Source: Microbacterium sp. W4I20 (lineage in GTDB: Bacteria; Actinomycetota; Actinomycetes; Actinomycetales; Microbacteriaceae). Taken from it: a stretch of 64,000 nucleotides of DNA. Below are positions 1 to 64,000 of the stretch, piece after piece. Location of the stretch: assembly GCF_030816505.1 (NCBI RefSeq), contig NZ_JAUSYB010000001.1, positions 1,302,001-1,366,000 of the forward strand, read 5' to 3'. Both the position numbers and the translations under genes were made by a program. The first letter of the stretch is position 1. Each line of letters starts with the position of its first letter. The notes below the pieces were generated by a model that was not told the DNA's origin, searched no databases, and saw only the letters and a list, made by a program, of their open reading frames with translations.

Positions 1-296
1 TCGGCTGCTCCGCCGTCCGGCGCCACGGCCTCGTCGAAGAGGTTGCGCATCCGCGAGGGATCGGCGAGCGCCCCTTGCGAGACGAACGTCTGCCGGTGTT
101 CGGCATGCGCCGCCGCGGTTCCCGGGTCGAAGGTGAGCAGTTGCGGCCCCGCACCGCCAGCGACGCCGGCGCTGGCCAGCTGGCGGGCGCGCGCGAGCGT
201 CGCGATCGTGTACCCGCCGTCCAGGCCGGGAATCAGCCGACTGGACAGCACGAGGTACTCGGCATCCGGCAGGGCCGGCGCCGCATGAGGGGACAC
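1..296 (-). CDS. Probable glycosyltransferase, N-terminal fragment
   Basis: The reading frame starts with GTG at 296 and runs off the left edge, so only about 98 N-terminal residues are visible. They include YLVLSSRLIPGLDGGYTIAT and a later PQLLTFDPG. As I recall, a phrase of this kind opens actinobacterial poly(glycerol-phosphate) glucosyltransferase-like (GT4-type) proteins; no catalytic motif is inside the window. A purine-rich site (GAGTGGGAG) lies at the end of guaA, whose stop codon is 8 bases upstream, so translation is probably coupled to guaA. The more 3' ATG at 286 is in another frame and is rejected. The glycosyltransferase assignment is an inference; that the frame is coding is better supported. 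Confidence 0.5.
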   Translation of the reverse strand, partial: MSPHAAPALPDAEYLVLSSRLIPGLDGGYTIATLARARQLASAGVAGGAGPQLLTFDPGTAAAHAEHRQTFVSQGALADPSRMRNLFDEAVAPDGGAA

Positions 297-304
297 GGCG
301 TCCC

Positions 305-1891
305 CTACTCCCACTCGATGGTCCCCGGCGGCTTCGACGTGACGTCGAGCACGACGCGGTTCACGTCACGGACGCCGTTGGTGATGCGATTCGAGATCTT
401 CGCCAGCACGTCGTAGGGCAGCCGGGTCCAGTCCGCTGTCATGGCGTCTTCGCTCGACACCGGGCGCAGCACGATCGGGTGGCCATAGGTGCGACCGTCG
501 CCCTGCACGCCCACCGAGCGGACGTCGGCGAGGAGCACGACGGGGCACTGCCAGATCTCCTGGTCGAGACCGGCCTTCGTCAGCTCTTCGCGGGCGATGG
601 CGTCGGCCTCGCGCAGGATCTCGAGACGGTCGGCGGTGACCTCGCCGATGATGCGGATGCCGAGACCGGGGCCGGGGAACGGCTGGCGTCCGACGATCGC
701 CTCGGGGATGCCGAGCTCGCGGCCGATCGCTCGGACCTCGTCCTTGAACAGCGCGCGCAGCGGCTCGATGAGTTCGAAGTCGAGGTCGTCGGGGAGCCCG
801 CCCACGTTGTGGTGCGACTTGATGTTCGCGGTGCCCGCTCCGCCGCCCGACTCGACGACGTCGGGGTAGAGCGTGCCCTGCACGAGGAACTTGACCGGAG
901 CGCCACCCGAAGCCTTCGCTTCGGCGACCAGGTCGAGCTGCACCTTCTCGAACGCGCGGATGAACTCGCGCCCGATGATCTTGCGCTTCTCCTCGGGGTC
1001 GGTCACACCCGCGAGGTGACCGAGGAATGTGTCCGCCGCGTCGACCGTGATCAGCCGCACGCCGGTGGACTCGACGTAATCCTTCTCGACCTGCTCGCGC
1101 TCGCCCTTGCGGAGGAGGCCGTGGTCGACGAACACCGCGGTCAGCTGATCGCCGATCGCCTTGTGCACGAGAGCCGTCGAGACCGCCGAGTCGACACCGC
1201 CGGAGAGCGCGGAGATCACCCGGGCGTCGCCGACCTGCTCGCGGATGCGCTCGATCTGCTCGGCGATCACGTTGCCGCTGTTCCAGTCGGACGCGAGGCC
1301 CGCACCCTTGTGCAGGAAGTTCTCGATCACACGCTGACCGTGGTCGGAGTGCTTGACCTCGGGGTGCCACTGCACGCCGTAGAAACCGCGCTCCTCGTTC
1401 GCGAAGGCCGCGACCTTGGTGGCGTCGGTCGTGGCGAGCACCTCGAAGCCCTCGGGCGCCTTGGCGACCTGGTCTCCGTGACTCATCCACACGTTCTGCG
1501 CTGCCGGCTGACCGCCGAGGAGTGTGCCGCCGTCGCCCGAGACGGCGGCATCCGTCGCTCCGTACTCGCGGAGGCCGGTGTGCGCGACCTCGCCGCCGAG
1601 GGTCTGCGCCATGTACTGGAAGCCGTAGCAGATGCCGAGCGTCGGGACGCCGAGGTCGAACACGGCGGGGTCCAGGCGCGGAGCGCCCTCCTCGTACACC
1701 GACGAAGGTCCGCCGGAGAGGATGATCGCCACCGGGTTCTTGGCGGCGATCTCGGCCGCTGTGGCGGTGTGCGGCACGATCTCGCTGTAGACACCCGCCT
1801 CACGGACACGGCGGGCGATCAGCTGCGCGTACTGCGCGCCGAAGTCGACGACGAGCGCAGGACGCTGCTCAGTCTCGGAATGCTCGGTCAA
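305..1891 (-). CDS. guaA: GMP synthase (glutamine-hydrolysing)
   Basis: Converts XMP to GMP with glutamine and ATP in the cytosol, the last step of guanine nucleotide synthesis. The 528-residue product has a class I glutamine amidotransferase domain first (nucleophile Cys88 in GICYGFQ, later [10 protein letters not shown]) and then the ATP-pyrophosphatase domain with the P-loop SGGVDSAV. It ends in the family's usual KPPGTIEWE. The start is the TTG at 1891: it gives the usual length, and the longer open frame upstream has no family sequence. Its TTGA overlaps the stop of the DUF3817 gene, implying translational coupling. The other GMP-branch genes in the window (guaB, guaB3) lie in separate transcription units. 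Confidence 0.96.
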
Positions 1892-2358
1892 CGGACACCT
1901 TCCGGGGCGGTGGCGGGAGCCTCGACGGCTTCCCTGGTGGCGAGATAGGTCTTCACGTCGCGGGCGACGATGGTCTCCATGATGAAGGAGAGGAGCGGGA
2001 TGACGCCGCCCAGCGCGAGCAGGATGAACCGGAGGAACGGCCAGCGCATCAGGCTCCACATGCGGAAGCAGGCGAACAGGTACACGACGTAGAACCAGCC
2101 GTGCGCCACGAGGATGAAGAGCGAGAGGTTGAACCCGTCGCCGGTCGATTCGAGCCCCTCCGGGCCCTCGACCACGGGAGCGAACCAGAGCGGCCCGCCG
2201 GATCCGCCGGCGTAGAGCTCGAGATGGATCGGCGTGTACTTCAGCACCATCTCGGCGACCAGCAGGAGCAGCATGACTCCGGTGATGATCGACGCGATCT
2301 GGTAGAACTTCAGCGCACCGCGGATCGCCGGAAAGCTGGCGACTTTCGGTTCGGGCAT
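1888..2358 (-). CDS. DUF3817 membrane protein
   Basis: A 156-residue integral membrane protein with about three hydrophobic segments (near residues 20-40, 80-102 and 112-130). The layout and the [17 protein letters not shown] stretch match the DUF3817 family, whose function is unknown. In Microbacteriaceae this gene commonly sits next to guaA, as here, where its stop overlaps the guaA start by 4 bases. The start ATG has no Shine-Dalgarno site but has a TAGACT hexamer exactly six bases upstream, so the mRNA is probably leaderless and made from inside the end of manA. Confidence 0.85.
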
Positions 2359-2364
2359 GGGTCC

Positions 2365-2370
2365 AGTCTA
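2365..2370 (-). promoter_or_regulatory. Leaderless -10 element of the DUF3817-guaA unit
   Basis: TAGACT on the minus strand, six bases before the ATG at 2358. It overlaps the TAG stop codon of manA (2368-2370), so the unit's own promoter sits at the very end of the upstream gene. No good -35 was seen. Confidence 0.6.
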
Positions 2371-3369
2371 GCCGGGGTGCGCAGACGTCGATTCAGGTGC
2401 CGGAGGGCGGGCGACCAGCAGCTCGCCATCGCCGCTGACCTCGAGGCGACCGGCCACTGCCGGCACCAGCACCGTCGCTCCCGCGGCGAGCGCCTGCCCG
2501 GCGAGGTCGACCGCACCAGCAGCCACGACGATGATCGCGAAGCCGGGAGAGAGCACCGCCGCGCCGTGCACCGGCATCCGCTCGAGACGGAAGTAGGTAT
2601 TCGCATCGCGAGGGAAAACCGAGCCCGAAGCCGGAGCCGCATGGACGAGGGCTCCCCTCTCGGCGATGCTCCGCGCGGTGCGGTTCACGGCCGTGAGGGC
2701 GAGGTCGAAACCGAGTCCGAGGTGGCCCTCCCGCGGGCCGTCGATCGCGAATCCTTCCCATTCGAGGAGGATCGAGAGATCTTCGGGCTGCTGCAGCTCC
2801 AGCAGCAGAACGCCCGCGCCGATGGCATGGAGCTCGCCCGGCGGCACCCAGACCACGTCGCCGGGGCGCACCTCGATCTCGTGCAGCAGACCCAGGAGCG
2901 CGTCGACATCCTGACGGGAGACCAGCGCTCCGAGAGCCTCGGCCGTGATGTCCTCGCGCAGCCCGACGTGCACTGTGCCGCCCTCGAGGATGTACCAGGC
3001 CTCGGCCTTGCCGTGCGCCCGCCCGAGATGCGAGGCCGCGAAATCGTCATGCGGGTGGGCGTGAACGGGAAGACGCTGACCGGCATCGAGAAGCTTCACC
3101 AGCAGGCGGGCGTCCGCACCCCAGCGCTGCGCGTGGGCCTCCCCCAGCCAGGCGACCGGTTCCGCCCGGATAGCGTCGCGGAGCAGGCGCCCGTCGGGCA
3201 GCGTGGTCAGACCGAGGGTCTCCTCGCCTCGGATCGTCGTGGTGGAGCCGAGCCAGTCCTCCGGCTCACGGGGCGCGGACTCCCCTTCCCCACGGAACGC
3301 GGAGATGCGCGCGCCACCGCGGTAGAAGCGCTCCGCCGGGCGGTTGGACGGGAGGACGATCGGATTCAT
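2368..3369 (-). CDS. manA: Mannose-6-phosphate isomerase, class I
   Basis: Zinc enzyme interconverting mannose-6-phosphate and fructose-6-phosphate. The 333-residue protein shows the type I cupin signature: [13 protein letters not shown] near residue 95, [10 protein letters not shown], and [10 protein letters not shown], which together supply the usual Gln/His/Glu/His zinc ligands. The ATG at 3369 overlaps the stop of the sugar-kinase gene (ATGA). As the last gene of the sugar operon it probably feeds imported sugar phosphate into fructose-6-phosphate, although it could also serve GDP-mannose synthesis. The open frame extends upstream, but only the part from 3369 resembles the family. Confidence 0.88.
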
Positions 3370-4574
3370 GCGTGCGCACCCTCGTGAGCATGGGCAGCGA
3401 GGAATCCCCCGACGAACGTGTCGCCGAGGCCGATCGTGGTGGGGGTCGCGACCTCGAGCGAGAAGGCGGCGACGCCCACGGCATCCGGAATCGCCGCCTC
3501 GATCGCATCGACGAGCGCCATGCCCTCCTCGTGCAGACGGAGGGTCGCTGTCTCCGCGGCATCCGCGGCCGAGAAGCCATCGCCGAGGCGATAGCGGGTC
3601 GCGGACACGCGCACCGCACTCTCCAGCGCCTCGCGATGCCGAGCAGCCTCCGGACCGATCGCCACCGCCCAATAACGGGTGTGCACGACCAGGGCGGGAA
3701 CCGGGATGATCTCGCGGATCTCGTGGAGCGCAGCGATCACCGCGGCAGGGTCCAGCAGATCCACGGCCCGGCCGAGATACTCCTGCAGCTCGTCCTCGTT
3801 CATGCCGTAGACATCGATGTGCCGCAGCAGTCGGCTTCGCACCGTGGCGGCGAAGGAGCGGGTGTAGAAACCCGCATCCTCGTAGTAGACGAGGGCGCGG
3901 TCCGGGAGCTCGCTCATCGCCGCGCGGAGCTGATCCAGCCTCTGCACGAGCAGATCGTGATCCTGCATGGTGTTGAATCCGGAGACGAGGAAGGCGGATG
4001 CTTCGGCGAGAGCATCCGACAAATCCTCCGAGATCGCCATCGCACGGTTCGGCGGATCATTCGCGAAGATGAGCCGGTTGGCGCCGGGCGAGACGATCTC
4101 GCCGTCGACGAGCCGGATGCGCGCCCCGGCCGGGTACTGCACGATCAGGTGCGGATCCAGGGTGTCCTCCGTCGCGGACGACACGATCGTGATCGCGGAG
4201 GGCAGCAGCCGCCGCACGTTGTCGTCGATGCTCACCAGATGCTGAACGCTCGGGATGCCGAGGCTGTCGAGGACGAGCCCCGCCCTGACGCCGGTGCCGC
4301 CGAGCGTCACGTCGTACGAGAAGTGCGACGAGAAGCGCTCGACGACGTCGGAGGAGGCCACGAACCGCTCCGCACCCGTTCCGGCTGCGGCGAAGGCCAG
4401 GACCGTGACCAGGAGGGAGCGCTCGTCGACGACCGGTTCAGTGGTCGTGAGCTCGTCCCGGCGCACCGCATGCTCCGTCGCCAGCCGCTCGAGCACCGCG
4501 GCATCCCACCGCAGTTCGTAGTCGACGGTTCCGCCGAGCCCGAGCACGAGCTTCCTGCCCTCATCGCCCCTCAT
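3366..4574 (-). CDS. ADP-dependent phosphofructokinase/glucokinase family protein
   Basis: A 402-residue protein of the ADP_PFK_GK fold, the ribokinase-superfamily branch that uses ADP rather than ATP as phosphoryl donor. Visible marks are the N-terminal GLGGTVDYEL, a central LGGTGVRAGL, NDPPNRAM, and the C-terminal catalytic-anion-hole motif GLGDTF followed by VGGFLAAHA. It is somewhat shorter than archaeal members (about 450). It lies between a class II aldolase and manA in a sugar transport operon, so it probably phosphorylates a hexose or hexose phosphate entering that pathway. The substrate and the true donor (ADP or ATP) cannot be read from sequence. A GGGAGGG site lies about eleven bases before the ATG. 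Confidence 0.8.
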   Translation of the reverse strand: MRGDEGRKLVLGLGGTVDYELRWDAAVLERLATEHAVRRDELTTTEPVVDERSLLVTVLAFAAAGTGAERFVASSDVVERFSSHFSYDVTLGGTGVRAGLVLDSLGIPSVQHLVSIDDNVRRLLPSAITIVSSATEDTLDPHLIVQYPAGARIRLVDGEIVSPGANRLIFANDPPNRAMAISEDLSDALAEASAFLVSGFNTMQDHDLLVQRLDQLRAAMSELPDRALVYYEDAGFYTRSFAATVRSRLLRHIDVYGMNEDELQEYLGRAVDLLDPAAVIAALHEIREIIPVPALVVHTRYWAVAIGPEAARHREALESAVRVSATRYRLGDGFSAADAAETATLRLHEEGMALVDAIEAAIPDAVGVAAFSLEVATPTTIGLGDTFVGGFLAAHAHEGAHA

Positions 4575-4608
4575 CCGTCGAGCGCCCTCCCTGGTCGAGT
4601 CGTCTGCG

Positions 4609-5472
4609 TCAGTACAGGCCGGCCTTGCCGTCTGCGCCGAACAGCTTGATCTTCTCAGCCGCCGTGGCCTTCATGGCGGCGATCGGCTCGGGCTGGATCG
4701 CGTTGGGCTCGCGCAGACGCTCGTCGGTGCCGAGCACCTCGCGCATGCGGTTGTGGTACGAGACCTTGATGTCGCTGGAGATGTTGATCTTGTTGACACC
4801 CAGCTCGACAGCGCGCCGCAGCTCGGAATCCGGGTTCGACGATCCGCCGTGCAGCACGAGCGGGATGCCGACGGCCGCCTTGATCTGCTCGAGCAGGTCG
4901 TGACGCAGCTCGGGGTTCTTCTCGGCCGGGTACAGACCGTGCGAGGTCCCGATCGCGATGGCGAGGCTGTCGACGCCGGTCTCCTTCACGAAGCGCACCG
5001 CGTCTTCCGGGTTCGTGTAGATGATCTCGGCGGCACCCGACTCACCATAACTGTCGTTGGCGCCGATGGTGCCGAGCTCGCCCTCGACCTGGATGCCCAC
5101 CGCGTGCGCCGCCTCGACGACCTTGCGGGTCAGCGCGACGTTCTCGTCGAACGGCAGCAGCGACGCGTCGATCATCACCGACGTGAAACCGGCCTGGAAC
5201 GCGGTGATCATCTGTTCGTACGTGCCGCCGTGGTCCCAGTGGATCGCGACGGGCACACTGGCGCGGTGTGCACGGGAGTGCATCGCAGGGATCAGATCGG
5301 TCGTGATGTGCGAGACCTCGTCGGGGTGGATCGCGATGATGACCGGAGCGTTCAGTTCCTCGCTGATGTCGATGATGCCGGTGAACATCGCCCAATCGCT
5401 GATGTTGAACGCCGGGATCGCGAAGTTGTTCTCGTTTGCGACGTCGAGGATGGATTTGCCGGTGTAGAGCAC
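4609..5472 (-). CDS. Class II ketose-bisphosphate aldolase (FbaA/GatY/KbaY family)
   Basis: Zinc-dependent aldolase that splits a ketose (bis)phosphate into dihydroxyacetone phosphate and an aldehyde. Length is 287 residues, usual for the GatY/KbaY/FbaA type. Metal and substrate motifs are HWDHGGTYE near residue 82, GTSHGLY near 180 and VLHGGSS near 208, with NKINISSDIK further on. The GTG start at 5472 has an AGGAG site. Its place between permeases and a sugar kinase suggests a catabolic substrate such as fructose- or tagatose-type bisphosphate rather than the housekeeping glycolytic aldolase. The exact substrate is not determinable. Confidence 0.85.
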   Translation of the reverse strand: MLYTGKSILDVANENNFAIPAFNISDWAMFTGIIDISEELNAPVIIAIHPDEVSHITTDLIPAMHSRAHRASVPVAIHWDHGGTYEQMITAFQAGFTSVMIDASLLPFDENVALTRKVVEAAHAVGIQVEGELGTIGANDSYGESGAAEIIYTNPEDAVRFVKETGVDSLAIAIGTSHGLYPAEKNPELRHDLLEQIKAAVGIPLVLHGGSSNPDSELRRAVELGVNKINISSDIKVSYHNRMREVLGTDERLREPNAIQPEPIAAMKATAAEKIKLFGADGKAGLY

Positions 5473-5518
5473 GTGTTTCTCCTGTTTCGTGATGGTCGAG
5501 GGTCCGGTCGGACGATGG

Positions 5519-6364
5519 TCAGCTCTTCACGGAGCCGGCGGTGAGCCCGCTGATGAAGTAGCGCTGGAAGATGAGGAAGAGGATCAGCACCGGGATCGAC
5601 CCGAGCACGCTCATCGCCATGATCTGGTTCCACTCGTACGAGTGCTGGCCCATGAGGAGCTGGATGCCGATCGGCACGGTGCGCATGTCGATGGTGCGGG
5701 TCAGGGTCAGCGCGAACAGGTACTCGTTCCACGCGATCATGAACGTGTAGATGCCGACCGAGACGATGCCGGGCACGGAGATCGGCACGAGGATGCGCCA
5801 CAGCGCGGTCATGGAGCCGGCGCCGTCGACCCGCACGGCCTCGTCGAGCTCCTTCGGCAGAGTGTTGAAATACCCGGTCATCATGATGATCGCGTAGGGC
5901 AGCGTGAACACCATGTAGGTGAGGATGAGCCCGGCGTAGGAGTTGTACAGCCCGAGGGCGACCATGAGCCCGAAGTACGGGATCAGCAGCGTGATGGGCG
6001 GGACGGCCTGCACGCTCACGATCACCACGTTGAGCACGCGCTTGCCGCGGAACTCGAACCGGCTGAACGCGTACGCCGCCTGGATCGCCACGATCAGCGT
6101 CAGCACGGTCACCGCGCCGGCCACGATGTAGCTGTTCAAGAAGAACCGCATCGTCTCGGGGTTGGTGAAGATCGCGATGTAGGCGTCGAACGAGAACGTG
6201 TCCGTGACCAGCCGCGGCGGCAGCTCGAAGATCTGCGTGTTGGACTTGAAGGAGCTGGACAGCATCCACAGCACCGGCCCCGCGGCGAAGACCGCGCCGA
6301 TGAGGAGGCCGATGGTCAGGCCGGTCGTCGCGACCCGGCGCTTGCCCTTGACGGTGAGAGCCAT
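5519..6364 (-). CDS. Sugar ABC transporter permease, MalG/UgpE type
   Basis: Second inner-membrane permease of a carbohydrate uptake (CUT1) transporter, 281 residues with six predicted membrane helices. The EAA loop that contacts the ATPase is visible as ELDEAVRVDGAGSMTALWRI. The ATG at 6364 lies two bases after the stop of the partner permease. The operon has no ATP-binding subunit gene, so a shared MsiK/MalK-type ATPase encoded elsewhere is the likely energiser, as is common for actinobacterial CUT1 systems. Confidence 0.9.
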   Translation of the reverse strand: MALTVKGKRRVATTGLTIGLLIGAVFAAGPVLWMLSSSFKSNTQIFELPPRLVTDTFSFDAYIAIFTNPETMRFFLNSYIVAGAVTVLTLIVAIQAAYAFSRFEFRGKRVLNVVIVSVQAVPPITLLIPYFGLMVALGLYNSYAGLILTYMVFTLPYAIIMMTGYFNTLPKELDEAVRVDGAGSMTALWRILVPISVPGIVSVGIYTFMIAWNEYLFALTLTRTIDMRTVPIGIQLLMGQHSYEWNQIMAMSVLGSIPVLILFLIFQRYFISGLTAGSVKS

Positions 6365-6366
6365 GG

Positions 6367-7290
6367 TCAGTCCCTCGCTTTCTGGTGACGGACGTAGAAC
6401 ACGGCCAGGATCATCGACATCAGCAGCACGAGCACCGCAGAGGTCGCGGCGAGCGAGAAGTCGTACTTGGCGAAAGCCAGCTTGTAGGTGAAGGTGCTGA
6501 GCACCTCGGTGACGTCGATGGGTCCGCCGCCGGTGGTCATCCAGATGAGGGCGAACTGCTGCGAGGTCCAGATGAGGTCGAGCAGCACGAGGCTCACGAT
6601 GATCGGACGCAGCTGCGGGATGGTGACGTTCCAGAAGCGCTGCAGGGCGCTCGCACCGTCGACGGTCGCCGCCTCGTTCAGCTCGTGGGGAATGCCCTGG
6701 AGTCCGGCGAGCAGGCTGACCATGAAGAACGGGTATCCGGCCCAGATGTTGATGAACGTGATCGTGCCGAGCGCGAGCTGCGGCGAGGCCAGCCACTCGA
6801 TGTCGGTGTTGAGCAGGAAGTTGATGACTCCGTTCGGGGCGAGCAGCATGCGCCAGAGGACGGCGATCACGGCCACGGTGAACAGCCACGGAAGAACGTA
6901 GAGGGCGCGGAAGACCGCGCGGGCGGCGCCGTGGAGCAGTGTGCTGTTGAGCATCATGGCGAACCCGAGCCCCAGGATCAGGTGCGCGATCACACTGCCG
7001 ATCGTGAAGACGAGGGTGTTGCCGGTGGCCTTCCAGAACCCCGGATCACCCAGGATCTCGACGAAGTTCGCGATGCCGACGAACTCGGGCGACTTGTTCA
7101 GGATGACATTGTCCTGGAACGAGTAGCCGATCACCATGACGATCGGCACGATCATCAGCACGAGCAGCAGGATGAGCGTCGGCGAGAGGAAGGCGTAGGA
7201 CTCCGTGGTCTTGCGCAGCTGGCGGCGCCTGCGCGACAGCGGCGCTCCGGTGACGATCACCTCGGTGTCGTCGATCGTTCTGAGGCTCAT
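6367..7290 (-). CDS. Sugar ABC transporter permease, MalF/UgpA type
   Basis: First permease of the same CUT1 transporter, 307 residues, six predicted helices, with the EAA loop ELNEAATVDGASALQRFWNV. The start MSLRTIDD at 7290 is chosen over an upstream in-frame ATG because AAGGAG lies a suitable distance before it. A very stable hairpin (7316-7347) separates this gene from the binding-protein gene and probably sets their expression ratio. Confidence 0.9.
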   Translation of the reverse strand: MSLRTIDDTEVIVTGAPLSRRRRQLRKTTESYAFLSPTLILLLVLMIVPIVMVIGYSFQDNVILNKSPEFVGIANFVEILGDPGFWKATGNTLVFTIGSVIAHLILGLGFAMMLNSTLLHGAARAVFRALYVLPWLFTVAVIAVLWRMLLAPNGVINFLLNTDIEWLASPQLALGTITFINIWAGYPFFMVSLLAGLQGIPHELNEAATVDGASALQRFWNVTIPQLRPIIVSLVLLDLIWTSQQFALIWMTTGGGPIDVTEVLSTFTYKLAFAKYDFSLAATSAVLVLLMSMILAVFYVRHQKARD

Positions 7291-7315
7291 GGGAACCGGT
7301 GCTCCTTGGTTGGTC

Positions 7316-7347
7316 GGGTGCCGCATCGCATCCGCGATGCGGCACCC
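7316..7347 (-). promoter_or_regulatory. Intercistronic hairpin between binding-protein and permease genes
   Basis: A perfect 13-base inverted repeat (arms 7316-7328 and 7335-7347, loop of six) lies in the 80-base gap after the binding-protein stop and before the permease start. There is no U-run after it. By analogy with malE-malF it may protect the upstream mRNA or partly terminate, giving more binding protein than permease. Confidence 0.6.
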
Positions 7348-7370
7348 CGTTCAGGTGGGAGGGCGGAGGG

Positions 7371-8666
7371 TCAGAACTCCGCCACCCAGGCCTCCTGCGC
7401 CTTCTTGAGCGCGTCGTCGATCGACTGCTGCCCGTCGAAGGCGGATTGCAGCTGCTCGCCGAGCTGGCGCATGAGCTCCTCCGCGACCGGCAGTCCGGTG
7501 AACTCGTTCGCCGGGTAGCCCGCCTGGTAGATCTCGAACGCCTTCTTGAACAGCTCGTCGTCGGCCACGAAGTCCGGCACCGACTTCGAGTTGCCGGGGA
7601 AGGCCTTGGCCATGGTCGACAGCTCGGAGTTGGTCTGCTCGCTCATCAGGAAGGAGACCAGCTTGAAGGCCGCTTCCTTGTGCTCGGAGTTCTCGGCCAC
7701 GCCGATCCCCCACGAGGCGTAGGGAATGCCTCGTTCGCCCTCGTACCCGTCCTCGGCCGGGATCGCCGAGATCGAGAACTTCAAGTCGGGGTTGGTCTCG
7801 CGGATCAGGTTGATGTGCGCGAGCGAGTCGATCATCATGCCGGCGCGGCCGTTGGTGAACTCCTCGACCTTGTCCTGCTCCTTCATCGTGAAGGAACCGG
7901 AGGCGATGACGCCGTCGTCCCACAGGTCGCCGATGTAGTCGACGGCCGAGGTGACGTCGTCGTTCGTGAGGTCGGGCTTGCCGTCATCGAGCATTGTGCC
8001 GCCGGACGCCCAGGCCCATGACATGACGTCGTTCTGCACGCCGTTCGGCGTCTCGAGCGACAGCGGCAGGACCCAGCCGGACACGTCTCCGCCGAGGGCG
8101 GTGACCTTCGCCGCGGCATCCGCGAACTCCGAGCGGGTGGAGGGAGGGGCGTCGATGCCCGCCTGCGACAGGAGGTCGTCGTTCGTGAACATCGGGTAGA
8201 CGAAGTTCACGACGGGGATCATGTAGGTGCTGCCGTCGACCTGGATCTGGCTGGCCAGCTCGCTGTCGTCGTAGTCGTTCTCCTTCATCAGCGCGGTCAG
8301 GTCCGCGATGACGCCCTGCGATGCGAAGTCGTTGACCCACGCGCCGTCGAGACCGACGACGTCGGGCATGGTGCCGGATGCGGCGCCGGCGAAGAGCTGC
8401 TCCTTGGTCGACGCGTACGGCCCGCTCACCAGCTTCACAGTGATGCCGGGGTTGTCGTCCTCGAACTGGTCGATGAGCGCGCGGAACTCGCCATCCGGCA
8501 GCTCCGGCTCCCACCACTGGGCGAACTCGATCGTCGCATCTCCGCCGTCGCCGCCGTCGCCGCCCGTGGCGGGTGCGCAGCCTGCCACGGCGAGGATGCT
8601 CACCGCCGCGGTCGCGGCACCGATGATGTTCCGGGTGCGCCTGCGCCCTCGTCCCACTGTGCTCAT
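7371..8666 (-). CDS. Sugar ABC transporter substrate-binding lipoprotein
   Basis: Extracellular family 1 solute-binding protein, 431 residues. It has a basic N-terminus, a hydrophobic stretch and a lipobox ending LAVAGC (Cys near residue 29), so it is predicted to be tethered to the outer face of the membrane. The mature part opens with ATIEFAQWWEPELP and contains ASGTMPDVVGLDG, typical of CUT1 binding proteins. The ATG at 8666 is preferred to the adjacent GTG because of GAGGAG spacing. It is the first gene of the operon, under a near-consensus promoter flanked by repeats likely bound by the divergent DeoR regulator. Confidence 0.92.
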   Translation of the reverse strand: MSTVGRGRRRTRNIIGAATAAVSILAVAGCAPATGGDGGDGGDATIEFAQWWEPELPDGEFRALIDQFEDDNPGITVKLVSGPYASTKEQLFAGAASGTMPDVVGLDGAWVNDFASQGVIADLTALMKENDYDDSELASQIQVDGSTYMIPVVNFVYPMFTNDDLLSQAGIDAPPSTRSEFADAAAKVTALGGDVSGWVLPLSLETPNGVQNDVMSWAWASGGTMLDDGKPDLTNDDVTSAVDYIGDLWDDGVIASGSFTMKEQDKVEEFTNGRAGMMIDSLAHINLIRETNPDLKFSISAIPAEDGYEGERGIPYASWGIGVAENSEHKEAAFKLVSFLMSEQTNSELSTMAKAFPGNSKSVPDFVADDELFKKAFEIYQAGYPANEFTGLPVAEELMRQLGEQLQSAFDGQQSIDDALKKAQEAWVAEF

Positions 8667-8712
8667 CACTTCTCCTCTTCGAGATCGTGCCGCATGACGC
8701 GCTTCAATGCTT

Positions 8713-8852
8713 GTTCATGCGGTTTTGAGCCATGTTATGCCGACATCTGCGGTTTCGTCAAGCAGTATTTCGGCCCACATCTGCTCTACTCCTCTATCAG
8801 GCCTGCCGGAAAAGCCGAAACGGCGGGCCTCGGCGATCTGCTGTTTTCTGCG
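8713..8852. promoter_or_regulatory. Candidate DeoR-type operator repeats
   Basis: The word TGCGGTTT occurs at 8718-8725 and 8748-8755 on the plus strand, exactly 30 bases apart, and a variant TGCTGTTT at 8839-8846. One copy fills the promoter spacer and one lies at the expected transcription start, the positions where a repressor would block initiation; the third is nearer the regulator gene. Binding by the adjacent regulator is an inference. Confidence 0.5.
8732..8761 (-). promoter_or_regulatory. Sigma-70-type promoter of the sugar operon
   Basis: On the minus strand TTGACG (8756-8761) and TAACAT (8732-8737) are separated by 18 bases, the best -35/-10 pair I found in the window. It drives the binding-protein operon. 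Confidence 0.7.
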
Positions 8853-8896
8853 GGACTATGCCGTGTTTGTGCAGCGAATGTGCTAAAGATAAGGTC

Positions 8897-9700
8897 ATGG
8901 ATGCTTCCGGAACGGCACGGCGCCGCCTCCCTGCGGGCAGGAAAGCCGATCTCGCCAGCTACGTCGAGCAGACGGGACAAGTCACCGTCAGCGACCTCGC
9001 CGAACATTTCGGAGTGTCCATCGACACGATCCGCCGCGACCTCGACCAACTCGATCGCGAGGGCGTGCTCGTACGCACGCACGGCGGCGCGGTGAGTTCC
9101 GCCAGTGGCCCGCTGAAGGATCGCGCGCTCGACGTGCGCATGCGCGTGCAGACCGAGGAGAAGGAGCGCATCGCCCGGATCGCCGCCGGACTGGTGGAGG
9201 ACGGCTCCGTCATCATGCTCAACGCCGGCACCACGACCCTCGCGGTCGCGCGAGCGCTGCGGAACCATCACGACCTGACCATCGCCACGAACAACCTGCG
9301 GATACCCGGCGAACTCTCGCCGTCGGTCTTCCGCGACCTCTACGTGTTCGGCGGTGCGGTGCGCTCGATCACGCAGGCGACCACGGGACCGGTCACCTTC
9401 ACGATGACGCCGGGAGGACCGGAGGTCGACATCCGCTGCGATCTGGCGCTCATCGCCGTCGGAGCGATCGACGAGGCCGGGTACTCGACATCGAACCTCG
9501 GAGATGCCGCGATGATGTCCGAGATGATCCAGCGCGCCGAGCGCACCGCGATCCTCGCGGACTCCACCAAGATCGGTCGGCGCTTCTTCGCGCAGATCGG
9601 CCGGCTCGACCGCGCGGACTACCTGATCACGGATGCTCCCCCGCCCCCGCTGATCGCCGCCGCCCTCGCGCAGGCCGACGTGCAGGTGCTCATTCCCTGA
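8897..9700 (+). CDS. DeoR/GlpR-family transcriptional regulator
   Basis: A 267-residue repressor-type protein. The N-terminal winged helix-turn-helix is VTVSDLAEHFGVSIDTIRRD, followed by the family's THGGAV. The C-terminal sugar-phosphate-binding DeoRC domain shows NAGTTTLAVARAL and ILADSTKIGRRFF. The ATG at 8897 gives the usual N-terminus; the longer open frame upstream lacks family sequence. It is divergent from the sugar operon, with repeated half-sites between, so it most likely controls that operon in response to a phosphorylated intermediate. Confidence 0.9.
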   Translation: MDASGTARRRLPAGRKADLASYVEQTGQVTVSDLAEHFGVSIDTIRRDLDQLDREGVLVRTHGGAVSSASGPLKDRALDVRMRVQTEEKERIARIAAGLVEDGSVIMLNAGTTTLAVARALRNHHDLTIATNNLRIPGELSPSVFRDLYVFGGAVRSITQATTGPVTFTMTPGGPEVDIRCDLALIAVGAIDEAGYSTSNLGDAAMMSEMIQRAERTAILADSTKIGRRFFAQIGRLDRADYLITDAPPPPLIAAALAQADVQVLIP

Positions 9701-9724
9701 TCCGGCGGCCACCTGCGTCCGCAC

Positions 9725-9762
9725 GACGAAGGCCGCCGGGATCTCTCCCGACGGCCTTCGTC
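9725..9762. terminator. Bidirectional terminator hairpin
   Basis: Arms of 17 bases (one mismatch) built on GACGAAGGCCG lie between the convergent DeoR-type gene and the nuclease gene, with a four-base loop. There are only short T tracts on either side. Confidence 0.75.
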
Positions 9763-9782
9763 ATGTCATCCGGCGAGTGGGA

Positions 9783-12700
9783 TCACCACCACCCGTTCAG
9801 GAGGTCCCAGAGCCAGTCCAGGATGTCGCCGATGATGCCGCCGATGCCGCCGGCGCGGTTGACGGTCACCGTGGCCGTGGCCTCGTCACCGTCGGCCTGC
9901 GACACCGCGACCGTGTATTTGCCCGGCTGCGTCTTCTTCGGCACCGTGACTTTGGTGCTGAAGGAGCCGTCGTCGCCGACCTGGACCGTTCCGACCTCGA
10001 CCGGCTGGCCCTTCTTCGGCCGCAGCTCCACCGTCACCGTCTCACCGGGCTGGTAGCCCTCACCGGTGATGGCGAGCTTCTTGCCCGCCGTCACCTTCGA
10101 GGAGCCGAGGTCGATCGTGCCGGCGAACTCTCCCTCACCGGCGATCGTGAAGGGCACCTGAACCGTCGTCCCCGTCCCGGCGACGGCGACGGTGAGCGAC
10201 TGCTCCCCGAAGACGCCGGAGGGCACCGTGAACGTGAGGCTCGCGCGTCCGACCTCGTCCGTCGTGTCGACGACGGACGGATCGATCGCACCGGCGGCGA
10301 GCTGCGTGTCGCCCAGCGAGAGAGACACCTCACCCGGAGCCGGCTCGCCCGCGCTGAACGCGAGGGACGAGAGCGACACCGTCACCTGGTCGCCGGCGCT
10401 GTAGCCGTCGGCATCGGCCGGGCTGACCGCGACACCGACCGCGCGCTGCGCGTAGTCAGGGTTCGCGGTCTTGTTCTCGTCGAACCAGTCGACCATGGAC
10501 TGCAGGTCGATCTTGCCGGTGTCGCGCTTGCCCGCCCCCTCCTTGAAGGTGAAGAAGTTGTCTCCACCCGCCGCGAGGAACGAGTTCGCCGCGACGTTGT
10601 AGTTCGCCGCAGGATCGATGGCCGTGCCGTTGAGGGTGATCGAGGTGATGCGCGAACCCTGTGCCGCCGTGGGGTCGTAGGTGTAGACCAGCCCCTCGGA
10701 GACGCCGAGCTTCAGGAACGGCCGCGCGGATCCCGCCGGCTGCCACTGCTCCTCGAGCACGCCCTTCAGCTGCGCACCCGTCAGGGTCAGCGTCACCAGC
10801 GTGTTGGCGAACGGCTGGACCGTCGCCGCCTCGCGATAGGTGACGTTGCCGTCGGGGTCGGATGCTCCACTCGAGGCGTAGGTGAGGTTCGCCCGCAGCC
10901 CGCCCGGGTTCATCAGCGCGATGTCGGCGCCCGTCGACCACTTCTGCACGTCGGCGACGAAGTTGCCGATGGTGGACTCGCCACCGCGGTTCTCCGTCTT
11001 GCCGTCGCTCTGACGCGCGCGGTTGAAGTCGGCCGCGATGTCGCCCACCTTCACGGCGCCCAGCACGTCGGCCTCGGCCTTCGCCTTGGCCACGATGTCG
11101 GCCACTGCGGGGACGGCCGGGTAGAGCGGCTTGCCCGCAGCGGTGAGGGGCTTGATCTCGTTGGTGATCGAGATCAGGTCCTTCGACTTCGCGTCGACCT
11201 GGATGTTCATCAGGCCGAGGTTCTCGCCGTACTGTCCGGCGGAGATCACCGGGCGCCCGTCGATGACGTGGTTGTACGCGAGGTGCGTGTGTGCCGAGAC
11301 GATCGCGTTCACGTCGTCGTCCACGCCGTAGACGATCTCGCCGAGCGGGGACTCCGGAGTGATGCTGGCCACATCGACGCTCTCCGCGCCCTCGTGCACG
11401 AGGAGGATGACGACATCCGCCTCGCCGTTGGCCGCGTCGCCGTCGCGCAGGTCGTCGGCCACCGCGTTCACGGAGTCGACGATGCTGCGGACCTCGAGGT
11501 CCTTGATGCCCTCGGGCGAGACGAGCGAGTCGAGGTCTTCGGTGACGGCACCGACGAATCCGACCTTGACGCCGTCGAGCTCCTTCACCCAGGCCGGTGC
11601 GAGCGCGGGCTCTCCGGTCTCGGTGACGAACACGTTCGACGAGATGTACTCCCAGTCAGCGCGCTCCTGCACCCGGTCGCGCAGGTCTTCCCAGCCCTGA
11701 TCGAACTCGTGGTTGCCCGCGGCGCTGACGTCGAGACCGGCGGCGTTCAGCGCGTCGATCGTCGGGTTGTCGTCGTTGATGAACGAGGTGAACGTCGAGG
11801 CGCCGATCAGGTCGCCGACGCCGGCGAAGATCGTGTTCGGGTTCTCCTCACGGAACTGCTGCACCGCGCCGGCGACGACCGCGGCACCCGCCGCAGCCCC
11901 ATCTGCCTCGATGCGGCCGTGGAAGTCGTTCATCGTGACGACGTCGATGCTCACCGGCGGGATCTCCGAGGAGACGCCGACGATGATCGGGTCGTGGTCG
12001 CTGGAGCGGTAGGGGGTTCCCTCCTCGGTGGCGCCGTACGCGTAGCCGCGGTCGCTCCACTCCGGCGAGTTGATGCCCCACACGCCCGCGCCCGTGATGG
12101 ACGCGGCCAGCGACGGCGACGCGATCACGTGGTCGAGCGAGCCCAGTTCGCCATCGAACGTGTAGGTGTACTGACCCGCCGCCTTGTCGGCGACCAGGTC
12201 GCTCCACCCCTTCGAGGTGAACACGTCGATCGGGTCTTCCTTGCCGTAGGCGTTGAAGTCGCCGATCAGCAGCATGTCGCCACTGCCGGCGGTCTCCTCG
12301 AGCTCGGCGGTGAAGGCCAGCAGGGAGTTCGCCTGCTTCACGCGGTCGGCGTTGAAGAAGCCCTGACCGTCGGCCGGCTCCGCGCCAGCGCCGTCCGGCG
12401 GCGACTTCGACTTGAAGTGGTTCGCGACCACGGTGACCACGCGTCCGTCGATGTCGAACGCCTGGGCGATCGGCTCACGGGCGTTGCCCCAGACGGTCTC
12501 ATCCGTGACGGTCGCGCTGTCGCCCACCGGGGAGACGGCATCCTTCTTGTAGATGATCGCGTTGGTGATGTAGTCGGTCGTGGCGGCACTGTTCAGCGCC
12601 GCGGGCGTGGGCACGTAGTCCCACACCTCGCTGCCGGCATCCGCATTCAGCCCGGCGACGAGGTCCTTGAGAGCCGAGTCGACGGGCTTGCCCAGCTTGA

Positions 12701-14408
12701 CCGAGTTCTCGATCTCCATGAGCGAGACGATCTCGGCATCCAGCCCATTGATCGCCGCGACGATCTTGGACTTCTGGATGGCGAACTGCGCGGCGTTCGC
12801 CGCACCGCGCGCATCCGAGTTCTCGGACTTCAGCGTCGTGAAGTAGTTGTAGACGTTGAACGACGCGACCTGGGCGTCGCCGCCGACCTCGGGGGCCGAT
12901 TCGGTGCGCGGGTTGGTCGCCTCGAAGCCGACCTTGAGGTCTGCCGACGAGGAGTCGTCGATCGGAACGGTCGGCTGCAGCCGCCAGTCGTCGAAGCCCC
13001 ACTGCAGCACATATCCGTTGTCGCCGAAGTCGACGGTGTCGCCGTTGCGAACGACCGCGTCCTCCGTGAAGTACGGCTGGTCGCCGGGGTGACCGCTGTT
13101 GGTGACCTGGATGGACCAGCCGTCGTCGAGCAGCACCCGGTTCGCCCGGTTCGCCGCAGCGATCGCCGCGGCGGCTTCTCCCGGACGCGTGGTCTCGGTG
13201 CTCTTGACGTTGAGCTCTGCCCCGGCGTTCAGCCACAGCGTGCCGAAGTTGAAGAGCTGGTGGCTGGAGGCGAGACGGTAGGTGCCTTCGGGCGCGACGT
13301 ACATGTTCTCGTACTGCTCGCGGGCGGCGCCGACGACCGTGTCTGCGAGCGGCGTGACCGCGGGAACACCCGCTCCTGCCGCGAGCACCTCGACGTCGGC
13401 CACGGTGCCCGGGTTGATCTGCGTCTGACCGAAGTACTCGCTGACCGTGCCGGTCACCGAGACGAGGTCGCCGATCTGGAGCGACGGTGCGAGCGCGTTC
13501 AGGAAGACGAACACGCCGTCGGATGCTCCGGGCGTGGCATCCGCTGCCCCGCCCGAGCCCTGCGCCTGGACGACGATGCCCTTGTAGCCGCCGGTGCGGT
13601 AGTCGGCGGTGACGACACCCTCGACCTGCACGGTCTCGCCGTTGAGCGGCGACACGTCGGTCGTGCCCTGCACCTCGGCGATCGTCGCGGGCGTGGGGTC
13701 CGTGACAGGACCCGGGTCGGTCCCACCCGAGTTCTGCGGGGTGATGGTCGCCGACAGCGTGAAGTCCGCGCGGTTGTCGTCGGTGTCGATGCCGTCGGTG
13801 CGGTTCAGCGACTTGACGTCGGTGTTGCCGGTCGGCGGAGTCGCCGCAGACGTCTCGAAGGTGTTCGAGGTGCCGTAGCCCAGCAGGTCGATCACGCCGT
13901 CGACGCCCGCGACCGAGCCGGGCGTGAGGGTGACCGCGGCGGTGCCGTCGACGAGAGCGAGCGTGCCGTTGGTGCCGCTCGGCGTCAGGGTGCTGACGGC
14001 ATCGGCGGCGGGCAGCTCGGCGCCGTTCGCGCCGTTGCTGTTGCCCTGCACGAGGTAGTGGCCGCCGGCGGGGATGACACCGGTGAGCGGTGCCACGCCG
14101 TTCGCGGCGCCGGTGCCGGTCGCCGAGCGGTACTGGAGCGACATGCCGTCGAGGGTGATGGGAGCCGAGGTCGGGTTGTACAGCTCGACGAACTTGTTCT
14201 TGAAGGCCGCTCCGGCGCTTCCTCCGGAGAGGTACGCCTCGTTGATCACCACCCCGTCTCCTGCGGGATCGGCGAACGCGGGCACGGCGGTCAGCGAGCC
14301 GAAGCCCAGGGCTGCCACACAGGTCACGGCGAGAGCGCCGACGCGCCCCCTGTTTCTACGGTGCGAGACGGGAGCCATGCGGTTCCCGTCGTCTGGAGCG
14401 GACATCAT
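9783..14408 (-). CDS. Secreted ExeM/NucH-type nuclease fused to a 5'-nucleotidase
   Basis: A 1541-residue exported protein that probably degrades extracellular DNA and dephosphorylates the products. Order: signal peptide (cleavage after AVPAFA), a lamin-tail domain (about 40-160, INEAYLSGG), an OB-fold region (about 250-345), an endonuclease/exonuclease/phosphatase domain (about 505-815; VANHFKSK, LIGDFNAYGKED, SSDHDPIIVG), a metallophosphatase (from about 820; MNDFHGRIE, GNHEFDQGW), a 5'-nucleotidase C-terminal domain (to about 1320), then Ig-like repeats ending in a hydrophobic, Trp-rich tail. The ATG at 14408 follows GAGGAG. No sortase motif is visible; the C-terminus may instead bind the wall or membrane. 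It is transcribed alone and likely serves phosphate or nucleoside scavenging. Confidence 0.9.
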   Translation of the reverse strand: MMSAPDDGNRMAPVSHRRNRGRVGALAVTCVAALGFGSLTAVPAFADPAGDGVVINEAYLSGGSAGAAFKNKFVELYNPTSAPITLDGMSLQYRSATGTGAANGVAPLTGVIPAGGHYLVQGNSNGANGAELPAADAVSTLTPSGTNGTLALVDGTAAVTLTPGSVAGVDGVIDLLGYGTSNTFETSAATPPTGNTDVKSLNRTDGIDTDDNRADFTLSATITPQNSGGTDPGPVTDPTPATIAEVQGTTDVSPLNGETVQVEGVVTADYRTGGYKGIVVQAQGSGGAADATPGASDGVFVFLNALAPSLQIGDLVSVTGTVSEYFGQTQINPGTVADVEVLAAGAGVPAVTPLADTVVGAAREQYENMYVAPEGTYRLASSHQLFNFGTLWLNAGAELNVKSTETTRPGEAAAAIAAANRANRVLLDDGWSIQVTNSGHPGDQPYFTEDAVVRNGDTVDFGDNGYVLQWGFDDWRLQPTVPIDDSSSADLKVGFEATNPRTESAPEVGGDAQVASFNVYNYFTTLKSENSDARGAANAAQFAIQKSKIVAAINGLDAEIVSLMEIENSVKLGKPVDSALKDLVAGLNADAGSEVWDYVPTPAALNSAATTDYITNAIIYKKDAVSPVGDSATVTDETVWGNAREPIAQAFDIDGRVVTVVANHFKSKSPPDGAGAEPADGQGFFNADRVKQANSLLAFTAELEETAGSGDMLLIGDFNAYGKEDPIDVFTSKGWSDLVADKAAGQYTYTFDGELGSLDHVIASPSLAASITGAGVWGINSPEWSDRGYAYGATEEGTPYRSSDHDPIIVGVSSEIPPVSIDVVTMNDFHGRIEADGAAAGAAVVAGAVQQFREENPNTIFAGVGDLIGASTFTSFINDDNPTIDALNAAGLDVSAAGNHEFDQGWEDLRDRVQERADWEYISSNVFVTETGEPALAPAWVKELDGVKVGFVGAVTEDLDSLVSPEGIKDLEVRSIVDSVNAVADDLRDGDAANGEADVVILLVHEGAESVDVASITPESPLGEIVYGVDDDVNAIVSAHTHLAYNHVIDGRPVISAGQYGENLGLMNIQVDAKSKDLISITNEIKPLTAAGKPLYPAVPAVADIVAKAKAEADVLGAVKVGDIAADFNRARQSDGKTENRGGESTIGNFVADVQKWSTGADIALMNPGGLRANLTYASSGASDPDGNVTYREAATVQPFANTLVTLTLTGAQLKGVLEEQWQPAGSARPFLKLGVSEGLVYTYDPTAAQGSRITSITLNGTAIDPAANYNVAANSFLAAGGDNFFTFKEGAGKRDTGKIDLQSMVDWFDENKTANPDYAQRAVGVAVSPADADGYSAGDQVTVSLSSLAFSAGEPAPGEVSLSLGDTQLAAGAIDPSVVDTTDEVGRASLTFTVPSGVFGEQSLTVAVAGTGTTVQVPFTIAGEGEFAGTIDLGSSKVTAGKKLAITGEGYQPGETVTVELRPKKGQPVEVGTVQVGDDGSFSTKVTVPKKTQPGKYTVAVSQADGDEATATVTVNRAGGIGGIIGDILDWLWDLLNGWW

Positions 14409-14497
14409 CGGTGCTGTCTCCTCGGTCGGTCGTGCGACATCTCTCATGAATCTGTCACGGCGCGCACCGGGGTCTCCCAGCCCGCACACATGTTGCG

Positions 14498-14526
14498 AGC
14501 ATACGAAGCGGTTCGGACATCCTCAA
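14498..14526 (-). promoter_or_regulatory. Promoter of the secreted nuclease gene
   Basis: TTGAGG (14521-14526) and TATGCT (14498-14503) on the minus strand, 17 bases apart, leave a leader of roughly 80 bases. I looked for a clear PHO-box direct repeat here and did not find one. The rest of the gap between 14409 and 14648 shows nothing further. Confidence 0.6.
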
Positions 14527-14648
14527 TGGAGTTTCCCGATTGGACACCGATCGCTCACCGGATGGCCGCAGCGACCCCCGACGAAGGTCCATATACCGGC
14601 ATCTCGGCGCGCAGGTGCGCACCCGGTTCCGCGCAGATGCGCGTGTGA

Positions 14649-15449
14649 TCAGGCCGTTTCCGCGGCGCGTGCGTCTTCGAACTCCTCGACCTCGCGCTCC
14701 CAGGCATCCTTCGCGAGGCGGTACCAGAGATAGAAAGCGAAGCCGGCGAAGATCGCCCACTCGACCGCGTAGAAGATGTTCAGCCAGTTGACCGGCGACT
14801 GCTCGTCGGGGGCAGGAGACGAGATGTCGGCCAGCCCGGCGGTGGCGGCGATGGACGCCAGGTACGGGCGGTAGACATCGAGCTTCTCGGTGTCGTGCCA
14901 GCGGCTGAGGAGCGCCGCGGTCGACATGCGGTCCAGCCGCTCGGGCTCGCTGCGCGGCGGGACGCCCGGCCCCTCGTCGGAGATGATGCGACCGCTGATC
15001 ACGACCTCGGCGCCGTCGGCCTGCGCGTCGAGCTCTGCGACGGCTGCATCCGCCGTCTCGCGGTCGGGGGCCCAGCCGATCGCGACCGCGATGGAGGTGC
15101 GATCCGCCACACGCAGTTGCCCGGTGACCCAGTACCCTTCGACGTCGTCGTTGAATCTGCTGGAGACGACCACGAAGTCCCCGGCGACCCAGGTTCCGGA
15201 CGTCTCGACACGCTGACCGACCAGCGGCTCCGGGAGGTACTCCCCCGGCGCCACGACGTCGGTCAGCGGCTGCACCTGCTCGGTCGCGCCCGGCTCCGGC
15301 GGATCGGTCTCGATCGCCCGCTCCAGCTGCCACTGCCCCAGCCACGCGAAGACCCCGGCGACGACGAGGCACAGCAGCAGCATCCCGATCCACCGTCCCC
15401 GGAGCATGACCTCACGGAGGGTCGGCGGGAACTGCGCGGGAATCGACAC
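14649..15449 (-). CDS. SURF1-family protein
   Basis: Assembly factor family for cytochrome c oxidase. The 266-residue product has one membrane helix near the N-terminus (GMLLLCLVVAGVFAWLGQWQ, with the conserved LGxWQ-type motif) and one near the C-terminus, with an extracytoplasmic domain between. The GTG at 15449 (VSIPAQF) is chosen by comparison with relatives; an ATG at 15407 is possible but would trim the conserved N-terminus. The gene starts 16 bases after guaB3, so they are probably co-transcribed, although no functional link is known. Confidence 0.82.
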   Translation of the reverse strand: MSIPAQFPPTLREVMLRGRWIGMLLLCLVVAGVFAWLGQWQLERAIETDPPEPGATEQVQPLTDVVAPGEYLPEPLVGQRVETSGTWVAGDFVVVSSRFNDDVEGYWVTGQLRVADRTSIAVAIGWAPDRETADAAVAELDAQADGAEVVISGRIISDEGPGVPPRSEPERLDRMSTAALLSRWHDTEKLDVYRPYLASIAATAGLADISSPAPDEQSPVNWLNIFYAVEWAIFAGFAFYLWYRLAKDAWEREVEEFEDARAAETA

Positions 15450-15465
15450 GGTGCGGCGCGGAGCC

Positions 15466-16587
15466 TCAGGCCTCGTACGGTGCGAGCACGACCTCGACCC
15501 GCTGGAACTCCTTGAGGTCGGAGTAGCCGGTGGTCGCCATCGACTTGCGCAGCGCGCCGATGAGGTTGGCAGTGCCGTCGGCGACGGGTGCGGGACCGTA
15601 CAGGATCTCCTCGAGCGTGCCGATGCCGCCCACCTCGACACGGTGGCCGCGCGGCAGCTTCGGGTGGACCGCCTCGGGTCCCCAGTGGAAGCCGCGACCC
15701 GGGGCGTCGGTGGCGCGGGCGAGCGCGACCCCGAGCATGACGGCGTCCGCCCCCATCGCGAGCGCCTTGACGATGTCACCGGACGTGCCGACGCCGCCAT
15801 CGGCGATCACGTGCACGTAGCGGCCGCCGGACTCGTCGAGGTAGTCGCGACGCGCAGCCGCGACGTCGGAGACCGCGGTCGCCATGGGCGCGTGGATGCC
15901 GAGCGTCGCACGGGTCGTCGACGCCGCTCCCCCGCCGAACCCGACGAGGACTCCAGCAGCGCCGGTGCGCATGAGGTGCAGCGCGGCAGTGTAGGTGGCC
16001 GCACCGCCCACGATGACGGGGACGTCGAGGTCGTAGATGAACTTCTTGAGGTTCAGGGGCTCCGCCACGCTGGAGACGTGCTCGGCCGACACCGTGGTGC
16101 CGCGAATCACGAACAGGTCGACGCCGGCAGCGGCGACGGTGTCGTAGTGCTCCTGCGTGCGCTGCGGGGTGAGGGATCCGGCCACCGTCACGCCGGCGTC
16201 ACGGATCTCGGCGAGGCGGCGGGTGATCAGCTCGGGCTTGATCGGCTCGGCATAGAGCTGCTGCATGCGGACCGTCGCCTCGGCGTCGTCGAGTCCCGCG
16301 ATCTCCGCCAGCAGCGGCTCCGGGTCTTCATAGCGCGTCCACACGCCTTCGAGGTCGAGCACGCCGAGACCGCCCAGCTGTCCGAGCATGATCGCCGTCT
16401 GCGGGCTCACGACCGAGTCCATCGGCGCCCCCAGCACGGGGATGTCGAAGCCGAAGGCGTCGATCGTCCATGCGGTCGAGACATCCTCGGGGTTGCGCGT
16501 GCGCCGTGACGGCACCACCGCGATGTCGTCGAACGTGTACGCGCGGCGTGCGCGCTTTCCTCGGCCGAGCTCGATCTCCATGGTCAC
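15466..16587 (-). CDS. guaB3: GuaB3-type IMP dehydrogenase-related protein
   Basis: A 373-residue paralogue of IMP dehydrogenase found in actinobacteria and cyanobacteria. It keeps the barrel (LGAPMDSVVS, VHVIADGGVGTSGDIVKAL, MLGVALARA) but lacks the CBS pair, and the catalytic loop reads GFGGGAASTTR, so the cysteine that attacks IMP in true GuaB is absent. Its role is unsettled; a different purine-related reaction is possible. The start is the GTG at 16587: a TAGGCT hexamer stands exactly six bases upstream, pointing to a leaderless mRNA. ATG at 16581 is the alternative. Confidence 0.88.
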   Translation of the reverse strand: MTMEIELGRGKRARRAYTFDDIAVVPSRRTRNPEDVSTAWTIDAFGFDIPVLGAPMDSVVSPQTAIMLGQLGGLGVLDLEGVWTRYEDPEPLLAEIAGLDDAEATVRMQQLYAEPIKPELITRRLAEIRDAGVTVAGSLTPQRTQEHYDTVAAAGVDLFVIRGTTVSAEHVSSVAEPLNLKKFIYDLDVPVIVGGAATYTAALHLMRTGAAGVLVGFGGGAASTTRATLGIHAPMATAVSDVAAARRDYLDESGGRYVHVIADGGVGTSGDIVKALAMGADAVMLGVALARATDAPGRGFHWGPEAVHPKLPRGHRVEVGGIGTLEEILYGPAPVADGTANLIGALRKSMATTGYSDLKEFQRVEVVLAPYEA

Positions 16588-16593
16588 CCGACC

Positions 16594-16599
16594 AGCCTA
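16594..16599 (-). promoter_or_regulatory. Leaderless -10 element of guaB3
   Basis: TAGGCT on the minus strand, six bases before the GTG start at 16587. Confidence 0.6.
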
Positions 16600-16648
16600 C
16601 CCGGCGCTCGGTGAAGACCGTTGCGGAGCCGTCCGGGCTTCCGGCGAC

Positions 16649-18337
16649 TCAGCGAGCACGCGCCACCCGCCGCTCGTCCCATACCGGCTCGTCGGACTCG
16701 TAGACCTCGCCGTCGGAGCCGAAAACGAGGAACCGGTCGAACGATCGGGCGAACCAGCGGTCGTGGGTGACCGCGAGGACCGTCCCCTCGAAACGGGCGA
16801 GGGCCTCCTCGAGGGCCTCCGCCGACTCGATGTCGAGGTTGTCGGTCGGCTCGTCGAGCAGCAGCAGCGTCGCCCCGGAGAGTTCGAGCAGCAACACCTG
16901 GAATCGCGCCTGCTGCCCACCCGACAGCGACTCGAACGTCTGCTGCGCCTGACGCACGAGGCCGTAGCGATCGAGCGCTGAACTCGCGGCATCCCGCGGC
17001 ATCCCGGCGCGCCGATCGTCACCCCGGTGCAGGATCTCGAGCAGAGTGCGCCCGACGAACTCCGGATGCGCGTGCGTCTGCGCGAAGAGCCCGGGCACGA
17101 CGCGCGCACCCAGCGTGGCCGTTCCCGCGTGCGCCACCTCGGCGAGCTGTTCGCCGGTCGAGGTGACGTGCCCCCGCGTCGCGTCGGGGTCGCTGCCGCC
17201 GCGCGCCAGCAGCCTCAGGAAGTGCGACTTGCCGGAGCCGTTGGACCCCAGCACCGCGACACGGTCGCCGTACCAGACCTCCGCGTCGAAGGGCTTCATG
17301 AGCCCCGTGAGCTCGAGGCGCTGCGCGACGACAGCCCGTTTGCCCGTGCGGGAGCCCCGCAGACGCATGTCGAAGTCCTGTGCGGGCGGACGCTCTTCCG
17401 GCGGCCCGGCCTCCTCGAACTTGCGCAGGCGCGTCTGCGCCGCCTGGTAGCGCGAGGCGAAGCCGTCGTTCGCGGACGCCTTGACCTTGAGGGTCGCGAC
17501 CAAGGTGCGCAGCTTCTCGTGCTGCTCGTCCCACCGCCGGCGCAACTCGTCGAGCCGGTCCATCCGGTCGGTGCGGGCCTGGTGGTAGGTCGCGAAGCCG
17601 CCGCCGTGCACCCAGGTCGTGGCTCCGGCGGCACCGGGTTCGACCGTGATCAGCCGGTCGACGGCGCGTGCGAGCAGCTCCCGATCGTGCGACACGAGGA
17701 GCACGGTCTTGGGCGTCTGCCGTAACTGCTCTTCGAGCCAGCGCTTGGTCGGAACGTCGAGGTAGTTGTCCGGCTCGTCGAGCAGCAGCACCTCGTCCGG
17801 TCCCCGGAGCAGCGCCTCGAGTGCCAGGCGCTTCTGCTCGCCGCCCGAGAGTGTCGTGAGTTCGCGGTACCGCGCCCGCTCGAACGGCACGCCGAGCGCC
17901 GCCACCGTGCACTGGTCCCACACGGTCTCGTGCTCGTAGCCGCCGGCATCCGCATATTCCGCGAGCGCGGACGCGTAGGCCATCTGCGTATCGTGCGCGT
18001 CGTCGGCGATGAGGGCGTTCTCCGCGGCCTCGAGCGCTTCCGCCGCGATCCGGATGCGCAGTGGGGCGACGCGGACCAGCAGCTCGTGCACGGTCTGCCC
18101 CGGTTCGCCGTGACCGACGAACTGGTCCATGACGCCGAGGCCGCCGTCGATGGTCACCACGCCGTCGTCGGCGGGCTGATCACCCCGGATGATCCGCAGC
18201 AGCGTCGTCTTGCCGGCGCCGTTCGGCCCGATCAGCGCACTGGTCGATCCTGCGCCGACCCGGAACGTCGCCTCGTCGAGAAGCGGTCTGCCGTCGGGGA
18301 GCGTCAGCGAGACTCCCGAGACATCGATGTAGCCCAT
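16649..18337 (-). CDS. ABC-F family ATPase
   Basis: A soluble 562-residue protein with two ATP-binding cassettes and no membrane segment, as in translation factors and ribosome-protection proteins of the ABC-F class. First cassette: IGPNGAGKTT near residue 34, LSGGEQKRLAL, LLLDEPDNYLD. A charged linker follows (about 245-300). Second cassette: LGSNGSGKSHFLRLL, LSGGQQARFQVL, LLLDEPTDNLD. The start ATG at 18337 has GGAAGGA upstream; a TAGCCT hexamer at 18377-18382 may be its -10. Whether it confers antibiotic resistance or acts in ribosome maintenance cannot be told from sequence. Confidence 0.9.
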   Translation of the reverse strand: MGYIDVSGVSLTLPDGRPLLDEATFRVGAGSTSALIGPNGAGKTTLLRIIRGDQPADDGVVTIDGGLGVMDQFVGHGEPGQTVHELLVRVAPLRIRIAAEALEAAENALIADDAHDTQMAYASALAEYADAGGYEHETVWDQCTVAALGVPFERARYRELTTLSGGEQKRLALEALLRGPDEVLLLDEPDNYLDVPTKRWLEEQLRQTPKTVLLVSHDRELLARAVDRLITVEPGAAGATTWVHGGGFATYHQARTDRMDRLDELRRRWDEQHEKLRTLVATLKVKASANDGFASRYQAAQTRLRKFEEAGPPEERPPAQDFDMRLRGSRTGKRAVVAQRLELTGLMKPFDAEVWYGDRVAVLGSNGSGKSHFLRLLARGGSDPDATRGHVTSTGEQLAEVAHAGTATLGARVVPGLFAQTHAHPEFVGRTLLEILHRGDDRRAGMPRDAASSALDRYGLVRQAQQTFESLSGGQQARFQVLLLELSGATLLLLDEPTDNLDIESAEALEEALARFEGTVLAVTHDRWFARSFDRFLVFGSDGEVYESDEPVWDERRVARAR

Positions 18338-18411
18338 GGTGCGTGGCCGTCCTTCCGCCCGCACAGCGAGCCGACCAGGCTATCAGGCCCGGCGCTGCGC
18401 AACCGAATCGG

Positions 18412-18777
18412 TCACGGACGCAGCTGCACGATGTGCTCGGACTCGCCCCACGCCCGATCAGCCGTGAGCACCGTCGCCTCGATGCGCTGTGCCAAGGCCA
18501 GGCACAGCCGATCGCCGAGCGAGAGACCGCTGCCCCGACGCCACATCGCTGCCGCCGTCTCGGCGTCTTCCCGCGACAACGGTTCGATCGACAGGTCGTA
18601 GCTGAGGAGCAGACCCGATGCGACGCCCCAGTCGGCGCCGGCCGCCTGGACCTTCTGCGCGACCTCCGACCAGTTCGCCGTTCCGACGATGGCTCCGTCC
18701 AACTCCTCCTCGACTCGGTCGGCGCCGGCCTCACCCTGCAGGAAGGCGAGCAGCGCGGAGGCATCGAGGACGATCAC
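18412..18777 (-). CDS. vapC: VapC-type PIN-domain toxin
   Basis: A 121-residue PIN-fold ribonuclease, the toxin of a type II module. The opening MIVLDASALLAFL carries the first acidic metal ligand (Asp5); further conserved acids lie in the NWSEVAQK region (Glu near 38) and in SLGDRLCLALA and VLTADRAW. Such toxins cleave tRNA or rRNA until the antitoxin binds. The start overlaps the antitoxin stop (ATGA), the usual coupled arrangement. Confidence 0.85.
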   Translation of the reverse strand: MIVLDASALLAFLQGEAGADRVEEELDGAIVGTANWSEVAQKVQAAGADWGVASGLLLSYDLSIEPLSREDAETAAAMWRRGSGLSLGDRLCLALAQRIEATVLTADRAWGESEHIVQLRP

Positions 18778-19022
18778 GCGGCGGTGTCCTCGGCCTCCGC
18801 CGCGGCGCGACGTTCGGCGAGGAGCGCCGCGAGCGCATCGCTTCCGTCAAGTTGCGCCCGGACCAGAGCCTTGGCCTGCTCGCGCGTGACCAGTATGACT
18901 CCGCCGTCGGTCTCGATCATGAGCAGCCGAACCCCTTGGTCCCAGTGCTGCCGCGATCGGAGTTCAGCGGGAACGACGAGACGACCCCGATCCCCCATCG
19001 GCGCTACGAAAGTGGTATCCAT
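18774..19022 (-). CDS. vapB: VapB-type antitoxin, AbrB/MazE-like
   Basis: An 82-residue protein whose N-terminal half is a swapped-hairpin AbrB domain (GDRGRLVVPAELRSRQHW), which binds DNA as a dimer. The C-terminal half is an acidic/Ala-rich helix expected to wrap the toxin. It precedes and overlaps vapC. A TACCGT hexamer lies six bases before the ATG, so the mRNA is probably leaderless, and the GGTACC palindrome overlapping it could be the autoregulatory operator. Confidence 0.82.
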   Translation of the reverse strand: MDTTFVAPMGDRGRLVVPAELRSRQHWDQGVRLLMIETDGGVILVTREQAKALVRAQLDGSDALAALLAERRAAAEAEDTAA

Positions 19023-19028
19023 GAATCA

Positions 19029-19034
19029 ACGGTA
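19029..19034 (-). promoter_or_regulatory. Leaderless -10 element of vapBC
   Basis: TACCGT on the minus strand, six bases before the vapB ATG, overlapping a GGTACC palindrome that may serve in autorepression. Confidence 0.55.
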
Positions 19035-19086
19035 CCACTGAGGGTAAACGAGTGGGCATCCGCGGATCGTGAGAGCCCCCTGGATC

Positions 19087-20877
19087 TCACTCGGCGCGAC
19101 TCAGCGTCTGCAGCACCTCGGTCCGCGGAGCAGACGGCAGGACGAACCGGAACTCGGTGCCCACTCCCTCCTCGCTGCTCACGTCCATCGTGCCGCCGTG
19201 GGCGAGGACGATCGCGCGGGTGATGGTCAGCCCCAGACCGACGCCGGGCACGGCGTTTCGGGTCGCCGTCGATGCGCGGAAGAACCGGGTGAACAGCATC
19301 TTCTGCTCGTCTTCCGGGATGCCGACGCCCGTGTCGCGCACCGACAGCTCCACGCCGCCGTCGACCGTCCGGAGCCGTGCGGTGACGTTCCCTCCGCGCG
19401 GTGTGAACTTGATCGCGTTGGAGAGGAGGTTGTCGAGTGCTTGACCCATCCGCCCGGCGTCGACGAGCAGGCCCAGCGGGGCTTCCGGAACCTCCGCGGT
19501 GAGGGTGATTCCCTCGCGCTGCGCGTGCGGTCCCGCCGATGCCACGGCGGAGCGCACCAGCTCGGCGAGGTCGGTGTCCGAGCGGTCCAGCGGGAACCGT
19601 CCCGACTCGACCTGGGCCGTGAAGAGCAGGTCGCCGACGAGGTTGAGCAGTCGCTGGGCGTTGCGCTCGATGATGCCGACGAACTCCTGCTGGTCCGCGG
19701 TGAGCGGCTGCCCCGGATCGTGCTGGAGCAGATCGAGGAACCCGATGATCGCGCTCAGCGGGGTCCGCAGCTCGTGCGAGATCATCCCGACGAACTCGTC
19801 CTTCATGCGTGCGACCTCGACGGCCTTGCTCTCGTCGGTGACCACCAGCAAGTACCCCTGCTGTCGTCCTGCGCCGTCCCGATACGGGCTGACGGTCACT
19901 CTGGCCGGCACCGAACTGCCGCCGGCCGTCACGACATCGACGTCGCGCTCGATGCTCTGATCGCCGTCGGCGCCGTCGAACAGGGCCCGAAGCCCCGGAG
20001 GGAGTTCGGACGGGTGATCGGCGCGCTGCTCGATCGTGCAGTCGCTCGCGAGCACGGTGAGGGAGGTCTCCGAGAAGATCCGGTCGACACGCACGTCCTG
20101 CGTCGCCTCGGCCGCCGTAAGTCCGAGCAGTCTTTCCGCTCCCGGATTCCAGGCCGTGACCACGCCCCGCAGGTCCGTCGCGATGACGGCCTGAGCGGTG
20201 ATCGACGACCACAGGCCCTCGTACGACTCGACGAGTGAGCGGAACTGGTGCTCCTTCTCCCGCAGCTGCACGATCATCTTGACATTGTCGGCGAGCGTGG
20301 CCGTCCGCTCTGTCACCAGCTCCTCGGCCTGTTCGGCGCGCACGCGCTGCTGCCGCGAGAGCTCGTTGACGACGGCCGCCACGGCGGCGAACACGAGCGG
20401 CCCGACCACGCCGCGCAGCCAGTCGACGGAGCTGCTGGGCGGATCGGCGAAGTACGGCATGAGCAGCGCGAGCGAGGTCAGACCGCCGACCACGAAGACA
20501 TAGCGGATGCCGGGGGCGGCGGCGATCCACACGGTCGGCAGCAGCACCAGAGAGGAGAAGAGCGAACCGGCCCCGCCGGTTCCGGCGCGGAAGAGGCCGA
20601 GACCGACGATGTCGATCATCGGGATGAGCAGCACGATCCAGCCGTCGTGCACCCGCCGAGCGCTCAGTACCCCGGCCTGCACGGTCGCCGCCAGGACGAT
20701 CGCGATACCCAGGATCGCCGCGCCGAAGTGGGTGAACGGCAGATCGGCGTTGAGCCAGGTCAGCAGCCCGGCGACGACGGCCGCGATGAACGTCGGCGCC
20801 TGCTTGACCAGCGGGCTCGGGTTGTCGAAGACCTGGTACCAGCGGTTCTCGGCCCGATCCAGCGGCGTGGCCCTCAT
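19087..20877 (-). CDS. Membrane PAS sensor histidine kinase
   Basis: A 596-residue kinase. The N-terminal third (about 25-190) holds some six hydrophobic helices, followed by a short coiled coil (QRVRAEQAEELVTERTATL) and a PAS domain (about 240-360; QAVIATDLRGVVTAWNPGAE). The phosphoacceptor His is in MISHELRTPLSAIIGF, and the ATPase has NLLSNAIKFTPRGG, GVGIPEDEQ and GLGLTI. It is the last gene of a seven-gene overlapping operon; its ATG overlaps the stop of the lone receiver (ATGA). Its partners are presumably that receiver and the receiver-PIG-L fusion, since the operon encodes no DNA-binding regulator. Confidence 0.9.
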   Translation of the reverse strand: MRATPLDRAENRWYQVFDNPSPLVKQAPTFIAAVVAGLLTWLNADLPFTHFGAAILGIAIVLAATVQAGVLSARRVHDGWIVLLIPMIDIVGLGLFRAGTGGAGSLFSSLVLLPTVWIAAAPGIRYVFVVGGLTSLALLMPYFADPPSSSVDWLRGVVGPLVFAAVAAVVNELSRQQRVRAEQAEELVTERTATLADNVKMIVQLREKEHQFRSLVESYEGLWSSITAQAVIATDLRGVVTAWNPGAERLLGLTAAEATQDVRVDRIFSETSLTVLASDCTIEQRADHPSELPPGLRALFDGADGDQSIERDVDVVTAGGSSVPARVTVSPYRDGAGRQQGYLLVVTDESKAVEVARMKDEFVGMISHELRTPLSAIIGFLDLLQHDPGQPLTADQQEFVGIIERNAQRLLNLVGDLLFTAQVESGRFPLDRSDTDLAELVRSAVASAGPHAQREGITLTAEVPEAPLGLLVDAGRMGQALDNLLSNAIKFTPRGGNVTARLRTVDGGVELSVRDTGVGIPEDEQKMLFTRFFRASTATRNAVPGVGLGLTITRAIVLAHGGTMDVSSEEGVGTEFRFVLPSAPRTEVLQTLSRAE

Positions 20878-21221
20878 CGCGGCATCCTGTCGAGGATCGC
20901 GCGCAGGTCCGCGCCGGTGATCGGCTTCGGCAATGCGGCGTCGGCGGGCGGGTAGTCGGCGGCATCGAGGACAGAGCTGATGACGAGGAAGCATCCGGGA
21001 AAGCGCTCCTGGACGAGCCGCGCGCACTCCTGCCCGGAGATCCCGGGGAGCAGCAGGTCGATCACCGCGAGCACCGGTTCGATCTCGGCGAAGGCGGAGA
21101 TCGCGGATTCCGCATCGGCCACGGCGAACACGTCGAAGCCGGCACGGTCGAGGTGGCGGCGGAGCAGCGCGACCTGATCGTCAGCGTCTTCGACGACGAG
21201 GGCCAGCGGCCTCCCGCTCAT
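20874..21221 (-). CDS. Stand-alone response regulator receiver
   Basis: A 115-residue receiver domain and nothing else. Visible are the acidic pocket Glu11-Asp12, phosphoacceptor Asp55 in AVIDLLLPG and the conserved Lys in LPKPI. Without an output domain it must act by protein contact or as a phosphate shuttle or sink, probably between the adjacent histidine kinase and the receiver-PIG-L fusion upstream. It overlaps both neighbours by 4 bases. Confidence 0.88.
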   Translation of the reverse strand: MSGRPLALVVEDADDQVALLRRHLDRAGFDVFAVADAESAISAFAEIEPVLAVIDLLLPGISGQECARLVQERFPGCFLVISSVLDAADYPPADAALPKPITGADLRAILDRMPR

Positions 21222-21361
21222 CGGAGGAGCAGCTCTCGCACGACCACGATCACGATCACGACGCCCAGGGCGAGGAGCGCCTGCGGCACGAGACGGCGTT
21301 CACGACGGGCATCCGCAGCGACCTCCTCCACCTCGGCTTCTTGCGAGGGTGCTTCGGTCAT
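21218..21361 (-). CDS. 47-residue single-pass membrane protein
   Basis: A small gene placed between the glycosyltransferase and the receiver, overlapping each by four bases (ATGA at both ends), which is strong evidence that it is translated. The first half is acidic (MTEAPSQEAEVEEVAADARR), then a basic RRERR and one hydrophobic helix (PQALLALGVVIVIVVVREL) ending in LLR. I know no family for it. It may be an accessory subunit of the glycosyltransferase or the membrane kinase. Confidence 0.65.
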   Translation of the reverse strand: MTEAPSQEAEVEEVAADARRERRLVPQALLALGVVIVIVVVRELLLR

Positions 21362-22845
21362 GAGTCGACCCGTCCGATCTTCTCGGTCTTGATCCACGAG
21401 GCGTCGGCGCGACGCCACTCCTTGAAGTACGAGTCCACGGTGATGGCGCAGAGCAGCGATCCGTAACCGCAGACGTAGAGCAGGAGCCCCGCGAAGAAGC
21501 GCCCGCCGGGGAGGGGCTCCACGGCGCGGGCGAGCCAGATGCCCAGCATCGAGATCGGCCCCCAGAGGTAGAAGACCACCGCCCAGAAGAATCTCGTCTC
21601 GTCCGTCAGCGGGAGCCCGAGCTGCGTCAGAGCGCCCTCGAACAGCCAGGGGAACAGCGCGAAGGCCATCAGGATCAGGGCCCCGAGTCCGGGGAACATG
21701 ATCGCCTCCCGCCACGACTGCCGACCGATCCGCGGGTCGAGCTGAACCGCGTAGAGCATCGAGAACAGGTAGATGCAGGCGGCCGAGATCCACATGAAGC
21801 GGAACACGAACTCCGCGATGTCGCTGTGCAGCACCAGCAGCACGAGCATCGCCGCCGCCGCCAGGAGCATGAACGCGGGCAGCAGCAGGATCGTGAACCA
21901 CGCGAGACCGAACGGGATGCTGCCGAGGTTGTGGTCGCGGCTCGGCCGGAACCACAGCTTGCGGTAGATCGCGGTGAGCTGCACGTTGCCGCGGGCCCAG
22001 CGCAGCCGCTGCTTCCAGAGACTGTCGACGGTGCGCGGCTCCTCGGCGAGCACCACCGCGTGCGGCTCGAAGACCATGCGCCGCCCCTTGAGCTGCCCCT
22101 CGAACGTCGTCATGGTGTCTTCCGCGAGGGTGCCGGTGGGGATCCGCCCGCCGATCGCCTCGAGGTTCGCGCGAGAGTGCAGCTGCGCCCCGCCGGCGAG
22201 ACACGCGATGGCACCGCCGACGTTCTGGGTGCGCCGGGCGGAGAGCTGCCCGATCACGTACTCGATGGCGATGAAGCGCGTGAGGTAGTTGCGGTCCCGG
22301 CTGCCCTCGGCGATGTAGGCCGTGACGGCGCCGACCTTCTCGTCGGCGAGATGCCGGCTGAGCTTGCGCAGGGAGTCCCTGGCGAAGATCACGTCGGCAT
22401 CCATGATGAGCACCGCCTCGGCCCACTCGTCCGCGAGGATCACGTCGAGGCCGTGGTTCAGAGTGTGCGCCTTGCCCTCGCCGCCCTTGTCGCGGCGGAG
22501 GTGCACGACGCGACCCGGATACGCGGCTGCCTTGGCCGTCACGATGTCGGGGGTGTCGTCGGTCGAGGCGTCGTCGACGACGAAGATCCGCAGCCGCTCG
22601 GCCGGGTACTCGAGCTGCAGCAGCCGCTCGATGGCCGGTCCGATCACGAGCCCCTCGTTCCACGCCGGGATCACGACGGCGATGTTCGGGTGGTACGGCG
22701 CCGCCTTCGGGTAGTGGTTGCGGAACGCGTGCACTGGGAGCATCAGGAACTGCAGACCGGTGTTGATCACCGGCAGCGTGCCGATGAAGACGCACAGCAG
22801 CAGGAAGATGACCAGTGCCGTCTCGAGCCAGGTGAGATCGGCCAT
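21358..22845 (-). CDS. BcsA-like membrane glycosyltransferase, family 2
   Basis: A 495-residue membrane enzyme, probably a processive synthase that polymerises and exports a polysaccharide. An N-terminal helix is followed by a cytosolic GT-A domain with VVIPAWNEG, VVDDASTDDTP, IMDADVIF and, after TLAEDTMTTFE, the acceptor-site motif QRLRW (near residue 280). About five to six helices follow. The start is the ATG at 22845 overlapping the PHP gene stop (TGATG); a GTG just before it is equally coupled. There is no PilZ domain, so c-di-GMP control as in cellulose synthase is not indicated; control by the operon's phosphorelay is more plausible. Confidence 0.87.
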   Translation of the reverse strand: MADLTWLETALVIFLLLCVFIGTLPVINTGLQFLMLPVHAFRNHYPKAAPYHPNIAVVIPAWNEGLVIGPAIERLLQLEYPAERLRIFVVDDASTDDTPDIVTAKAAAYPGRVVHLRRDKGGEGKAHTLNHGLDVILADEWAEAVLIMDADVIFARDSLRKLSRHLADEKVGAVTAYIAEGSRDRNYLTRFIAIEYVIGQLSARRTQNVGGAIACLAGGAQLHSRANLEAIGGRIPTGTLAEDTMTTFEGQLKGRRMVFEPHAVVLAEEPRTVDSLWKQRLRWARGNVQLTAIYRKLWFRPSRDHNLGSIPFGLAWFTILLLPAFMLLAAAAMLVLLVLHSDIAEFVFRFMWISAACIYLFSMLYAVQLDPRIGRQSWREAIMFPGLGALILMAFALFPWLFEGALTQLGLPLTDETRFFWAVVFYLWGPISMLGIWLARAVEPLPGGRFFAGLLLYVCGYGSLLCAITVDSYFKEWRRADASWIKTEKIGRVDS

Positions 22846-23558
22846 CACGACGCCTCCCCCTCCTGAAGCAGCGCCGTCACCCGCGTGTACCGTCCGACGT
22901 CCGAGGCCAGGTGGCTGTCGGTCGATGCGACGATCCCCGCGCCCGCTCGGCGCAGCGCGGCAAGGGAGCGGATGCCGGGGCAGCCCCACTTCTCGTTCAC
23001 CTCGACGAGCGTGTCGGTCGCCGCCGCCGCGCGCGCCCAGGTGTCGATGCGCTCGTCGCCGAGGTCGTCCTCGGACAGGCCGATCTTCGGGAGGATCGAG
23101 AAGCAGTGCGCGAGCTGGTTCCCGGGGTAGCGCTGCATCGACGCGATCAGCGCTTCGACCAGCTGGTCGAGGACGTCATCGTGCGCCCAGCCCTCGGCGA
23201 TCCGCTCGCGCACCGCCGTCGGTCCGAGCGGGCCGTCGACCCCCGGAAACTGGTGATCGGCGATCAGGATCCGGTCGATGCCGGTGGGAAGAACGGGGAT
23301 GTCCAGCGTGCCCGAGGAATCGAGGATCTTCGCCTCGACTCCGCTCAGCACGGTCAATCCATCCGGCACGACAAGCGCACGGACGGCGGCGAGGTACTCC
23401 GGAACCCAGGCGGTGCTGGTCCGCACATGATCGACGAGGCGCACGGTCGAGAGCCCGGCGGCCGCGGCTGCGGCGACGTTCTCCTCGAGGGTCGACACGG
23501 CATCGTCCGAGAACGTGGAGTGCACGTGGTGATCCCCGCGCAGAGCCGGATGGCTCAC
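22845..23558 (-). CDS. PHP-domain phosphoesterase
   Basis: A 237-residue protein with the metal-binding PHP fold: DHHVHSTFSDDA at residues 9-20, VDHVRTS, VEAKILD, ADHQFPG, HCFSILPKIG and the C-terminal STDSHLASDVG. It resembles histidinol-phosphatase-type enzymes but is not in a histidine operon. The nearby glycosyltransferase, ATP-grasp protein and deacetylase suggest that it removes phosphate from a carbohydrate or lipid precursor. It overlaps the ATP-grasp gene by 4 bases. Confidence 0.82.
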   Translation of the reverse strand: MSHPALRGDHHVHSTFSDDAVSTLEENVAAAAAAGLSTVRLVDHVRTSTAWVPEYLAAVRALVVPDGLTVLSGVEAKILDSSGTLDIPVLPTGIDRILIADHQFPGVDGPLGPTAVRERIAEGWAHDDVLDQLVEALIASMQRYPGNQLAHCFSILPKIGLSEDDLGDERIDTWARAAAATDTLVEVNEKWGCPGIRSLAALRRAGAGIVASTDSHLASDVGRYTRVTALLQEGEAS

Positions 23559-24544
23559 AGTTCCTCCTGATGCCCCGCGTGATCGGAGACGAGCAGATCC
23601 TCGACCTCCACGATCACGTCCTCCAGGAACCGCACCGAGGCGACCTCCCGGAACGGGACCGACGCGGGCAGCTCGCGACCCAGGAAGAGGTCGGCGACGA
23701 GCGAGGGGATGTCGACGCCCGCCGCGATCGTGAGCGGGAGCGCACCGGGGAATCGCGGATTGACCTCGAGCAGCACGGCGCGACCGGTGCGATCGCGGCG
23801 GAGCTGCACGTTCGCGACACCGACGAGCCCGATAGCCCGGGCGATCGCCGCCGCCGTGTCCTCGAGCTCGGGATCGCGGACGGTCTGCCCGGCGATGGCC
23901 ACACCCGAGTCGACTCTGGCGCGCGTGCGCGGCACGGCAGCCACGACGTGGCCCGCGGCATCCGCGATGACGTCGACGGAGTACTCCTCGCCGGGCAGGA
24001 AATCCTGCACGATGAGTCCTTCGTCGGTCGGCAGCGCCTCGAGCGCCGCCCGATCGGGGACCATGCGGATGCCGCGACTGCCGGCGCCCTGCCGGGGCTT
24101 GGCGAAGACGGGGAACTCCCAGTCGACGGCTTCGGCGTCGGGTCCGGCGAGGACGGTGCGCGGGGTGCGGCCGGTGGCCGCGCAGCGCTCGGCGAGCGCC
24201 ATCTTGTCGAGCGCGGTGTTCAGCGTGTCCGCAGAGGGCGCGGCCAGCACCGCGGGAGCCAGTTCTTCCCGGCGATCCGCGAGGGCGATGAGCTCGACGT
24301 CGACCGTCGAGATCACGAGATCCAGCGCGTCCTCTTCGACCATCCGGGCGATGGCGGGCACGAAGTCCTCGTCCCTGCCGGGCGGCACGAGGCGTCGCTG
24401 CGCCGGCGGGACCAGGTAGATGCCGCTCGCCCAGCCGTCCATGTCGGCGGCGAACACGGTCAGGTCGTCGCGGCCGAGCAGCGACCGGATCACGGCGACT
24501 CCGGCGGGGCCACCCGCACCGGTCACCAGCACTCGCTTCGTCAT
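23555..24544 (-). CDS. ATP-grasp protein (carbamoyl-phosphate-synthase-like)
   Basis: A 329-residue ligase-type protein. It begins with a Rossmann-like pre-ATP domain (KRVLVTGAGGPAGVAVIRSL), then an ATP-grasp core with FAKPRQGAGSRGIRMV, IVQDFLPGEEYSVDVIAD and the metal-site VLLEVNPRFPGALPL. Such enzymes join a carboxylate to an amine or thiol through an acyl phosphate. The substrate is unknown; adding an amino acid or similar group to a sugar or lipid intermediate would fit its neighbours. The stop overlaps the PHP start and the start overlaps the fusion gene's stop. Confidence 0.83.
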   Translation of the reverse strand: MTKRVLVTGAGGPAGVAVIRSLLGRDDLTVFAADMDGWASGIYLVPPAQRRLVPPGRDEDFVPAIARMVEEDALDLVISTVDVELIALADRREELAPAVLAAPSADTLNTALDKMALAERCAATGRTPRTVLAGPDAEAVDWEFPVFAKPRQGAGSRGIRMVPDRAALEALPTDEGLIVQDFLPGEEYSVDVIADAAGHVVAAVPRTRARVDSGVAIAGQTVRDPELEDTAAAIARAIGLVGVANVQLRRDRTGRAVLLEVNPRFPGALPLTIAAGVDIPSLVADLFLGRELPASVPFREVASVRFLEDVIVEVEDLLVSDHAGHQEEL

Positions 24545-25587
24545 CAGCTCTCTCTTCTCGTGAGTTCGTGGGCGCCGACGAACTCCGCCGTCTCGCGCAC
24601 CACCTCCAGCGGCTCCACGGCCATGCCGCCGCCGAAGCGGGACCAGTACCGTGCGGTGGCGGTGACGAAGCCGGGCTCGAGGTAGTCCCGGCTCGCCGTC
24701 TGCGAGCGGAAGCGCTCGAGGAGCTGAAGCTTCTGCTCGAGATATTGGTCGATGCGGACGAAGCGCGTGGGGCGGAAGTCGATCGTCGCCGAGGGGCTCT
24801 GGTAGCACGCGACGGTGCCGACTCGGCGCGTGGCCACGATCGTCGCCTCGCTCACGGCCCGGTGGTCCTGGTGCCGATCGTGACTCGAGTGGGTGTAGAC
24901 GATGGTCGGCTCGATCTCGCGCACGACCTCCTCGATCAGACGAACGGTCGCACCGCCGCCGGAGATCTCGGTGTCCACGAGATCCTTGACGAACAGTCGT
25001 GCGCCGAGCATGTCGGCTGCCGCGAGCGATTCGCCCTGCCGGCTGTCGGCATCGCCGCCACGAGCTCCGCGAGACAGGGTGAGGATCGTGATCTCATCGC
25101 CGCCCTGCGCATGGGCCGCGAGCAGTCCCCCGACGCCGATCTCGACGTCGTCCGGATGTGCACCGATCGCCAGCACCCTTTCCTTCGGACGGCCCTCTTC
25201 ACGACGGCGCCGGCCTTCTTCGACGAGCCGGGTGACGGCCTCGACCAGCTTCGCGTTGTCGAGCGGCTTGGTGAGGAACTCGTCGGCCTGCGCGCGCAAC
25301 GCGGAGACGGCGTACTCGACCGAGACGTGCGCGGTCATCACGATCACCGGGACGCTCGGAACGGTGCGGCGCAACTCCGCGAGCAGCTCCAGCCCGCTGA
25401 GTCCGGGCATCTCGATGTCGGTGACGACGACGTCGGGTCGCATCGCGGCCACCCGCTCGATCGCGGCCTGGCCGTCCGAGGCGACTTCGACGATGCAGCC
25501 GGCTCGGCGCTCCAGCACCGTCTTCACGAGCAGCGCGACATCGGGATCGTCGTCGACGACCAGAACGCGAGGGGTCTCCTCAGCCAT
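24544..25587 (-). CDS. Response-regulator receiver fused to a PIG-L/LmbE deacetylase
   Basis: A 347-residue two-domain protein. Residues 1-125 are a receiver (acidic triad Asp12-14, phosphoacceptor Asp57 in VTDIEMPG, conserved Lys in FLTKPL). After a basic linker (EEGRRRREEGR) comes a PIG-L zinc deacetylase with IGAHPDDVEIGVGG and HSSHDRHQDHR. PIG-L enzymes remove acetyl groups from N-acetylglucosamine-type substrates, so here phosphorylation may switch a metabolic enzyme directly. The ATG at 25587 has AAGGAG nine bases upstream; it is the first gene of the operon. No DNA-binding domain is present. Confidence 0.88.
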   Translation of the reverse strand: MAEETPRVLVVDDDPDVALLVKTVLERRAGCIVEVASDGQAAIERVAAMRPDVVVTDIEMPGLSGLELLAELRRTVPSVPVIVMTAHVSVEYAVSALRAQADEFLTKPLDNAKLVEAVTRLVEEGRRRREEGRPKERVLAIGAHPDDVEIGVGGLLAAHAQGGDEITILTLSRGARGGDADSRQGESLAAADMLGARLFVKDLVDTEISGGGATVRLIEEVVREIEPTIVYTHSSHDRHQDHRAVSEATIVATRRVGTVACYQSPSATIDFRPTRFVRIDQYLEQKLQLLERFRSQTASRDYLEPGFVTATARYWSRFGGGMAVEPLEVVRETAEFVGAHELTRRES

Positions 25588-25756
25588 CAAGAGGCTCTCC
25601 TTGGGGATGTTCCCGGCCGATGGGGAGATCGGCGGCGCGGTCTCGGTGCCTTCATTCACCGAGGCCGCAGGGAAAGTCGAGCGGGGTATGTCGAGTCTGG
25701 CATAAGCGGGGGCGTGAGCCGCCACACCCAGGTGCGGCGATCCGCGCGCCGCGGTC

Positions 25757-26071
25757 CTACGACGAGGCGCGGGTCGCGCGCTTCTCCTGCTGGTAGACCC
25801 GGATCGCCTCGTAGCGCTCGGCCGAACGGGCCTGCCACTTGGCCGCCTCCGCCTGGCGGTTCTTCGGCGGAGCCGTCGTGACGAGGTCATCGAGCAGCTG
25901 GCGCGTCGACCGCGCGATCTCCGCGATCGCGCGGTCGAAGACGGCCTGATTCGCTCGGGAAGGCGCGTTGGTCCCCGAGATCTTGCGCACGAACTGCAGC
26001 GCGGCGTCGTGGCATTCCTCGTCGGTGGCGGCGGGCTCGAGGTTGTTCAGCGGGACGATGTTTCGACACAT
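25757..26071 (-). CDS. DUF2277 family protein
   Basis: A 104-residue soluble protein. MCRNIVPLNNLEPAATDEE at the start and AALQFVRKISG are the conserved features of DUF2277, whose function is unknown. The ATG at 26071 is chosen because the family begins MCRNI; the upstream GTG adds only three residues. A TAGCGT hexamer seven bases upstream suggests a leaderless mRNA. It lies 169 bases upstream of the receiver-PIG-L operon in the same direction, so read-through is possible. Confidence 0.85.
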   Translation of the reverse strand: MCRNIVPLNNLEPAATDEECHDAALQFVRKISGTNAPSRANQAVFDRAIAEIARSTRQLLDDLVTTAPPKNRQAEAAKWQARSAERYEAIRVYQQEKRATRASS

Positions 26072-26078
26072 GACCGGC

Positions 26079-26084
26079 ACGCTA
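26079..26084 (-). promoter_or_regulatory. Possible leaderless -10 element of the DUF2277 gene
   Basis: TAGCGT on the minus strand, seven bases before the ATG. Confidence 0.45.
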
Positions 26085-26213
26085 CGCCGGGCCGCCGCCG
26101 GACGGAAGAGGGCCGATGGGTGAACGGGATGGTGCGACCTCTCGGCGGCTCGCTACGCTCGGGCTACCAGCAGCCCCCGGCAGCATCCGCTGTCGCTGTG
26201 AACAGGAGACACG

Positions 26214-26630
26214 ATGACCGATCCCCAGCCCCCCGATTCCCCGTACGCGCCTCCGCCCTCCACCGACGCCCCCTCGGGCGGCCCTGCGGCAAACCATCCC
26301 GCGCCATACACCTCCGCCGGACCTGCGTACCCGTCGGCGCCGCCCGCCCCTCCCGGACGCACACTGGCGATCGTCGGGCTCGTGCTCGCGTTCCTGGTGT
26401 CGCCCGTCGGCCTGATCCTCAGCATCGTCGCGGCCGTCAAGCTCGGCAAGGCCGGCGCGCCGAAGGGCATCGCCATCGCCGGCATCATCGTCGGAGCGAT
26501 CGTCACCATCATCTGGACCATCGTGATCATCCTGCTCGTGACCGTCTTCGCGGGCCTCTTCGCGATGTGCGCGGAGCTCGGCGCCGGCGTCTGGGAGGTC
26601 GACGGCGTCACCTACCGCTGCGGTTCCTGA
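26214..26630 (+). CDS. DUF4190-type membrane protein
   Basis: A 138-residue protein with a long Pro/Ala-rich N-terminal tail (about 50 residues) and two membrane helices (about 50-72 and 85-115), the DUF4190 layout. Between the helices lies VKLGKAGAPKGIAIAGI. AGGAGA stands six bases before the ATG. Function unknown. Confidence 0.8.
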   Translation: MTDPQPPDSPYAPPPSTDAPSGGPAANHPAPYTSAGPAYPSAPPAPPGRTLAIVGLVLAFLVSPVGLILSIVAAVKLGKAGAPKGIAIAGIIVGAIVTIIWTIVIILLVTVFAGLFAMCAELGAGVWEVDGVTYRCGS

Positions 26631-26649
26631 CCGCGCTCCCGCAGAACGA

Positions 26650-26685
26650 AGAAGGGACCGGATGCCGCGGCATCCGGTCCCTTCT
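26650..26685. terminator. Bidirectional terminator between the DUF4190 gene and guaB
   Basis: A perfect inverted repeat of about 17 bases with a two-base loop, core GGATGCC/GGCATCC, lies between convergent genes. Confidence 0.85.
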
Positions 26686-26699
26686 CTGCGAATCGCGAG

Positions 26700-28289
<1,590 letters not shown>

Positions 28290-28450
28290 CTAAGCGAGTC
28301 GGGCCCGAGAACATTCCCCGAACGGCCCTCATTCCCCGCGTAGGGCCGCCGATGTAGGTGAATCCCGAAACGCGCACTACGCTCAAACTCGTCGTCCATC
28401 GCTGCGGTTCACACCCGATGCCGCAGCGCAGCACTCACAGTGGAGGTTGC

Positions 28451-29803
28451 GTGGGACCCACATCGATCGCCGTCCAGCGAAGGCACCCTTGGGTCGTCGC
28501 TCTCCTCGGCATTCTCATGGCGCTCACAGCGCTCGTCATCCTGCCTCCCTCATCGGCGTCGGCCGAGACGACGGACGACGGGCAGGAGGTCACGGACTTC
28601 TACTTCGCGGGCGTCGTCACATTCCAGGACGAGCCGGTCGAGGGCGTCGTGATGACCATCGACGGCAACGGCTTCGAGGCCGAGACCGAGACGGATGCCG
28701 AGGGCAAATGGCGCCTGTATGTGCCCGAGAAGGAGAAGTACACCCTCACGGTGGACGAGTCGACCCTTCCCGAGGGCGTCATCGTCGATGCCTCCCAGCT
28801 CCCCGAGGGTACGCAGCCCCTCGCCGGCACGACCGCGTCGTTCGAGCTCGAGTTCGGCCTCACCGGCACGAAGATCGTCAACTTCTTCCTGGGTGCGGGT
28901 GAGCGGATCACCGTCTCGTTCATCGACCAGCTGCTCTCGCGCATGGTCGGCGGGCTGAACTTCGGCCTCCTCCTGGGCCTCGCCTCCATGGGCGCCGCGC
29001 TCATCTACGGCACCACACGGCTGTCGAACTTCGCGCACGGCGAGATGGTGACGTGGGGCGCCGTGGTGACCCTGCTGTTCACCACCTTCTGGCAGCTGCC
29101 ACTCTGGTTGGGCATCATCGCCGCAGTGATCGGCGGTGCGGCACTCGGCTGGGCGCTCGACGCCGGTATCTGGAAGCCGCTGCGTCGACGAGGGCTCGGC
29201 ATCGTGCAGCTCATGATCGTCAGCATCGGCCTCTCGCTCGCACTCCGCTACGGCCTGCAGTACATCATCGGCGGCAACACGTATCAGCTTCCCGGCGCGA
29301 GTCCTGAGCCGATCAGGTTCGGACCGATCTCGCTGTCGTACATCGACCTGATCGGGATGGGCACGAGCATCATCGTGATCCTCGGGGTCGCCTTCTTCCT
29401 CACCAGGACCCGCACCGGCAAAGCGACTCGCGCGATCTCCGACAACCCGCAGCTCGCTGCGGCATCCGGCATCGACGTCGACAAGGTCGTCCGCACGGTC
29501 TGGATCCTCGCCGGCGTCCTCGCCGCGGTCTCCGGCATCCTCTGGGCATACTTCCGCCCGGGTGTGAAGTGGGACATGGGCATGCAGATGCTGCTGCTGA
29601 TGTTCTGCGCGATCACGCTCGGCGGTCTCGGATCGGCGATCGGCGCCCTCATCGGATCGATCATCGTCGGCATGGCCGTCGAGGTGTCGACCCTGCTCGG
29701 AGTCCCCTCCGACCTCAAGTACGCCACGGCACTGGTCGCACTGATCGTGATCCTGCTGGTGCGACCCCAGGGCATCCTCGGCCGCAAGGAAAGGTTGGGC
29801 TGA
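28451..29803 (+). CDS. livH: Branched-chain amino acid ABC permease LivH with an exported N-terminal domain
   Basis: A 450-residue fusion. Residues 1-40 look like a signal peptide (HPWVVALLGILMALTALVIL, then SSASA), residues about 45-140 form an extracytoplasmic beta-rich domain resembling carboxypeptidase-regulatory/Ig-like folds (FYFAGVVTFQDEPVEGVVM; GKWRLYVPEKEKYTLTV). Only from about residue 155 does normal LivH sequence begin (NFGLLLGLASMGAALIYG), ending VRPQGILGRKERLG. The start is GTG at 28451 with GGAGG four bases upstream. It forms the high-affinity amino acid or related importer with livM, livG and livF downstream. Confidence 0.9.
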   Translation: MGPTSIAVQRRHPWVVALLGILMALTALVILPPSSASAETTDDGQEVTDFYFAGVVTFQDEPVEGVVMTIDGNGFEAETETDAEGKWRLYVPEKEKYTLTVDESTLPEGVIVDASQLPEGTQPLAGTTASFELEFGLTGTKIVNFFLGAGERITVSFIDQLLSRMVGGLNFGLLLGLASMGAALIYGTTRLSNFAHGEMVTWGAVVTLLFTTFWQLPLWLGIIAAVIGGAALGWALDAGIWKPLRRRGLGIVQLMIVSIGLSLALRYGLQYIIGGNTYQLPGASPEPIRFGPISLSYIDLIGMGTSIIVILGVAFFLTRTRTGKATRAISDNPQLAAASGIDVDKVVRTVWILAGVLAAVSGILWAYFRPGVKWDMGMQMLLLMFCAITLGGLGSAIGALIGSIIVGMAVEVSTLLGVPSDLKYATALVALIVILLVRPQGILGRKERLG

Positions 29804-29806
29804 CGC

Positions 29807-30784
29807 ATGGACTTCGGCAGCATCTTCGGCAACACCGCCTCCTACCTCTTCAGCCCGACGACGATCGCCTACGCCCTCGCGGCGACCGGCCTCGCCGTGC
29901 ACTTCGGCTACACGGGTCTGCTCAACTTCGGCATGGCGGCCTTCATGGCGATCGGCAGCTACGGCTACGCGATCTCGATCCTCACCTTCGGGTTCCCCTG
30001 GTGGGCGGGCGTCCTCGTCGGCGTCCTGGGCGGCGCGGCGTTCGCGCTGATCCTCGGCATCCCGACCCTGCGTCTGCGCGCCGACTATCTCGCCATCGCG
30101 ACCATCGCGACCGCGGAAGTGGTGCGCCTGCTCTTCGTCACCGAACTGTTCGGCGACGTGACGAACTCCGCCGGCGGCCTCTCCGGATACCACCAGAGCT
30201 TCCGCGACGCGAACCCGTTCCCCCCTGGCACCTACGGGTTCGGCCCGTGGACCTACAACGCGAACGATCTGTGGGTGCGCGTCTTCGGCCTGCTCGTGCT
30301 CGCGCTCTCGGTCCTGGTGGTCTGGGCGCTCATGCGCAGCCCCTGGGGCCGCGTGCTGAAGGGCATCCGCGAGGACGAGGACGCCGTGCGCTCGCTCGGC
30401 AAGAACGTCTTCGCGTACAAGATGCAGGCGCTCGTCGTCGGCGGCGTGATCGGTGCCCTCGGCGGCATCGTGTTCGTGCTCCCGTCGGCGGTCATCCCCG
30501 GCAGCTACTCCACGTCGCTCACGTTCTTCCTGTGGACGATCCTGCTCCTCGGCGGCGCGGCGACCGTCTTCGGTCCCACGCTCGGCGCCCTGCTGTTCTG
30601 GGTGGTGTTCGCCTTCCTCGGTGCGCTCCTCCCGGCGATGGCGAACGCCGGCTATCTGCCCATGACGGGCGCACAGGCCGACGTGGTGCGGTACATCCTC
30701 ATCGGAGTCGTCCTGATGCTGATCGTCGTGTTCCGCCCTCAGGGCATCCTCGGAAACAAGAGGGAGATGACTTTTGTCCGGTGA
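29807..30784 (+). CDS. livM: Branched-chain amino acid ABC permease LivM
   Basis: Second permease of the transporter, 325 residues with about nine predicted helices. GYTGLLNFGMAAFMAIGSYGY and IPTLRLRADYLAIATIA are family hallmarks, and it ends RPQGILGNKRE. It starts three bases after the livH stop and its last eleven bases overlap livG. Confidence 0.93.
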   Translation: MDFGSIFGNTASYLFSPTTIAYALAATGLAVHFGYTGLLNFGMAAFMAIGSYGYAISILTFGFPWWAGVLVGVLGGAAFALILGIPTLRLRADYLAIATIATAEVVRLLFVTELFGDVTNSAGGLSGYHQSFRDANPFPPGTYGFGPWTYNANDLWVRVFGLLVLALSVLVVWALMRSPWGRVLKGIREDEDAVRSLGKNVFAYKMQALVVGGVIGALGGIVFVLPSAVIPGSYSTSLTFFLWTILLLGGAATVFGPTLGALLFWVVFAFLGALLPAMANAGYLPMTGAQADVVRYILIGVVLMLIVVFRPQGILGNKREMTFVR

Positions 30785-31766
30785 CAACGACGCGGTCGCA
30801 TCCGCGAAGAGCACGCCCCGCGCCAAGACCACGGGTCTCACCACCGGTCCGTCCGCGCCCGGCGTCGCGAAGGTCGATCCGATCCTCGTGGTCGACGCCG
30901 TGCAGCGGCGCTTCGGCGGGCTCACGGCCGTCGACGTCGACCACCTCGAGATCCCGCGCGGCGCGATCACCGCGCTGATCGGCCCGAACGGGGCCGGCAA
31001 GACGACGCTGTTCAACCTGCTGTGTGGATTCGACAAGCCCAACAGCGGCACCTGGTCTTTCGACGGCACGAACCTCTCCGGCATCCCCTCCTTCAAGGTG
31101 GCACGGATGGGGCAGGTGCGCACGTTCCAGCTCACGAAGTCCCTGTCGCTGCTGACCGTGATCGAGAACATGAAGCTCGGTGCACCGGGCCAGCGCGGCG
31201 AGGGCTTCTGGGCCGGGCTCTTCCCGTTCCTGTGGCGCAAGCAGGATGCCGAGATCGAGCAGCGCGCCCACGAGCTGCTCACCCGCTTCAAGCTCGACGC
31301 GAAGGAGCAGGACTTCGCCGCGTCGCTCTCGGGCGGACAGCGCAAGCTCCTCGAGATGGCGCGGGCGCTGATGAGCAACCCGACGCTCGTGATGCTCGAC
31401 GAGCCGATGGCCGGGGTCAACCCGGCCCTGACGCAGTCGCTGCTGGAGCACATCCTCGACCTCAAGGATCTGGGCATGACGGTGCTGTTCGTCGAGCACG
31501 ACATGCACATGGTGCGCCACATCGCCGACTGGGTGGTCGTCATGGCCGAAGGCCGCGTCGTCGCCGAAGGCCCGCCGGACAAGGTCATGGAGGACCCCGC
31601 CGTCGTCGATGCCTACCTGGGCGCGCACCAGGACGTGGACCTGGGTGCCGTGACCGGTCGCCTCCCGGTGATCTCGGATGTCGACGCCGCGAAGTTCCGC
31701 GAGCAGGTCGAAGCCGAGGTCGAGGCCGAGGAGTCCGTCGAAGACGCTGAGGAGAAGAAGGCATGA
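30774..31766 (+). CDS. livG: Branched-chain amino acid ABC ATPase LivG
   Basis: ATP-binding subunit, 330 residues. Walker A IGPNGAGKTT, signature SLSGGQRKLLEMARAL, Walker B LVMLDEPMAG. The start is taken as TTG at 30774 because AGGGAG lies seven bases upstream and no better start fits. An N-terminal tail of about 35 residues and an acidic C-terminal tail of about 45 residues extend beyond the usual LivG core. Confidence 0.92.
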   Translation: MSGDNDAVASAKSTPRAKTTGLTTGPSAPGVAKVDPILVVDAVQRRFGGLTAVDVDHLEIPRGAITALIGPNGAGKTTLFNLLCGFDKPNSGTWSFDGTNLSGIPSFKVARMGQVRTFQLTKSLSLLTVIENMKLGAPGQRGEGFWAGLFPFLWRKQDAEIEQRAHELLTRFKLDAKEQDFAASLSGGQRKLLEMARALMSNPTLVMLDEPMAGVNPALTQSLLEHILDLKDLGMTVLFVEHDMHMVRHIADWVVVMAEGRVVAEGPPDKVMEDPAVVDAYLGAHQDVDLGAVTGRLPVISDVDAAKFREQVEAEVEAEESVEDAEEKKA

Positions 31767-32530
31767 CCGATCCGACGCCGGTCCGGAACGAGATCAAGAA
31801 CGACGACGTCATCGTCGAGCTGAAGGACGTGCACGCCGGATACCTGCCGGGCGTGAACATCCTCAACGGGGCGAACCTCATCGCGCACAAGGGCGAGCTG
31901 ATCGGCATCATCGGCCCGAACGGCGCGGGCAAGTCCACGCTGCTCAAGGCCATCTTCGGCATGGTCAACATCCGCTCGGGCGACGTCACCGTCAACGGCG
32001 AGAGCATCCTCGGGCTCAAGGCCGACAAGCTCGTCAAGCGCGGTGTCGCCTTCGTGCCGCAGACCAACAACGTCTTCCCCTCGCTCACCATCGAGGAGAA
32101 CCTGCAGATGGGGCTCTACCAGAACCCCAAGATCTACGCCGAGCGCCTGGAGTTCGTGAGCGGGATCTTCGGCGAGCTCGGCAAGCGGCTGAAGCAGCGC
32201 GCCGGATCGCTCTCCGGCGGTGAGCGGCAGATGGTCGCCATGTCGCGCGCGCTGATGATGGACCCCGCCGTGCTGCTGCTCGACGAGCCGTCGGCGGGTC
32301 TCTCCCCCGTGCGCCAGGACGATGCGTTCATCCGCGTCTCCGACATCAACAAGGCGGGTGTGACGACCATCATGGTCGAGCAGAACGCCCGCCGCTGCCT
32401 GCAGATCTGCGACCGCGGGTATGTGCTCGATCAGGGCAAGGACGCATACGAGGGCTCGGGACGCGATCTGCTCAACGATCCGAAGGTCATCGGCCTCTAC
32501 CTCGGCACGCTCGGCACAGACGCCGCCTGA
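31763..32530 (+). CDS. livF: Branched-chain amino acid ABC ATPase LivF
   Basis: Second ATP-binding subunit, 255 residues, with IIGPNGAGKST, SLSGGERQMVAMSRAL and LLLDEPSAGLSP. Its ATG overlaps the livG stop (ATGA). It is the last gene of livHMGF and is followed by a strong terminator. Confidence 0.94.
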   Translation: MTDPTPVRNEIKNDDVIVELKDVHAGYLPGVNILNGANLIAHKGELIGIIGPNGAGKSTLLKAIFGMVNIRSGDVTVNGESILGLKADKLVKRGVAFVPQTNNVFPSLTIEENLQMGLYQNPKIYAERLEFVSGIFGELGKRLKQRAGSLSGGERQMVAMSRALMMDPAVLLLDEPSAGLSPVRQDDAFIRVSDINKAGVTTIMVEQNARRCLQICDRGYVLDQGKDAYEGSGRDLLNDPKVIGLYLGTLGTDAA

Positions 32531-32537
32531 GCCGTTT

Positions 32538-32571
32538 CAGAAGGGGGATGCCGCGCGGCATCCCCCTTCTG
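32538..32571 (+). terminator. Terminator after livHMGF
   Basis: A perfect 15-base stem with a four-base GCGC loop, core GGATGCC/GGCATCC, eight bases after the livF stop. Confidence 0.85.
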
Positions 32572-32615
32572 CATGTCCGGCGCTGCGCGGCCGGTGCGGC
32601 AGTCAGGAGGCAGCA

Positions 32616-32647
32616 GAAAGGCCCCGGGCGATCGTCCGGGGCCTTTC
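32616..32647 (-). terminator. Terminator after livK
   Basis: A 12-base perfect stem (GAAAGGCCCCGG and its complement) with an eight-base loop, just beyond the livK stop. The two terminators stand back to back between convergent units. Confidence 0.8.
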
Positions 32648-32659
32648 TTGCTGCGTGTC

Positions 32660-33916
32660 TTACTTGAGGCGCGTCGTCACGTTGTCCGCGTCGAACTCGT
32701 AGACGCCGATCGCGGCGCCCTTCGGGTCGTTGTTCTCATCGAACGTGATCTCGCCGGAGAGGCCGTCGTAGTCGGCCTTGCCGCCGCCGTTGATGATCTC
32801 GGCGCACTCTTCGAACGTCTTGCACTTCTCGCCGTCGCCACTGCCGCCGGAGACCGCGCCCATCTGCTCGGCCATGTCGGCGCCCTCGACGGAGCCGGCC
32901 TGCAGAGCAGACAGCGCCATCAGGATGACGGCGTCGTATGCCTCAGCCGAGTAGGTCACGGCGTCGATGGGGTCGTTGCCCTCGGCGGTCCAGACCTCGT
33001 TGAGCTGGTCGAGGAAGTCCTGCGGCAGCTCAGCGCCGGCGCGGGTTCCCTTCGAGCCCTCGAGGCTGACCGAGACGTCGGCGCCCCAGTCCTTCAGGTT
33101 GCCGTCGACGAGGTACAGCGAACCGGTGTCGAGTCCGGCGTTGCCGAGCAGCGGTGCGATGGTCGCGAACTGGTCGTAGGAGACCACGGCCACGGCGTCG
33201 GGCTTGGCTGCAGCGATCGACTGCACCTGCGCGTTGAACTGACCGTCACCCTGGTTGTAGGAGACCGCCTCGACGACCTCGCCGCCGGTGCTCTCGAACG
33301 TGGCCTTGATGGCCTCGAACAGGCCCGTGCCGTAGGGGTCGTTCTGGTAGATGATGCCGAGGGTCTTGTGACCGTCTTCGGCGATCTGGTTGCCGAGCAC
33401 CTCACCCTGAAGGTTGTCGCTCGGCGCCGTGCGGAAGTACAGCGGGTTGATGCCCGTGAAGTCCGGCGACGTGTTCGACGGCGACACCGTGAGGATGCCG
33501 GCGCCGGCGTTGCCGTCGAGGATCAGCTTGGTGACGCTCGAGGACGCGGCTCCGACCATGGCGGTGATGCCGGCGTTCTGCAGGTTGGTGATCGACGTCT
33601 CGTACGCCTTGTTGTCGAGGTCGCCCTCGTCGGCGGTGGTGAGGTCGATCGTGACACCGGCGTCGGCCTCGTTGATCTGGTTGACCGCGAGCTGGACGCC
33701 CGCTTCCATCGGCGCGCCGAGGAACGAGAGCGACCCGGTGGCGGGCAGCAGCGAACCGAGCTTGAGCGTCAGGTCGGCGGCCGGCTTGTCTCCCCCTCCT
33801 TCGGACGGGGTGGATTCCGGCGTGCCTGCGCAGCCGGCGAGGACGATGGCGGATGCGCTGAGCAGCGCGATCCCCGCGAAGACCTTCGCTGAGCGCGAAC
33901 CCTTCAGTACGTTCAT
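32660..33916 (-). CDS. livK: Branched-chain amino acid ABC substrate-binding lipoprotein LivK
   Basis: Periplasmic-binding-protein-like receptor for the livHMGF transporter, 418 residues. The lipobox is IVLAGC (Cys near 29), so it is predicted to be lipid-anchored. The mature protein shows LKLGSLLPATGSLSFLG, VGAASSSVT and LGIIYQNDPYGTGL, typical of the family. AAGGGAG precedes the ATG. Unusually it is convergent with its transporter genes and has its own upstream region, so the receptor can be regulated separately. Confidence 0.92.
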   Translation of the reverse strand: MNVLKGSRSAKVFAGIALLSASAIVLAGCAGTPESTPSEGGGDKPAADLTLKLGSLLPATGSLSFLGAPMEAGVQLAVNQINEADAGVTIDLTTADEGDLDNKAYETSITNLQNAGITAMVGAASSSVTKLILDGNAGAGILTVSPSNTSPDFTGINPLYFRTAPSDNLQGEVLGNQIAEDGHKTLGIIYQNDPYGTGLFEAIKATFESTGGEVVEAVSYNQGDGQFNAQVQSIAAAKPDAVAVVSYDQFATIAPLLGNAGLDTGSLYLVDGNLKDWGADVSVSLEGSKGTRAGAELPQDFLDQLNEVWTAEGNDPIDAVTYSAEAYDAVILMALSALQAGSVEGADMAEQMGAVSGGSGDGEKCKTFEECAEIINGGGKADYDGLSGEITFDENNDPKGAAIGVYEFDADNVTTRLK

Positions 33917-34060
33917 GATGCTCCCTTGCGTGACAGAACGTGGATTGTGACCACGGTCGAGTGCTCTAACACTATGGCGTGGCGTACGCGCTGAGAGGTC
34001 GCAAGTATCTCGGTGCGTTAACGATCCGGCACCGAGTTCCGCCCCGGGTGAGGCGCGGAC

Positions 34061-34996
34061 TCAGACCGGCTCGGCCCGGTGGTCCCGTCGCCCTCGACGT
34101 GCGGCGAGGAGCAGGTCGACGACGAAGACGATGATCGCGATCCACACGATGATGAATCCGGCCCACCGTTCCGGAGGCATCGGCTCGTGCAGGACCGCGA
34201 CCCCGATGATGAACTGCATCACGGGCGTGACGAACTGGAGCATGCCGATCACCGTGAGATTCACGCGGCGGGTGCCCGCGGCGAACAGCAGCAACGGGAC
34301 GGCTGTGACCACGCCGGCGAGCGCGAGCATGACGGCGTGGCCCCAGCCGTTCGCTCCCATCGTGATCCCGGCCGGCGTCTGGGCCACGATGACCAGCTGT
34401 ACCACCGCGATCGGGATCAGCCAGAACGACTCGAGGGTCAGGCCGCTGACCGCGTCGACCGCGGGGCCGATCTTCTTCTTGATGAGCCCGTAGAGGCCGA
34501 AGGACGCCGTGAGGGTCACCGCGATCCACGGGAACTCCTGGTACGCGACGACGATCACGACGACTGCGGCGGCCGCGATGGCGATCGCCGCCCACTGCAG
34601 ACGACGGATGCGCTCCTTGAGCACGAAGACGCCGAGAAGCACCGTGGTGATCGGGTTGATGAAGTAGCCGAGGCTCGTCTCCACCACACGATCGGCGAGA
34701 GCGCCGATGACGAACACCTGCCAGTTGACGTAGATGAGGAGCCCGGCGAGGGCGGTCCACCCGAGCAGCCGCGGTTGTCGCACGATTACGCGGAAAGCCG
34801 CCCACCCGCGGGTGACCGTGAGCAGGAGCAGGCAGAAGACCAGCGAGAGCAGCACACGCCACGCGACGACCTCCCACGGCCCGGTGGGCACCAGGAGGAG
34901 GAAGTACAGCGGGAGGACTCCCCAGAGGAGGTACGCGGACCCGGCGTATGCGACTCCGGCTGTTCGGGCGGCGCGGGGCGTCGTGTCGGGGGTCAC
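34061..34996 (-). CDS. rarD: EamA-family transporter RarD
   Basis: A 311-residue inner-membrane protein with ten predicted helices. AGSAYLLWGVLPLYF near the start and the overall pattern match the RarD branch of the drug/metabolite transporter superfamily (substrate uncertain; E. coli RarD is linked to chloramphenicol sensitivity). The GTG at 34996 has TAGGGT six bases upstream and no Shine-Dalgarno site, so it is probably leaderless. Confidence 0.88.
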   Translation of the reverse strand: MTPDTTPRAARTAGVAYAGSAYLLWGVLPLYFLLLVPTGPWEVVAWRVLLSLVFCLLLLTVTRGWAAFRVIVRQPRLLGWTALAGLLIYVNWQVFVIGALADRVVETSLGYFINPITTVLLGVFVLKERIRRLQWAAIAIAAAAVVVIVVAYQEFPWIAVTLTASFGLYGLIKKKIGPAVDAVSGLTLESFWLIPIAVVQLVIVAQTPAGITMGANGWGHAVMLALAGVVTAVPLLLFAAGTRRVNLTVIGMLQFVTPVMQFIIGVAVLHEPMPPERWAGFIIVWIAIIVFVVDLLLAARRGRRDHRAEPV

Positions 34997-35002
34997 CGCA
35001 CA

Positions 35003-35008
35003 ACCCTA
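35003..35008 (-). promoter_or_regulatory. Leaderless -10 element of rarD
   Basis: TAGGGT on the minus strand, six bases before the GTG at 34996. Confidence 0.55.
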
Positions 35009-35087
35009 TGCTGCTGCCCGCCTCGTCAGCGCCGCAGAGCGGCGTCCGGGCCGACGTTGGCAGGAAACCGATGGTGAGTGGCGGAGA

Positions 35088-35131
35088 CGCAGAAGAGGCC
35101 CGGATGCCGTGGCATCCGGGCCTCTTCTGCG
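35088..35131 (-). terminator. Terminator after groES
   Basis: A perfect 21-base stem with a two-base loop (arms 35088-35108 and 35111-35131), core CGGATGCC/GGCATCCG, between groES and rarD, which run in the same direction. Confidence 0.85.
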
Positions 35132-35138
35132 GAACCGA

Positions 35139-35168
35139 GGTCCCTGCCCTTCGACGGGCTCAGGAACC
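35139..35168. repeat. REP-like palindromic element
   Basis: Contains CCTTCGACGGGCTCAGGAAC with near-inverted ends (GGTCCCTG and CAGGAACC). I recall very similar CTTCGACAGGCTCAGG elements scattered through many high-GC actinobacterial genomes. It lies between the groES stop and its terminator. Confidence 0.55.
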
Positions 35169-35180
35169 GGCTTCAGCTTC

Positions 35181-35477
35181 TCAGCGGACGACGACAGCCA
35201 GCACGTCGCGAGCCGACAGGACGAGGTACTCGTCTGCGCCGAACTTCACCTCGGTGCCGCCGTACTTGCTGTACAGGACGCGGTCGCCCACGGCGACGTC
35301 GATCGGGACGCGGTTGCCGTTGTCATCGATGCGACCGGGGCCGACGGCGATGACCTCGCCCTCCTGGGGCTTCTCCTTGGCGGTGTCGGGGATGACCAGG
35401 CCACTCGCGGTGGTCTGCTCGGCCTCGACCTGCTGGATGACGATGCGGTCTTCGAGCGGCTTGATGGAAACCGACAC
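35181..35477 (-). CDS. groES: Co-chaperonin GroES
   Basis: The 98-residue lid of the GroEL chaperonin. [17 protein letters not shown], the mobile loop ([17 protein letters not shown]), [16 protein letters not shown] and [14 protein letters not shown] are all intact. The GTG at 35477 has AAGAGG six bases upstream. No groEL follows, which is common in actinobacteria where groEL lies elsewhere. Two CIRCE operators upstream place it under the heat-shock repressor HrcA. Confidence 0.97.
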
Positions 35478-35517
35478 GGTCTACCTCTTCTTTCTTGACA
35501 CTGACACGAAAGACTTG

Positions 35518-35544
35518 TTCGCACTCTCAACCCGAGAGTGCTAA
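35518..35544. promoter_or_regulatory. CIRCE operator 1 (HrcA site)
   Basis: Nine-base arms TTCGCACTC and GAGTGCTAA with a nine-base spacer, one mismatch from the CIRCE consensus. It lies downstream of the -10 of groES. Confidence 0.92.
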
Positions 35545-35547
35545 TCC

Positions 35548-35577
35548 AGTCTAAGCGCTCGGCTGGCACTCATGCAA
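35548..35577 (-). promoter_or_regulatory. groES promoter
   Basis: TTGCAT (35572-35577) and TAGACT (35548-35553) on the minus strand, 18 bases apart, sit between and within the two CIRCE elements, so HrcA bound at either would block polymerase. Confidence 0.6.
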
Positions 35578-35589
35578 TGCGAGTGCCAA
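35563..35589. promoter_or_regulatory. CIRCE operator 2 (HrcA site, variant)
   Basis: Arms CTGGCACTC and GAGTGCCAA, again with a nine-base spacer. It differs from consensus at one or two outer arm positions and overlaps the -35 of groES. Confidence 0.8.
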
Positions 35590-35624
35590 CGCAGCGCGCC
35601 GCATGGTCCAGCCCGAGCGGTCAT

Positions 35625-35630
35625 TAGGCT
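35625..35630 (+). promoter_or_regulatory. Leaderless -10 element of the methyltransferase gene
   Basis: TAGGCT six bases before the GTG at 35637. Confidence 0.55.
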
Positions 35631-35636
35631 GGGGAC

Positions 35637-36845
35637 GTGGAGATGTCCGAGCTGCAGGCCCTGCTCACCCCCGCCGGGCTCGAGCTGCTCGACGAGGTGG
35701 GGACGATCGAGTCGACCGCCGAGGTCGCCCGCGCCGTGTCGCGGCTGCGCGCCGCGGGGCACTCCCCCGATCTCGTCTCCGCCGTCGTCGGTCAGGCCCG
35801 GCTGCGCGCCAGAGCGGCCGCGAAGTTCGGACCTTTCGGCGCCCGGATGCTCTTCACCCGCGCGGGACTCGAGCAGGCGACGCGACTCGGTGTCGCGGCA
35901 CGGCATGCGCAGCGGATCCGCAGCGCCGGATTCACGCACGTCTCCGATCTCGGCTGCGGGATCGGCGGAGACGCACTGGCCTTCGCCGGGTCGGGCCTGG
36001 ACGTGCTCGCCGTCGACGCCGACGAGGTCACCGCGGCGATCGCCGCGTACAACCTGGCTCCGTTCGGCGACAGCGCCGTCGTGCGCCACGAGACGGCGGA
36101 GGCCGCCCTCGACGGCTCCCGGCCTGCGGCCGGAGCCGTGTGGATGGATCCGGCCCGCCGCACCGCCGGGCATAGCGAGACCCGTCGCGTCGCGGCCGAC
36201 GACTACTCCCCGTCGCTGGAGTGGGTCTTCGACGTCGCCGCCCGCACGCCGACCGGCATCAAGCTCGGTCCCGCGCATGATCGAGACTCCCTCCCCGCCG
36301 ATGCCGAGGCCCAGTGGGTGAGTGCCGACGGCAGCGTCGTCGAACTGGTGGTCTGGACCGGTTCGCTCGCACGACCGGGCGTACGGCGCTCCGCTCTGGT
36401 GATCCGCGGCGAGCGCTCGCACGAACTCACCGCAGATGCCGATTCCGTCGATGCCCCGGTGCGCGAGCTCGGAGCATTCCTGCACGAGCCGGACGGCGCC
36501 GTGATCCGTGCGCGTCTGATCGGAGACGTCGCGCGAAGCCTCGACGCCGGCATGCTCGACCAGCACATCGCGTATCTGACCTCGGATGCCGCGGTGACGA
36601 GCCCGTTCGTGCAGTCGTTCCGGGTGCGCGAGACGATGCCGGCGAATCCCAAGGCGATCAGTGCGGCGCTGAAGGCGAACGACATCGGGCGGCTGGAGAT
36701 CAAGAAGCGCGGTGTCGACATCGACCCCGCGGCGTTCCGGAAGAAGCTGGTGCTGCGCGGCGACCAGGAGGCGACCCTGATCCTGGCCCGCATCGGCGAT
36801 CAGCGCCGGGCTATCCTCGCCGATCGGGTGTCCGCCGCGGTGTGA
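35637..36845 (+). CDS. Class I SAM-dependent methyltransferase with THUMP-like C-terminus
   Basis: A 402-residue soluble protein. The SAM-binding motif I is VSDLGCGIGGDALAFA (about residues 102-117), followed by VDADEV and an AVWMDPARR motif; the last part (NPKAISAALKANDIGRLEIK) matches the THUMP-like C-terminal domain. The family is widespread and its substrate uncertain, probably RNA. The GTG at 35637 is preferred because of a TAGGCT six bases upstream; the ATG two codons later is the alternative. Confidence 0.8.
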   Translation: MEMSELQALLTPAGLELLDEVGTIESTAEVARAVSRLRAAGHSPDLVSAVVGQARLRARAAAKFGPFGARMLFTRAGLEQATRLGVAARHAQRIRSAGFTHVSDLGCGIGGDALAFAGSGLDVLAVDADEVTAAIAAYNLAPFGDSAVVRHETAEAALDGSRPAAGAVWMDPARRTAGHSETRRVAADDYSPSLEWVFDVAARTPTGIKLGPAHDRDSLPADAEAQWVSADGSVVELVVWTGSLARPGVRRSALVIRGERSHELTADADSVDAPVRELGAFLHEPDGAVIRARLIGDVARSLDAGMLDQHIAYLTSDAAVTSPFVQSFRVRETMPANPKAISAALKANDIGRLEIKKRGVDIDPAAFRKKLVLRGDQEATLILARIGDQRRAILADRVSAAV

Positions 36846-36870
36846 GCGGCGAAGGCCGGCTGGGCAGCGG

Positions 36871-38064
36871 TCAGCCCTCGGGTTCGTTCGGGATCGTCAC
36901 TTCGATCGGGTCTCCGTGCTCACCACCCAGCTCCATCCGCTCCCCCGGATTCAGGAAGGAGACCGACTGCGCGATGGTGAGGTACGGCGTCTGGTGGCGG
37001 GCGTTCTGGATTCGCAGGTTCCATGTCGTCGGCATCCCGTCGACCGTTCCGTCGATGTCGGTCGACACCCCCCGTCCTGCGGCGTCGAAGTCCGAGCTGC
37101 ACGCCGTCCGCCCGTCGGCACCGTCGACGATCATGCAGTACTCGATGAAGTCGTCGCCTTCGGCGAAGCGGGTGCCCAGCCAGACCGGTTGGCTCTGGAA
37201 GTCGCCGACGACCAGCAGCCCGGCGTCGAACCCCTGCTCGACGAGCTCCCTCGCACGATCGCGCTCCGCCCCCTCGAACTGACTGATCATCGCGAGGTCG
37301 GAAGACCACCGCTGGATGGAGACCAGGGGCTCCCCCGTCGTCGACAGCATCATCGTCGCGTTCACGCTGGACCCCGGCGGCACCCCGGATTCGGCATCGC
37401 TTCCCGCGTTCGGCGGCACCATCACCGAGGCGGAGAGGCCGAAGGCCTTCGTGTCGTCGGCGTCCTGACACGCCTGAGACGAAGCCTGGGCGATGTCGAT
37501 CACCAGGCATTCCTGTGCGCCGTCGCTCCGGGTCGCGAACCAGACGAGTGCATCCTCGTCCTGGCCGATCGCCCGCAGCGACCCTTCGTCGAACTTCCCG
37601 TCCGCGGAGAGCTCGAGACGTCGCTCCTGCTGCTGCGGGGTCAGCGAGACGATCTCCGGGCGCTGACCGAAGACCGCCCACCCCGCACCCACGCCGATCG
37701 CCAGCAGGAGAGCGGATGCCGCAGCGATCACCCACCACCGGCGACGGCGGGACACCCGGGGCGGGGCTTCCATGGTCCGAGCCTCAGAACCGGGCGTGAT
37801 CTCCTCGATAATCGACGGTCTCGGCGCCTCGGGCTTCGCCGAAGGGCCTTGCTCAGATGCTCCGGCGTCCGCGACCCCCGGAACCGAGTCCACCGGGCCG
37901 CCATCGACGGCGGGCGAGGTCTCACGAGCAACGCCGGGCACCTCGCGCACCGCGGCTTCGAGTTCTCGCAGCCGCGCGGATTCGGCATCCGTCAGCCCGC
38001 CCTCGCGCCCGTACGCCTTCCGCTGCAGCGCGCGCAACTCGTCGCGGTCAGTCTCCCCCGGCAC
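36871..38064 (-). CDS. Single-pass membrane protein, tandem paralogue B
   Basis: A 397-residue protein of no family known to me. It has an N-terminal charged motif (DELRALQRKAYGREGGLTDAE), a low-complexity linker, one membrane helix (about 112-133) and a large outer domain starting LTPQQQERRLEL. It shares this whole plan with the next gene upstream. The GTG at 38064 is chosen because it has a GAGG site eight bases upstream and puts exactly eight residues before ELRALQ, as in the paralogue; the open frame could start at 38082. It overlaps the upstream gene by 17 bases. Confidence 0.72.
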   Translation of the reverse strand: MPGETDRDELRALQRKAYGREGGLTDAESARLRELEAAVREVPGVARETSPAVDGGPVDSVPGVADAGASEQGPSAKPEAPRPSIIEEITPGSEARTMEAPPRVSRRRRWWVIAAASALLLAIGVGAGWAVFGQRPEIVSLTPQQQERRLELSADGKFDEGSLRAIGQDEDALVWFATRSDGAQECLVIDIAQASSQACQDADDTKAFGLSASVMVPPNAGSDAESGVPPGSSVNATMMLSTTGEPLVSIQRWSSDLAMISQFEGAERDRARELVEQGFDAGLLVVGDFQSQPVWLGTRFAEGDDFIEYCMIVDGADGRTACSSDFDAAGRGVSTDIDGTVDGMPTTWNLRIQNARHQTPYLTIAQSVSFLNPGERMELGGEHGDPIEVTIPNEPEG

Positions 38065-39187
38065 CGAGCTCACCTCGCTCACGCGTGATCACCAGGAACG
38101 TCGGACCGTAGTTCGGGGACAGCTCGAGGGTCGTCTTCCCGCCGTCGTCATCGACGTGCTCGAGCACCAGACTCGTCCCCTGCTCCTGCAGCAGCTGGCT
38201 GTCGTCGCAGCTCATCTCGATCGGATCGGAGGAGCCGTCGTAGATCAGGCACTGCCGGTTCGTGTCGAGCATCGTTCCGGTCCAGATCGGCACGTCGCCG
38301 TCGTAGCCGACCACCCAGATCGACCCCGGGTTCAGCCCTTCGTCGGCGAGGCGCTTCGCGATCAGCGTCTCCTCTTCGGTGGCATAGGTCATCATGCCGG
38401 CCTCGTCGTACTCATACGAGTTGACGACTACGGCGGGCTCGCCGGATGCGGTGATCATCAGCGAAGCACTCACCTCTCGCACCGGCTGTCCGGGTTCGCC
38501 CCCCTCGTCGATGACCAACGATCCCGCCATCCCCGCGTCGGTGACGGCGTCGGCGGGCTGACACGTCGGCGCGGTGGTCTCCCCGTCACCGAGGATGAGG
38601 CAGGTGAGCTTGCGCTCGCCCTTCGTCGCCGTCCAGACGACCACGCCCTCCTCGACGGCGACCGCGCGGATCGACCCGGCGTCGTACTTCCCTTCGACAA
38701 GGAGGGCGTTCTGCCACTCCTGCTGCTCCGGGGTCAGGGCGACGGCCGCGCCTGCCGGTCGGCCGAACAGCGCCCAGCCCGCGACCACCCCCACCGCGAG
38801 CAGGACCACCATCGCGAGGGCGACCGGCCGCCAGTGCGCCCGCACCAGGGTGAGATTCGTCGCCCCGGCGACAGGCTGGGCTGCGGCGTTGGTCGACGGC
38901 GGCTCCGCGAACACGCCACTACGGGCTCCCGAGCCCATCCACGGGCCCTGTTCTTCGAGAGGCTCAGCAAGCCAGGACTCGGCAGCCTCCGACACCGACG
39001 ACTCGGAAGCCGCAGGAACTCCGGTCGCGACGGGCTCAGGCTCCCATGCAGCGGCGACCGGCCTCGCAGCGCGGTGCGTCTCGAGCTCGCGCAGCCGGGC
39101 GGCATCGGCCGCTGTCAGATCGGCCTCGCGCCCGTACGCGCGCTCCTGCAGTGCTCTCAGCTCGGCGACTTCCTCGGCGCTCAGCAT
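38048..39187 (-). CDS. Single-pass membrane protein, tandem paralogue A
   Basis: A 379-residue protein with the same plan as its downstream neighbour: VAELRALQERAYGREADLTA at the start, a Pro/Ala/Glu-rich linker, one helix (about 120-142) and an outer domain beginning LTPEQQEWQNALLVEGKYDAGS, with paired cysteines in both paralogues (CLIL, TCQP). The linker DNA (around 38950 and 39035) contains CTTCGAGAGGCTCAGC- and GCGACGGGCTCAGGC-like stretches resembling the REP-like element at 35139, so mobile repeats may have built it. Function unknown. It starts 4 bases after the stop of the next gene. Confidence 0.72.
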   Translation of the reverse strand: MLSAEEVAELRALQERAYGREADLTAADAARLRELETHRAARPVAAAWEPEPVATGVPAASESSVSEAAESWLAEPLEEQGPWMGSGARSGVFAEPPSTNAAAQPVAGATNLTLVRAHWRPVALAMVVLLAVGVVAGWALFGRPAGAAVALTPEQQEWQNALLVEGKYDAGSIRAVAVEEGVVVWTATKGERKLTCLILGDGETTAPTCQPADAVTDAGMAGSLVIDEGGEPGQPVREVSASLMITASGEPAVVVNSYEYDEAGMMTYATEEETLIAKRLADEGLNPGSIWVVGYDGDVPIWTGTMLDTNRQCLIYDGSSDPIEMSCDDSQLLQEQGTSLVLEHVDDDGGKTTLELSPNYGPTFLVITRERGELGAGGD

Positions 39188-39191
39188 CCGA

Positions 39192-39680
39192 CTATCCGAG
39201 TCTCTCGAACTGCATGCCCGCCCAGACCAGCCAGCCCAGGCTGTAGACCGTCGCGCAGAGCCCGAGCACGAGCGCCCAGCGCGCGATCGCGCGGCTCTCG
39301 ACCGGGCGTCGGAGCGACATGATCGCCGCGACGACCGCGACGATCGCCACCGGGATGCCCCAGCCGACGAAGAACGAGGCCCCGAGCGCGACGATCGCCG
39401 CGAGCAGAGCCCAGGGGGCGAGCCGGGTGTCGTCGACCGTGGCCGCGCCGGCCGTCGGCTCCCACTCGGTGTCGTCGGCGGCGTCGATGTCCGGGCCGCT
39501 CACCACCACGGGTTCGATGCCGACCGGCCCCGTCGGCAGCTTCGAGTACCCGTCTCGGCGAGCGCCGGGGATCCTGGCGGCTCCCGACGGCTGCTCGACC
39601 TCACCGCTCGGGCGTTCGATGCGCGTGGGCGGGATGGGGGCGGGCGCGGGGCGCTCGGGTGATCGCGGAACGTCCGTCAT
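39192..39680 (-). CDS. Membrane protein with Pro-rich N-terminal tail
   Basis: A 162-residue protein: about 85 hydrophilic, Pro-rich residues ([20 protein letters not shown]), then probably three helices (about 88-104, 106-120 and 133-153), recalling DUF4190-like proteins. Its ATG overlaps the tsaD stop (ATGA). Function unknown. Confidence 0.72.
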
Positions 39681-40756
39681 GCGGGCACCGCTTCCGCGAT
39701 CTGGATCTCCGTGACGGGGAGGGTCGAATCCGCGCCGAACGCGAGCGTCGACGGCGGACGCCCGGAGGAGATCAGTTCTGCGGCGAGAGCCGCGATCATC
39801 GCTCCGTTGTCAGTGCACAGCGACAGCGGCGGAATGCGCACGGTCACGCCCGCTTCAGCGGCGCGTTCGAGCGCGACCTCCCGCAGACGCCGGTTCGCGA
39901 TGACCCCGCCGCCCAACAGCAGTCGCGGAACCCCGAGGTCTGCGCACGCGGCGAGCGCCTTCGTCACGAGCACGTCGACCACGGCCTCGCGGAAGCTCGC
40001 GGCGACGTCGGCCACCGGCAACTCCGTCGCGCCGTCCGCTTGATCGGCCTCGAACCGCTCGACCCATCGCGCGACGGCCGTCTTCAGCCCTGAGAACGAG
40101 AAGTCGTAGCGGTGCTTCGCCAGGTCGGAGGTGCGGGAGAGCCCCCGGGGGAAGCGGATCGCGTGCGGGTCGCCGTCGCGCGCCGCCCGGTCGATCTCGG
40201 GGCCGCCGGGGTACGGCAGCGAGAGCAGTCGGGCGACCTTGTCGAAGGCCTCTCCCGCCGCGTCGTCCATGGTCTCGCCGAGCAGCTCGACGTCGGTCGT
40301 CAGGTCGCGCACGTGCAACAGCGACGTGTGCCCACCCGAGACCAGGAGCGCGATCGTCGGGTATTCGAGCGGAGCGGAGTCCGGGGTCAGGATGTCGGCG
40401 GCGATGTGGCCGACGAGGTGGTTCACGGCGTACAGCGGCTTTCCGAGCGAGACCGCGAGTCCCTTCGCCGCTCCGACCCCGACCATGAGCGCACCGGCGA
40501 GGCCGGGACCGCTGGTCACCGCGACCGCGTCGAGGTCGTCGAGTCCCACGCCCGCTTCGGCGAGAGCCGCGTCGATGGCCGGCTGAAGGGCCTCGAGGTG
40601 GGCGCGTGCAGCGACCTCGGGCACCACGCCCCCGAAGCGCGCGTGCTCGTCCATGCTGGACGCGATCGTGTTGGAGAGGAGGGTGCGTCCGCGGACGATG
40701 CCGATGCCGGTCTCGTCGCAGCTCGTCTCGATGCCGAGCACCAGGGGCTCACTCAT
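39677..40756 (-). CDS. tsaD: tRNA threonylcarbamoyladenosine transferase TsaD
   Basis: Catalytic subunit that, with TsaB and TsaE, transfers threonylcarbamoyl to A37 of ANN-decoding tRNAs. The 359-residue ASKHA-fold protein shows [23 protein letters not shown] (metal site), [34 protein letters not shown] and [13 protein letters not shown]. It is part of an overlapping tsaB-rimI-tsaD set (ATGA at each junction). Confidence 0.96.
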
Positions 40757-41241
40757 GCGTTCGCCTCCTCCGGCTGCTCGGTCGACAGCGGATGCCGGCG
40801 CAGATCACGGCGCATCACGATCGCATCCACGTCGTCCGGCTGATAGTAGCGAGGGCGCCTGGCGATCTCCTCGAAGGCCTCGGCGAGGTACAGGCCTTCC
40901 GCGGTCGGGTTGTCGGCCCTGACCTCGAGGAAGACCTCCCGCGCCCCGCGTTGGACCGCCGCCGCGAGCAGCGCGCGCAGCAGCGCCCGGCCCCGCCCTG
41001 CGCCGCGGTGTGCGGCGTCGAGGGCGATGGTCTGGATGTCGGCATCCGCACTCCCCTGCAGAGCGCGTACACCGCCGTAGCCGACCACGACACCCTCGTG
41101 CTCGTCGACCAGGTAGCGGCCGTGCGGGCTGACCAGCTCGGATGCCATGGCCTCCGCGCTCCAGGCGTCGGTGGGGAACGAGCGGTTCTCGATGCCCATG
41201 ATCGCGTCGAGATCGGCGGGTGTCGCCTCGCGGATGGTCAT
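40753..41241 (-). CDS. rimI: Ribosomal protein S18-alanine N-acetyltransferase
   Basis: A 162-residue GNAT enzyme. [20 protein letters not shown] opens the fold and the acetyl-CoA loop is [14 protein letters not shown]; it ends with [21 protein letters not shown], typical of RimI. It lies between tsaB and tsaD, the usual bacterial order, with 4-base overlaps on both sides. Confidence 0.92.
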
Positions 41242-41855
41242 GACCCGACCTTCTTCGGCGCGCCCGGCACGGTCACGTCCGGGTGGCGCATATAGAGGGG
41301 CTCGTCGCCGGCGAGAACGCGGTCGGCCGCGAGCGCACGGGCGCCGACGCGCGCCAGATCGACGGCGGAGAGCGCGCCCACGTCGATGCGACGGATGCCG
41401 TCGAGGTGCGCTTCCGCGTCGACCGCCCGCACCAGGCGGGTGTCGGCGACGACGCGCGGGATGCCGTCGTCGTCGATTCCGTCGACCACGGTGATCGCGA
41501 CCTCGCGGCGGCGGGCGTCGGTGACGACGGCGAACGGTCCGGTCTCGGTCTCCAGGGCGGTCAGTGCTGCTCCGAGATGGCTCGGCACCGGGACCACGGG
41601 AATGCCGCGTCCGAGCGCGAACGTGCGTGCCGCCGCGATGCCGATGCGCAGTCCGGTGAACGGCCCGGGCCCCATGCCCGCGACGACGTGCGTGATCTCA
41701 CCCGGACCCGCCTCCCGGAGCACCTGCACGAGCAGATCGCCGATGACCTCGGCGTGACCGAGCGGGTCGATTGTCGACGCTTCGGCGCGGCGGGTGCCGT
41801 CGGCATCGATGAGGGCGACGGCAGTGCCCAGGGAGGTGTCGACGGCGAGGATCAC
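41238..41855 (-). CDS. tsaB: tRNA threonylcarbamoyladenosine protein TsaB
   Basis: A 205-residue ASKHA-fold partner of TsaD. MILAVDTSLGTAVALIDADG and VVAGMGPGPFTGLRIGIAAA are the signature stretches. TsaB scaffolds TsaD and TsaE. Its ATG overlaps the stop of the GGDEF-like membrane protein. Confidence 0.92.
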   Translation of the reverse strand: MILAVDTSLGTAVALIDADGTRRAEASTIDPLGHAEVIGDLLVQVLREAGPGEITHVVAGMGPGPFTGLRIGIAAARTFALGRGIPVVPVPSHLGAALTALETETGPFAVVTDARRREVAITVVDGIDDDGIPRVVADTRLVRAVDAEAHLDGIRRIDVGALSAVDLARVGARALAADRVLAGDEPLYMRHPDVTVPGAPKKVGS

Positions 41856-43051
41856 CTCTCCAGGGTAGCCGGGCGCGCCGCGGATGCGGTCGTCGTCGCG
41901 GTGACCTCGGCGACCGGCGCATCGCGTGTGCCGGCTCGGTCCCAGCGGTCGCCGCCGGCCGCACGCGCCCGGACCGCTGCCTCCGCTGCAGCGGTCGCCA
42001 GAGCGTCGTAGTCGTAGCCGAGGACGGCGACGGAGGCCCAGCCGATGCTGGCGGATGATCGGATGCCGTCGGCCGGGGCGTCGCGCTGGATGACCGAGAT
42101 GCGGGTCAGGATCTCGCGGATGTGGAACTGCACCGCCTCGTCGCTGCCGCGGATGAGGACGAGGGCCCGGCTGTCGTCGATCCGCACGGCATCCGCCGAG
42201 GCAGGGAGCGTCTCTTCGACGTCGGCGTGGAATCGATCGGCGATGAGGGCGAACGTCGAGCCGGTGGACGCCTCCCGCAGGTCGGCCGGGTCGTCCAGGC
42301 GCACATCGAGCACCGACCAGATCTGCTCGTTCTGCGCGTGCGCCTTCTCGAGACGGCGGCGGGCGCGCTGCGTTGCCCCGTCGACGTCGCTGGGAGCCGC
42401 GGCCTCGGCCCTGACCATGAGCACGATCGTGAAGGCCGCGCAGGTGCTGACCACGAGGGTGCCGACGGCGTTCATGCCGCGGAGGGCGCTCAGCTGCGCG
42501 TCAGTGCTGTCGCCGCCACTCAGCAGGGCGAACACGGCGCTCGCGACCGCGACGATGACCACGGCGCACGAGGCAAGCGCGAGCGGGAGCACGATGTCGA
42601 GGGAGGCGGGTCGGCGCCGGAGCAGCTCGTAGGCCACCAGAGCCGCGAAGACCCCGCTCCCGACGAAGACCGCGTGGAAGGCCGCCAGATACCAGGGCCC
42701 GCCGGCGGTGAGCACCAGCAGCACCGGCGCGACGAGCACGAACACGGCGACCGGCCACCACGTCACCCGCTGACGGTGGTGCAGGCGCAGGCCGAGCCAG
42801 ACGAGGGGCTCGAAGCAGAGCAGCAGAGCGGATGCAGCGGCCCGCAGCACCGGCGCGTCCGTCAGGTGGCCGCCGAGCCAGAGGTAGGCGCCGAGCACGC
42901 CGAGCGAGAAGGCCGCACCCCACGCCACGGTCGCTCGACCGGGGCGGGCCAGGGTCGCGAGACCCAGGACCAGCGCGGCGAGCACGGTGACGACCGCCAC
43001 CATGCTCGTGGTGATGTCGACCTGCACGGGCACGAGCGCGAGACCGTTCAC
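41852..43051 (-). CDS. Membrane protein with degenerate GGDEF-like domain
   Basis: A 399-residue protein: about seven membrane helices (residues 15-215), a basic coiled coil (RARRRLEKAHAQNEQIW), then a cytosolic domain whose end, SIGWASVAVLGYDYDALATA followed by VRARAAGGDRW, resembles the C-terminal half of GGDEF domains. Where GGDEF should be, the sequence reads LIRGSDEAV, so cyclase activity is unlikely; it may bind a nucleotide or a partner instead. It overlaps the upstream histidine-kinase gene (ATGA) and probably works with it. The domain assignment is an inference. Confidence 0.65.
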   Translation of the reverse strand: MNGLALVPVQVDITTSMVAVVTVLAALVLGLATLARPGRATVAWGAAFSLGVLGAYLWLGGHLTDAPVLRAAASALLLCFEPLVWLGLRLHHRQRVTWWPVAVFVLVAPVLLVLTAGGPWYLAAFHAVFVGSGVFAALVAYELLRRRPASLDIVLPLALASCAVVIVAVASAVFALLSGGDSTDAQLSALRGMNAVGTLVVSTCAAFTIVLMVRAEAAAPSDVDGATQRARRRLEKAHAQNEQIWSVLDVRLDDPADLREASTGSTFALIADRFHADVEETLPASADAVRIDDSRALVLIRGSDEAVQFHIREILTRISVIQRDAPADGIRSSASIGWASVAVLGYDYDALATAAAEAAVRARAAGGDRWDRAGTRDAPVAEVTATTTASAARPATLER

Positions 43052-44640
43052 GCGAGGACCTCCTTGACTCGCCGCTGCGGGAAGCGCAGGGTGACGATGG
43101 TGCCGGCACCCAGGGTGCTGTCGACGCTGATGCTGCCCTCGTGGGCTTCGACGATGTCGCGGGCGATGCCCATGCCGAGGCCGGTCCCGGCGACACCGGC
43201 GAGCACCGCCCGCTCGGTGCGGAAGTACGGCTCGAAGAGGCGGGGCAGTTCGTCGGCCGCGATCCCCGTCCCGGTGTCGCGGATCGAGAGCTCCGCCTGG
43301 CCATCCGGCGCCGAGCCGAGCTCTGCGGTGATGCGGCCCTCGGCCGGGGTGTACTTGACGGCGTTGCTCAGCAGATTGTCGATCACCTGGCGCAGCCGGA
43401 ACGCGTCGCCGTAGATCACCATGCTCTCCGCTCCGCTGACCTCCAGCTCTTTCCTGCTGCTCGATATCAACGGTGCGAAGGAGGCGGCCGACGCCTCGAC
43501 GACCTGACGGAGGTCGACGGGCTCGAAGGGCTCATCCGGCACATGCTTCGTCGACTCCAGGGTCGACGCCACGAGATCCTCCATCCGCTCACCGGCGTTG
43601 GCGATGACCTCGAGCTGCGCGGTGACGCGGGTCGGAAGATCGTCGCGCTCCAGCAGCAGATCGACGTGACCGATGATCGCCGTGAGCGGATTGCGCAGCT
43701 CATGCGAGACGATGGCGGCGAGCGTACGGCGCTCCTCGGCGGCGTCGAGCACCGTGGTCACGTCGTCGATGATGACGAGGGCGATGTGCTCGTCCTCGCT
43801 CGCCATCGTCTGCGTGCTCACCTGCAGCGCGCGCCACTGCCCGTTGCTGTCGAACAGCCAGACGCGCTCGTCGTCCAGCTTCTCGCCGGCCGCAGCCCGC
43901 GCCAGCGTCGTGAGGTCCGGCGGCACCGCGGCACCGCGTCGCTGGTCGTACTCGACGGCCGCCGACGGCACCGCGGCGCCGAAGCGATCACGCCCGTACA
44001 GCGCCCGATAGGCATCGTTCATCTGGAGGATGCGGCCGTCGCCGGCCACCACGACCAGCGCCACCCCCAGCGCGTCGATGATCTGCGTCACCCGCTGCTG
44101 GTTCGTCTGCGCGCGCTCGGCAGCCCGGTTCACCTGATCCGACCGGCGCTCGAGCAGTCTCCGCGCGGCGCGCGAGCGCTGCGACCCGACGCGGACGGTG
44201 ACGCCGAGGAAGCTCAGGGTGATGATCACGGTCAGCACGCGCAGCAGCACCTCGGCCGGTTCGCCGGTGTGCTCGGCGAAAGCCACGAGGCAGGCGCTGA
44301 TGAAGGCGACGCCGCCGAGCACCCACGGCATCGAGAAGTAGGTCGCCAGCCACGTGACGGGGAACACCCAGAGCAGACCGAGACGGAGGTCGGGGGCGCT
44401 CGTGGTGAGACCGACCGCGAGCGCGTCGAGCAGCGGCAGCGTGACGACCGCCGTCCGCGGAAGACGACGCCAGGGCACCGCGAGGGTGAGCAGCGTCGTG
44501 AACACCACGAGCGCGAGCCCGGCGATGAACAGCGGGATCGTGAGCGTCTGCGGCGTGAAGGCGGTGATCATGACGACGATCGCCACGATGCTCCCCGTGA
44601 ACACCAGCTGCCATCGCCAGATCGACACGGTGCGGATCAT
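43048..44640 (-). CDS. Membrane PAS sensor histidine kinase
   Basis: A 530-residue kinase with about six N-terminal helices (to residue 155), a coiled coil, a PAS domain (about 190-300; LGVALVVVAGDGRILQMNDA), the phosphoacceptor His in IVSHELRNPLTAIIGH and the ATPase motifs NLLSNAVKYTPAEG, GTGIAADELPRLF and GTGLGMGIA. GGAGGG lies about ten bases before the ATG. The OmpR-type regulator gene lies just upstream in the same direction, 209 bases away, and is the natural partner. Confidence 0.9.
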   Translation of the reverse strand: MIRTVSIWRWQLVFTGSIVAIVVMITAFTPQTLTIPLFIAGLALVVFTTLLTLAVPWRRLPRTAVVTLPLLDALAVGLTTSAPDLRLGLLWVFPVTWLATYFSMPWVLGGVAFISACLVAFAEHTGEPAEVLLRVLTVIITLSFLGVTVRVGSQRSRAARRLLERRSDQVNRAAERAQTNQQRVTQIIDALGVALVVVAGDGRILQMNDAYRALYGRDRFGAAVPSAAVEYDQRRGAAVPPDLTTLARAAAGEKLDDERVWLFDSNGQWRALQVSTQTMASEDEHIALVIIDDVTTVLDAAEERRTLAAIVSHELRNPLTAIIGHVDLLLERDDLPTRVTAQLEVIANAGERMEDLVASTLESTKHVPDEPFEPVDLRQVVEASAASFAPLISSSRKELEVSGAESMVIYGDAFRLRQVIDNLLSNAVKYTPAEGRITAELGSAPDGQAELSIRDTGTGIAADELPRLFEPYFRTERAVLAGVAGTGLGMGIARDIVEAHEGSISVDSTLGAGTIVTLRFPQRRVKEVLA

Positions 44641-44760
44641 GAAATGCCCGCCCTCCGGTGGATCCTCAGCTTTGTCGCAAGATTACTCAAAGATCGGGCC
44701 TTTGCGCTCTTCAGGTATGTCCGGCGTTCTAACATTCTGTGTGGGGGCCGACTCTGCGAC

Positions 44761-44818
44761 TGGGGATTCGCAGGCGCTGGGGCCGCGCGAGTGGGGATTC
44801 GCAGGCGCTGAGGCCGCG
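44761..44818. repeat. Two-copy direct repeat, period 31
   Basis: TGGGGATTCGCAGGCGCT plus the following GGGGCCGCG or GAGGCCGCG occurs at 44761-44787 and 44792-44818, with one mismatch over 27 bases, between the response-regulator and kinase genes. A third partial echo (TGGGGA-GCCGCGG) follows at 44821. Confidence 0.75.
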
Positions 44819-44835
44819 GCTGGGGAGCCGCGGCC
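44812..44835 (-). terminator. Hairpin after the response-regulator gene
   Basis: A perfect nine-base stem (GGCCGCGGC and its complement) with a six-base loop begins 15 bases past the stop of the regulator gene and overlaps the second copy of the direct repeat. There is no T-run, so it may weaken rather than stop transcription into the kinase gene. Confidence 0.5.
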
Positions 44836-44849
44836 TCGACAGCAGCGCG

Positions 44850-45650
44850 TCAGGGATTGGGTTCCTCGGGCGTGAGCCGATAGCCCACCCCGCGCACCGT
44901 CTCGATGTATCGAGGCGCCGCTGCGCTGTCGCCGAGCTTGCGCCGCAGATTCGCGATGTGGGTCTCGATCGCCCGCTTGTCGGGCTCGCTGACATGACCG
45001 GTCCCGCCGGGCTCGATGCCGCGGAGCCCCAGGGCGAGTTCCGTCTTGCTGCACACCCGCCGCTTCGATGCGAGCAGGGTCGCGAGCAGCTCGAACTCGG
45101 TCGGCGTCAGATCAACCCTCTGCTGCGCGACCAGGACCACCCGGGTGTCGAGGTCGAGGCTCAGATCGAAGTGCACCCGTCCACGCCAGGTCGACACCGT
45201 GGCCGGCGCGCTCGACACGAGCGGGACCTCGGCGGTCCGCGGCAGCTGCGCCGCACCGTTGTCCACCTCACGGGGGCGCCGGAGCAGTGCCTCGATCCGG
45301 GCGCGCAGCTCACGCGGCCGGAAGGGCTTGACCAGATACTCGTCCGCCCCCGACGTGAGCCCGAGGACGACATCCGTCTCCTCCGCGAGGGCCGAGAGCA
45401 TGATGATGAACGTCGAACTGATCCGGCGGATCCGGCGAGCCACCTCGAAGCCGTCGATCCCGGGAAGGTTGATGTCGAGGGTGGTGATCACAGGTCCGTT
45501 CGCCTCGACCGCGGCGAGGCCGTCTTCGCCGGAGCCCGCGAGCACCGTCCGGAATCCGGCCGCGTTGAATACCTCGTCGAGGAGGGATCGCACGCCCGAG
45601 TCGTCTTCGATGATCACGGCGACGAGCGATCCGGCCGTCCGCTCGCTCAC
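44850..45650 (-). CDS. OmpR-type response regulator
   Basis: A 266-residue DNA-binding regulator. The receiver has Glu15-Asp16-Asp17, phosphoacceptor Asp59 in TLDINLPG and Lys in YLVKPF; after a linker of about 40 residues comes a winged-helix domain (LTPTEFELLATLLASKRRV; IETHIANLRRKLG; IETVRGVGYRL). The GTG at 45650 overlaps the tsaE stop (GTGA), so it is translated with acpS-alr-tsaE. The kinase encoded downstream is its likely partner. Confidence 0.9.
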   Translation of the reverse strand: MSERTAGSLVAVIIEDDSGVRSLLDEVFNAAGFRTVLAGSGEDGLAAVEANGPVITTLDINLPGIDGFEVARRIRRISSTFIIMLSALAEETDVVLGLTSGADEYLVKPFRPRELRARIEALLRRPREVDNGAAQLPRTAEVPLVSSAPATVSTWRGRVHFDLSLDLDTRVVLVAQQRVDLTPTEFELLATLLASKRRVCSKTELALGLRGIEPGGTGHVSEPDKRAIETHIANLRRKLGDSAAAPRYIETVRGVGYRLTPEEPNP

Positions 45651-46129
45651 GACGCGGTCTCGCGAGTGATCGTGACGATCCTCGGGGCGTCGGCGTCGAG
45701 CTCCGACGGATCGATGTCGTCTCCGCCCACCGGGCGCTCGATCTCGATGTCCCACCACGCATCCGCGAGTTCCTCGGCGAGGCCGCGCCCCCACTCGACG
45801 ACGACCGCCGATCGGGCGAGATCCAGGTCGAGGTCGTCGAGTTCGTCGGCCGACCCCAGCCGGTACGCGTCGACGTGCACGAGCGGCGCCCGTCCCACCA
45901 GTGAGGGATGGGTCCGGGCGATCACGAAGGTCGGGCTCTGCACGGGACCGCGCACCCCGAGACCTTCGGCGAGCCCCCGGGTGAACGTCGTCTTCCCCGC
46001 GCCCAGCGGCCCGGTGAGGATGAGCAGGTCCCCGGCCGTGAGCTGCTCGCCGATGCGAAGACCGAGCTGCTCCATCGCCTCGGACGTCTCGACCTCTCGC
46101 CGCCCGAGGAAGGCCTGATCGACGCTCAT
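45647..46129 (-). CDS. tsaE: tRNA threonylcarbamoyladenosine ATPase TsaE
   Basis: A 160-residue P-loop ATPase needed for the t6A cycle. LTGPLGAGKTTFTRGLAEG, QSPTFVI and LVHVDAYRLGS are diagnostic. The ATG at 46129 overlaps the alr stop (ATGA). Confidence 0.93.
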   Translation of the reverse strand: MSVDQAFLGRREVETSEAMEQLGLRIGEQLTAGDLLILTGPLGAGKTTFTRGLAEGLGVRGPVQSPTFVIARTHPSLVGRAPLVHVDAYRLGSADELDDLDLDLARSAVVVEWGRGLAEELADAWWDIEIERPVGGDDIDPSELDADAPRIVTITRETAS

Positions 46130-47232
46130 GACGCCCTCCGCGGAACTCGAGGACCGATGCGGGTGACGATCTCGTAGTTGATCGTGCCCGCGGCATCCGC
46201 CCATTCCGCCGCCGAGGGGACGCCGAGTGTGGGGTCGCCGAACAGCACGACCTCGTCGCCGATCGAGACCGGGGTGTCGCCGACGTCGACCACGAACTGA
46301 TCCATCGCGATCCGGCCCACGTTCAGGAAGCGGCGCCCGGCTATCGAGACGGGGAGCCTTCCCGACGCGCTGCGCGGCACGCCGTCGGCGTAACCGAAGG
46401 GGACGAGCACCAGCGTCGCGTCGCGGTCGGTCCGGTGGTCGTAGCCGTAGGACACACCGGTGCCGGCGGGAACACGACGGACCGCCGCGACGGCTCCGCG
46501 CAGCGTCATCGCGGGGCGGAGGCCCAGCTCAGCGGACGAGCGGTCATCGAAGGGCGACAACCCGTAGAGCCCGATGCCGACGCGCACCGCGTCGAGCCGC
46601 GTCTCCGGCAGGTCGATGGCGGCGGCGGTGGCCGCGAGGTGACGGATCTCGGGGCGGATGCCGACGGCCGCCGCAGCCGCAACACCCTCGCCGAACTTCG
46701 CGAGTGCGGCCCGGTCGTCCTCGACCGATGTGTTCGACAGGTGACTGAACAGGCCGACGACGCGGAGCCGCCCGATGCGCTCGAGCCGCGCTGTCTCCGC
46801 GAGCACACGCCCCCAGTCAGCCGGGGCGATGCCGTTACGGGACAGACCGGTCTCGAACTTCAGGTGCACACCGACGGGGCGGTCCACAGCTGCCGCGGCC
46901 GCCGCCGCCTCGAGCTGGTCGAAGGAGGAGATGCCGACCTCGATGTCGTGCGCGGCCGCTTGTTCGAACCGCTCGCCCGGCGCATGCAGCCAGGCGAGGA
47001 TCGGCGCATGCACGCCTTGCCGGCGCAGCTCGAGCGCTTCAGGGATCTCGGCGACGCCGATCCTGGTCGCGCCGGCGGAGAGCGCGGCGACCGCGGCGGC
47101 CGCGGCACCGTGGCCGTAGCCGTTCGCCTTCACGACGGCGATCACCTCGACCCGGGTGAGTCGGCGGAAGTGGCGGACGTTGTCGGCGATGGCGTCGAGG
47201 TCGATGAGCGCTTCGCGGAACGGGGCGGTCAC
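46126..47232 (-). CDS. alr: Alanine racemase
   Basis: PLP enzyme making D-alanine for peptidoglycan, 368 residues. The PLP lysine is in VIAVVKANGYGHG (Lys near 35) and the second catalytic base Tyr in VSYGYDHRT; HLSNTSVEDD and GLYGLSPFDD are also typical. It overlaps acpS (start) and tsaE (stop) by four bases each. Confidence 0.95.
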   Translation of the reverse strand: MTAPFREALIDLDAIADNVRHFRRLTRVEVIAVVKANGYGHGAAAAAVAALSAGATRIGVAEIPEALELRRQGVHAPILAWLHAPGERFEQAAAHDIEVGISSFDQLEAAAAAAAVDRPVGVHLKFETGLSRNGIAPADWGRVLAETARLERIGRLRVVGLFSHLSNTSVEDDRAALAKFGEGVAAAAAVGIRPEIRHLAATAAAIDLPETRLDAVRVGIGLYGLSPFDDRSSAELGLRPAMTLRGAVAAVRRVPAGTGVSYGYDHRTDRDATLVLVPFGYADGVPRSASGRLPVSIAGRRFLNVGRIAMDQFVVDVGDTPVSIGDEVVLFGDPTLGVPSAAEWADAAGTINYEIVTRIGPRVPRRAS

Positions 47233-47588
47233 AGCGGTGCTCCTTCGGCGACGACGAAAGCCGCGGCGAGACCCGCGTCGTGGGTCAGGGTCAGGTGCAG
47301 GGTGAGGATGCCGCGGGCTTCGACCACCGCGGCGGTCGAGCCGGACAGCACGAAGTGCGGGCGACCCGAGGCTTCCGAGGCGACCTCGATCTCGGTCCAG
47401 TGCACATCGTCGGAGCCGCCGAGAGCCTTGATCAAGGCCTCTTTCGCCGCGTACCTGGCCGCCAGCGACGGCAGACGCAGCGTGCGCTCGGCCGGAGCGA
47501 AGAGCCGTTCGAGAAGCCGCGGGGTCCGCGTGATGGTCCGCTCGAACCGCGGGATGTCCACGAGGTCGATGCCGGTCCCGATGATCAT
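47229..47588 (-). CDS. acpS: Holo-[acyl-carrier-protein] synthase
   Basis: A 119-residue phosphopantetheinyl transferase that activates acyl carrier protein. IIGTGIDLVDIPRFER (Asp8 binds Mg) and AARYAAKEALIKALG are the two family motifs, and the end reads HLTLTHDAGLAAAFVV. A TAGGCT hexamer lies exactly six bases before the ATG at 47588, giving a leaderless first gene of acpS-alr-tsaE-regulator. Confidence 0.94.
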   Translation of the reverse strand: MIIGTGIDLVDIPRFERTITRTPRLLERLFAPAERTLRLPSLAARYAAKEALIKALGGSDDVHWTEIEVASEASGRPHFVLSGSTAAVVEARGILTLHLTLTHDAGLAAAFVVAEGAPL

Positions 47589-47594
47589 CCGCTC

Positions 47595-47600
47595 AGCCTA
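47595..47600 (-). promoter_or_regulatory. Leaderless -10 element of acpS
   Basis: TAGGCT on the minus strand, six bases before the ATG at 47588. Confidence 0.6.
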
Positions 47601-47693
47601 CCGAGCCAGGCGCGTAGGTTGAGCGATGCGTCTGCGCGTATCGAGTGTTCGGGAGCTCTCACGCCCTCTGCCCAAGAGAAGAAGGAGGTGGTC

Positions 47694-49541
47694 TTACTCG
47701 ACCGTGACCGACTTCGCGAGGTTGCGCGGCTGGTCGACGTCGAGACCCTTGGCGGTGGCGAGCGCCATCGCGAAGATCTGCAGCGGCACCACGGCGAGCA
47801 GCGGCTCGAACATCGCGCCGGCGAGCGGGATGTGGATGACCTCGTCGGCGAAGGGCAGCACCGCGGCGTCGCCCTCTTCGGCGATCACGATGACCCGGGC
47901 GCCGCGAGCGCGGATCTCCTGGATGTTCGAGACGACCTTGGAGTGCACGAGCGCCGAGTGACGAGGCGACGGCACCAGCACGAACACCGGCTGACCCGGC
48001 TCGATGAGCGCGATCGGTCCGTGCTTGAGCTCACCCGCGGCGAAGCCTTCGGCGTGGATGTAGGAGATCTCCTTGAGCTTGAGCGCACCCTCGAGCGCGA
48101 TCGGGTAGCCGACGTGACGGCCGAGGAAGAGCACCGAGCGGGTGTCGGCCATCCAGCCGGCGAGCTGCGTGACGTGCTCCTGCTCGCGCTCCAGGACGCT
48201 GGCGATCTTGTCGGGCAGCGACAGCAGCTCCTCGACGTCGGTCGACGCGTCCGCGACGGTACCCCGCACGCGACCCATGTGCAGGCCGAGCAGCAGCAGC
48301 GCGGTGATCTGCGCCGAGAACGCCTTGGTCGAGGCGACGGCGACCTCGGGGCCGGCATGGGTGTAGACGACGGCATCCGACTCGCGCGGGATGGTGGCGC
48401 CCTGCGTGTTGCAGACCGAGAGCGTGCGTGCGCCGCGCTCACGGGCGTACTTCACGGCCATGAGCGTGTCCATCGTCTCGCCCGACTGGCTGATCGAGAC
48501 GACGAGGGTGTCGGCGCCGATCACCGGGTCGCGGTACCGGAACTCGTGCGCGAGCTCGACGTCGACCGCGACGCGCGCCCACTGCTCGATCGCGTACTTG
48601 CCGACGAGGGCCGCATAGGAAGCCGTGCCGCAGGCCGTGATGATGACGCGGTTGATGCCGATGAAGAGCTCGTCGAGACCGTCGAGCTCGGGGATGACGA
48701 CCTGGCCGTCCTGGACGCGGCCGCGAATCGTGTTGGCCACGGCCTCGGGCTGCTCGGAGACCTCCTTGGCCATGAAGCTCGACCAGCCGCCCTTCTCGGC
48801 GGCGGCGGCATCCCACGACACGTCGAACGGCTCGGCCTCGACGGGCGCACCGAAGAAGTCGGTGACCGTGACGGCACCGGGCGTGATCGAGACGATCTGG
48901 TCCTGGCCGATCGAGAGTGCCTTGCGGGTGTACTCGATGAACGCGGCGACGTCGGATCCGAGGAAGTTCTCCCCCTCGCCGAGTCCGATCACGAGCGGCG
49001 AGTTGCGGCGGGCGCCGACGACGAGGCCCGGGTGGTCCTGGTGCATCGCGAGGAGCGTGAAGGCGCCTTCGAGGCGGTTCACGACGTTGCGGAACGCGAG
49101 CTGCAGGTCGCCGCCGTTGCCGGCGTACTCGCGACCGAGGAGGGCCGCGGCCACCTCGGTGTCGGTCTCGCTGCGGAACACGACGCCGTCGGCGAGGAGT
49201 TCGCCCCGCAGCGCGGAGAAGTTCTCGATGATGCCGTTGTGGATGACGGCGAGCTTGTCATCGTCGGCGAGGTGCGGGTGTGCGTTCACATCGGTCGGGC
49301 CGCCGTGGGTCGCCCAGCGCGTGTGCCCGATGCCGGTGGAGCCGTCGGGCAGCGGAGCGTCGGCGAGCGAGTCGCGCAGCATGGCGAGCTTGCCCGCCTT
49401 CTTGCGCATCCCGAGCGAGCCTTCGCCGTCGATGACGGCGACGCCCGCAGAGTCATACCCGCGGTACTCGAGGCGGGCGAGACCGGCGAGAAGGATGTCC
49501 TGGCTGGGGCGCGGGCCCACGTATCCGACGATTCCACACAT
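47694..49541 (-). CDS. glmS: Glutamine-fructose-6-phosphate aminotransferase (isomerising)
   Basis: Makes glucosamine-6-phosphate for peptidoglycan and other amino sugars. The 615-residue protein has the N-terminal glutaminase (MCGIVGYVGPR with nucleophile Cys2, THGGPTDVNAHPH) and two SIS domains (SISQSGETMDT, IHAEGFAAGELKHGP), ending PRNLAKSVTVE. There is no Shine-Dalgarno site; a TATCTT hexamer six bases before the ATG implies a leaderless mRNA, which also rules out a glmS ribozyme leader. Confidence 0.97.
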   Translation of the reverse strand: MCGIVGYVGPRPSQDILLAGLARLEYRGYDSAGVAVIDGEGSLGMRKKAGKLAMLRDSLADAPLPDGSTGIGHTRWATHGGPTDVNAHPHLADDDKLAVIHNGIIENFSALRGELLADGVVFRSETDTEVAAALLGREYAGNGGDLQLAFRNVVNRLEGAFTLLAMHQDHPGLVVGARRNSPLVIGLGEGENFLGSDVAAFIEYTRKALSIGQDQIVSITPGAVTVTDFFGAPVEAEPFDVSWDAAAAEKGGWSSFMAKEVSEQPEAVANTIRGRVQDGQVVIPELDGLDELFIGINRVIITACGTASYAALVGKYAIEQWARVAVDVELAHEFRYRDPVIGADTLVVSISQSGETMDTLMAVKYARERGARTLSVCNTQGATIPRESDAVVYTHAGPEVAVASTKAFSAQITALLLLGLHMGRVRGTVADASTDVEELLSLPDKIASVLEREQEHVTQLAGWMADTRSVLFLGRHVGYPIALEGALKLKEISYIHAEGFAAGELKHGPIALIEPGQPVFVLVPSPRHSALVHSKVVSNIQEIRARGARVIVIAEEGDAAVLPFADEVIHIPLAGAMFEPLLAVVPLQIFAMALATAKGLDVDQPRNLAKSVTVE

Positions 49542-49547
49542 GGTTCA

Positions 49548-49553
49548 AAGATA
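49548..49553 (-). promoter_or_regulatory. Leaderless -10 element of glmS
   Basis: TATCTT on the minus strand, six bases before the ATG at 49541. Confidence 0.55.
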
Positions 49554-49597
49554 AGCGCGAACTTTTGCGAGTCGTCCGAACAATATGTCCTGGTGGT

Positions 49598-49654
49598 TCC
49601 CGTGGCACTTCTCGCGGGTTCAGCGGCCACGAACCCGCACGAAATGCCACGGGA
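49598..49654. repeat. Long imperfect inverted repeat between coaA and glmS
   Basis: Arms 49598-49621 and 49631-49654 (24 bases, three mismatches, nine-base loop) can form a strong hairpin after coaA and upstream of the glmS promoter. It may end coaA transcription, although no T-run follows. Confidence 0.65.
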
Positions 49655-49713
49655 GCAGAGGAGCGGATGCCCGGATCAGCAGAGCGGATGCCGGGAGCAG
49701 AGGGGCGGATGCC
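49651..49713. repeat. Three-copy tandem repeat, period 21
   Basis: Units at 49651-49671, 49672-49692 and 49693-49713 follow the pattern GGGAGCAGAGGRGCGGATGCC, the middle copy being the most diverged. They lie directly after the coaA stop codon and each ends in GCGGATGCC. Confidence 0.75.
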
Positions 49714-49719
49714 GAGACG

Positions 49720-50664
49720 TCAGAGCTTGCGGAGGAGGACGGATTCGACCGTATGGTCGACGCCCTTGTTCAGGACCAGCCTTGCGCGATGCTTGGTCGG
49801 CATCACGTTCTCGACGAGGTTCGGCATGTTGATCTCGTTCCAGTATCCGAGCGCCGTCGTGATCGCCTCCTCGTCGGTCAGATGCGCGAAGACGTTGAAG
49901 TAGGACGACGGATTGCTGAACGCCCCCTGGCGGAGCGCGAGGAACCGATCGACGTACCACTTCTCGATATGCGCGGTGTCGGCGTCGACGAAGATCGAGA
50001 AGTCGAACAGATCGCTGACTGCCACGTCGTTCGGCGCAGGCGGCGGCTGCAGCACGTTCAGCCCCTCCACGATGACGACGTCGGGACGGCGCACCACGAC
50101 GTGCGCGTCGGGGACGATGTCGTAGCGCATGTGCGAGTAGAAGGGAGCGCGCACCTCGGGGGCGCCGCTCTTGACCTCGGTGAGGAACTCGAGGAGCGCG
50201 CGGCGATCGTACGACTCGGGGAAGCCCTTGCGCTCCATCAGCCCGCGGCGTTCGAGCTCGGCGTTGGGATAGAGGAACCCGTCGGTGGTCACCAGCTCCA
50301 CCCGAGGCGTGCCCGGCCACCGGCTCATCAACTCGCGCAGCAGCCTGGCGATCGTCGACTTGCCGACCGCAACGGAGCCTGCGACGCCGACCACGAACGG
50401 GGTGGTGGTGTCGTCCTCCTGCAGGAACGACGAGGTCGCCGCCCCCAGGCGCTTGGTCGAGGTCGCGTAGAGGCTGAGCAGGCGGCTCAGCGGGAGGTAC
50501 ACCTCGCGCACCTCGGTCATGCTCAGCCGGTCGCCGATGCCGCGGACCTCGACGACCTCGGTCTCGCTGAGCGGCTGGTCCATGCCTGCGGCGAGTCGCG
50601 CCCACTCCGCGCGCCCGATCTCGCGGTACGGAGACAGCGGCGGCGTGGAGTCGACGATGGTCAC
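49720..50664 (-). CDS. coaA: Pantothenate kinase, type I
   Basis: First step of coenzyme A synthesis. The 314-residue protein shows the P-loop VGVAGSVAVGKSTIARLL, VTTDGFLYPN, KGFPESYDRRALLEFL and IVEGLNVLQ. The GTG at 50664 has TACGAT six bases upstream, pointing to a leaderless mRNA; the long open frame further upstream is only the shadow of ppx. It is divergent from ppx with start codons 36 bases apart. Confidence 0.95.
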   Translation of the reverse strand: MTIVDSTPPLSPYREIGRAEWARLAAGMDQPLSETEVVEVRGIGDRLSMTEVREVYLPLSRLLSLYATSTKRLGAATSSFLQEDDTTTPFVVGVAGSVAVGKSTIARLLRELMSRWPGTPRVELVTTDGFLYPNAELERRGLMERKGFPESYDRRALLEFLTEVKSGAPEVRAPFYSHMRYDIVPDAHVVVRRPDVVIVEGLNVLQPPPAPNDVAVSDLFDFSIFVDADTAHIEKWYVDRFLALRQGAFSNPSSYFNVFAHLTDEEAITTALGYWNEINMPNLVENVMPTKHRARLVLNKGVDHTVESVLLRKL

Positions 50665-50670
50665 CCGTCC

Positions 50671-50676
50671 ATCGTA
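50671..50676 (-). promoter_or_regulatory. Leaderless -10 element of coaA
   Basis: TACGAT on the minus strand, six bases before the GTG at 50664. Confidence 0.55.
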
Positions 50677-50688
50677 TCGGGGCACGAG

Positions 50689-50694
50689 TAGTCT
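50689..50694 (+). promoter_or_regulatory. Leaderless -10 element of ppx
   Basis: TAGTCT six bases before the GTG at 50701. It lies only 12 bases from the coaA hexamer, so the two promoters overlap and can hardly fire together. Confidence 0.55.
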
Positions 50695-50700
50695 CTTCCC

Positions 50701-51645
50701 GTGCGCCTCGGAGTCCTCGACATCGGTTCCAACACCGTCCATATGCTCGCAGCCGACGTCCGCCCCGGCGGCCGGCCGCTCGCCAAGACGAGCGATCGGA
50801 CGGTGCTGCGCCTCATGCGCTACCTCACCCCCGACGGCTCGATCTCCGAAGAGGGAGTCGTTGCCCTGGAATCGGCGGTCGCGCAGGCCCGCCGCGTCGC
50901 CGAGACCGAGAAGGTCGACGAGCTGCTCGCCACGGCCACGAGCGCGGTGCGCGACGCCCGCAACGGCGCCGAGGTGATCGAGCGCATCGAGACCGCGCTG
51001 GGACAGCCGCTGCAGGTGCTCGACGGCGAGACCGAGGCCGAGCTGACGTTCCTCGCCGTACGGCGCTGGTTCGGCTGGTCGGCCGGTCAGCTGCTGCTGC
51101 TCGACATCGGGGGCGGCTCGCTCGAGATCGCCGCCGGCGGGGAGGAGCTGCCGGACGCCGCAGCATCCGTCCCCCTGGGCGCCGGACGCATGACGGTGCA
51201 GTTCCTGCCGAACGATCCGCCGGGCGAGGACGACGTCGAACGGCTGCGCGCGCACGCCAAGAAGACCCTCTCCGGGGTGCTGCCGCGGTTCATCGGGCTC
51301 CCCCGGCCCGATCACGTGGTGGGCTCCTCGAAGGCGATCCGGTCGCTGGCCCGACTGGTCGGGTACCCGGCTCCCGGCTGGTCGGGAACCGACCGGATGC
51401 TGCTGCCGCGAGCCTCACTGGGGTCGTGGATCCCGCGGCTCGCGCGCCTGCCGGCATCCGCTCGTCAGGAGCTCCCCGGAATCACTCCGGACCGGACCTT
51501 CCAGATCGTCGCGGCAGCGGTCTCCCTGCACAGCGCCATGACCGCGCTCGACATCGACGAGCTCGAGGTCTCGCCCTGGGCTCTACGCGAGGGAGTGCTG
51601 CTGCGCTACATCGAGCAGCTCAACTGGAGCGGTGCGCGAAGCTGA
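50701..51645 (+). CDS. ppx: Ppx/GppA-family exopolyphosphatase
   Basis: A 314-residue ASKHA-fold phosphatase acting on polyphosphate and/or pppGpp. LGVLDIGSNTVHMLAAD opens the phosphate loop, TSAVRDARNG follows, and LLLDIGGGSLEIAAGG is the second phosphate motif. It has the short actinobacterial form without the C-terminal HD domain. Confidence 0.9.
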   Translation: MRLGVLDIGSNTVHMLAADVRPGGRPLAKTSDRTVLRLMRYLTPDGSISEEGVVALESAVAQARRVAETEKVDELLATATSAVRDARNGAEVIERIETALGQPLQVLDGETEAELTFLAVRRWFGWSAGQLLLLDIGGGSLEIAAGGEELPDAAASVPLGAGRMTVQFLPNDPPGEDDVERLRAHAKKTLSGVLPRFIGLPRPDHVVGSSKAIRSLARLVGYPAPGWSGTDRMLLPRASLGSWIPRLARLPASARQELPGITPDRTFQIVAAAVSLHSAMTALDIDELEVSPWALREGVLLRYIEQLNWSGARS

Positions 51646-51668
51646 GAGCCGCGGTCGGCAGGTCTGGC

Positions 51669-51674
51669 TAGCAT
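51669..51674 (+). promoter_or_regulatory. Leaderless -10 element of the VanZ-like gene
   Basis: TAGCAT six bases before the ATG at 51681. Confidence 0.55.
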
Positions 51675-51680
51675 GACGGC

Positions 51681-52172
51681 ATGCCCCCCGCCCCCGCCGC
51701 CACCCGCACTCTGCTGCGGCCGGTGGTCGCGAAGGTGCTCCTCGCCGGGTACCTGCTGTTCGTCGGGTTCACGGTGTGGCTGCCAGCAGTCGTCTCGGCG
51801 AAGGTGACCGGCCTCGTCGGCCTCCTCGCGCGGTGGGTGGCTGCAGCGGGCATCGCCTCGTACCAGTCGAGCGCGGTGGTGCTGGAGTATCTGGCGAACG
51901 TCGCTCTCTTCGTCCCGATCGGAGCGCTGCTCCTGTTCGCGTGGCCGCGCCTGCGGCTGTGGCAGGTCGTGCTGATCGGGGCGCTCCTGAGCGGGTTGAT
52001 CGAGACGGTCCAGGGGCTCATGCCCTCGAGGTACCCGACGATCTCCGACGTCATGGCCAACACCCTCGGCACGCTGATCGGCGGGGCGATCATCGCGGCC
52101 TTCCTGACCTGGTGGCGGCCTGCCGGCGGGCGTCGAGCCGTAGGCTGGTGGCGTGAACTCCCCCCGCGATGA
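51681..52172 (+). CDS. VanZ-like membrane protein
   Basis: A 163-residue protein with about four helices. The segment LEYLANVALFVPIGALLLF and the later LIETVQGLMPSRYPTISDVMANTLGTLIG are the conserved core of the VanZ family (NxxLFxPxG; E-x-xQ; R-x-xxxxDxxxNxxG). VanZ gives low teicoplanin resistance in enterococci, but the family is broad and the role here is unknown. The gene's end overlaps the phosphatase gene by 20 bases. Confidence 0.85.
   Translation: MPPAPAATRTLLRPVVAKVLLAGYLLFVGFTVWLPAVVSAKVTGLVGLLARWVAAAGIASYQSSAVVLEYLANVALFVPIGALLLFAWPRLRLWQVVLIGALLSGLIETVQGLMPSRYPTISDVMANTLGTLIGGAIIAAFLTWWRPAGGRRAVGWWRELPPR
52141..52146 (+). promoter_or_regulatory. Leaderless -10 element of the tyrosine-phosphatase gene
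   Basis: TAGGCT six bases before the GTG at 52153, inside the end of the VanZ-like gene. Confidence 0.55.
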
Positions 52173-52926
52173 CGGACCTCCCCCCGGTGTGAGCCGCCGG
52201 GAGTGGCGCAAGATGCAGCAGTCCGCCGCCGAACCGGCCGCTCCCGCTGCCGAGCCGCCCCACGACACCCGGGATAGCGGTCACATCTCACTGCCCGACT
52301 TCCTCGGCGGCGACCCCAGCCCCGCCGCTCCCGCGGCCGCTCTGACGATCCTCACCGTGTGCACCGGGAACATCTGCCGCTCTCCTCTCGCCGAGGTCCT
52401 CCTGCGCGCCCGATTGGAGTCGCTCGGGGTCCGCGTGCACAGCGCGGGCACGCACGCCCTCGTCGGTCACGGCATGCCGGAGCCCGCCCTCGAGCTCGCT
52501 GCCCAGGCGGGTGCTGATCCGTCGACGGCGGCCGCGCATCTGGCCCGGTACCTGGTGGAGCCGCTTCTCGCTGACGCCGACCTGGTGCTCACCATGGCCC
52601 GTGAGCACCGCTCCCACGTGGTCAAGATGATGCCGAACAGGTTGCGGCGAACCTTCACGGTGCGGGAGTTCGCGCGACTCGCATCGACGCTGAGCACGGA
52701 AGCTGCCCGCGCGGCCGCCGACGCCGCCGGCGAGAATCCTCAGGACCGTTTCGCCGCGGTGCTGCGCGCGGTCGCCGAACAGCGCGGGCTGACCCAGGGC
52801 GTGGCCGAAGACGACGACGTGGTCGACCCGTACCGGCGCTCTCGCGAGACCTACGCCCGTTCCGCCGGCCAGCTGGTCCCCGCGCTCGACGAGGTCGAAC
52901 GGATCGTCCGCGCCGCACTCACCTGA
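52153..52926 (+). CDS. Low-molecular-weight protein tyrosine phosphatase (Wzb type)
   Basis: A 257-residue phosphatase, expected to dephosphorylate the tyrosine kinase encoded next. The active loop is VCTGNICRSP (nucleophile Cys70, Arg76) and the general acid Asp lies in VVDPYRRS near the C-terminus. It is longer than the usual 150-180 residues, with a 60-residue Pro/Ala-rich N-terminal tail and an insertion around 180-220. The GTG start has TAGGCT six bases upstream. Confidence 0.9.
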   Translation: MNSPRDDGPPPGVSRREWRKMQQSAAEPAAPAAEPPHDTRDSGHISLPDFLGGDPSPAAPAAALTILTVCTGNICRSPLAEVLLRARLESLGVRVHSAGTHALVGHGMPEPALELAAQAGADPSTAAAHLARYLVEPLLADADLVLTMAREHRSHVVKMMPNRLRRTFTVREFARLASTLSTEAARAAADAAGENPQDRFAAVLRAVAEQRGLTQGVAEDDDVVDPYRRSRETYARSAGQLVPALDEVERIVRAALT

Positions 52927-52978
52927 GCCGCGCCTGCCCACGTGTGAGGGGCGTTCACCGTATGCTCGTTGTCGTATC

Positions 52979-53005
52979 TGCATCCCGAGTTCCCCACGGG
53001 ATGCA
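52979..53005 (+). promoter_or_regulatory. Leader hairpin of the tyrosine-kinase gene
   Basis: A perfect nine-base inverted repeat (TGCATCCCG and its complement, nine-base loop) ends just before the ribosome-binding site GAGGGGA (from 53007). A TATGCT at 52961-52966 could be the -10, putting the hairpin at the 5' end of the mRNA. Confidence 0.5.
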
Positions 53006-53020
53006 TGAGGGGATAAAGAG

Positions 53021-54478
53021 TTGGAACTCAGAGACTACGTGCGCATCCTGCGCGCGCACTGGATCGTGATCATCGTCGCCACGATCGTCGGAGCCGCGGC
53101 CGCTTTCGGCTGGAGCAGCCTTCAGCCCCGCGTGTACGCCGCCGACACCACCGGGATCGTCACCGCGGTCGGCGGCGACGGAACGAGCGGCAGTGCGCTG
53201 GTGGGCAACCAGCTCGCCCAGAGCCGGGTGAAGTCGTACCTCAACCTCGGATCGTGGCGCGCCGTGGCGGAGCACGCGATCGAGGAGCTCGGCATCGACG
53301 CCTCCCCCGATGTGCTCGTGAATCGCGTCTCTGTGACGAACCCCGTCGACACGACCGCCCTGAAGGTGACCGCCACCGGTTCCACTCCTGAATCGGCGCA
53401 GGCGCTCGCCCAGGCGTGGCTCGACGGAATGGCCATCGAGATCGAGAAGCTCGAGGGCGGAACCGCCGAGACCCCGGCGGCCATCTCGCTGATGGTGGGC
53501 GACTCGGCCAGGCTTCCTTCCGCTCCGTCTTCGCCGAACACACGGCTCAACGTGATCATCGGCGCTCTCGCCGGGCTCGCCCTCGGGCTCGTATACGCCT
53601 TCGTGCGGCACACGTTCGACCGACGCGTGCGTCATCCTCGCGACATCGAGCGGGAGACCGGCGTCTCGGTGATCGGCACGCTGCCGCTCGAGAAGTCGAT
53701 GGCCGACGAACGTCAGGTGATCGACTTCTCGCTGGAGTCGCAGCACGGCGTCTCTCACCACACCATCGAGGCGATGCGCGAGCTGCGCACGAACCTGCAG
53801 TTCATCGACGTGGACAACCCGCCACGGGTCATCGTGGTGACGAGTTCCGTGCCCGGCGACGGCAAGTCGACCGTGTCGGTGAACCTCGCGTCGAGTCTCG
53901 CCGCAGCCGGGCAGTGGGCGATCCTGATCGACTGCGACCTGCGTCGTCCGGTCATCGCCGACATCTTCGGCATGTCCCGCGATGTGGGACTCACCGATGT
54001 CCTCGCCGGCCGGGCCGACCTGCAGGACGTGGCTCACCGTCCGTCACGCGACGTTCCGCTGGCCGTCGTGGGCGCCGGGCGCATCCCGCCGAACCCGAGC
54101 GAGCTGCTCGGGTCGCACCGTATGCGCGATTTCCTCGCCGAGATCAGCAAGTCGGCGATCGTGATCCTCGACTCTCCGCCGGTGCTGCCGGTGACGGATG
54201 CCGCCGTCCTCGCCGCCGGCGCCGACGGTGTGCTGATCGTCGTCTCGTCGGGCAAGACCACCTTCGACATGCTGCAGCGCGCGATCGACAACATCACCCG
54301 CACCACGGGTCGCGTGCTCGGCGTCGTCCTGAACCGTGTGCCCCGCAAGGGCGCCGAATCCGCGTACTACGGCCGCGAGTACTACGGCGCCTACGAGCGG
54401 TACGCGCAGAAGGACGACGAGGGCGATTCCGAGGATGAGACGCCCGGCGTGCGCCGTCGGGGAGCCGCTCAGGTCTGA
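53021..54478 (+). CDS. Wzz/CpsD-type tyrosine autokinase for polysaccharide synthesis
   Basis: A 485-residue fusion of a chain-length (Wzz) part with two membrane helices (about 15-35 and 170-190) and a cytosolic BY-kinase. Kinase motifs: Walker A SSVPGDGKSTVSVNLA, Walker A' ILIDCDLRRP, Walker B VILDSPPVLPVTDA. The C-terminus carries the tyrosine cluster YYGREYYGAYERYAQ that is autophosphorylated. The start is TTG at 53021 after GAGGGG. With the phosphatase just upstream it forms the usual control pair for exopolysaccharide export. Confidence 0.93.
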   Translation: MELRDYVRILRAHWIVIIVATIVGAAAAFGWSSLQPRVYAADTTGIVTAVGGDGTSGSALVGNQLAQSRVKSYLNLGSWRAVAEHAIEELGIDASPDVLVNRVSVTNPVDTTALKVTATGSTPESAQALAQAWLDGMAIEIEKLEGGTAETPAAISLMVGDSARLPSAPSSPNTRLNVIIGALAGLALGLVYAFVRHTFDRRVRHPRDIERETGVSVIGTLPLEKSMADERQVIDFSLESQHGVSHHTIEAMRELRTNLQFIDVDNPPRVIVVTSSVPGDGKSTVSVNLASSLAAAGQWAILIDCDLRRPVIADIFGMSRDVGLTDVLAGRADLQDVAHRPSRDVPLAVVGAGRIPPNPSELLGSHRMRDFLAEISKSAIVILDSPPVLPVTDAAVLAAGADGVLIVVSSGKTTFDMLQRAIDNITRTTGRVLGVVLNRVPRKGAESAYYGREYYGAYERYAQKDDEGDSEDETPGVRRRGAAQV

Positions 54479-55554
54479 GGCGCGGCGGTCTGCAGGAGCC
54501 CGTCCTCGACGAGCTCCCGCACGGCGGCATCGACGAGCGAGCGGGCGTCTGCGCCTTCCGGCGCCCCGTGCTCGGCGATGACGGCAGAGGTCAGTTCGTC
54601 GAGCGTCCGTCCGTCGGCGGCCGACCAGAGGGCAGGGCCGATCCCGTCGAGCACGTGGATCCGTCCGCCGGTGAGCGTGCGCCTCAGCAGCACCGTGCGC
54701 CCGTCGCGCTCGAGCTCATCGACGACAGCTGAGCGGACGAAGGTGCCCTCTCGCGGCACGACGGTCTCGTCGAGGCGACGCGGTGCGACCGGACCGAGCG
54801 GTCGCGTCTCGGTGGCGAGCAGGTCGTCGATGAGCTCGTCGATCGCCACGACCTCGCGGTACCTGATCCGCACCGCGCCTCCGGTCGCGTCCAGGATCGC
54901 GGCGATCAGCTGCAGGGGCGCTTCTCCCTCGCCCAGATAGCTGGTCTGCGGTCCGAGCAGCTCGAGAGCCTCTGAGAACTCCAACTCGTCGATCTGCGGC
55001 TGCTCGGGGCCGTCCGGCGTGCGGTCGATCACGACGATCTTCGCGACGCGGAGTCCTTCCGGCAGCGGGCGGGGTCCGTGGATGCCGGAGAGGGCGACCT
55101 GATCTTTGTGTGCGGAGTGCTCCCGGATGATCGACAGCGGCTTGCGATACGGCACCACCCGACCTGTCGCGTCGATGCCGACGGTCTCGTCGCTGACGTA
55201 GGCGAGTCGTCGCGCCAAGTGGCGCGCAGCCGTGGTCTTGCCCGTTCCGGATGCGGCACTGAGCACGACGACCCGCCCACGGTCGTCCGCGAGTCCTGCG
55301 GCGTGCAGCATCCAGATCGGATCGTTGCGGCGGTGGGCGAGCGCCGCGACCGTGACGTCGGTCGACAGCCACGACAGCGCGGCATCGTCGTCGATGCCCT
55401 CGCGCACCGCGGTGACGGCATCCGCCTCCTGCGCTCCGTCGTACCGAGCATCCGCCCAGGCCTCGTACGCGCGACGCTGGAAGCGCTCATCTCGCGACGA
55501 GACGTCGACCTCGACGATGGCGCCGACCGCGCTGACGAGAAAGCGATCTGCCAT
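54469..55554 (-). CDS. HprK-like P-loop protein fused to a PqqD-like domain
   Basis: A 361-residue protein. The middle holds a Walker A motif VLSAASGTGKTTAARHLARR (about residues 96-115) and context like that of HPr-kinase-related proteins; the last 90 residues (GGRIHVLDGIGPALWSAADG, then a two-helix end) resemble PqqD/RRE domains, which bind peptide leaders in RiPP pathways. Such pairs occur in lasso-peptide clusters, but I see no precursor, protease or cyclase here, so an adapted role in the envelope cluster is equally possible. The ATG has TAGGCT six bases upstream. Its 3' end overlaps that of the convergent tyrosine-kinase gene by ten bases. Confidence 0.72.
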   Translation of the reverse strand: MADRFLVSAVGAIVEVDVSSRDERFQRRAYEAWADARYDGAQEADAVTAVREGIDDDAALSWLSTDVTVAALAHRRNDPIWMLHAAGLADDRGRVVVLSAASGTGKTTAARHLARRLAYVSDETVGIDATGRVVPYRKPLSIIREHSAHKDQVALSGIHGPRPLPEGLRVAKIVVIDRTPDGPEQPQIDELEFSEALELLGPQTSYLGEGEAPLQLIAAILDATGGAVRIRYREVVAIDELIDDLLATETRPLGPVAPRRLDETVVPREGTFVRSAVVDELERDGRTVLLRRTLTGGRIHVLDGIGPALWSAADGRTLDELTSAVIAEHGAPEGADARSLVDAAVRELVEDGLLQTAAPQT

Positions 55555-55560
55555 GGTCTC

Positions 55561-55566
55561 AGCCTA
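55561..55566 (-). promoter_or_regulatory. Leaderless -10 element of the HprK-like/PqqD-like gene
   Basis: TAGGCT on the minus strand, six bases before the ATG at 55554. Confidence 0.6.
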
Positions 55567-55758
55567 TCGAGCAACAGAAGTCTCGCCGGAGCGCGCGTAA
55601 ACATCTGACACCAGACGAAATGCACGGCACGGGTTGCGCTCGACCGTCGACGACCGGGTAGCGTAGCCACCACGCAAGCGCGAGCGGGTGTCGATCTGAG
55701 GGGGTCGACGTCCGAGGACTTGTTCGGCGCGCTTTCGAAACACACAGAAGGGTGTGGC

Positions 55759-56661
55759 GTGGATCTCGGAATCGTGAGGGAGATCGGCCCGCAGGAGCTG
55801 ATCGAGCATGGCTTCCGGGCCGTCGGCAACCGCCTCCCCGTGCGCGCCCGCGAGCGCACGCCCGGTGCCGTCACTCTCCTCTCGTCCCGCGGGACGTCCA
55901 CGGAATTCAAGGTCGACACCGCTGCCGCTCGCCCCGACCAGGCGGTTTTCGCTTTCGTCGAAGCAGACCGGGTGTGGTCGAAGCTCGCCGACGAGCCGTG
56001 GGTCGAGATCGGCAGCGGCCTGGTGGTCGCGGCGAGCGGCATCACCCGCGGGTTGCGCTGGCAGGGCTCGTGGCACGCTGCGATCGCCTTCGTTCCGCGG
56101 GCGGCCATGGCGTCCTTCGTGCCCGCGCTGCCCACCGACGTGCAGGTGTTCCCGGAACGACGCCTGCTCGATCGCGCCATGCAGGACTTCATCGAGGGAC
56201 TGCTGGATGCCGATGAGCAGGCCACCGCCATCGAGCGCTACGCGGTGGAGCAACTGGTCCTGGAGATGGGCGGAGCGATCCTCCTCGACCGCGTCGGGGC
56301 GGTGTCCGGGCACGGCTCTCCGCGCGCCGTGCTGCGCGATCGGGCGATCGCCGTGATCGCTCAGCAGTGCGGCGATCCGAGCCTCACACCGACCCAGGTG
56401 GCCCGCGAGGTGCAGTCGTCTCTGCGCCAGCTCCAGCTGGTCTTCGCCGAGGCCGAGAACAGCGTCGCCGGCGAGATCCGACGGCAGCGGGCGCGGCTCG
56501 CCCGATCGCTCCTGGTCGACAGCCGCTACGACGTGCTGAGCATCGAACAGATCGCGCAGCGCGCTGGCTTCCAGTCGCCGATGAGCCTGCGCCGGGCCCT
56601 CGACGAGGCCTACAGAACCACGCCTCGCGCGCTCCGGTCACAGCGCCGCGCAGCGGTCTGA
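55759..56661 (+). CDS. AraC-type helix-turn-helix regulator
   Basis: A 300-residue protein. The last 100 residues form an AraC-like DNA-binding domain: TPTQVAREVQSSLRQLQLVF as the first helix-turn-helix and YDVLSIEQIAQRAGFQSPMS, then LRRALDEAYRTTPRALR, as the second. The N-terminal 180 residues look like a cupin-type sensor but without a motif I can name. The GTG at 55759 is used because GAAGGG lies six bases upstream. It is divergent from the HprK-like gene and precedes the Tat-exported protein gene, both possible targets. Confidence 0.8.
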   Translation: MDLGIVREIGPQELIEHGFRAVGNRLPVRARERTPGAVTLLSSRGTSTEFKVDTAAARPDQAVFAFVEADRVWSKLADEPWVEIGSGLVVAASGITRGLRWQGSWHAAIAFVPRAAMASFVPALPTDVQVFPERRLLDRAMQDFIEGLLDADEQATAIERYAVEQLVLEMGGAILLDRVGAVSGHGSPRAVLRDRAIAVIAQQCGDPSLTPTQVAREVQSSLRQLQLVFAEAENSVAGEIRRQRARLARSLLVDSRYDVLSIEQIAQRAGFQSPMSLRRALDEAYRTTPRALRSQRRAAV

Positions 56662-56851
56662 CAGCCGTTTTTCGCTCAGATCGCGCAGGTTAAGCGCACA
56701 ATGCGCTGACTTCTTCCAATCGATGTTTTCGCCTTCCGTCGCGCCCATAACTTGAGTCTCGAAGAGGCTCCTGGGGGATGCAGACAACGTGTCGTCTCTT
56801 CACCGACACAAGCGGGAAACCGCATCTGCATCTATGAGGGAGGGCACTCAC

Positions 56852-57361
56852 GTGACCGAAGAAATCACCAACAACAACAGCAAGGGCTTCTCGCGCCGCA
56901 CCGTCGTCAAGGGCGCCGCATGGTCCGTCCCGGTCATCGCAGCAGCCGTCGCGACGCCGCTCGCCGCTGCATCGACCGTCGACCTGGGCGCCTTCGCGCT
57001 CAACGGATCCTGCGGCACGCTCGGCCTCCTCGGCCCCGGCTTCACTCTGACCGCCGGCCCGACCGAGCCGCTGCCCGTCGGCACCACCATCACGATCTCC
57101 GGTGGCGGCATCGCCAACATCGGCGTCTTCAGCGTCACCGGTGGCACGGCTGCGGTCAACGTCCTCTCGCCCACCAGCCGCTCGATCGTGCTGACCGCGG
57201 CTGTACCGGCCGGCGCGACGATCGCGGTCCGCACGACGCTGTCGATCTCGGTCGCCTTCACGCTCAACGCCGTGTCGTCGCTCCCCACCGGTTACACCGC
57301 CACCGGCGCGAAGACCGCGGGCAACGTCAACTCGACGCTGATCCTCTGCTCGGCCGGCTGA
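56852..57361 (+). CDS. Tat-exported small secreted protein
   Basis: A 169-residue protein with a twin-arginine signal (SRRTVVKGAAWSVPVI, Arg15-Arg16) and probable cleavage near LAAAS. The mature part is Thr/Gly/Val-rich, probably all beta, with two cysteines, one near its start (NGSCGT) and one four residues from the end. The GTG at 56852 is chosen because GGAGGG stands at the right distance; an in-frame ATG lies at 56834. Function unknown. It has its own terminator and is followed by a gene with a thioredoxin-like domain, so a link through disulphide formation is possible. Confidence 0.8.
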   Translation: MTEEITNNNSKGFSRRTVVKGAAWSVPVIAAAVATPLAAASTVDLGAFALNGSCGTLGLLGPGFTLTAGPTEPLPVGTTITISGGGIANIGVFSVTGGTAAVNVLSPTSRSIVLTAAVPAGATIAVRTTLSISVAFTLNAVSSLPTGYTATGAKTAGNVNSTLILCSAG

Positions 57362-57395
57362 TCGGCCGACGCAGGATCTGAGCATCCACAGCACA

Positions 57396-57427
57396 GAGCG
57401 GCCGGGCCCTTCGGGGTCCGGCCGCTC
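57396..57427 (+). terminator. Terminator after the Tat-exported protein gene
   Basis: A 14-base stem (one G-U pair) with a stable TTCG tetraloop, built on GAGCGGCCGG and its complement. Confidence 0.85.
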
Positions 57428-57450
57428 CGCTGATCCGGGAGGATGAGGTC

Positions 57451-58443
57451 ATGAGCGCATTCGTGATCCCCCTGGCGGCGTTCCTCGCGGGGGTCTTCGC
57501 GGTGAGTGCGGTCGGCAAGCTCCGCTCCGCAGACCGCGGTCGCGCGGCGTTCAATGCGCTGCAGCTTCCGGTGCGTCATCCGGGTGCCGCCGCGATCGGC
57601 ATCATCATGGTCGAGCTCGTCGTGGCGATCGGCCTGCTCACGACCTCCGGGTGGGTGTTCGTGGCCGCGGCGACAGCTGCCGTGCTGCTGACCGGCGGGC
57701 TCCTGCTCGTCGTCACCCGCGCGCACCGGCTCGGGGTGACCGATGACTGCGGATGCTTCGGCGACTGGCTCCCGTCGGCGATCGGCCCACGCTTGATCAC
57801 GCGGAATGCCATCCTCCTGGCCGCGGCCCTGGGCGTCCTGATCCCCACGTTCTGGGTCCAGGCTGTCGCCGGAGTACCGATGGGCGTGCCGGTCGCGGTG
57901 ACAGCTCTTGATTCGGCCGCAGTCGTCATCGGCGCGACGGCAGCGGCAGCGATGATCGGCCTCGCCGTCTGGTCCATCGTCCGATCGGCTGTCGGCGCCC
58001 CGGCCACGGCCGCCGCTCCCGCGCGGGGCATCGGCGCCGTCCTTCTTACGGACAGCGCCGAGATCATCGACGTCCTCGCACCCGGCGTACGCGCTCGACT
58101 CGTCTTCTTCGTGTCACCCGGCTGTCACGCGTGCGAGACGGCCCTTGCTGCGCTTCAGGTGGCCGAGGACGACGTGAGTGCCCTGGTCGACGTCTACGTC
58201 GTGCAGAGAGCCGTCTCCGGCGCGGCCGACGTCGAGTCGACGCACCCGCTCCCCCGCACCGCCCGGTTCGCCCTCGATGTGGGCGGGTCTCTCGCGAGCC
58301 ACCTCGGCACCGGCCCTGGTACTCCGGTGGCCGCGCTCATCGGCACCGACGGCACTCAGGCCGGACCGCTCGCCATCGGGAGCGACGAGGTCGTGCAGCT
58401 CCTCGACAGCATCCTGGCGCTCGCCGAGACACCCTCGGCCTGA
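57451..58443 (+). CDS. MauE-like membrane protein with thioredoxin-like C-terminus
   Basis: A 330-residue protein. Residues 1-180 hold about five helices with the MauE-type DDCGCFGDW motif between helices; after a linker, residues about 195-330 resemble a thioredoxin fold with CHAC (FFVSPGCHACETALAAL) as the candidate CXXC redox pair and a GTPVAALIG segment with the typical cis-Pro position. MauE and DsbD-like proteins pass electrons across the membrane, so this may keep exported cysteines in the right state. The C-terminal domain side cannot be decided from sequence alone. Confidence 0.78.
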   Translation: MSAFVIPLAAFLAGVFAVSAVGKLRSADRGRAAFNALQLPVRHPGAAAIGIIMVELVVAIGLLTTSGWVFVAAATAAVLLTGGLLLVVTRAHRLGVTDDCGCFGDWLPSAIGPRLITRNAILLAAALGVLIPTFWVQAVAGVPMGVPVAVTALDSAAVVIGATAAAAMIGLAVWSIVRSAVGAPATAAAPARGIGAVLLTDSAEIIDVLAPGVRARLVFFVSPGCHACETALAALQVAEDDVSALVDVYVVQRAVSGAADVESTHPLPRTARFALDVGGSLASHLGTGPGTPVAALIGTDGTQAGPLAIGSDEVVQLLDSILALAETPSA

Positions 58444-58444
58444 G

Positions 58445-59515
58445 TCAACCGGCTCGGCGCAGGGCCTTGGGCCGTCCGGTGATCCAGCCCATGACCCACT
58501 CGACCGGACCTGTGCCGATGAAACGCCACCACAGCCAGCCCACGAGGATCATGCCGGGCACGATGACCAGCCAGCCGGGGTAGAAGTTGTCGGCGGGGCG
58601 GCCGTAGGCGTTGTTCCAGAGTGCGATGAGTGCCACGTGCAGCAGATACAGAGACAGGGCGACCTGTCCGCAGGCGCGGAGCGGAACGAAGATCGCCGCC
58701 CAGAACCGCTCCGCGCGTTCACGGCGAACCGTCGCGGCGAGCACGACGCACACGTAGACGGCGAACACGAGGCCGAGATCCTTGAGGGTGTCGAGGTAGT
58801 CGCCCGATTGCACCGTGCCCAGCCGCTGCCCGATCCCCCAGGCGACGTAAGCGAGCGGCGCTGCCGCGGCCAGGGCCCACAGCAGCCGGTCCCGCTTCAG
58901 CCCGTGGCGGATGAGCAGGGCGCCGATCAGGAACATCGGCAACAGATTCACCACGCGGTACTGCGGACCGAGGAACATCCAGGTCATGACTTCCCGGACC
59001 GGAGCCGGAGCAGAGTAGACCCAGACCCAGGTGCGGGCGACGCTCAGAAGCGGCTGGCTCACGACGAGGAGCGCTGCCGCCACGGCGATCACGATCGGAG
59101 TGCGCGCCAGCAGGATCGGCGCCCCGAGGATGATCAGCACGCCGAGGTACGAGAGGATCACTGCGACCCACGAGCCCCAGGTGGCCATCCAGACGCCCAG
59201 CACGATGAGGAAGAGTCCGCGCAGCACCTGCTGCAGGAGAGTCGTGCCCACTCTCCCGCCGCGCCGCCAGACGAGCTCAGCCGACATGCCCATCACGAGC
59301 GCGAACAGGGGTGACGCGACCTCGCTGAACATCGAGGTGGCGAAATGCACGACCCACGGGGCATTCGGAACGAAGGATGCCGCGTGCGCGATCAGCATCG
59401 CGATGATCGCGAAGCCGCGGAGGATGTCGGGGATCAGAAGACGTTTCGGAGTGGAGGCGCGGAGGAGGCGTCGCTCCCCCGGCAGCACTGACGAGCTCTC
59501 GGGTTCTGGGGACAT
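58445..59515 (-). CDS. Acyltransferase-type membrane protein (heparan-alpha-glucosaminide acetyltransferase/DUF418-like)
   Basis: A 356-residue protein with ten or so helices. RLLIPDILRGFAIIAMLIAH with the following FSEVASPLFALVMGMSAELV matches the N-terminal part of the HGSNAT/DUF418 superfamily, which moves acyl groups across or at the membrane. In this envelope gene region it may acetylate a surface sugar. The ATG at 59515 has TACTGT six bases upstream and is divergent from the signal-peptidase gene. Confidence 0.78.
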   Translation of the reverse strand: MSPEPESSSVLPGERRLLRASTPKRLLIPDILRGFAIIAMLIAHAASFVPNAPWVVHFATSMFSEVASPLFALVMGMSAELVWRRGGRVGTTLLQQVLRGLFLIVLGVWMATWGSWVAVILSYLGVLIILGAPILLARTPIVIAVAAALLVVSQPLLSVARTWVWVYSAPAPVREVMTWMFLGPQYRVVNLLPMFLIGALLIRHGLKRDRLLWALAAAAPLAYVAWGIGQRLGTVQSGDYLDTLKDLGLVFAVYVCVVLAATVRRERAERFWAAIFVPLRACGQVALSLYLLHVALIALWNNAYGRPADNFYPGWLVIVPGMILVGWLWWRFIGTGPVEWVMGWITGRPKALRRAG

Positions 59516-59521
59516 GACCTG

Positions 59522-59527
59522 ACAGTA
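59522..59527 (-). promoter_or_regulatory. Leaderless -10 element of the acyltransferase gene
   Basis: TACTGT on the minus strand, six bases before the ATG at 59515. Confidence 0.5.
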
Positions 59528-59564
59528 TTGGGTGAACCCCCGTGCGCGCGACCTGGAGACCGAC

Positions 59565-60242
59565 ATGACGACTGCCGAAGCTCCTGCTCCGCGCCGCCGT
59601 CGATTCGGGGTCTGGATCAATGTCGCCTTGGCGTTGGCCCTGACGGCGATCATCGTCGCCTTCGTGGGTCAGCCGTCCTCCGGCTCGATGTCCCCGACGT
59701 TGGAGCCTGGCGACCGTCTCATCGTGAACCGGCTGGCGTTCGTCGGGTCAGACCCCGCCCCCGGAGACATCGTCGTCTTCCGGCCCGACGCCCACTGGGG
59801 CGAGAAGCCCGTGGCGGGCAACTGGCTGACGGGCGCACTGCAGTGGGTCGGCGAGAGCACCGGCATCCGCCCGCACGTCCTGGTGAAGAGAGTGATCGCC
59901 GGCCCCGGGCAGACGGTCGAATGCTGCGATGCCCAAGGAAGAGTGCTCGTCGACGGCGAACCCCTCGATGAGCCCTACGTCGTGAACGACCTCCCGTTCG
60001 TCGCGAGCGACCTGGACTGCGACTCGACGCCGATGTCGTCGCGGTGCTTCGCGACGGTGACGGTTCCCGAGGGCGCCTACCTGGTGCTCGGCGACAACAG
60101 GGCGAACTCGGCCGACTCCGTGTTCCCGTGCCGTGGCGTCGCGGACCCGGGCGAGGACTGCTGGCGGTGGATGCAGCGCGATTCGGTGTTCGGGAAGGCA
60201 GGGCCGATCCTCTGGCCGGTATCGCGCTGGGGCGGGCCGTAG
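59565..60242 (+). CDS. lepB: Signal peptidase I
   Basis: A 225-residue membrane-anchored serine protease that removes signal peptides. One N-terminal helix (about 15-35) precedes the catalytic Ser41 in SGSMSPTLEPGDRL; the general-base Lys is in LVKRVIAGPGQTV and the box GDNRANSADS closes the site. The ATG at 59565 has GGAG six bases upstream. This copy, set among envelope genes, may be an additional rather than the main enzyme. Confidence 0.92.
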   Translation: MTTAEAPAPRRRRFGVWINVALALALTAIIVAFVGQPSSGSMSPTLEPGDRLIVNRLAFVGSDPAPGDIVVFRPDAHWGEKPVAGNWLTGALQWVGESTGIRPHVLVKRVIAGPGQTVECCDAQGRVLVDGEPLDEPYVVNDLPFVASDLDCDSTPMSSRCFATVTVPEGAYLVLGDNRANSADSVFPCRGVADPGEDCWRWMQRDSVFGKAGPILWPVSRWGGP

Positions 60243-60276
60243 GCGGCTGTCGTCAGCGCCTGGCCGATCGCATCGG

Positions 60277-62133
60277 TCAGCCGCAGCCGGGCGTCTCCAG
60301 CTTCACGGGTGTCTCCCTCACCATGGGCGTGGTCCAGACGTCGTAGGCGCCGTAGTCCGCCCCCATGGTGCCCTCGGCGCCCTTCATCTCGACCGTGATC
60401 GTCGCGGCGGTCTCAGGAGTCGTCACGACGCTGATCCGGACGGCGGAGCGGCCGAGGTGCGTTCCCTCCGTGACCAACGAGGAGCGCAGCGCTCCCTCGA
60501 CGTTCCACGACGTGATCGTCGCACCGACAGGCGTGTAGACCACGACGTCGGTCGCGATGTCGCCCGGCCTGTAGTGCGGTCCGGTGATGAAGTACGGCAG
60601 GCCGGCGGCCTGCTCCGGGGTGATGTTGTTCGCGAAGGTGATCGTCTGACGGAACGTGGGAGGACCGGCAGCTGTGCACTGGTCGGTGCTCGCAACGACG
60701 TTGGCATCGGCGTAATAGTCGGTCTTCGCACCAGTGGTGTCGTTGAAATAGACACCGGCGATCGTCTGGTCGTCGTTCGTTGCCGGAAGCGTCCCAGAAA
60801 GCCTGGTGCCGGCCATCATCGCCTCGATGTCGGGGTTCGACGACCATATCTTCATCCGGCTCTCGTCGGTCGCCTGGCGGAACGCGTCGAACAGCGCGAG
60901 CGGGTTGTCGACGCCGGCCGTCAGCTTGGAGAAGATCTGCGCGGCCGCCGAGGCGAAGAAGAGGTCCTGAGCGGAGGCATCGACGATCTCGCCATCAACG
61001 ATCTGACCGTAATTGAAATAGACCTCATTGAGGAGCAGCGAGACTGCGTTGTCGCTGGTGAGCGTCTCGCCGGTCGCCAGCGGGATCGGTCCTGTTGCCT
61101 TGAGCATGTAACTCAGTGCCACAGGATCGGTCGAGATCACGTCGTCGAAGGGAGGGAGACCCTCGTCTGCCCACCAGGCACGCATGATTTCGACTGTCGT
61201 CGGGAAGTCAGGGGTGGCGGTCATGTTCGGGATCCAGCGGCCGATGATGTCGGAGTACAGTCCCTCCGTCTCTGCATCGAGCGGAGCAATGCTCTCCGGG
61301 CGCGCATTGGCGAATTGGACGCTGGTCGCCTGGGTCGTCAGTTCGATGCGGCCATCCGTTGCGGTGACGAGCGCCAGCGCCGCCGGGTTGCCACCCGATG
61401 CGCGCAGCTCGGAGTTGCCCTGGAACATCAGCAGGTAGGTGCGGGGCGTGCCTTCCCCAAGAGCTGCGGGAAGGATCTTGAGGATGGGCGACAATGAGCC
61501 GAGGGTGTCGTCGACGCCCGACACTGCGTCGTCCAGGGTGGTCAGCGCGTCGGTGACCTGGGGCAGGAGGAAAGTGCGGTCCATATCCTCGATCCGAGCG
61601 CTCACCCCCGCGAACGTCACAGCACCGCCGGTGACGACCTTCTCAAGACCTCGGATCGCGGCGAGGTCGATCGCCCCGCCGACGGGGCGGAAGGCGGCGA
61701 GGTCGAGACTCGGCAAAGAGTCAACGGCGAAGTCGGCAACCTCGTCGATGCTCTCCGCCGCGGCTCGAACAGCGGCGAGATTCTGGCCGACGGCCGGGAT
61801 CCATTCCGCGATCTGCCAGTCCAGTCCTTCGGTCTGGGACACGGCGCGTGCAGACAGCTCCTTGAGTGCGGCGGCGTCGGTCGCGGCTCCCTCCGCATCG
61901 CCCGCTATGACCTTCGCCGGCATCCCGCTGGCTATCGGGACCGCCGGAGTCAGTGAGTCGCGGACGCTCAGCGCCTTGGACGCGGCAACGGCCGAGAGCG
62001 CGACGACGGCGACCACGAGGAGGGCGAGCACGCCGATGACCATCCACACGACCCGTCGACGACGATGCGGGCGTTTTCGCTGAGCGCGGTCGTCGGCGCG
62101 CAAACTAGCGCGGGTCTGGTGCGAAGAGGACAT
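60277..62133 (-). CDS. DUF4012 membrane-anchored protein
   Basis: A 618-residue protein with a basic N-terminus, one membrane helix (about 29-50) and a large outer part. TYLLMFQGNSELRASGGNPA, followed by a long beta-rich region ending EMKGAEGTMGADYGAYDVW, is the DUF4012 signature. DUF4012 genes are common in actinobacterial exopolysaccharide loci, but the function is unknown. AGGAG lies just before the ATG. The O-antigen-ligase-like pseudogene lies directly upstream. Confidence 0.88.
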   Translation of the reverse strand: MSSSHQTRASLRADDRAQRKRPHRRRRVVWMVIGVLALLVVAVVALSAVAASKALSVRDSLTPAVPIASGMPAKVIAGDAEGAATDAAALKELSARAVSQTEGLDWQIAEWIPAVGQNLAAVRAAAESIDEVADFAVDSLPSLDLAAFRPVGGAIDLAAIRGLEKVVTGGAVTFAGVSARIEDMDRTFLLPQVTDALTTLDDAVSGVDDTLGSLSPILKILPAALGEGTPRTYLLMFQGNSELRASGGNPAALALVTATDGRIELTTQATSVQFANARPESIAPLDAETEGLYSDIIGRWIPNMTATPDFPTTVEIMRAWWADEGLPPFDDVISTDPVALSYMLKATGPIPLATGETLTSDNAVSLLLNEVYFNYGQIVDGEIVDASAQDLFFASAAAQIFSKLTAGVDNPLALFDAFRQATDESRMKIWSSNPDIEAMMAGTRLSGTLPATNDDQTIAGVYFNDTTGAKTDYYADANVVASTDQCTAAGPPTFRQTITFANNITPEQAAGLPYFITGPHYRPGDIATDVVVYTPVGATITSWNVEGALRSSLVTEGTHLGRSAVRISVVTTPETAATITVEMKGAEGTMGADYGAYDVWTTPMVRETPVKLETPGCG

Positions 62134-62172
62134 CTCTCCTATTCAAGCGCAGTTTGCTGGGCGACACGTGAG

Positions 62173-63422
62173 TCAGGAGCGCCGGAGCCGTGCGGTCGGG
62201 CGCAAGCCACCGGGCGGACGCGGGGGCGCTGAGCCTTCAACAGGATGACCTCCCGGAGCCACCGGGACTGCCTCAGGAGCGACGGGCATACTGCCGGGTA
62301 TCACGGCTCGCACCCCGAGGAAGAACCCGAGCGCCATGAGGAACCAGAACGTGCGAGCATTCAGGTCGCCCGAAACCGAGATCTGAACCACCTCGGCGAC
62401 GAGAATCGCGAACACAAGAATGGCGACGGGCATCTCGCGCGATCGAGAGAGCAACTTGATGAGGTTCGCGACCACGATGATGATCAGAGCAATCCCGAAC
62501 CACACGCGCCGAGCTCGGCGAATACCTCCAAGAACATGTTGTGCGGGTAGACGAACTGGCGAGGAGCGCCGGCGAATAGTGCCCAGTTACCGATGCCGAC
62601 CCCCTCCGGGTATTGGCGGATGATCTCGGTGGTGAGCGACCAGAACAGGGATCGAGATGCGTCGTTGTCCCCGTCCTCGATCAGGGTGACGATGCGGCTA
62701 CTCGCGAAGAACGGCAGCACGGTGACGGCCCAATAGGCTGCGCCTGCTCCGACGACGATTCCGACGATGCGTCGGATGCGATGACGGCGCGTGAATACGA
62801 CGAGAGCGATAGCACCGATCCCGACGGCGAGGATGGGGCCTCGCGATCCTGTCGCGAAGATCCCCGCGATGAGCAGTGCCGCGATGCCGAGGAACACCCA
62901 GGTCCTGATGTCCTTCTGGAGGACGAGGAACAAGGCCATGACGAGACCGGTCGCCATCGCGCGTGCGAGCCAGATCGGGTTCGAGTCGAAACCGTCGGCT
63001 CGTCCGCCAGCGAAACCGAGGATCGTGATCACTGAGAGCAACCCGGTCGTGACGAGCCAGGTGCGGGCAAAGGTGTAGATGGAGCGTTCGTCTCGCAACA
63101 CAGAAGCAGCGACTGCTGTGAGCAGTGTCGCAGTGAGCCATGTATCGAGCTTGATCTCACCGTAAGCAGTTGCGGTCGGAATGGCGATGGCATGCAAGAA
63201 GACGCCGAGGAAGAAGAAGGGGACGAGCAGGACCGGGTGCAGCTTCGGGAGACGGCGACCGACTTCGTAGAGCACGAGGATAAGCGCCAACGGCGACGCG
63301 ATCGTGGCCACCCCGACTCCGCCGACTGTCGGAAAGAGGCCGCCGATGAGCAGGCCCACGAGAATGATGGATCGCGAGATGCGCCCGAACCTGTTAAGCG
63401 GAGGTACTGGTGCGAACTTCAC
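62173..63422 (-). pseudogene. O-antigen ligase/Wzy-like polymerase, frameshifted
   Basis: Two frames that together make one typical polymerase of the O-antigen ligase family. The first (from the GTG at 63422) has about nine helices and reaches FVYPHNMFLEVFAELGA, then goes out of frame and stops near 62484. The other frame continues from GTG-TGG near 62505 with WFGIALIIIVVANLIKLL and the last helices to 62173. A loss of one base in the 62498-62512 region would explain the break. Either the gene is inactivated, or translation shifts, or the base is a sequencing error. In the surrounding cluster the intact enzyme would join repeat units or attach them to a carrier. Confidence 0.75.
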
Positions 63423-63585
63423 CCTGGCGAACCTTTGATCGATGCCTGCGACTTGGAGTTAGTAAAGCGACTGGTGGGCGCACGCCTCGGCGAGAGCACG
63501 CCCAACTCGGTTCGATTCACCCTGCGAGTATCGCACGGCGCGCTTCGCAGTTCCGCGCTCCAGAGCAGCCGAGTGCGTGCTCGCA

Positions 63586-64000
63586 CTAGCGCACCAGCGA
63601 CGAGGTGAATCGAGCAGCGATCGCCGAACTGTACTGCGGACTGATATGCAGTCCGTCGCGATAGAGCCACATTCCATTCCGATAGGTCTCGCACATACCG
63701 TTGCGGCAGACCTCGGACGAGAGGTCAACGGCGCCAACCCCCGTGGCTTCTATCGCCTGGGTCTCAGCCGCGGTTATGTACTTCATCCGTGTCTGCACCT
63801 GCTCGGCCGAGATGGTCATCGAACACCCCGAAGGGTCGGTGAAGAGGTCGGCGTTCTGACACTCGACGGGGTGCCACCACTCGCGGGAGACTCCTGGGAA
63901 GTGCGGCATCGTCCGTACCAGTCGCACATCATGCCCTGCCGCTTCAAGCGACTCGATCCGAGCTGCCAAAGCTTCGGCCCACACCACCGCCTTGTCGACT
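63586..64000 (-). CDS. SGNH-domain protein (acyltransferase-type), C-terminal fragment
   Basis: The frame enters from the right edge and ends at 63586; about 137 residues are visible. VDKAVVWAEALAARIESLEA, VRTMPHFPGVSREWWHPVEC and the C-terminal WLYRDGLHISPQYSSAIAARF (Asp/His of the catalytic pair) match the end of SGNH domains that follow the membrane acyltransferase-3 domain in surface-sugar O-acetylases. The N-terminal membrane part would lie outside the window. The 163 bases between this gene and the polymerase show no clear feature. Confidence 0.75.
   Translation of the reverse strand, partial: VDKAVVWAEALAARIESLEAAGHDVRLVRTMPHFPGVSREWWHPVECQNADLFTDPSGCSMTISAEQVQTRMKYITAAETQAIEATGVGAVDLSSEVCRNGMCETYRNGMWLYRDGLHISPQYSSAIAARFTSSLVR

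Follow-up and report, generated by a model that had tools for sequence, protein, structure and literature searches.

A conserved actinobacterial operon with a receiver–PIG-L fusion: a probable, so far undescribed route to a modified sugar compound

In Microbacterium sp. W4I20, a seven-gene operon appears to specify a hitherto undescribed route to a modified sugar compound, with a switch that may act on an enzyme and not on a gene. Our best reading is that of a gain-or-loss cassette whose product would be an amino-sugar conjugate (a glycolipid or surface glycan, perhaps) and which would be gated through its deacetylase when this is phosphorylated. The balance of probability leans slightly towards the locus being an accessory biosynthetic cassette that is controlled on the enzyme itself.

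Within the window (the whole 64-kb stretch of DNA analysed), seven open reading frames, all with intact start and stop codons, occupy positions 19087–25587 of the minus strand:

24544..25587, minus strand, receiver–PIG-L fusion, 347 aa
23555..24544, minus strand, ATP-grasp enzyme of the ATPgrasp_Ter / PRK12767 type, 329 aa
22845..23558, minus strand, PHP-family metal-dependent phosphoesterase, 237 aa, GTG start
21358..22845, minus strand, membrane family-2 glycosyltransferase (GT2), 495 aa
21218..21361, minus strand, single-helix membrane microprotein, 47 aa
20874..21221, minus strand, lone receiver domain, 115 aa
19087..20877, minus strand, membrane sensor histidine kinase, 596 aa

From the fusion to the kinase, the six junctions overlap by 1, 4, 1, 4, 4 and 4 bases, bearing out the seven-gene overlapping operon of the initial annotation. 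Among relatives, an in-frame start codon at a 1- or 4-base overlap was found at 66 of 76 junctions between PIG-L and ATP-grasp, 76 of 79 between ATP-grasp and PHP, 66 of 71 between PHP and GT2, 70 of 73 between GT2 and the microprotein, 50 of 53 between the microprotein and the lone receiver, and 64 of 67 between the lone receiver and the kinase; all counts but that for GT2 and the microprotein include the window and cover only loci with both genes called and at most 200 bases apart. Residue and overlap counts, those for the microprotein included, rest on our own codon-usage gene caller, whose 81-locus set comprises 79 of the 80 named loci together with L029 and L030. The residue, overlap and microprotein counts exclude loci L027, L028 and L035: L028 repeats L101, and L027 and L035 are one and the same stretch of contig, a copy that is therefore not represented there. 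Some genes that tblastn or the ORF listing shows, in L063, L071, L080, L099 (a 3.8-kb contig) and L103, escaped the caller. Neither a tRNA nor an Rfam match at gathering score was found within the 64-kb window.

The same arrangement recurs well beyond this genome. A genome scan gave 182 relatives, the best 80 of which, from 14 genera, formed the locus set, with gene order taken from tblastn. Among these best 80 of 182, PIG-L, ATP-grasp, PHP, GT2, receiver and kinase lie in this order on one strand at 60 loci, and at most of the others nothing but GT2 or the lone receiver is missing. ATP-grasp precedes PHP on the same strand at all 80, PIG-L lies ahead of both at 79, GT2 follows PHP at 71 and a kinase lies downstream at 76. 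The core is also present in four more distant genomes, two from the same class (G158 and G006; loci L029 and L030) and two from another class (G635 and G439; L114 and L115). In samples drawn evenly from the larger groups, each including the window genome, PHP and GT2 orthologs occupy identical genome sets (5 of 296 genomes sampled in the class and 3 of 396 in the phylum), which at the level of sequence shows co-inheritance. Conserved order, overlaps and co-occurrence thus agree with the earlier claim that these genes form one unit.

Within Microbacterium, the PHP ortholog occurs in 25 of 149 genomes, and the operon is either present or absent at one site. Janibacter clusters with Microbacteriaceae rows in the tree, which suggests transfer. 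A transferable element as such was rejected: plasmid records hold no match to PHP at 1e-10, and of 24 stretches in viral contigs that matched a pattern, none was confirmed by tblastn. The initial annotation had named scattering of the genes in relatives as a finding that would speak against it. This is borne out only in part, GT2 being unlinked at 9 of 10 Leifsonia loci. All nine of these Leifsonia genomes hold a GT2 elsewhere; six of the nine were placed in the tree, where they share a clade of 13 rows with GT2s from the operon (support 100/100). With a related copy elsewhere in the genome, we think it unlikely that GT2 is dispensable in Leifsonia; given the long branch of the unlinked gene (0.4), however, a related GT2 may have replaced the original one. 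The GT2 and PHP trees disagree at several points (L110, L029 and L076), and the two genes may therefore not always have moved together.

In the fusion protein, residues 8–118 match a receiver (PF00072, 115 bits) and residues 139–252 a PIG-L/LmbE deacetylase domain (PF02585, 84.8 bits). Of the receiver's phospho-acceptor set, D57, T85 and K107 are kept in 77 of 77 aligned rows and D13 in 76 of 77; of the PIG-L metal-site motif, H144, D146, D147 and H242 are kept in 77 of 77 and H239 in 75 of 77. Rows shorter than 75% of the query were left out of the residue-conservation alignments of the six proteins other than the microprotein, and the PIG-L alignment leaves out the receiver-less L029, the frameshifted L069 and the contig-cut L047 and L097. 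Because the receiver is fused to the enzyme and both motifs are conserved, control on the enzyme, as the initial annotation had proposed, is the natural reading, and we consider it highly probable that control acts directly on PIG-L at the enzyme level. A transcription-factor output was rejected, since in none of the seven proteins does Pfam (E up to 0.001) list a DNA-binding domain, as had been noted from the start.

The PIG-L part of the AlphaFold model (pLDDT 88 for the fusion) matches BC1534, TT1542, BshB and chitobiose deacetylases; the BshB1 model TIGR04001 scores 89.3 bits against the fusion, below its cut-off of 182.5. Response regulators with enzyme outputs include CheB and PleD-type proteins. 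The fusion resembles these in that its receiver, phospho-residues included, is joined directly to a catalytic domain and that a histidine kinase is encoded in the operon; it differs in that a PIG-L deacetylase serves as output and that the operon is a biosynthetic one. Databases carry receiver–PIG-L fusions under automatic names, and one relative is named for Variovorax. The sole PADLOC match among the four of seven proteins scanned was SduA, at fusion residues 4–120 (35.1 bits); this is a match only to the generic receiver, and a defence system was rejected. The literature searched yielded no description of a receiver–PIG-L fusion, nor of any named system of this composition, consistent with the initial annotation; the terms 'response regulator' and 'receiver' are absent from a review of the LmbE family (PMC4101496).

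The kinase has a multi-helix N-terminal part, where its hydropathy peaks lie, followed in Pfam by PAS (PF00989), HisKA (PF00512) and HATPase (PF02518) domains, and H368 and N487 are kept in 73 of 73 aligned rows. In the lone receiver (PF00072, 39.8 bits), D55 and K99 are kept in 78 of 78 rows and D12 in 77 of 78. Calling this set a phosphorelay was an overstatement, as Pfam gives no HPt domain or hybrid kinase among the seven proteins; the set pairs a single kinase with two receivers. The sensor parts of kinases near the fusion differ, from the multi-helix membrane PAS protein here to several PAS domains in L115 and a CHASE3 hybrid in L114, and in L030 two receivers precede PIG-L. Nor is a kinase always encoded nearby: in L101 and L110 the fused receiver is retained and the operon has no kinase. 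L029 carries all five core genes with a receiver-less PIG-L, and its 20-kb region holds no kinase or lone receiver. The two-component genes are therefore a likely add-on to a five-gene core, which would consist of the PIG-L deacetylase, the ATP-grasp ligase, the PHP phosphatase, the membrane GT2 and the one-helix microprotein.

Both soluble enzymes that follow PIG-L keep their motif residues. The ATP-grasp protein (PF15632, 108.6 bits) has a predicted model with pLDDT 92 whose nearest solved structure is 2pn1 (TM 0.76/0.81), and K149, E260, N262, P263 and R264 are each kept in no fewer than 97% of the 81 rows. It shares its ATP-grasp domain family with Ter-linked enzymes, but the other six genes here lack any Ter-type Pfam domain. 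PHP (PF02811, 39.7 bits) keeps H11, H13, H44, E75, H102, H151, D214 and H216, again each in 97% or more of 81 rows, and YcdX (1m65) is the only solved structure it matches by sequence; beyond Actinomycetota, relatives of PHP carry the names of an Acidobacteriota and of Sandaracinus. The solved relatives nearest to the enzymes share 22–26% identity, which we count against our best explanation, and assigning substrates from structure was rejected because the fold matches are too distant.

GT2 (PF13641, 108.5 bits) keeps all nine positions of its D, DxD, ED and QxxRW motifs in 73 of 73 aligned rows. The QxxRW motif is known from non-processive enzymes too. The best named model is PgaC/IcaA (TIGR03937), at 118.7 bits against a cut-off of 422.3; the BcsA model TIGR03030 reaches 63.4 bits against 699.1, and Pfam finds no PilZ domain at the locus. 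Describing this protein as a BcsA-like processive synthase therefore went too far, and its kinship to BcsA cellulose synthase is that of a distant GT2 (PDB 4hg6 at E 7e-9).

The microprotein has a charged N-terminal part, one helix (from hydropathy only) and an arginine near its C-terminal end. A counterpart was found at 84 of 84 loci, after GT2 or, in Leifsonia without an operon GT2, after PHP. The first scan was loose, accepting starts within about 150 bases; the later one was strict, and the same scan after other genes gave 1 of 71 once and otherwise 0. E21 is kept in 84 of 84, R42 in 83 of 84 and E13 in 80 of 84. Directly following PHP in Leifsonia, the microprotein need not serve GT2, which weakens a role as a GT2 subunit only.

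From these parts a working scheme can be proposed, in which the exact reaction order is speculative. At the membrane, GT2 would build or transfer a glycan or glycolipid that contains N-acetyl-hexosamine, and PHP would take a phosphate off an intermediate. PIG-L would deacetylate an amino sugar, and the amine so exposed would be joined to a carboxylate by the ATP-grasp enzyme at the expense of ATP. The microprotein may tether the soluble enzymes to the membrane or modulate the complex. A cue sensed by the kinase would lead to phosphorylation of the receiver on PIG-L and so switch deacetylation, with one or two lone receivers competing for phosphate or acting on partners. The product is probably a glycan or glycolipid, a surface glycan being plausible. 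The sequences themselves show the gene set with its order and overlaps, the joint inheritance of PHP and GT2, the intact motifs and the fused receiver; the reactions, the product, the effect of phosphorylation and the role of the microprotein are what we infer. Only tentatively, and with more doubt than belief, might one go further and see a two-component system whose output is mainly catalysis, a kinase-switched deacetylase opening the way to a new class of N-acylated amino-sugar glycan, glycolipid or mycothiol-like metabolite on a microprotein scaffold, with different sensors coupled to one enzyme core in different actinobacteria.

PHP-family phosphatases have a role in Gram-positive capsule control, and an ordinary exopolysaccharide operon, with GT2 as a PgaC/IcaA-like synthase, PIG-L acting on the polymer or its precursor and PHP as a CpsB-like phosphotyrosine phosphatase setting chain export, would accommodate that role, the QxxRW motif and the best named GT2 model. 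Poly-GlcNAc systems of the PgaC/IcaA type likewise combine a membrane GT2 bearing DxD, ED and QxxRW with a deacetylase and a small membrane protein nearby. Here, however, the deacetylase is of the PIG-L type and ATP-grasp, PHP and two-component genes are added; the PgaC score lies far under its cut-off; none of the seven proteins is, by Pfam, a PgaB-type deacetylase, a tyrosine kinase or an exporter; YcdX is PHP's sole solved match, with no CpsB among its seven listed models; and ATP-grasp is left without a role. We regard this explanation as unlikely. Somewhat less likely still is a mycothiol-like logic, by which the product would be a soluble glucosamine conjugate, a small protective or signalling metabolite and not a surface polymer. 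The four enzyme types parallel MshA, MshA2, MshB and MshC, and the mycothiol and bacillithiol pathways share the logic of glycosyltransferase, PIG-L family deacetylase and ligase; PIG-L is nearest to BC1534, TT1542 and BshB, and in the window genome nothing scores above the curated cut-offs for MshB or MshC, the best MshC match being, by eye, cysteinyl-tRNA synthetase. Against this, the membrane-bound GT2 with its QxxRW motif differs from MshA, and the ATP-grasp ligase differs from MshC. The restriction of the PHP ortholog to 25 of 149 Microbacterium genomes argues against a genus-wide thiol pathway, and mycothiol replacement is kept as a rival only.

It is also conceivable, at a low probability, that block transfer keeps the cluster together while the main target of the two-component genes lies elsewhere, the PIG-L receiver being a phosphate sink or structural domain. 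Presence or absence at one Microbacterium site, the grouping of Janibacter with Microbacteriaceae, and L101 and L110, which retain the receiver without an operon kinase, would all fit; the invariance of D57, T85 and K107 across 77 fusions and the kinases with different sensors adjoining the fusion in L114 and L115 speak against it.

Under our preferred reading of an enzyme-controlled cassette, the core would define a pathway in several actinobacterial families, with an almost invariant charge pair in its microprotein. Two-component systems are mostly read as switches of gene expression, whereas here a receiver sits on a metabolic enzyme; its retained phospho-residues, together with kinase sensors that differ across lineages, would offer a clean test of direct metabolic control by phosphorylation.

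The seven genes form an overlapping operon in the 4.31-Mb genome of Microbacterium sp. W4I20, as the initial annotation had proposed, with all six junctions at 1 or 4 bases.

Operon and neighbouring genes in the window
19087–25587, minus strand: seven-gene operon, with overlaps of 1, 4, 1, 4, 4 and 4 bases in gene order
169 bases upstream of the operon, same strand: DUF2277 gene (Pfam)
18412–19022, downstream of the operon: PIN-domain gene (Pfam) and a preceding, overlapping short ORF
26700–28202: IMP-dehydrogenase-like gene (named by eye)
15466–16587: IMP-dehydrogenase-like gene (Pfam)

Along the operon, Pfam identifies a receiver joined to PIG-L, ATP-grasp (PF15632 best), PHP, GT2, a lone receiver and a PAS–HisKA–HATPase kinase; the 47-residue membrane protein has no Pfam match. 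Close relatives of the receiver–PIG-L fusion are Microbacterium-named, and a second genome of the genus, G168, also has the operon. The short ORF before the PIN-domain gene has no Pfam match either, and the two are perhaps a toxin–antitoxin pair. The operon is flanked by the two IMP-dehydrogenase-like genes (15466–28202).

The operon is real and conserved. A PHP-alignment scan of named genomes, from which the best 80 of 182 relatives were kept, spans 14 genera: Microbacterium, Leucobacter, Leifsonia, Protaetiibacter, Mycetocola, Okibacterium, Salinibacterium, Agromyces, Frigoribacterium, Glaciihabitans, Sanguibacter, Cellulomonas, Janibacter and Blastococcus. When genes were scored on one strand and in sequence in these same 80 loci, ATP-grasp preceded PHP in all 80 and PIG-L preceded both in 79, the exception (L099) being a short contig; the receiver part preceded PIG-L in 77, and in the other three (L047, L097 and L099) the contig begins too late. 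GT2 follows PHP in 71, the kinase lies downstream in 76 (all but L097, L099, L101 and L110), and a lone receiver, searched with that of the window, occurs in 69. Start codons placed to give 1- or 4-base overlaps are found repeatedly across loci at every junction. The genes flanking the operon vary between lineages, which suggests that the order is kept by selection on the block and is not that of a frozen chromosome. A carbon–nitrogen hydrolase family and an aminotransferase family each occur in the fetched region of 19 of 81 loci (for example L086 and L087, with both confirmed by Pfam in L087), either as functional partners or as local chromosome.

The 47-residue protein is part of this arrangement. 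A one-helix ORF begins after GT2 in 73/73 loci, with the exact 4-base overlap in 70, and directly after PHP in all 9 GT2-less Leifsonia loci; with L114 and L115, two loci from another class, the total is 84/84. The control scan found such an ORF after PHP in 1/71 loci where GT2 comes next, and after other genes in 0/81, 0/76, 0/78, 0/34, 0/34 and 0/32. The aligned proteins, whose helix and topology were assigned from hydropathy alone, share a Glu before the helix (84/84 rows) and an Arg at its far end (83/84).

PHP and GT2 also occur together across genomes. Among 296 genomes of the class, PHP (E ≤ 8.2e-49) and GT2 (E ≤ 1e-60) are found in the identical five: the window genome, G168, G178, G158 and G006. 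Thirteen further PHP hits are weak, partial ones (6.3e-8 to 9.9e-6) that we take as other PHP proteins. In the phylum sample of 396 genomes, only the window genome, G439 and G635 have PHP (profile, 1e-15), and the same three alone have GT2 (1e-60). The chance of such identical sets under random placement is 5e-11 (class) and 1e-7 (phylum), or 3e-9 and 1e-5 with the window genome excluded, values that are indicative only given shared ancestry. Within Microbacterium, 25 of 149 genomes have a PHP ortholog. In the 16-kb regions around guaB of six PHP-less Microbacterium genomes (L131–L136), guaB and guaB2, the pair of IMP-dehydrogenase-like genes, are kept in order and none of the five operon genes searched for gives a match, indicating that in this genus the cassette occupies, or is missing from, one site; abcF and DUF2277 were each found in 2/6 regions, with 91 bases between the two matches in L134.

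Had the genes been found scattered in relatives, the proposed unit would be in doubt, and this applies to one gene: GT2 is missing from the operon in 9/10 Leifsonia loci (L094 has it), whereas 60 of the 80 loci keep the whole order, kinase and lone receiver included. All nine of these Leifsonia genomes have an unlinked GT2 of 56–58% identity, divided between two contigs in G654. Six of the nine unlinked copies were taken into a tree, where they sit on a branch of 0.4 and join seven operon GT2s in a 13-row clade (support 100/100). One of the six (L116) adjoins genes for a luciferase-like monooxygenase and an FMN reductase (Pfam), and the other five (L117–L121) have a similar neighbourhood by eye. 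It is possible that a related GT2 replaced the operon copy; the simplest reading is that the Leifsonia gene was relocated rather than lost, which argues that GT2 works with the other cassette genes. The label "BcsA-like" is too strong, as GT2 scores far under named synthase models; its DD, DxD, ED and QxxRW residues are present in 73/73 aligned rows, with about six hydrophobic stretches.

PIG-L resembles BC1534, TT1542, BshB and chitobiose deacetylases, the ATP-grasp protein 2pn1, and PHP YcdX. PIG-L would deacetylate its substrate to a free amine and the ATP-grasp enzyme would acylate that amine; from family knowledge, this would be their simplest joint role. The cassette might instead make a thiol-like product. 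Many actinobacteria produce mycothiol. PMC4255298 places the pathway in most Actinomycetales, and PMC12029717 reports mycothiol genes in a Curtobacterium. The window genome has no match over curated cut-offs to MshB or MshC (the top MshC match, at 271 of 485 bits, is by eye a cysteinyl-tRNA synthetase), which leaves room for such a product, but the patchy spread of the cassette speaks against a general thiol.

The literature search, with most subscription papers outside its reach and novelty therefore unproven, returned no paper describing the block, and to that extent the claim that no named system has this composition stands. Term searches within PMC4101496 and PMC12419801 were included, and neither "response regulator" nor "receiver" appeared in the former. 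Databases already list receiver–PIG-L fusions under automatic names. As far as these searches go, the component families are known and their combination is new and undescribed. PHP relatives named for Sandaracinus and an Acidobacteriota, both sharing about 50% identity with the L115 PHP, and a receiver–PIG-L fusion named for Variovorax (P0166, P0190 and P0290) indicate that the system may reach other phyla.

The control layer is conserved in its phosphotransfer residues and variable in its architecture. The fusion receiver has D57, T85 and K107 in 77/77 aligned rows, and the kinase His is present in 73/73. A search with the N-terminal 225 residues of the window kinase finds matches in the Leifsonia and Sanguibacter genomes covered and none at E 0.001 in G158, G006, G635, G439, the Janibacter genome or the Blastococcus genome. 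L115 carries a multi-PAS kinase and a receiver protein upstream of the fusion, and L114 a divergent CHASE3 hybrid kinase. In L030 (G006), two tandem receivers precede PIG-L (13012–14475), with a kinase just upstream, and in L029 (G158) all five core genes are present, PIG-L has no receiver, and the 20-kb region has no kinase or receiver match. L101 and L110 have the receiver fused to PIG-L and no kinase in the operon, and ten loci, none from Microbacterium and mostly Microbacteriaceae, have two consecutive lone receivers. In L069, a frameshift at about 7987–8359, real or from sequencing, puts the receiver and PIG-L parts in different frames. From these comparisons we infer that the cassette would be an enzyme core with an exchangeable phospho-switch on PIG-L.
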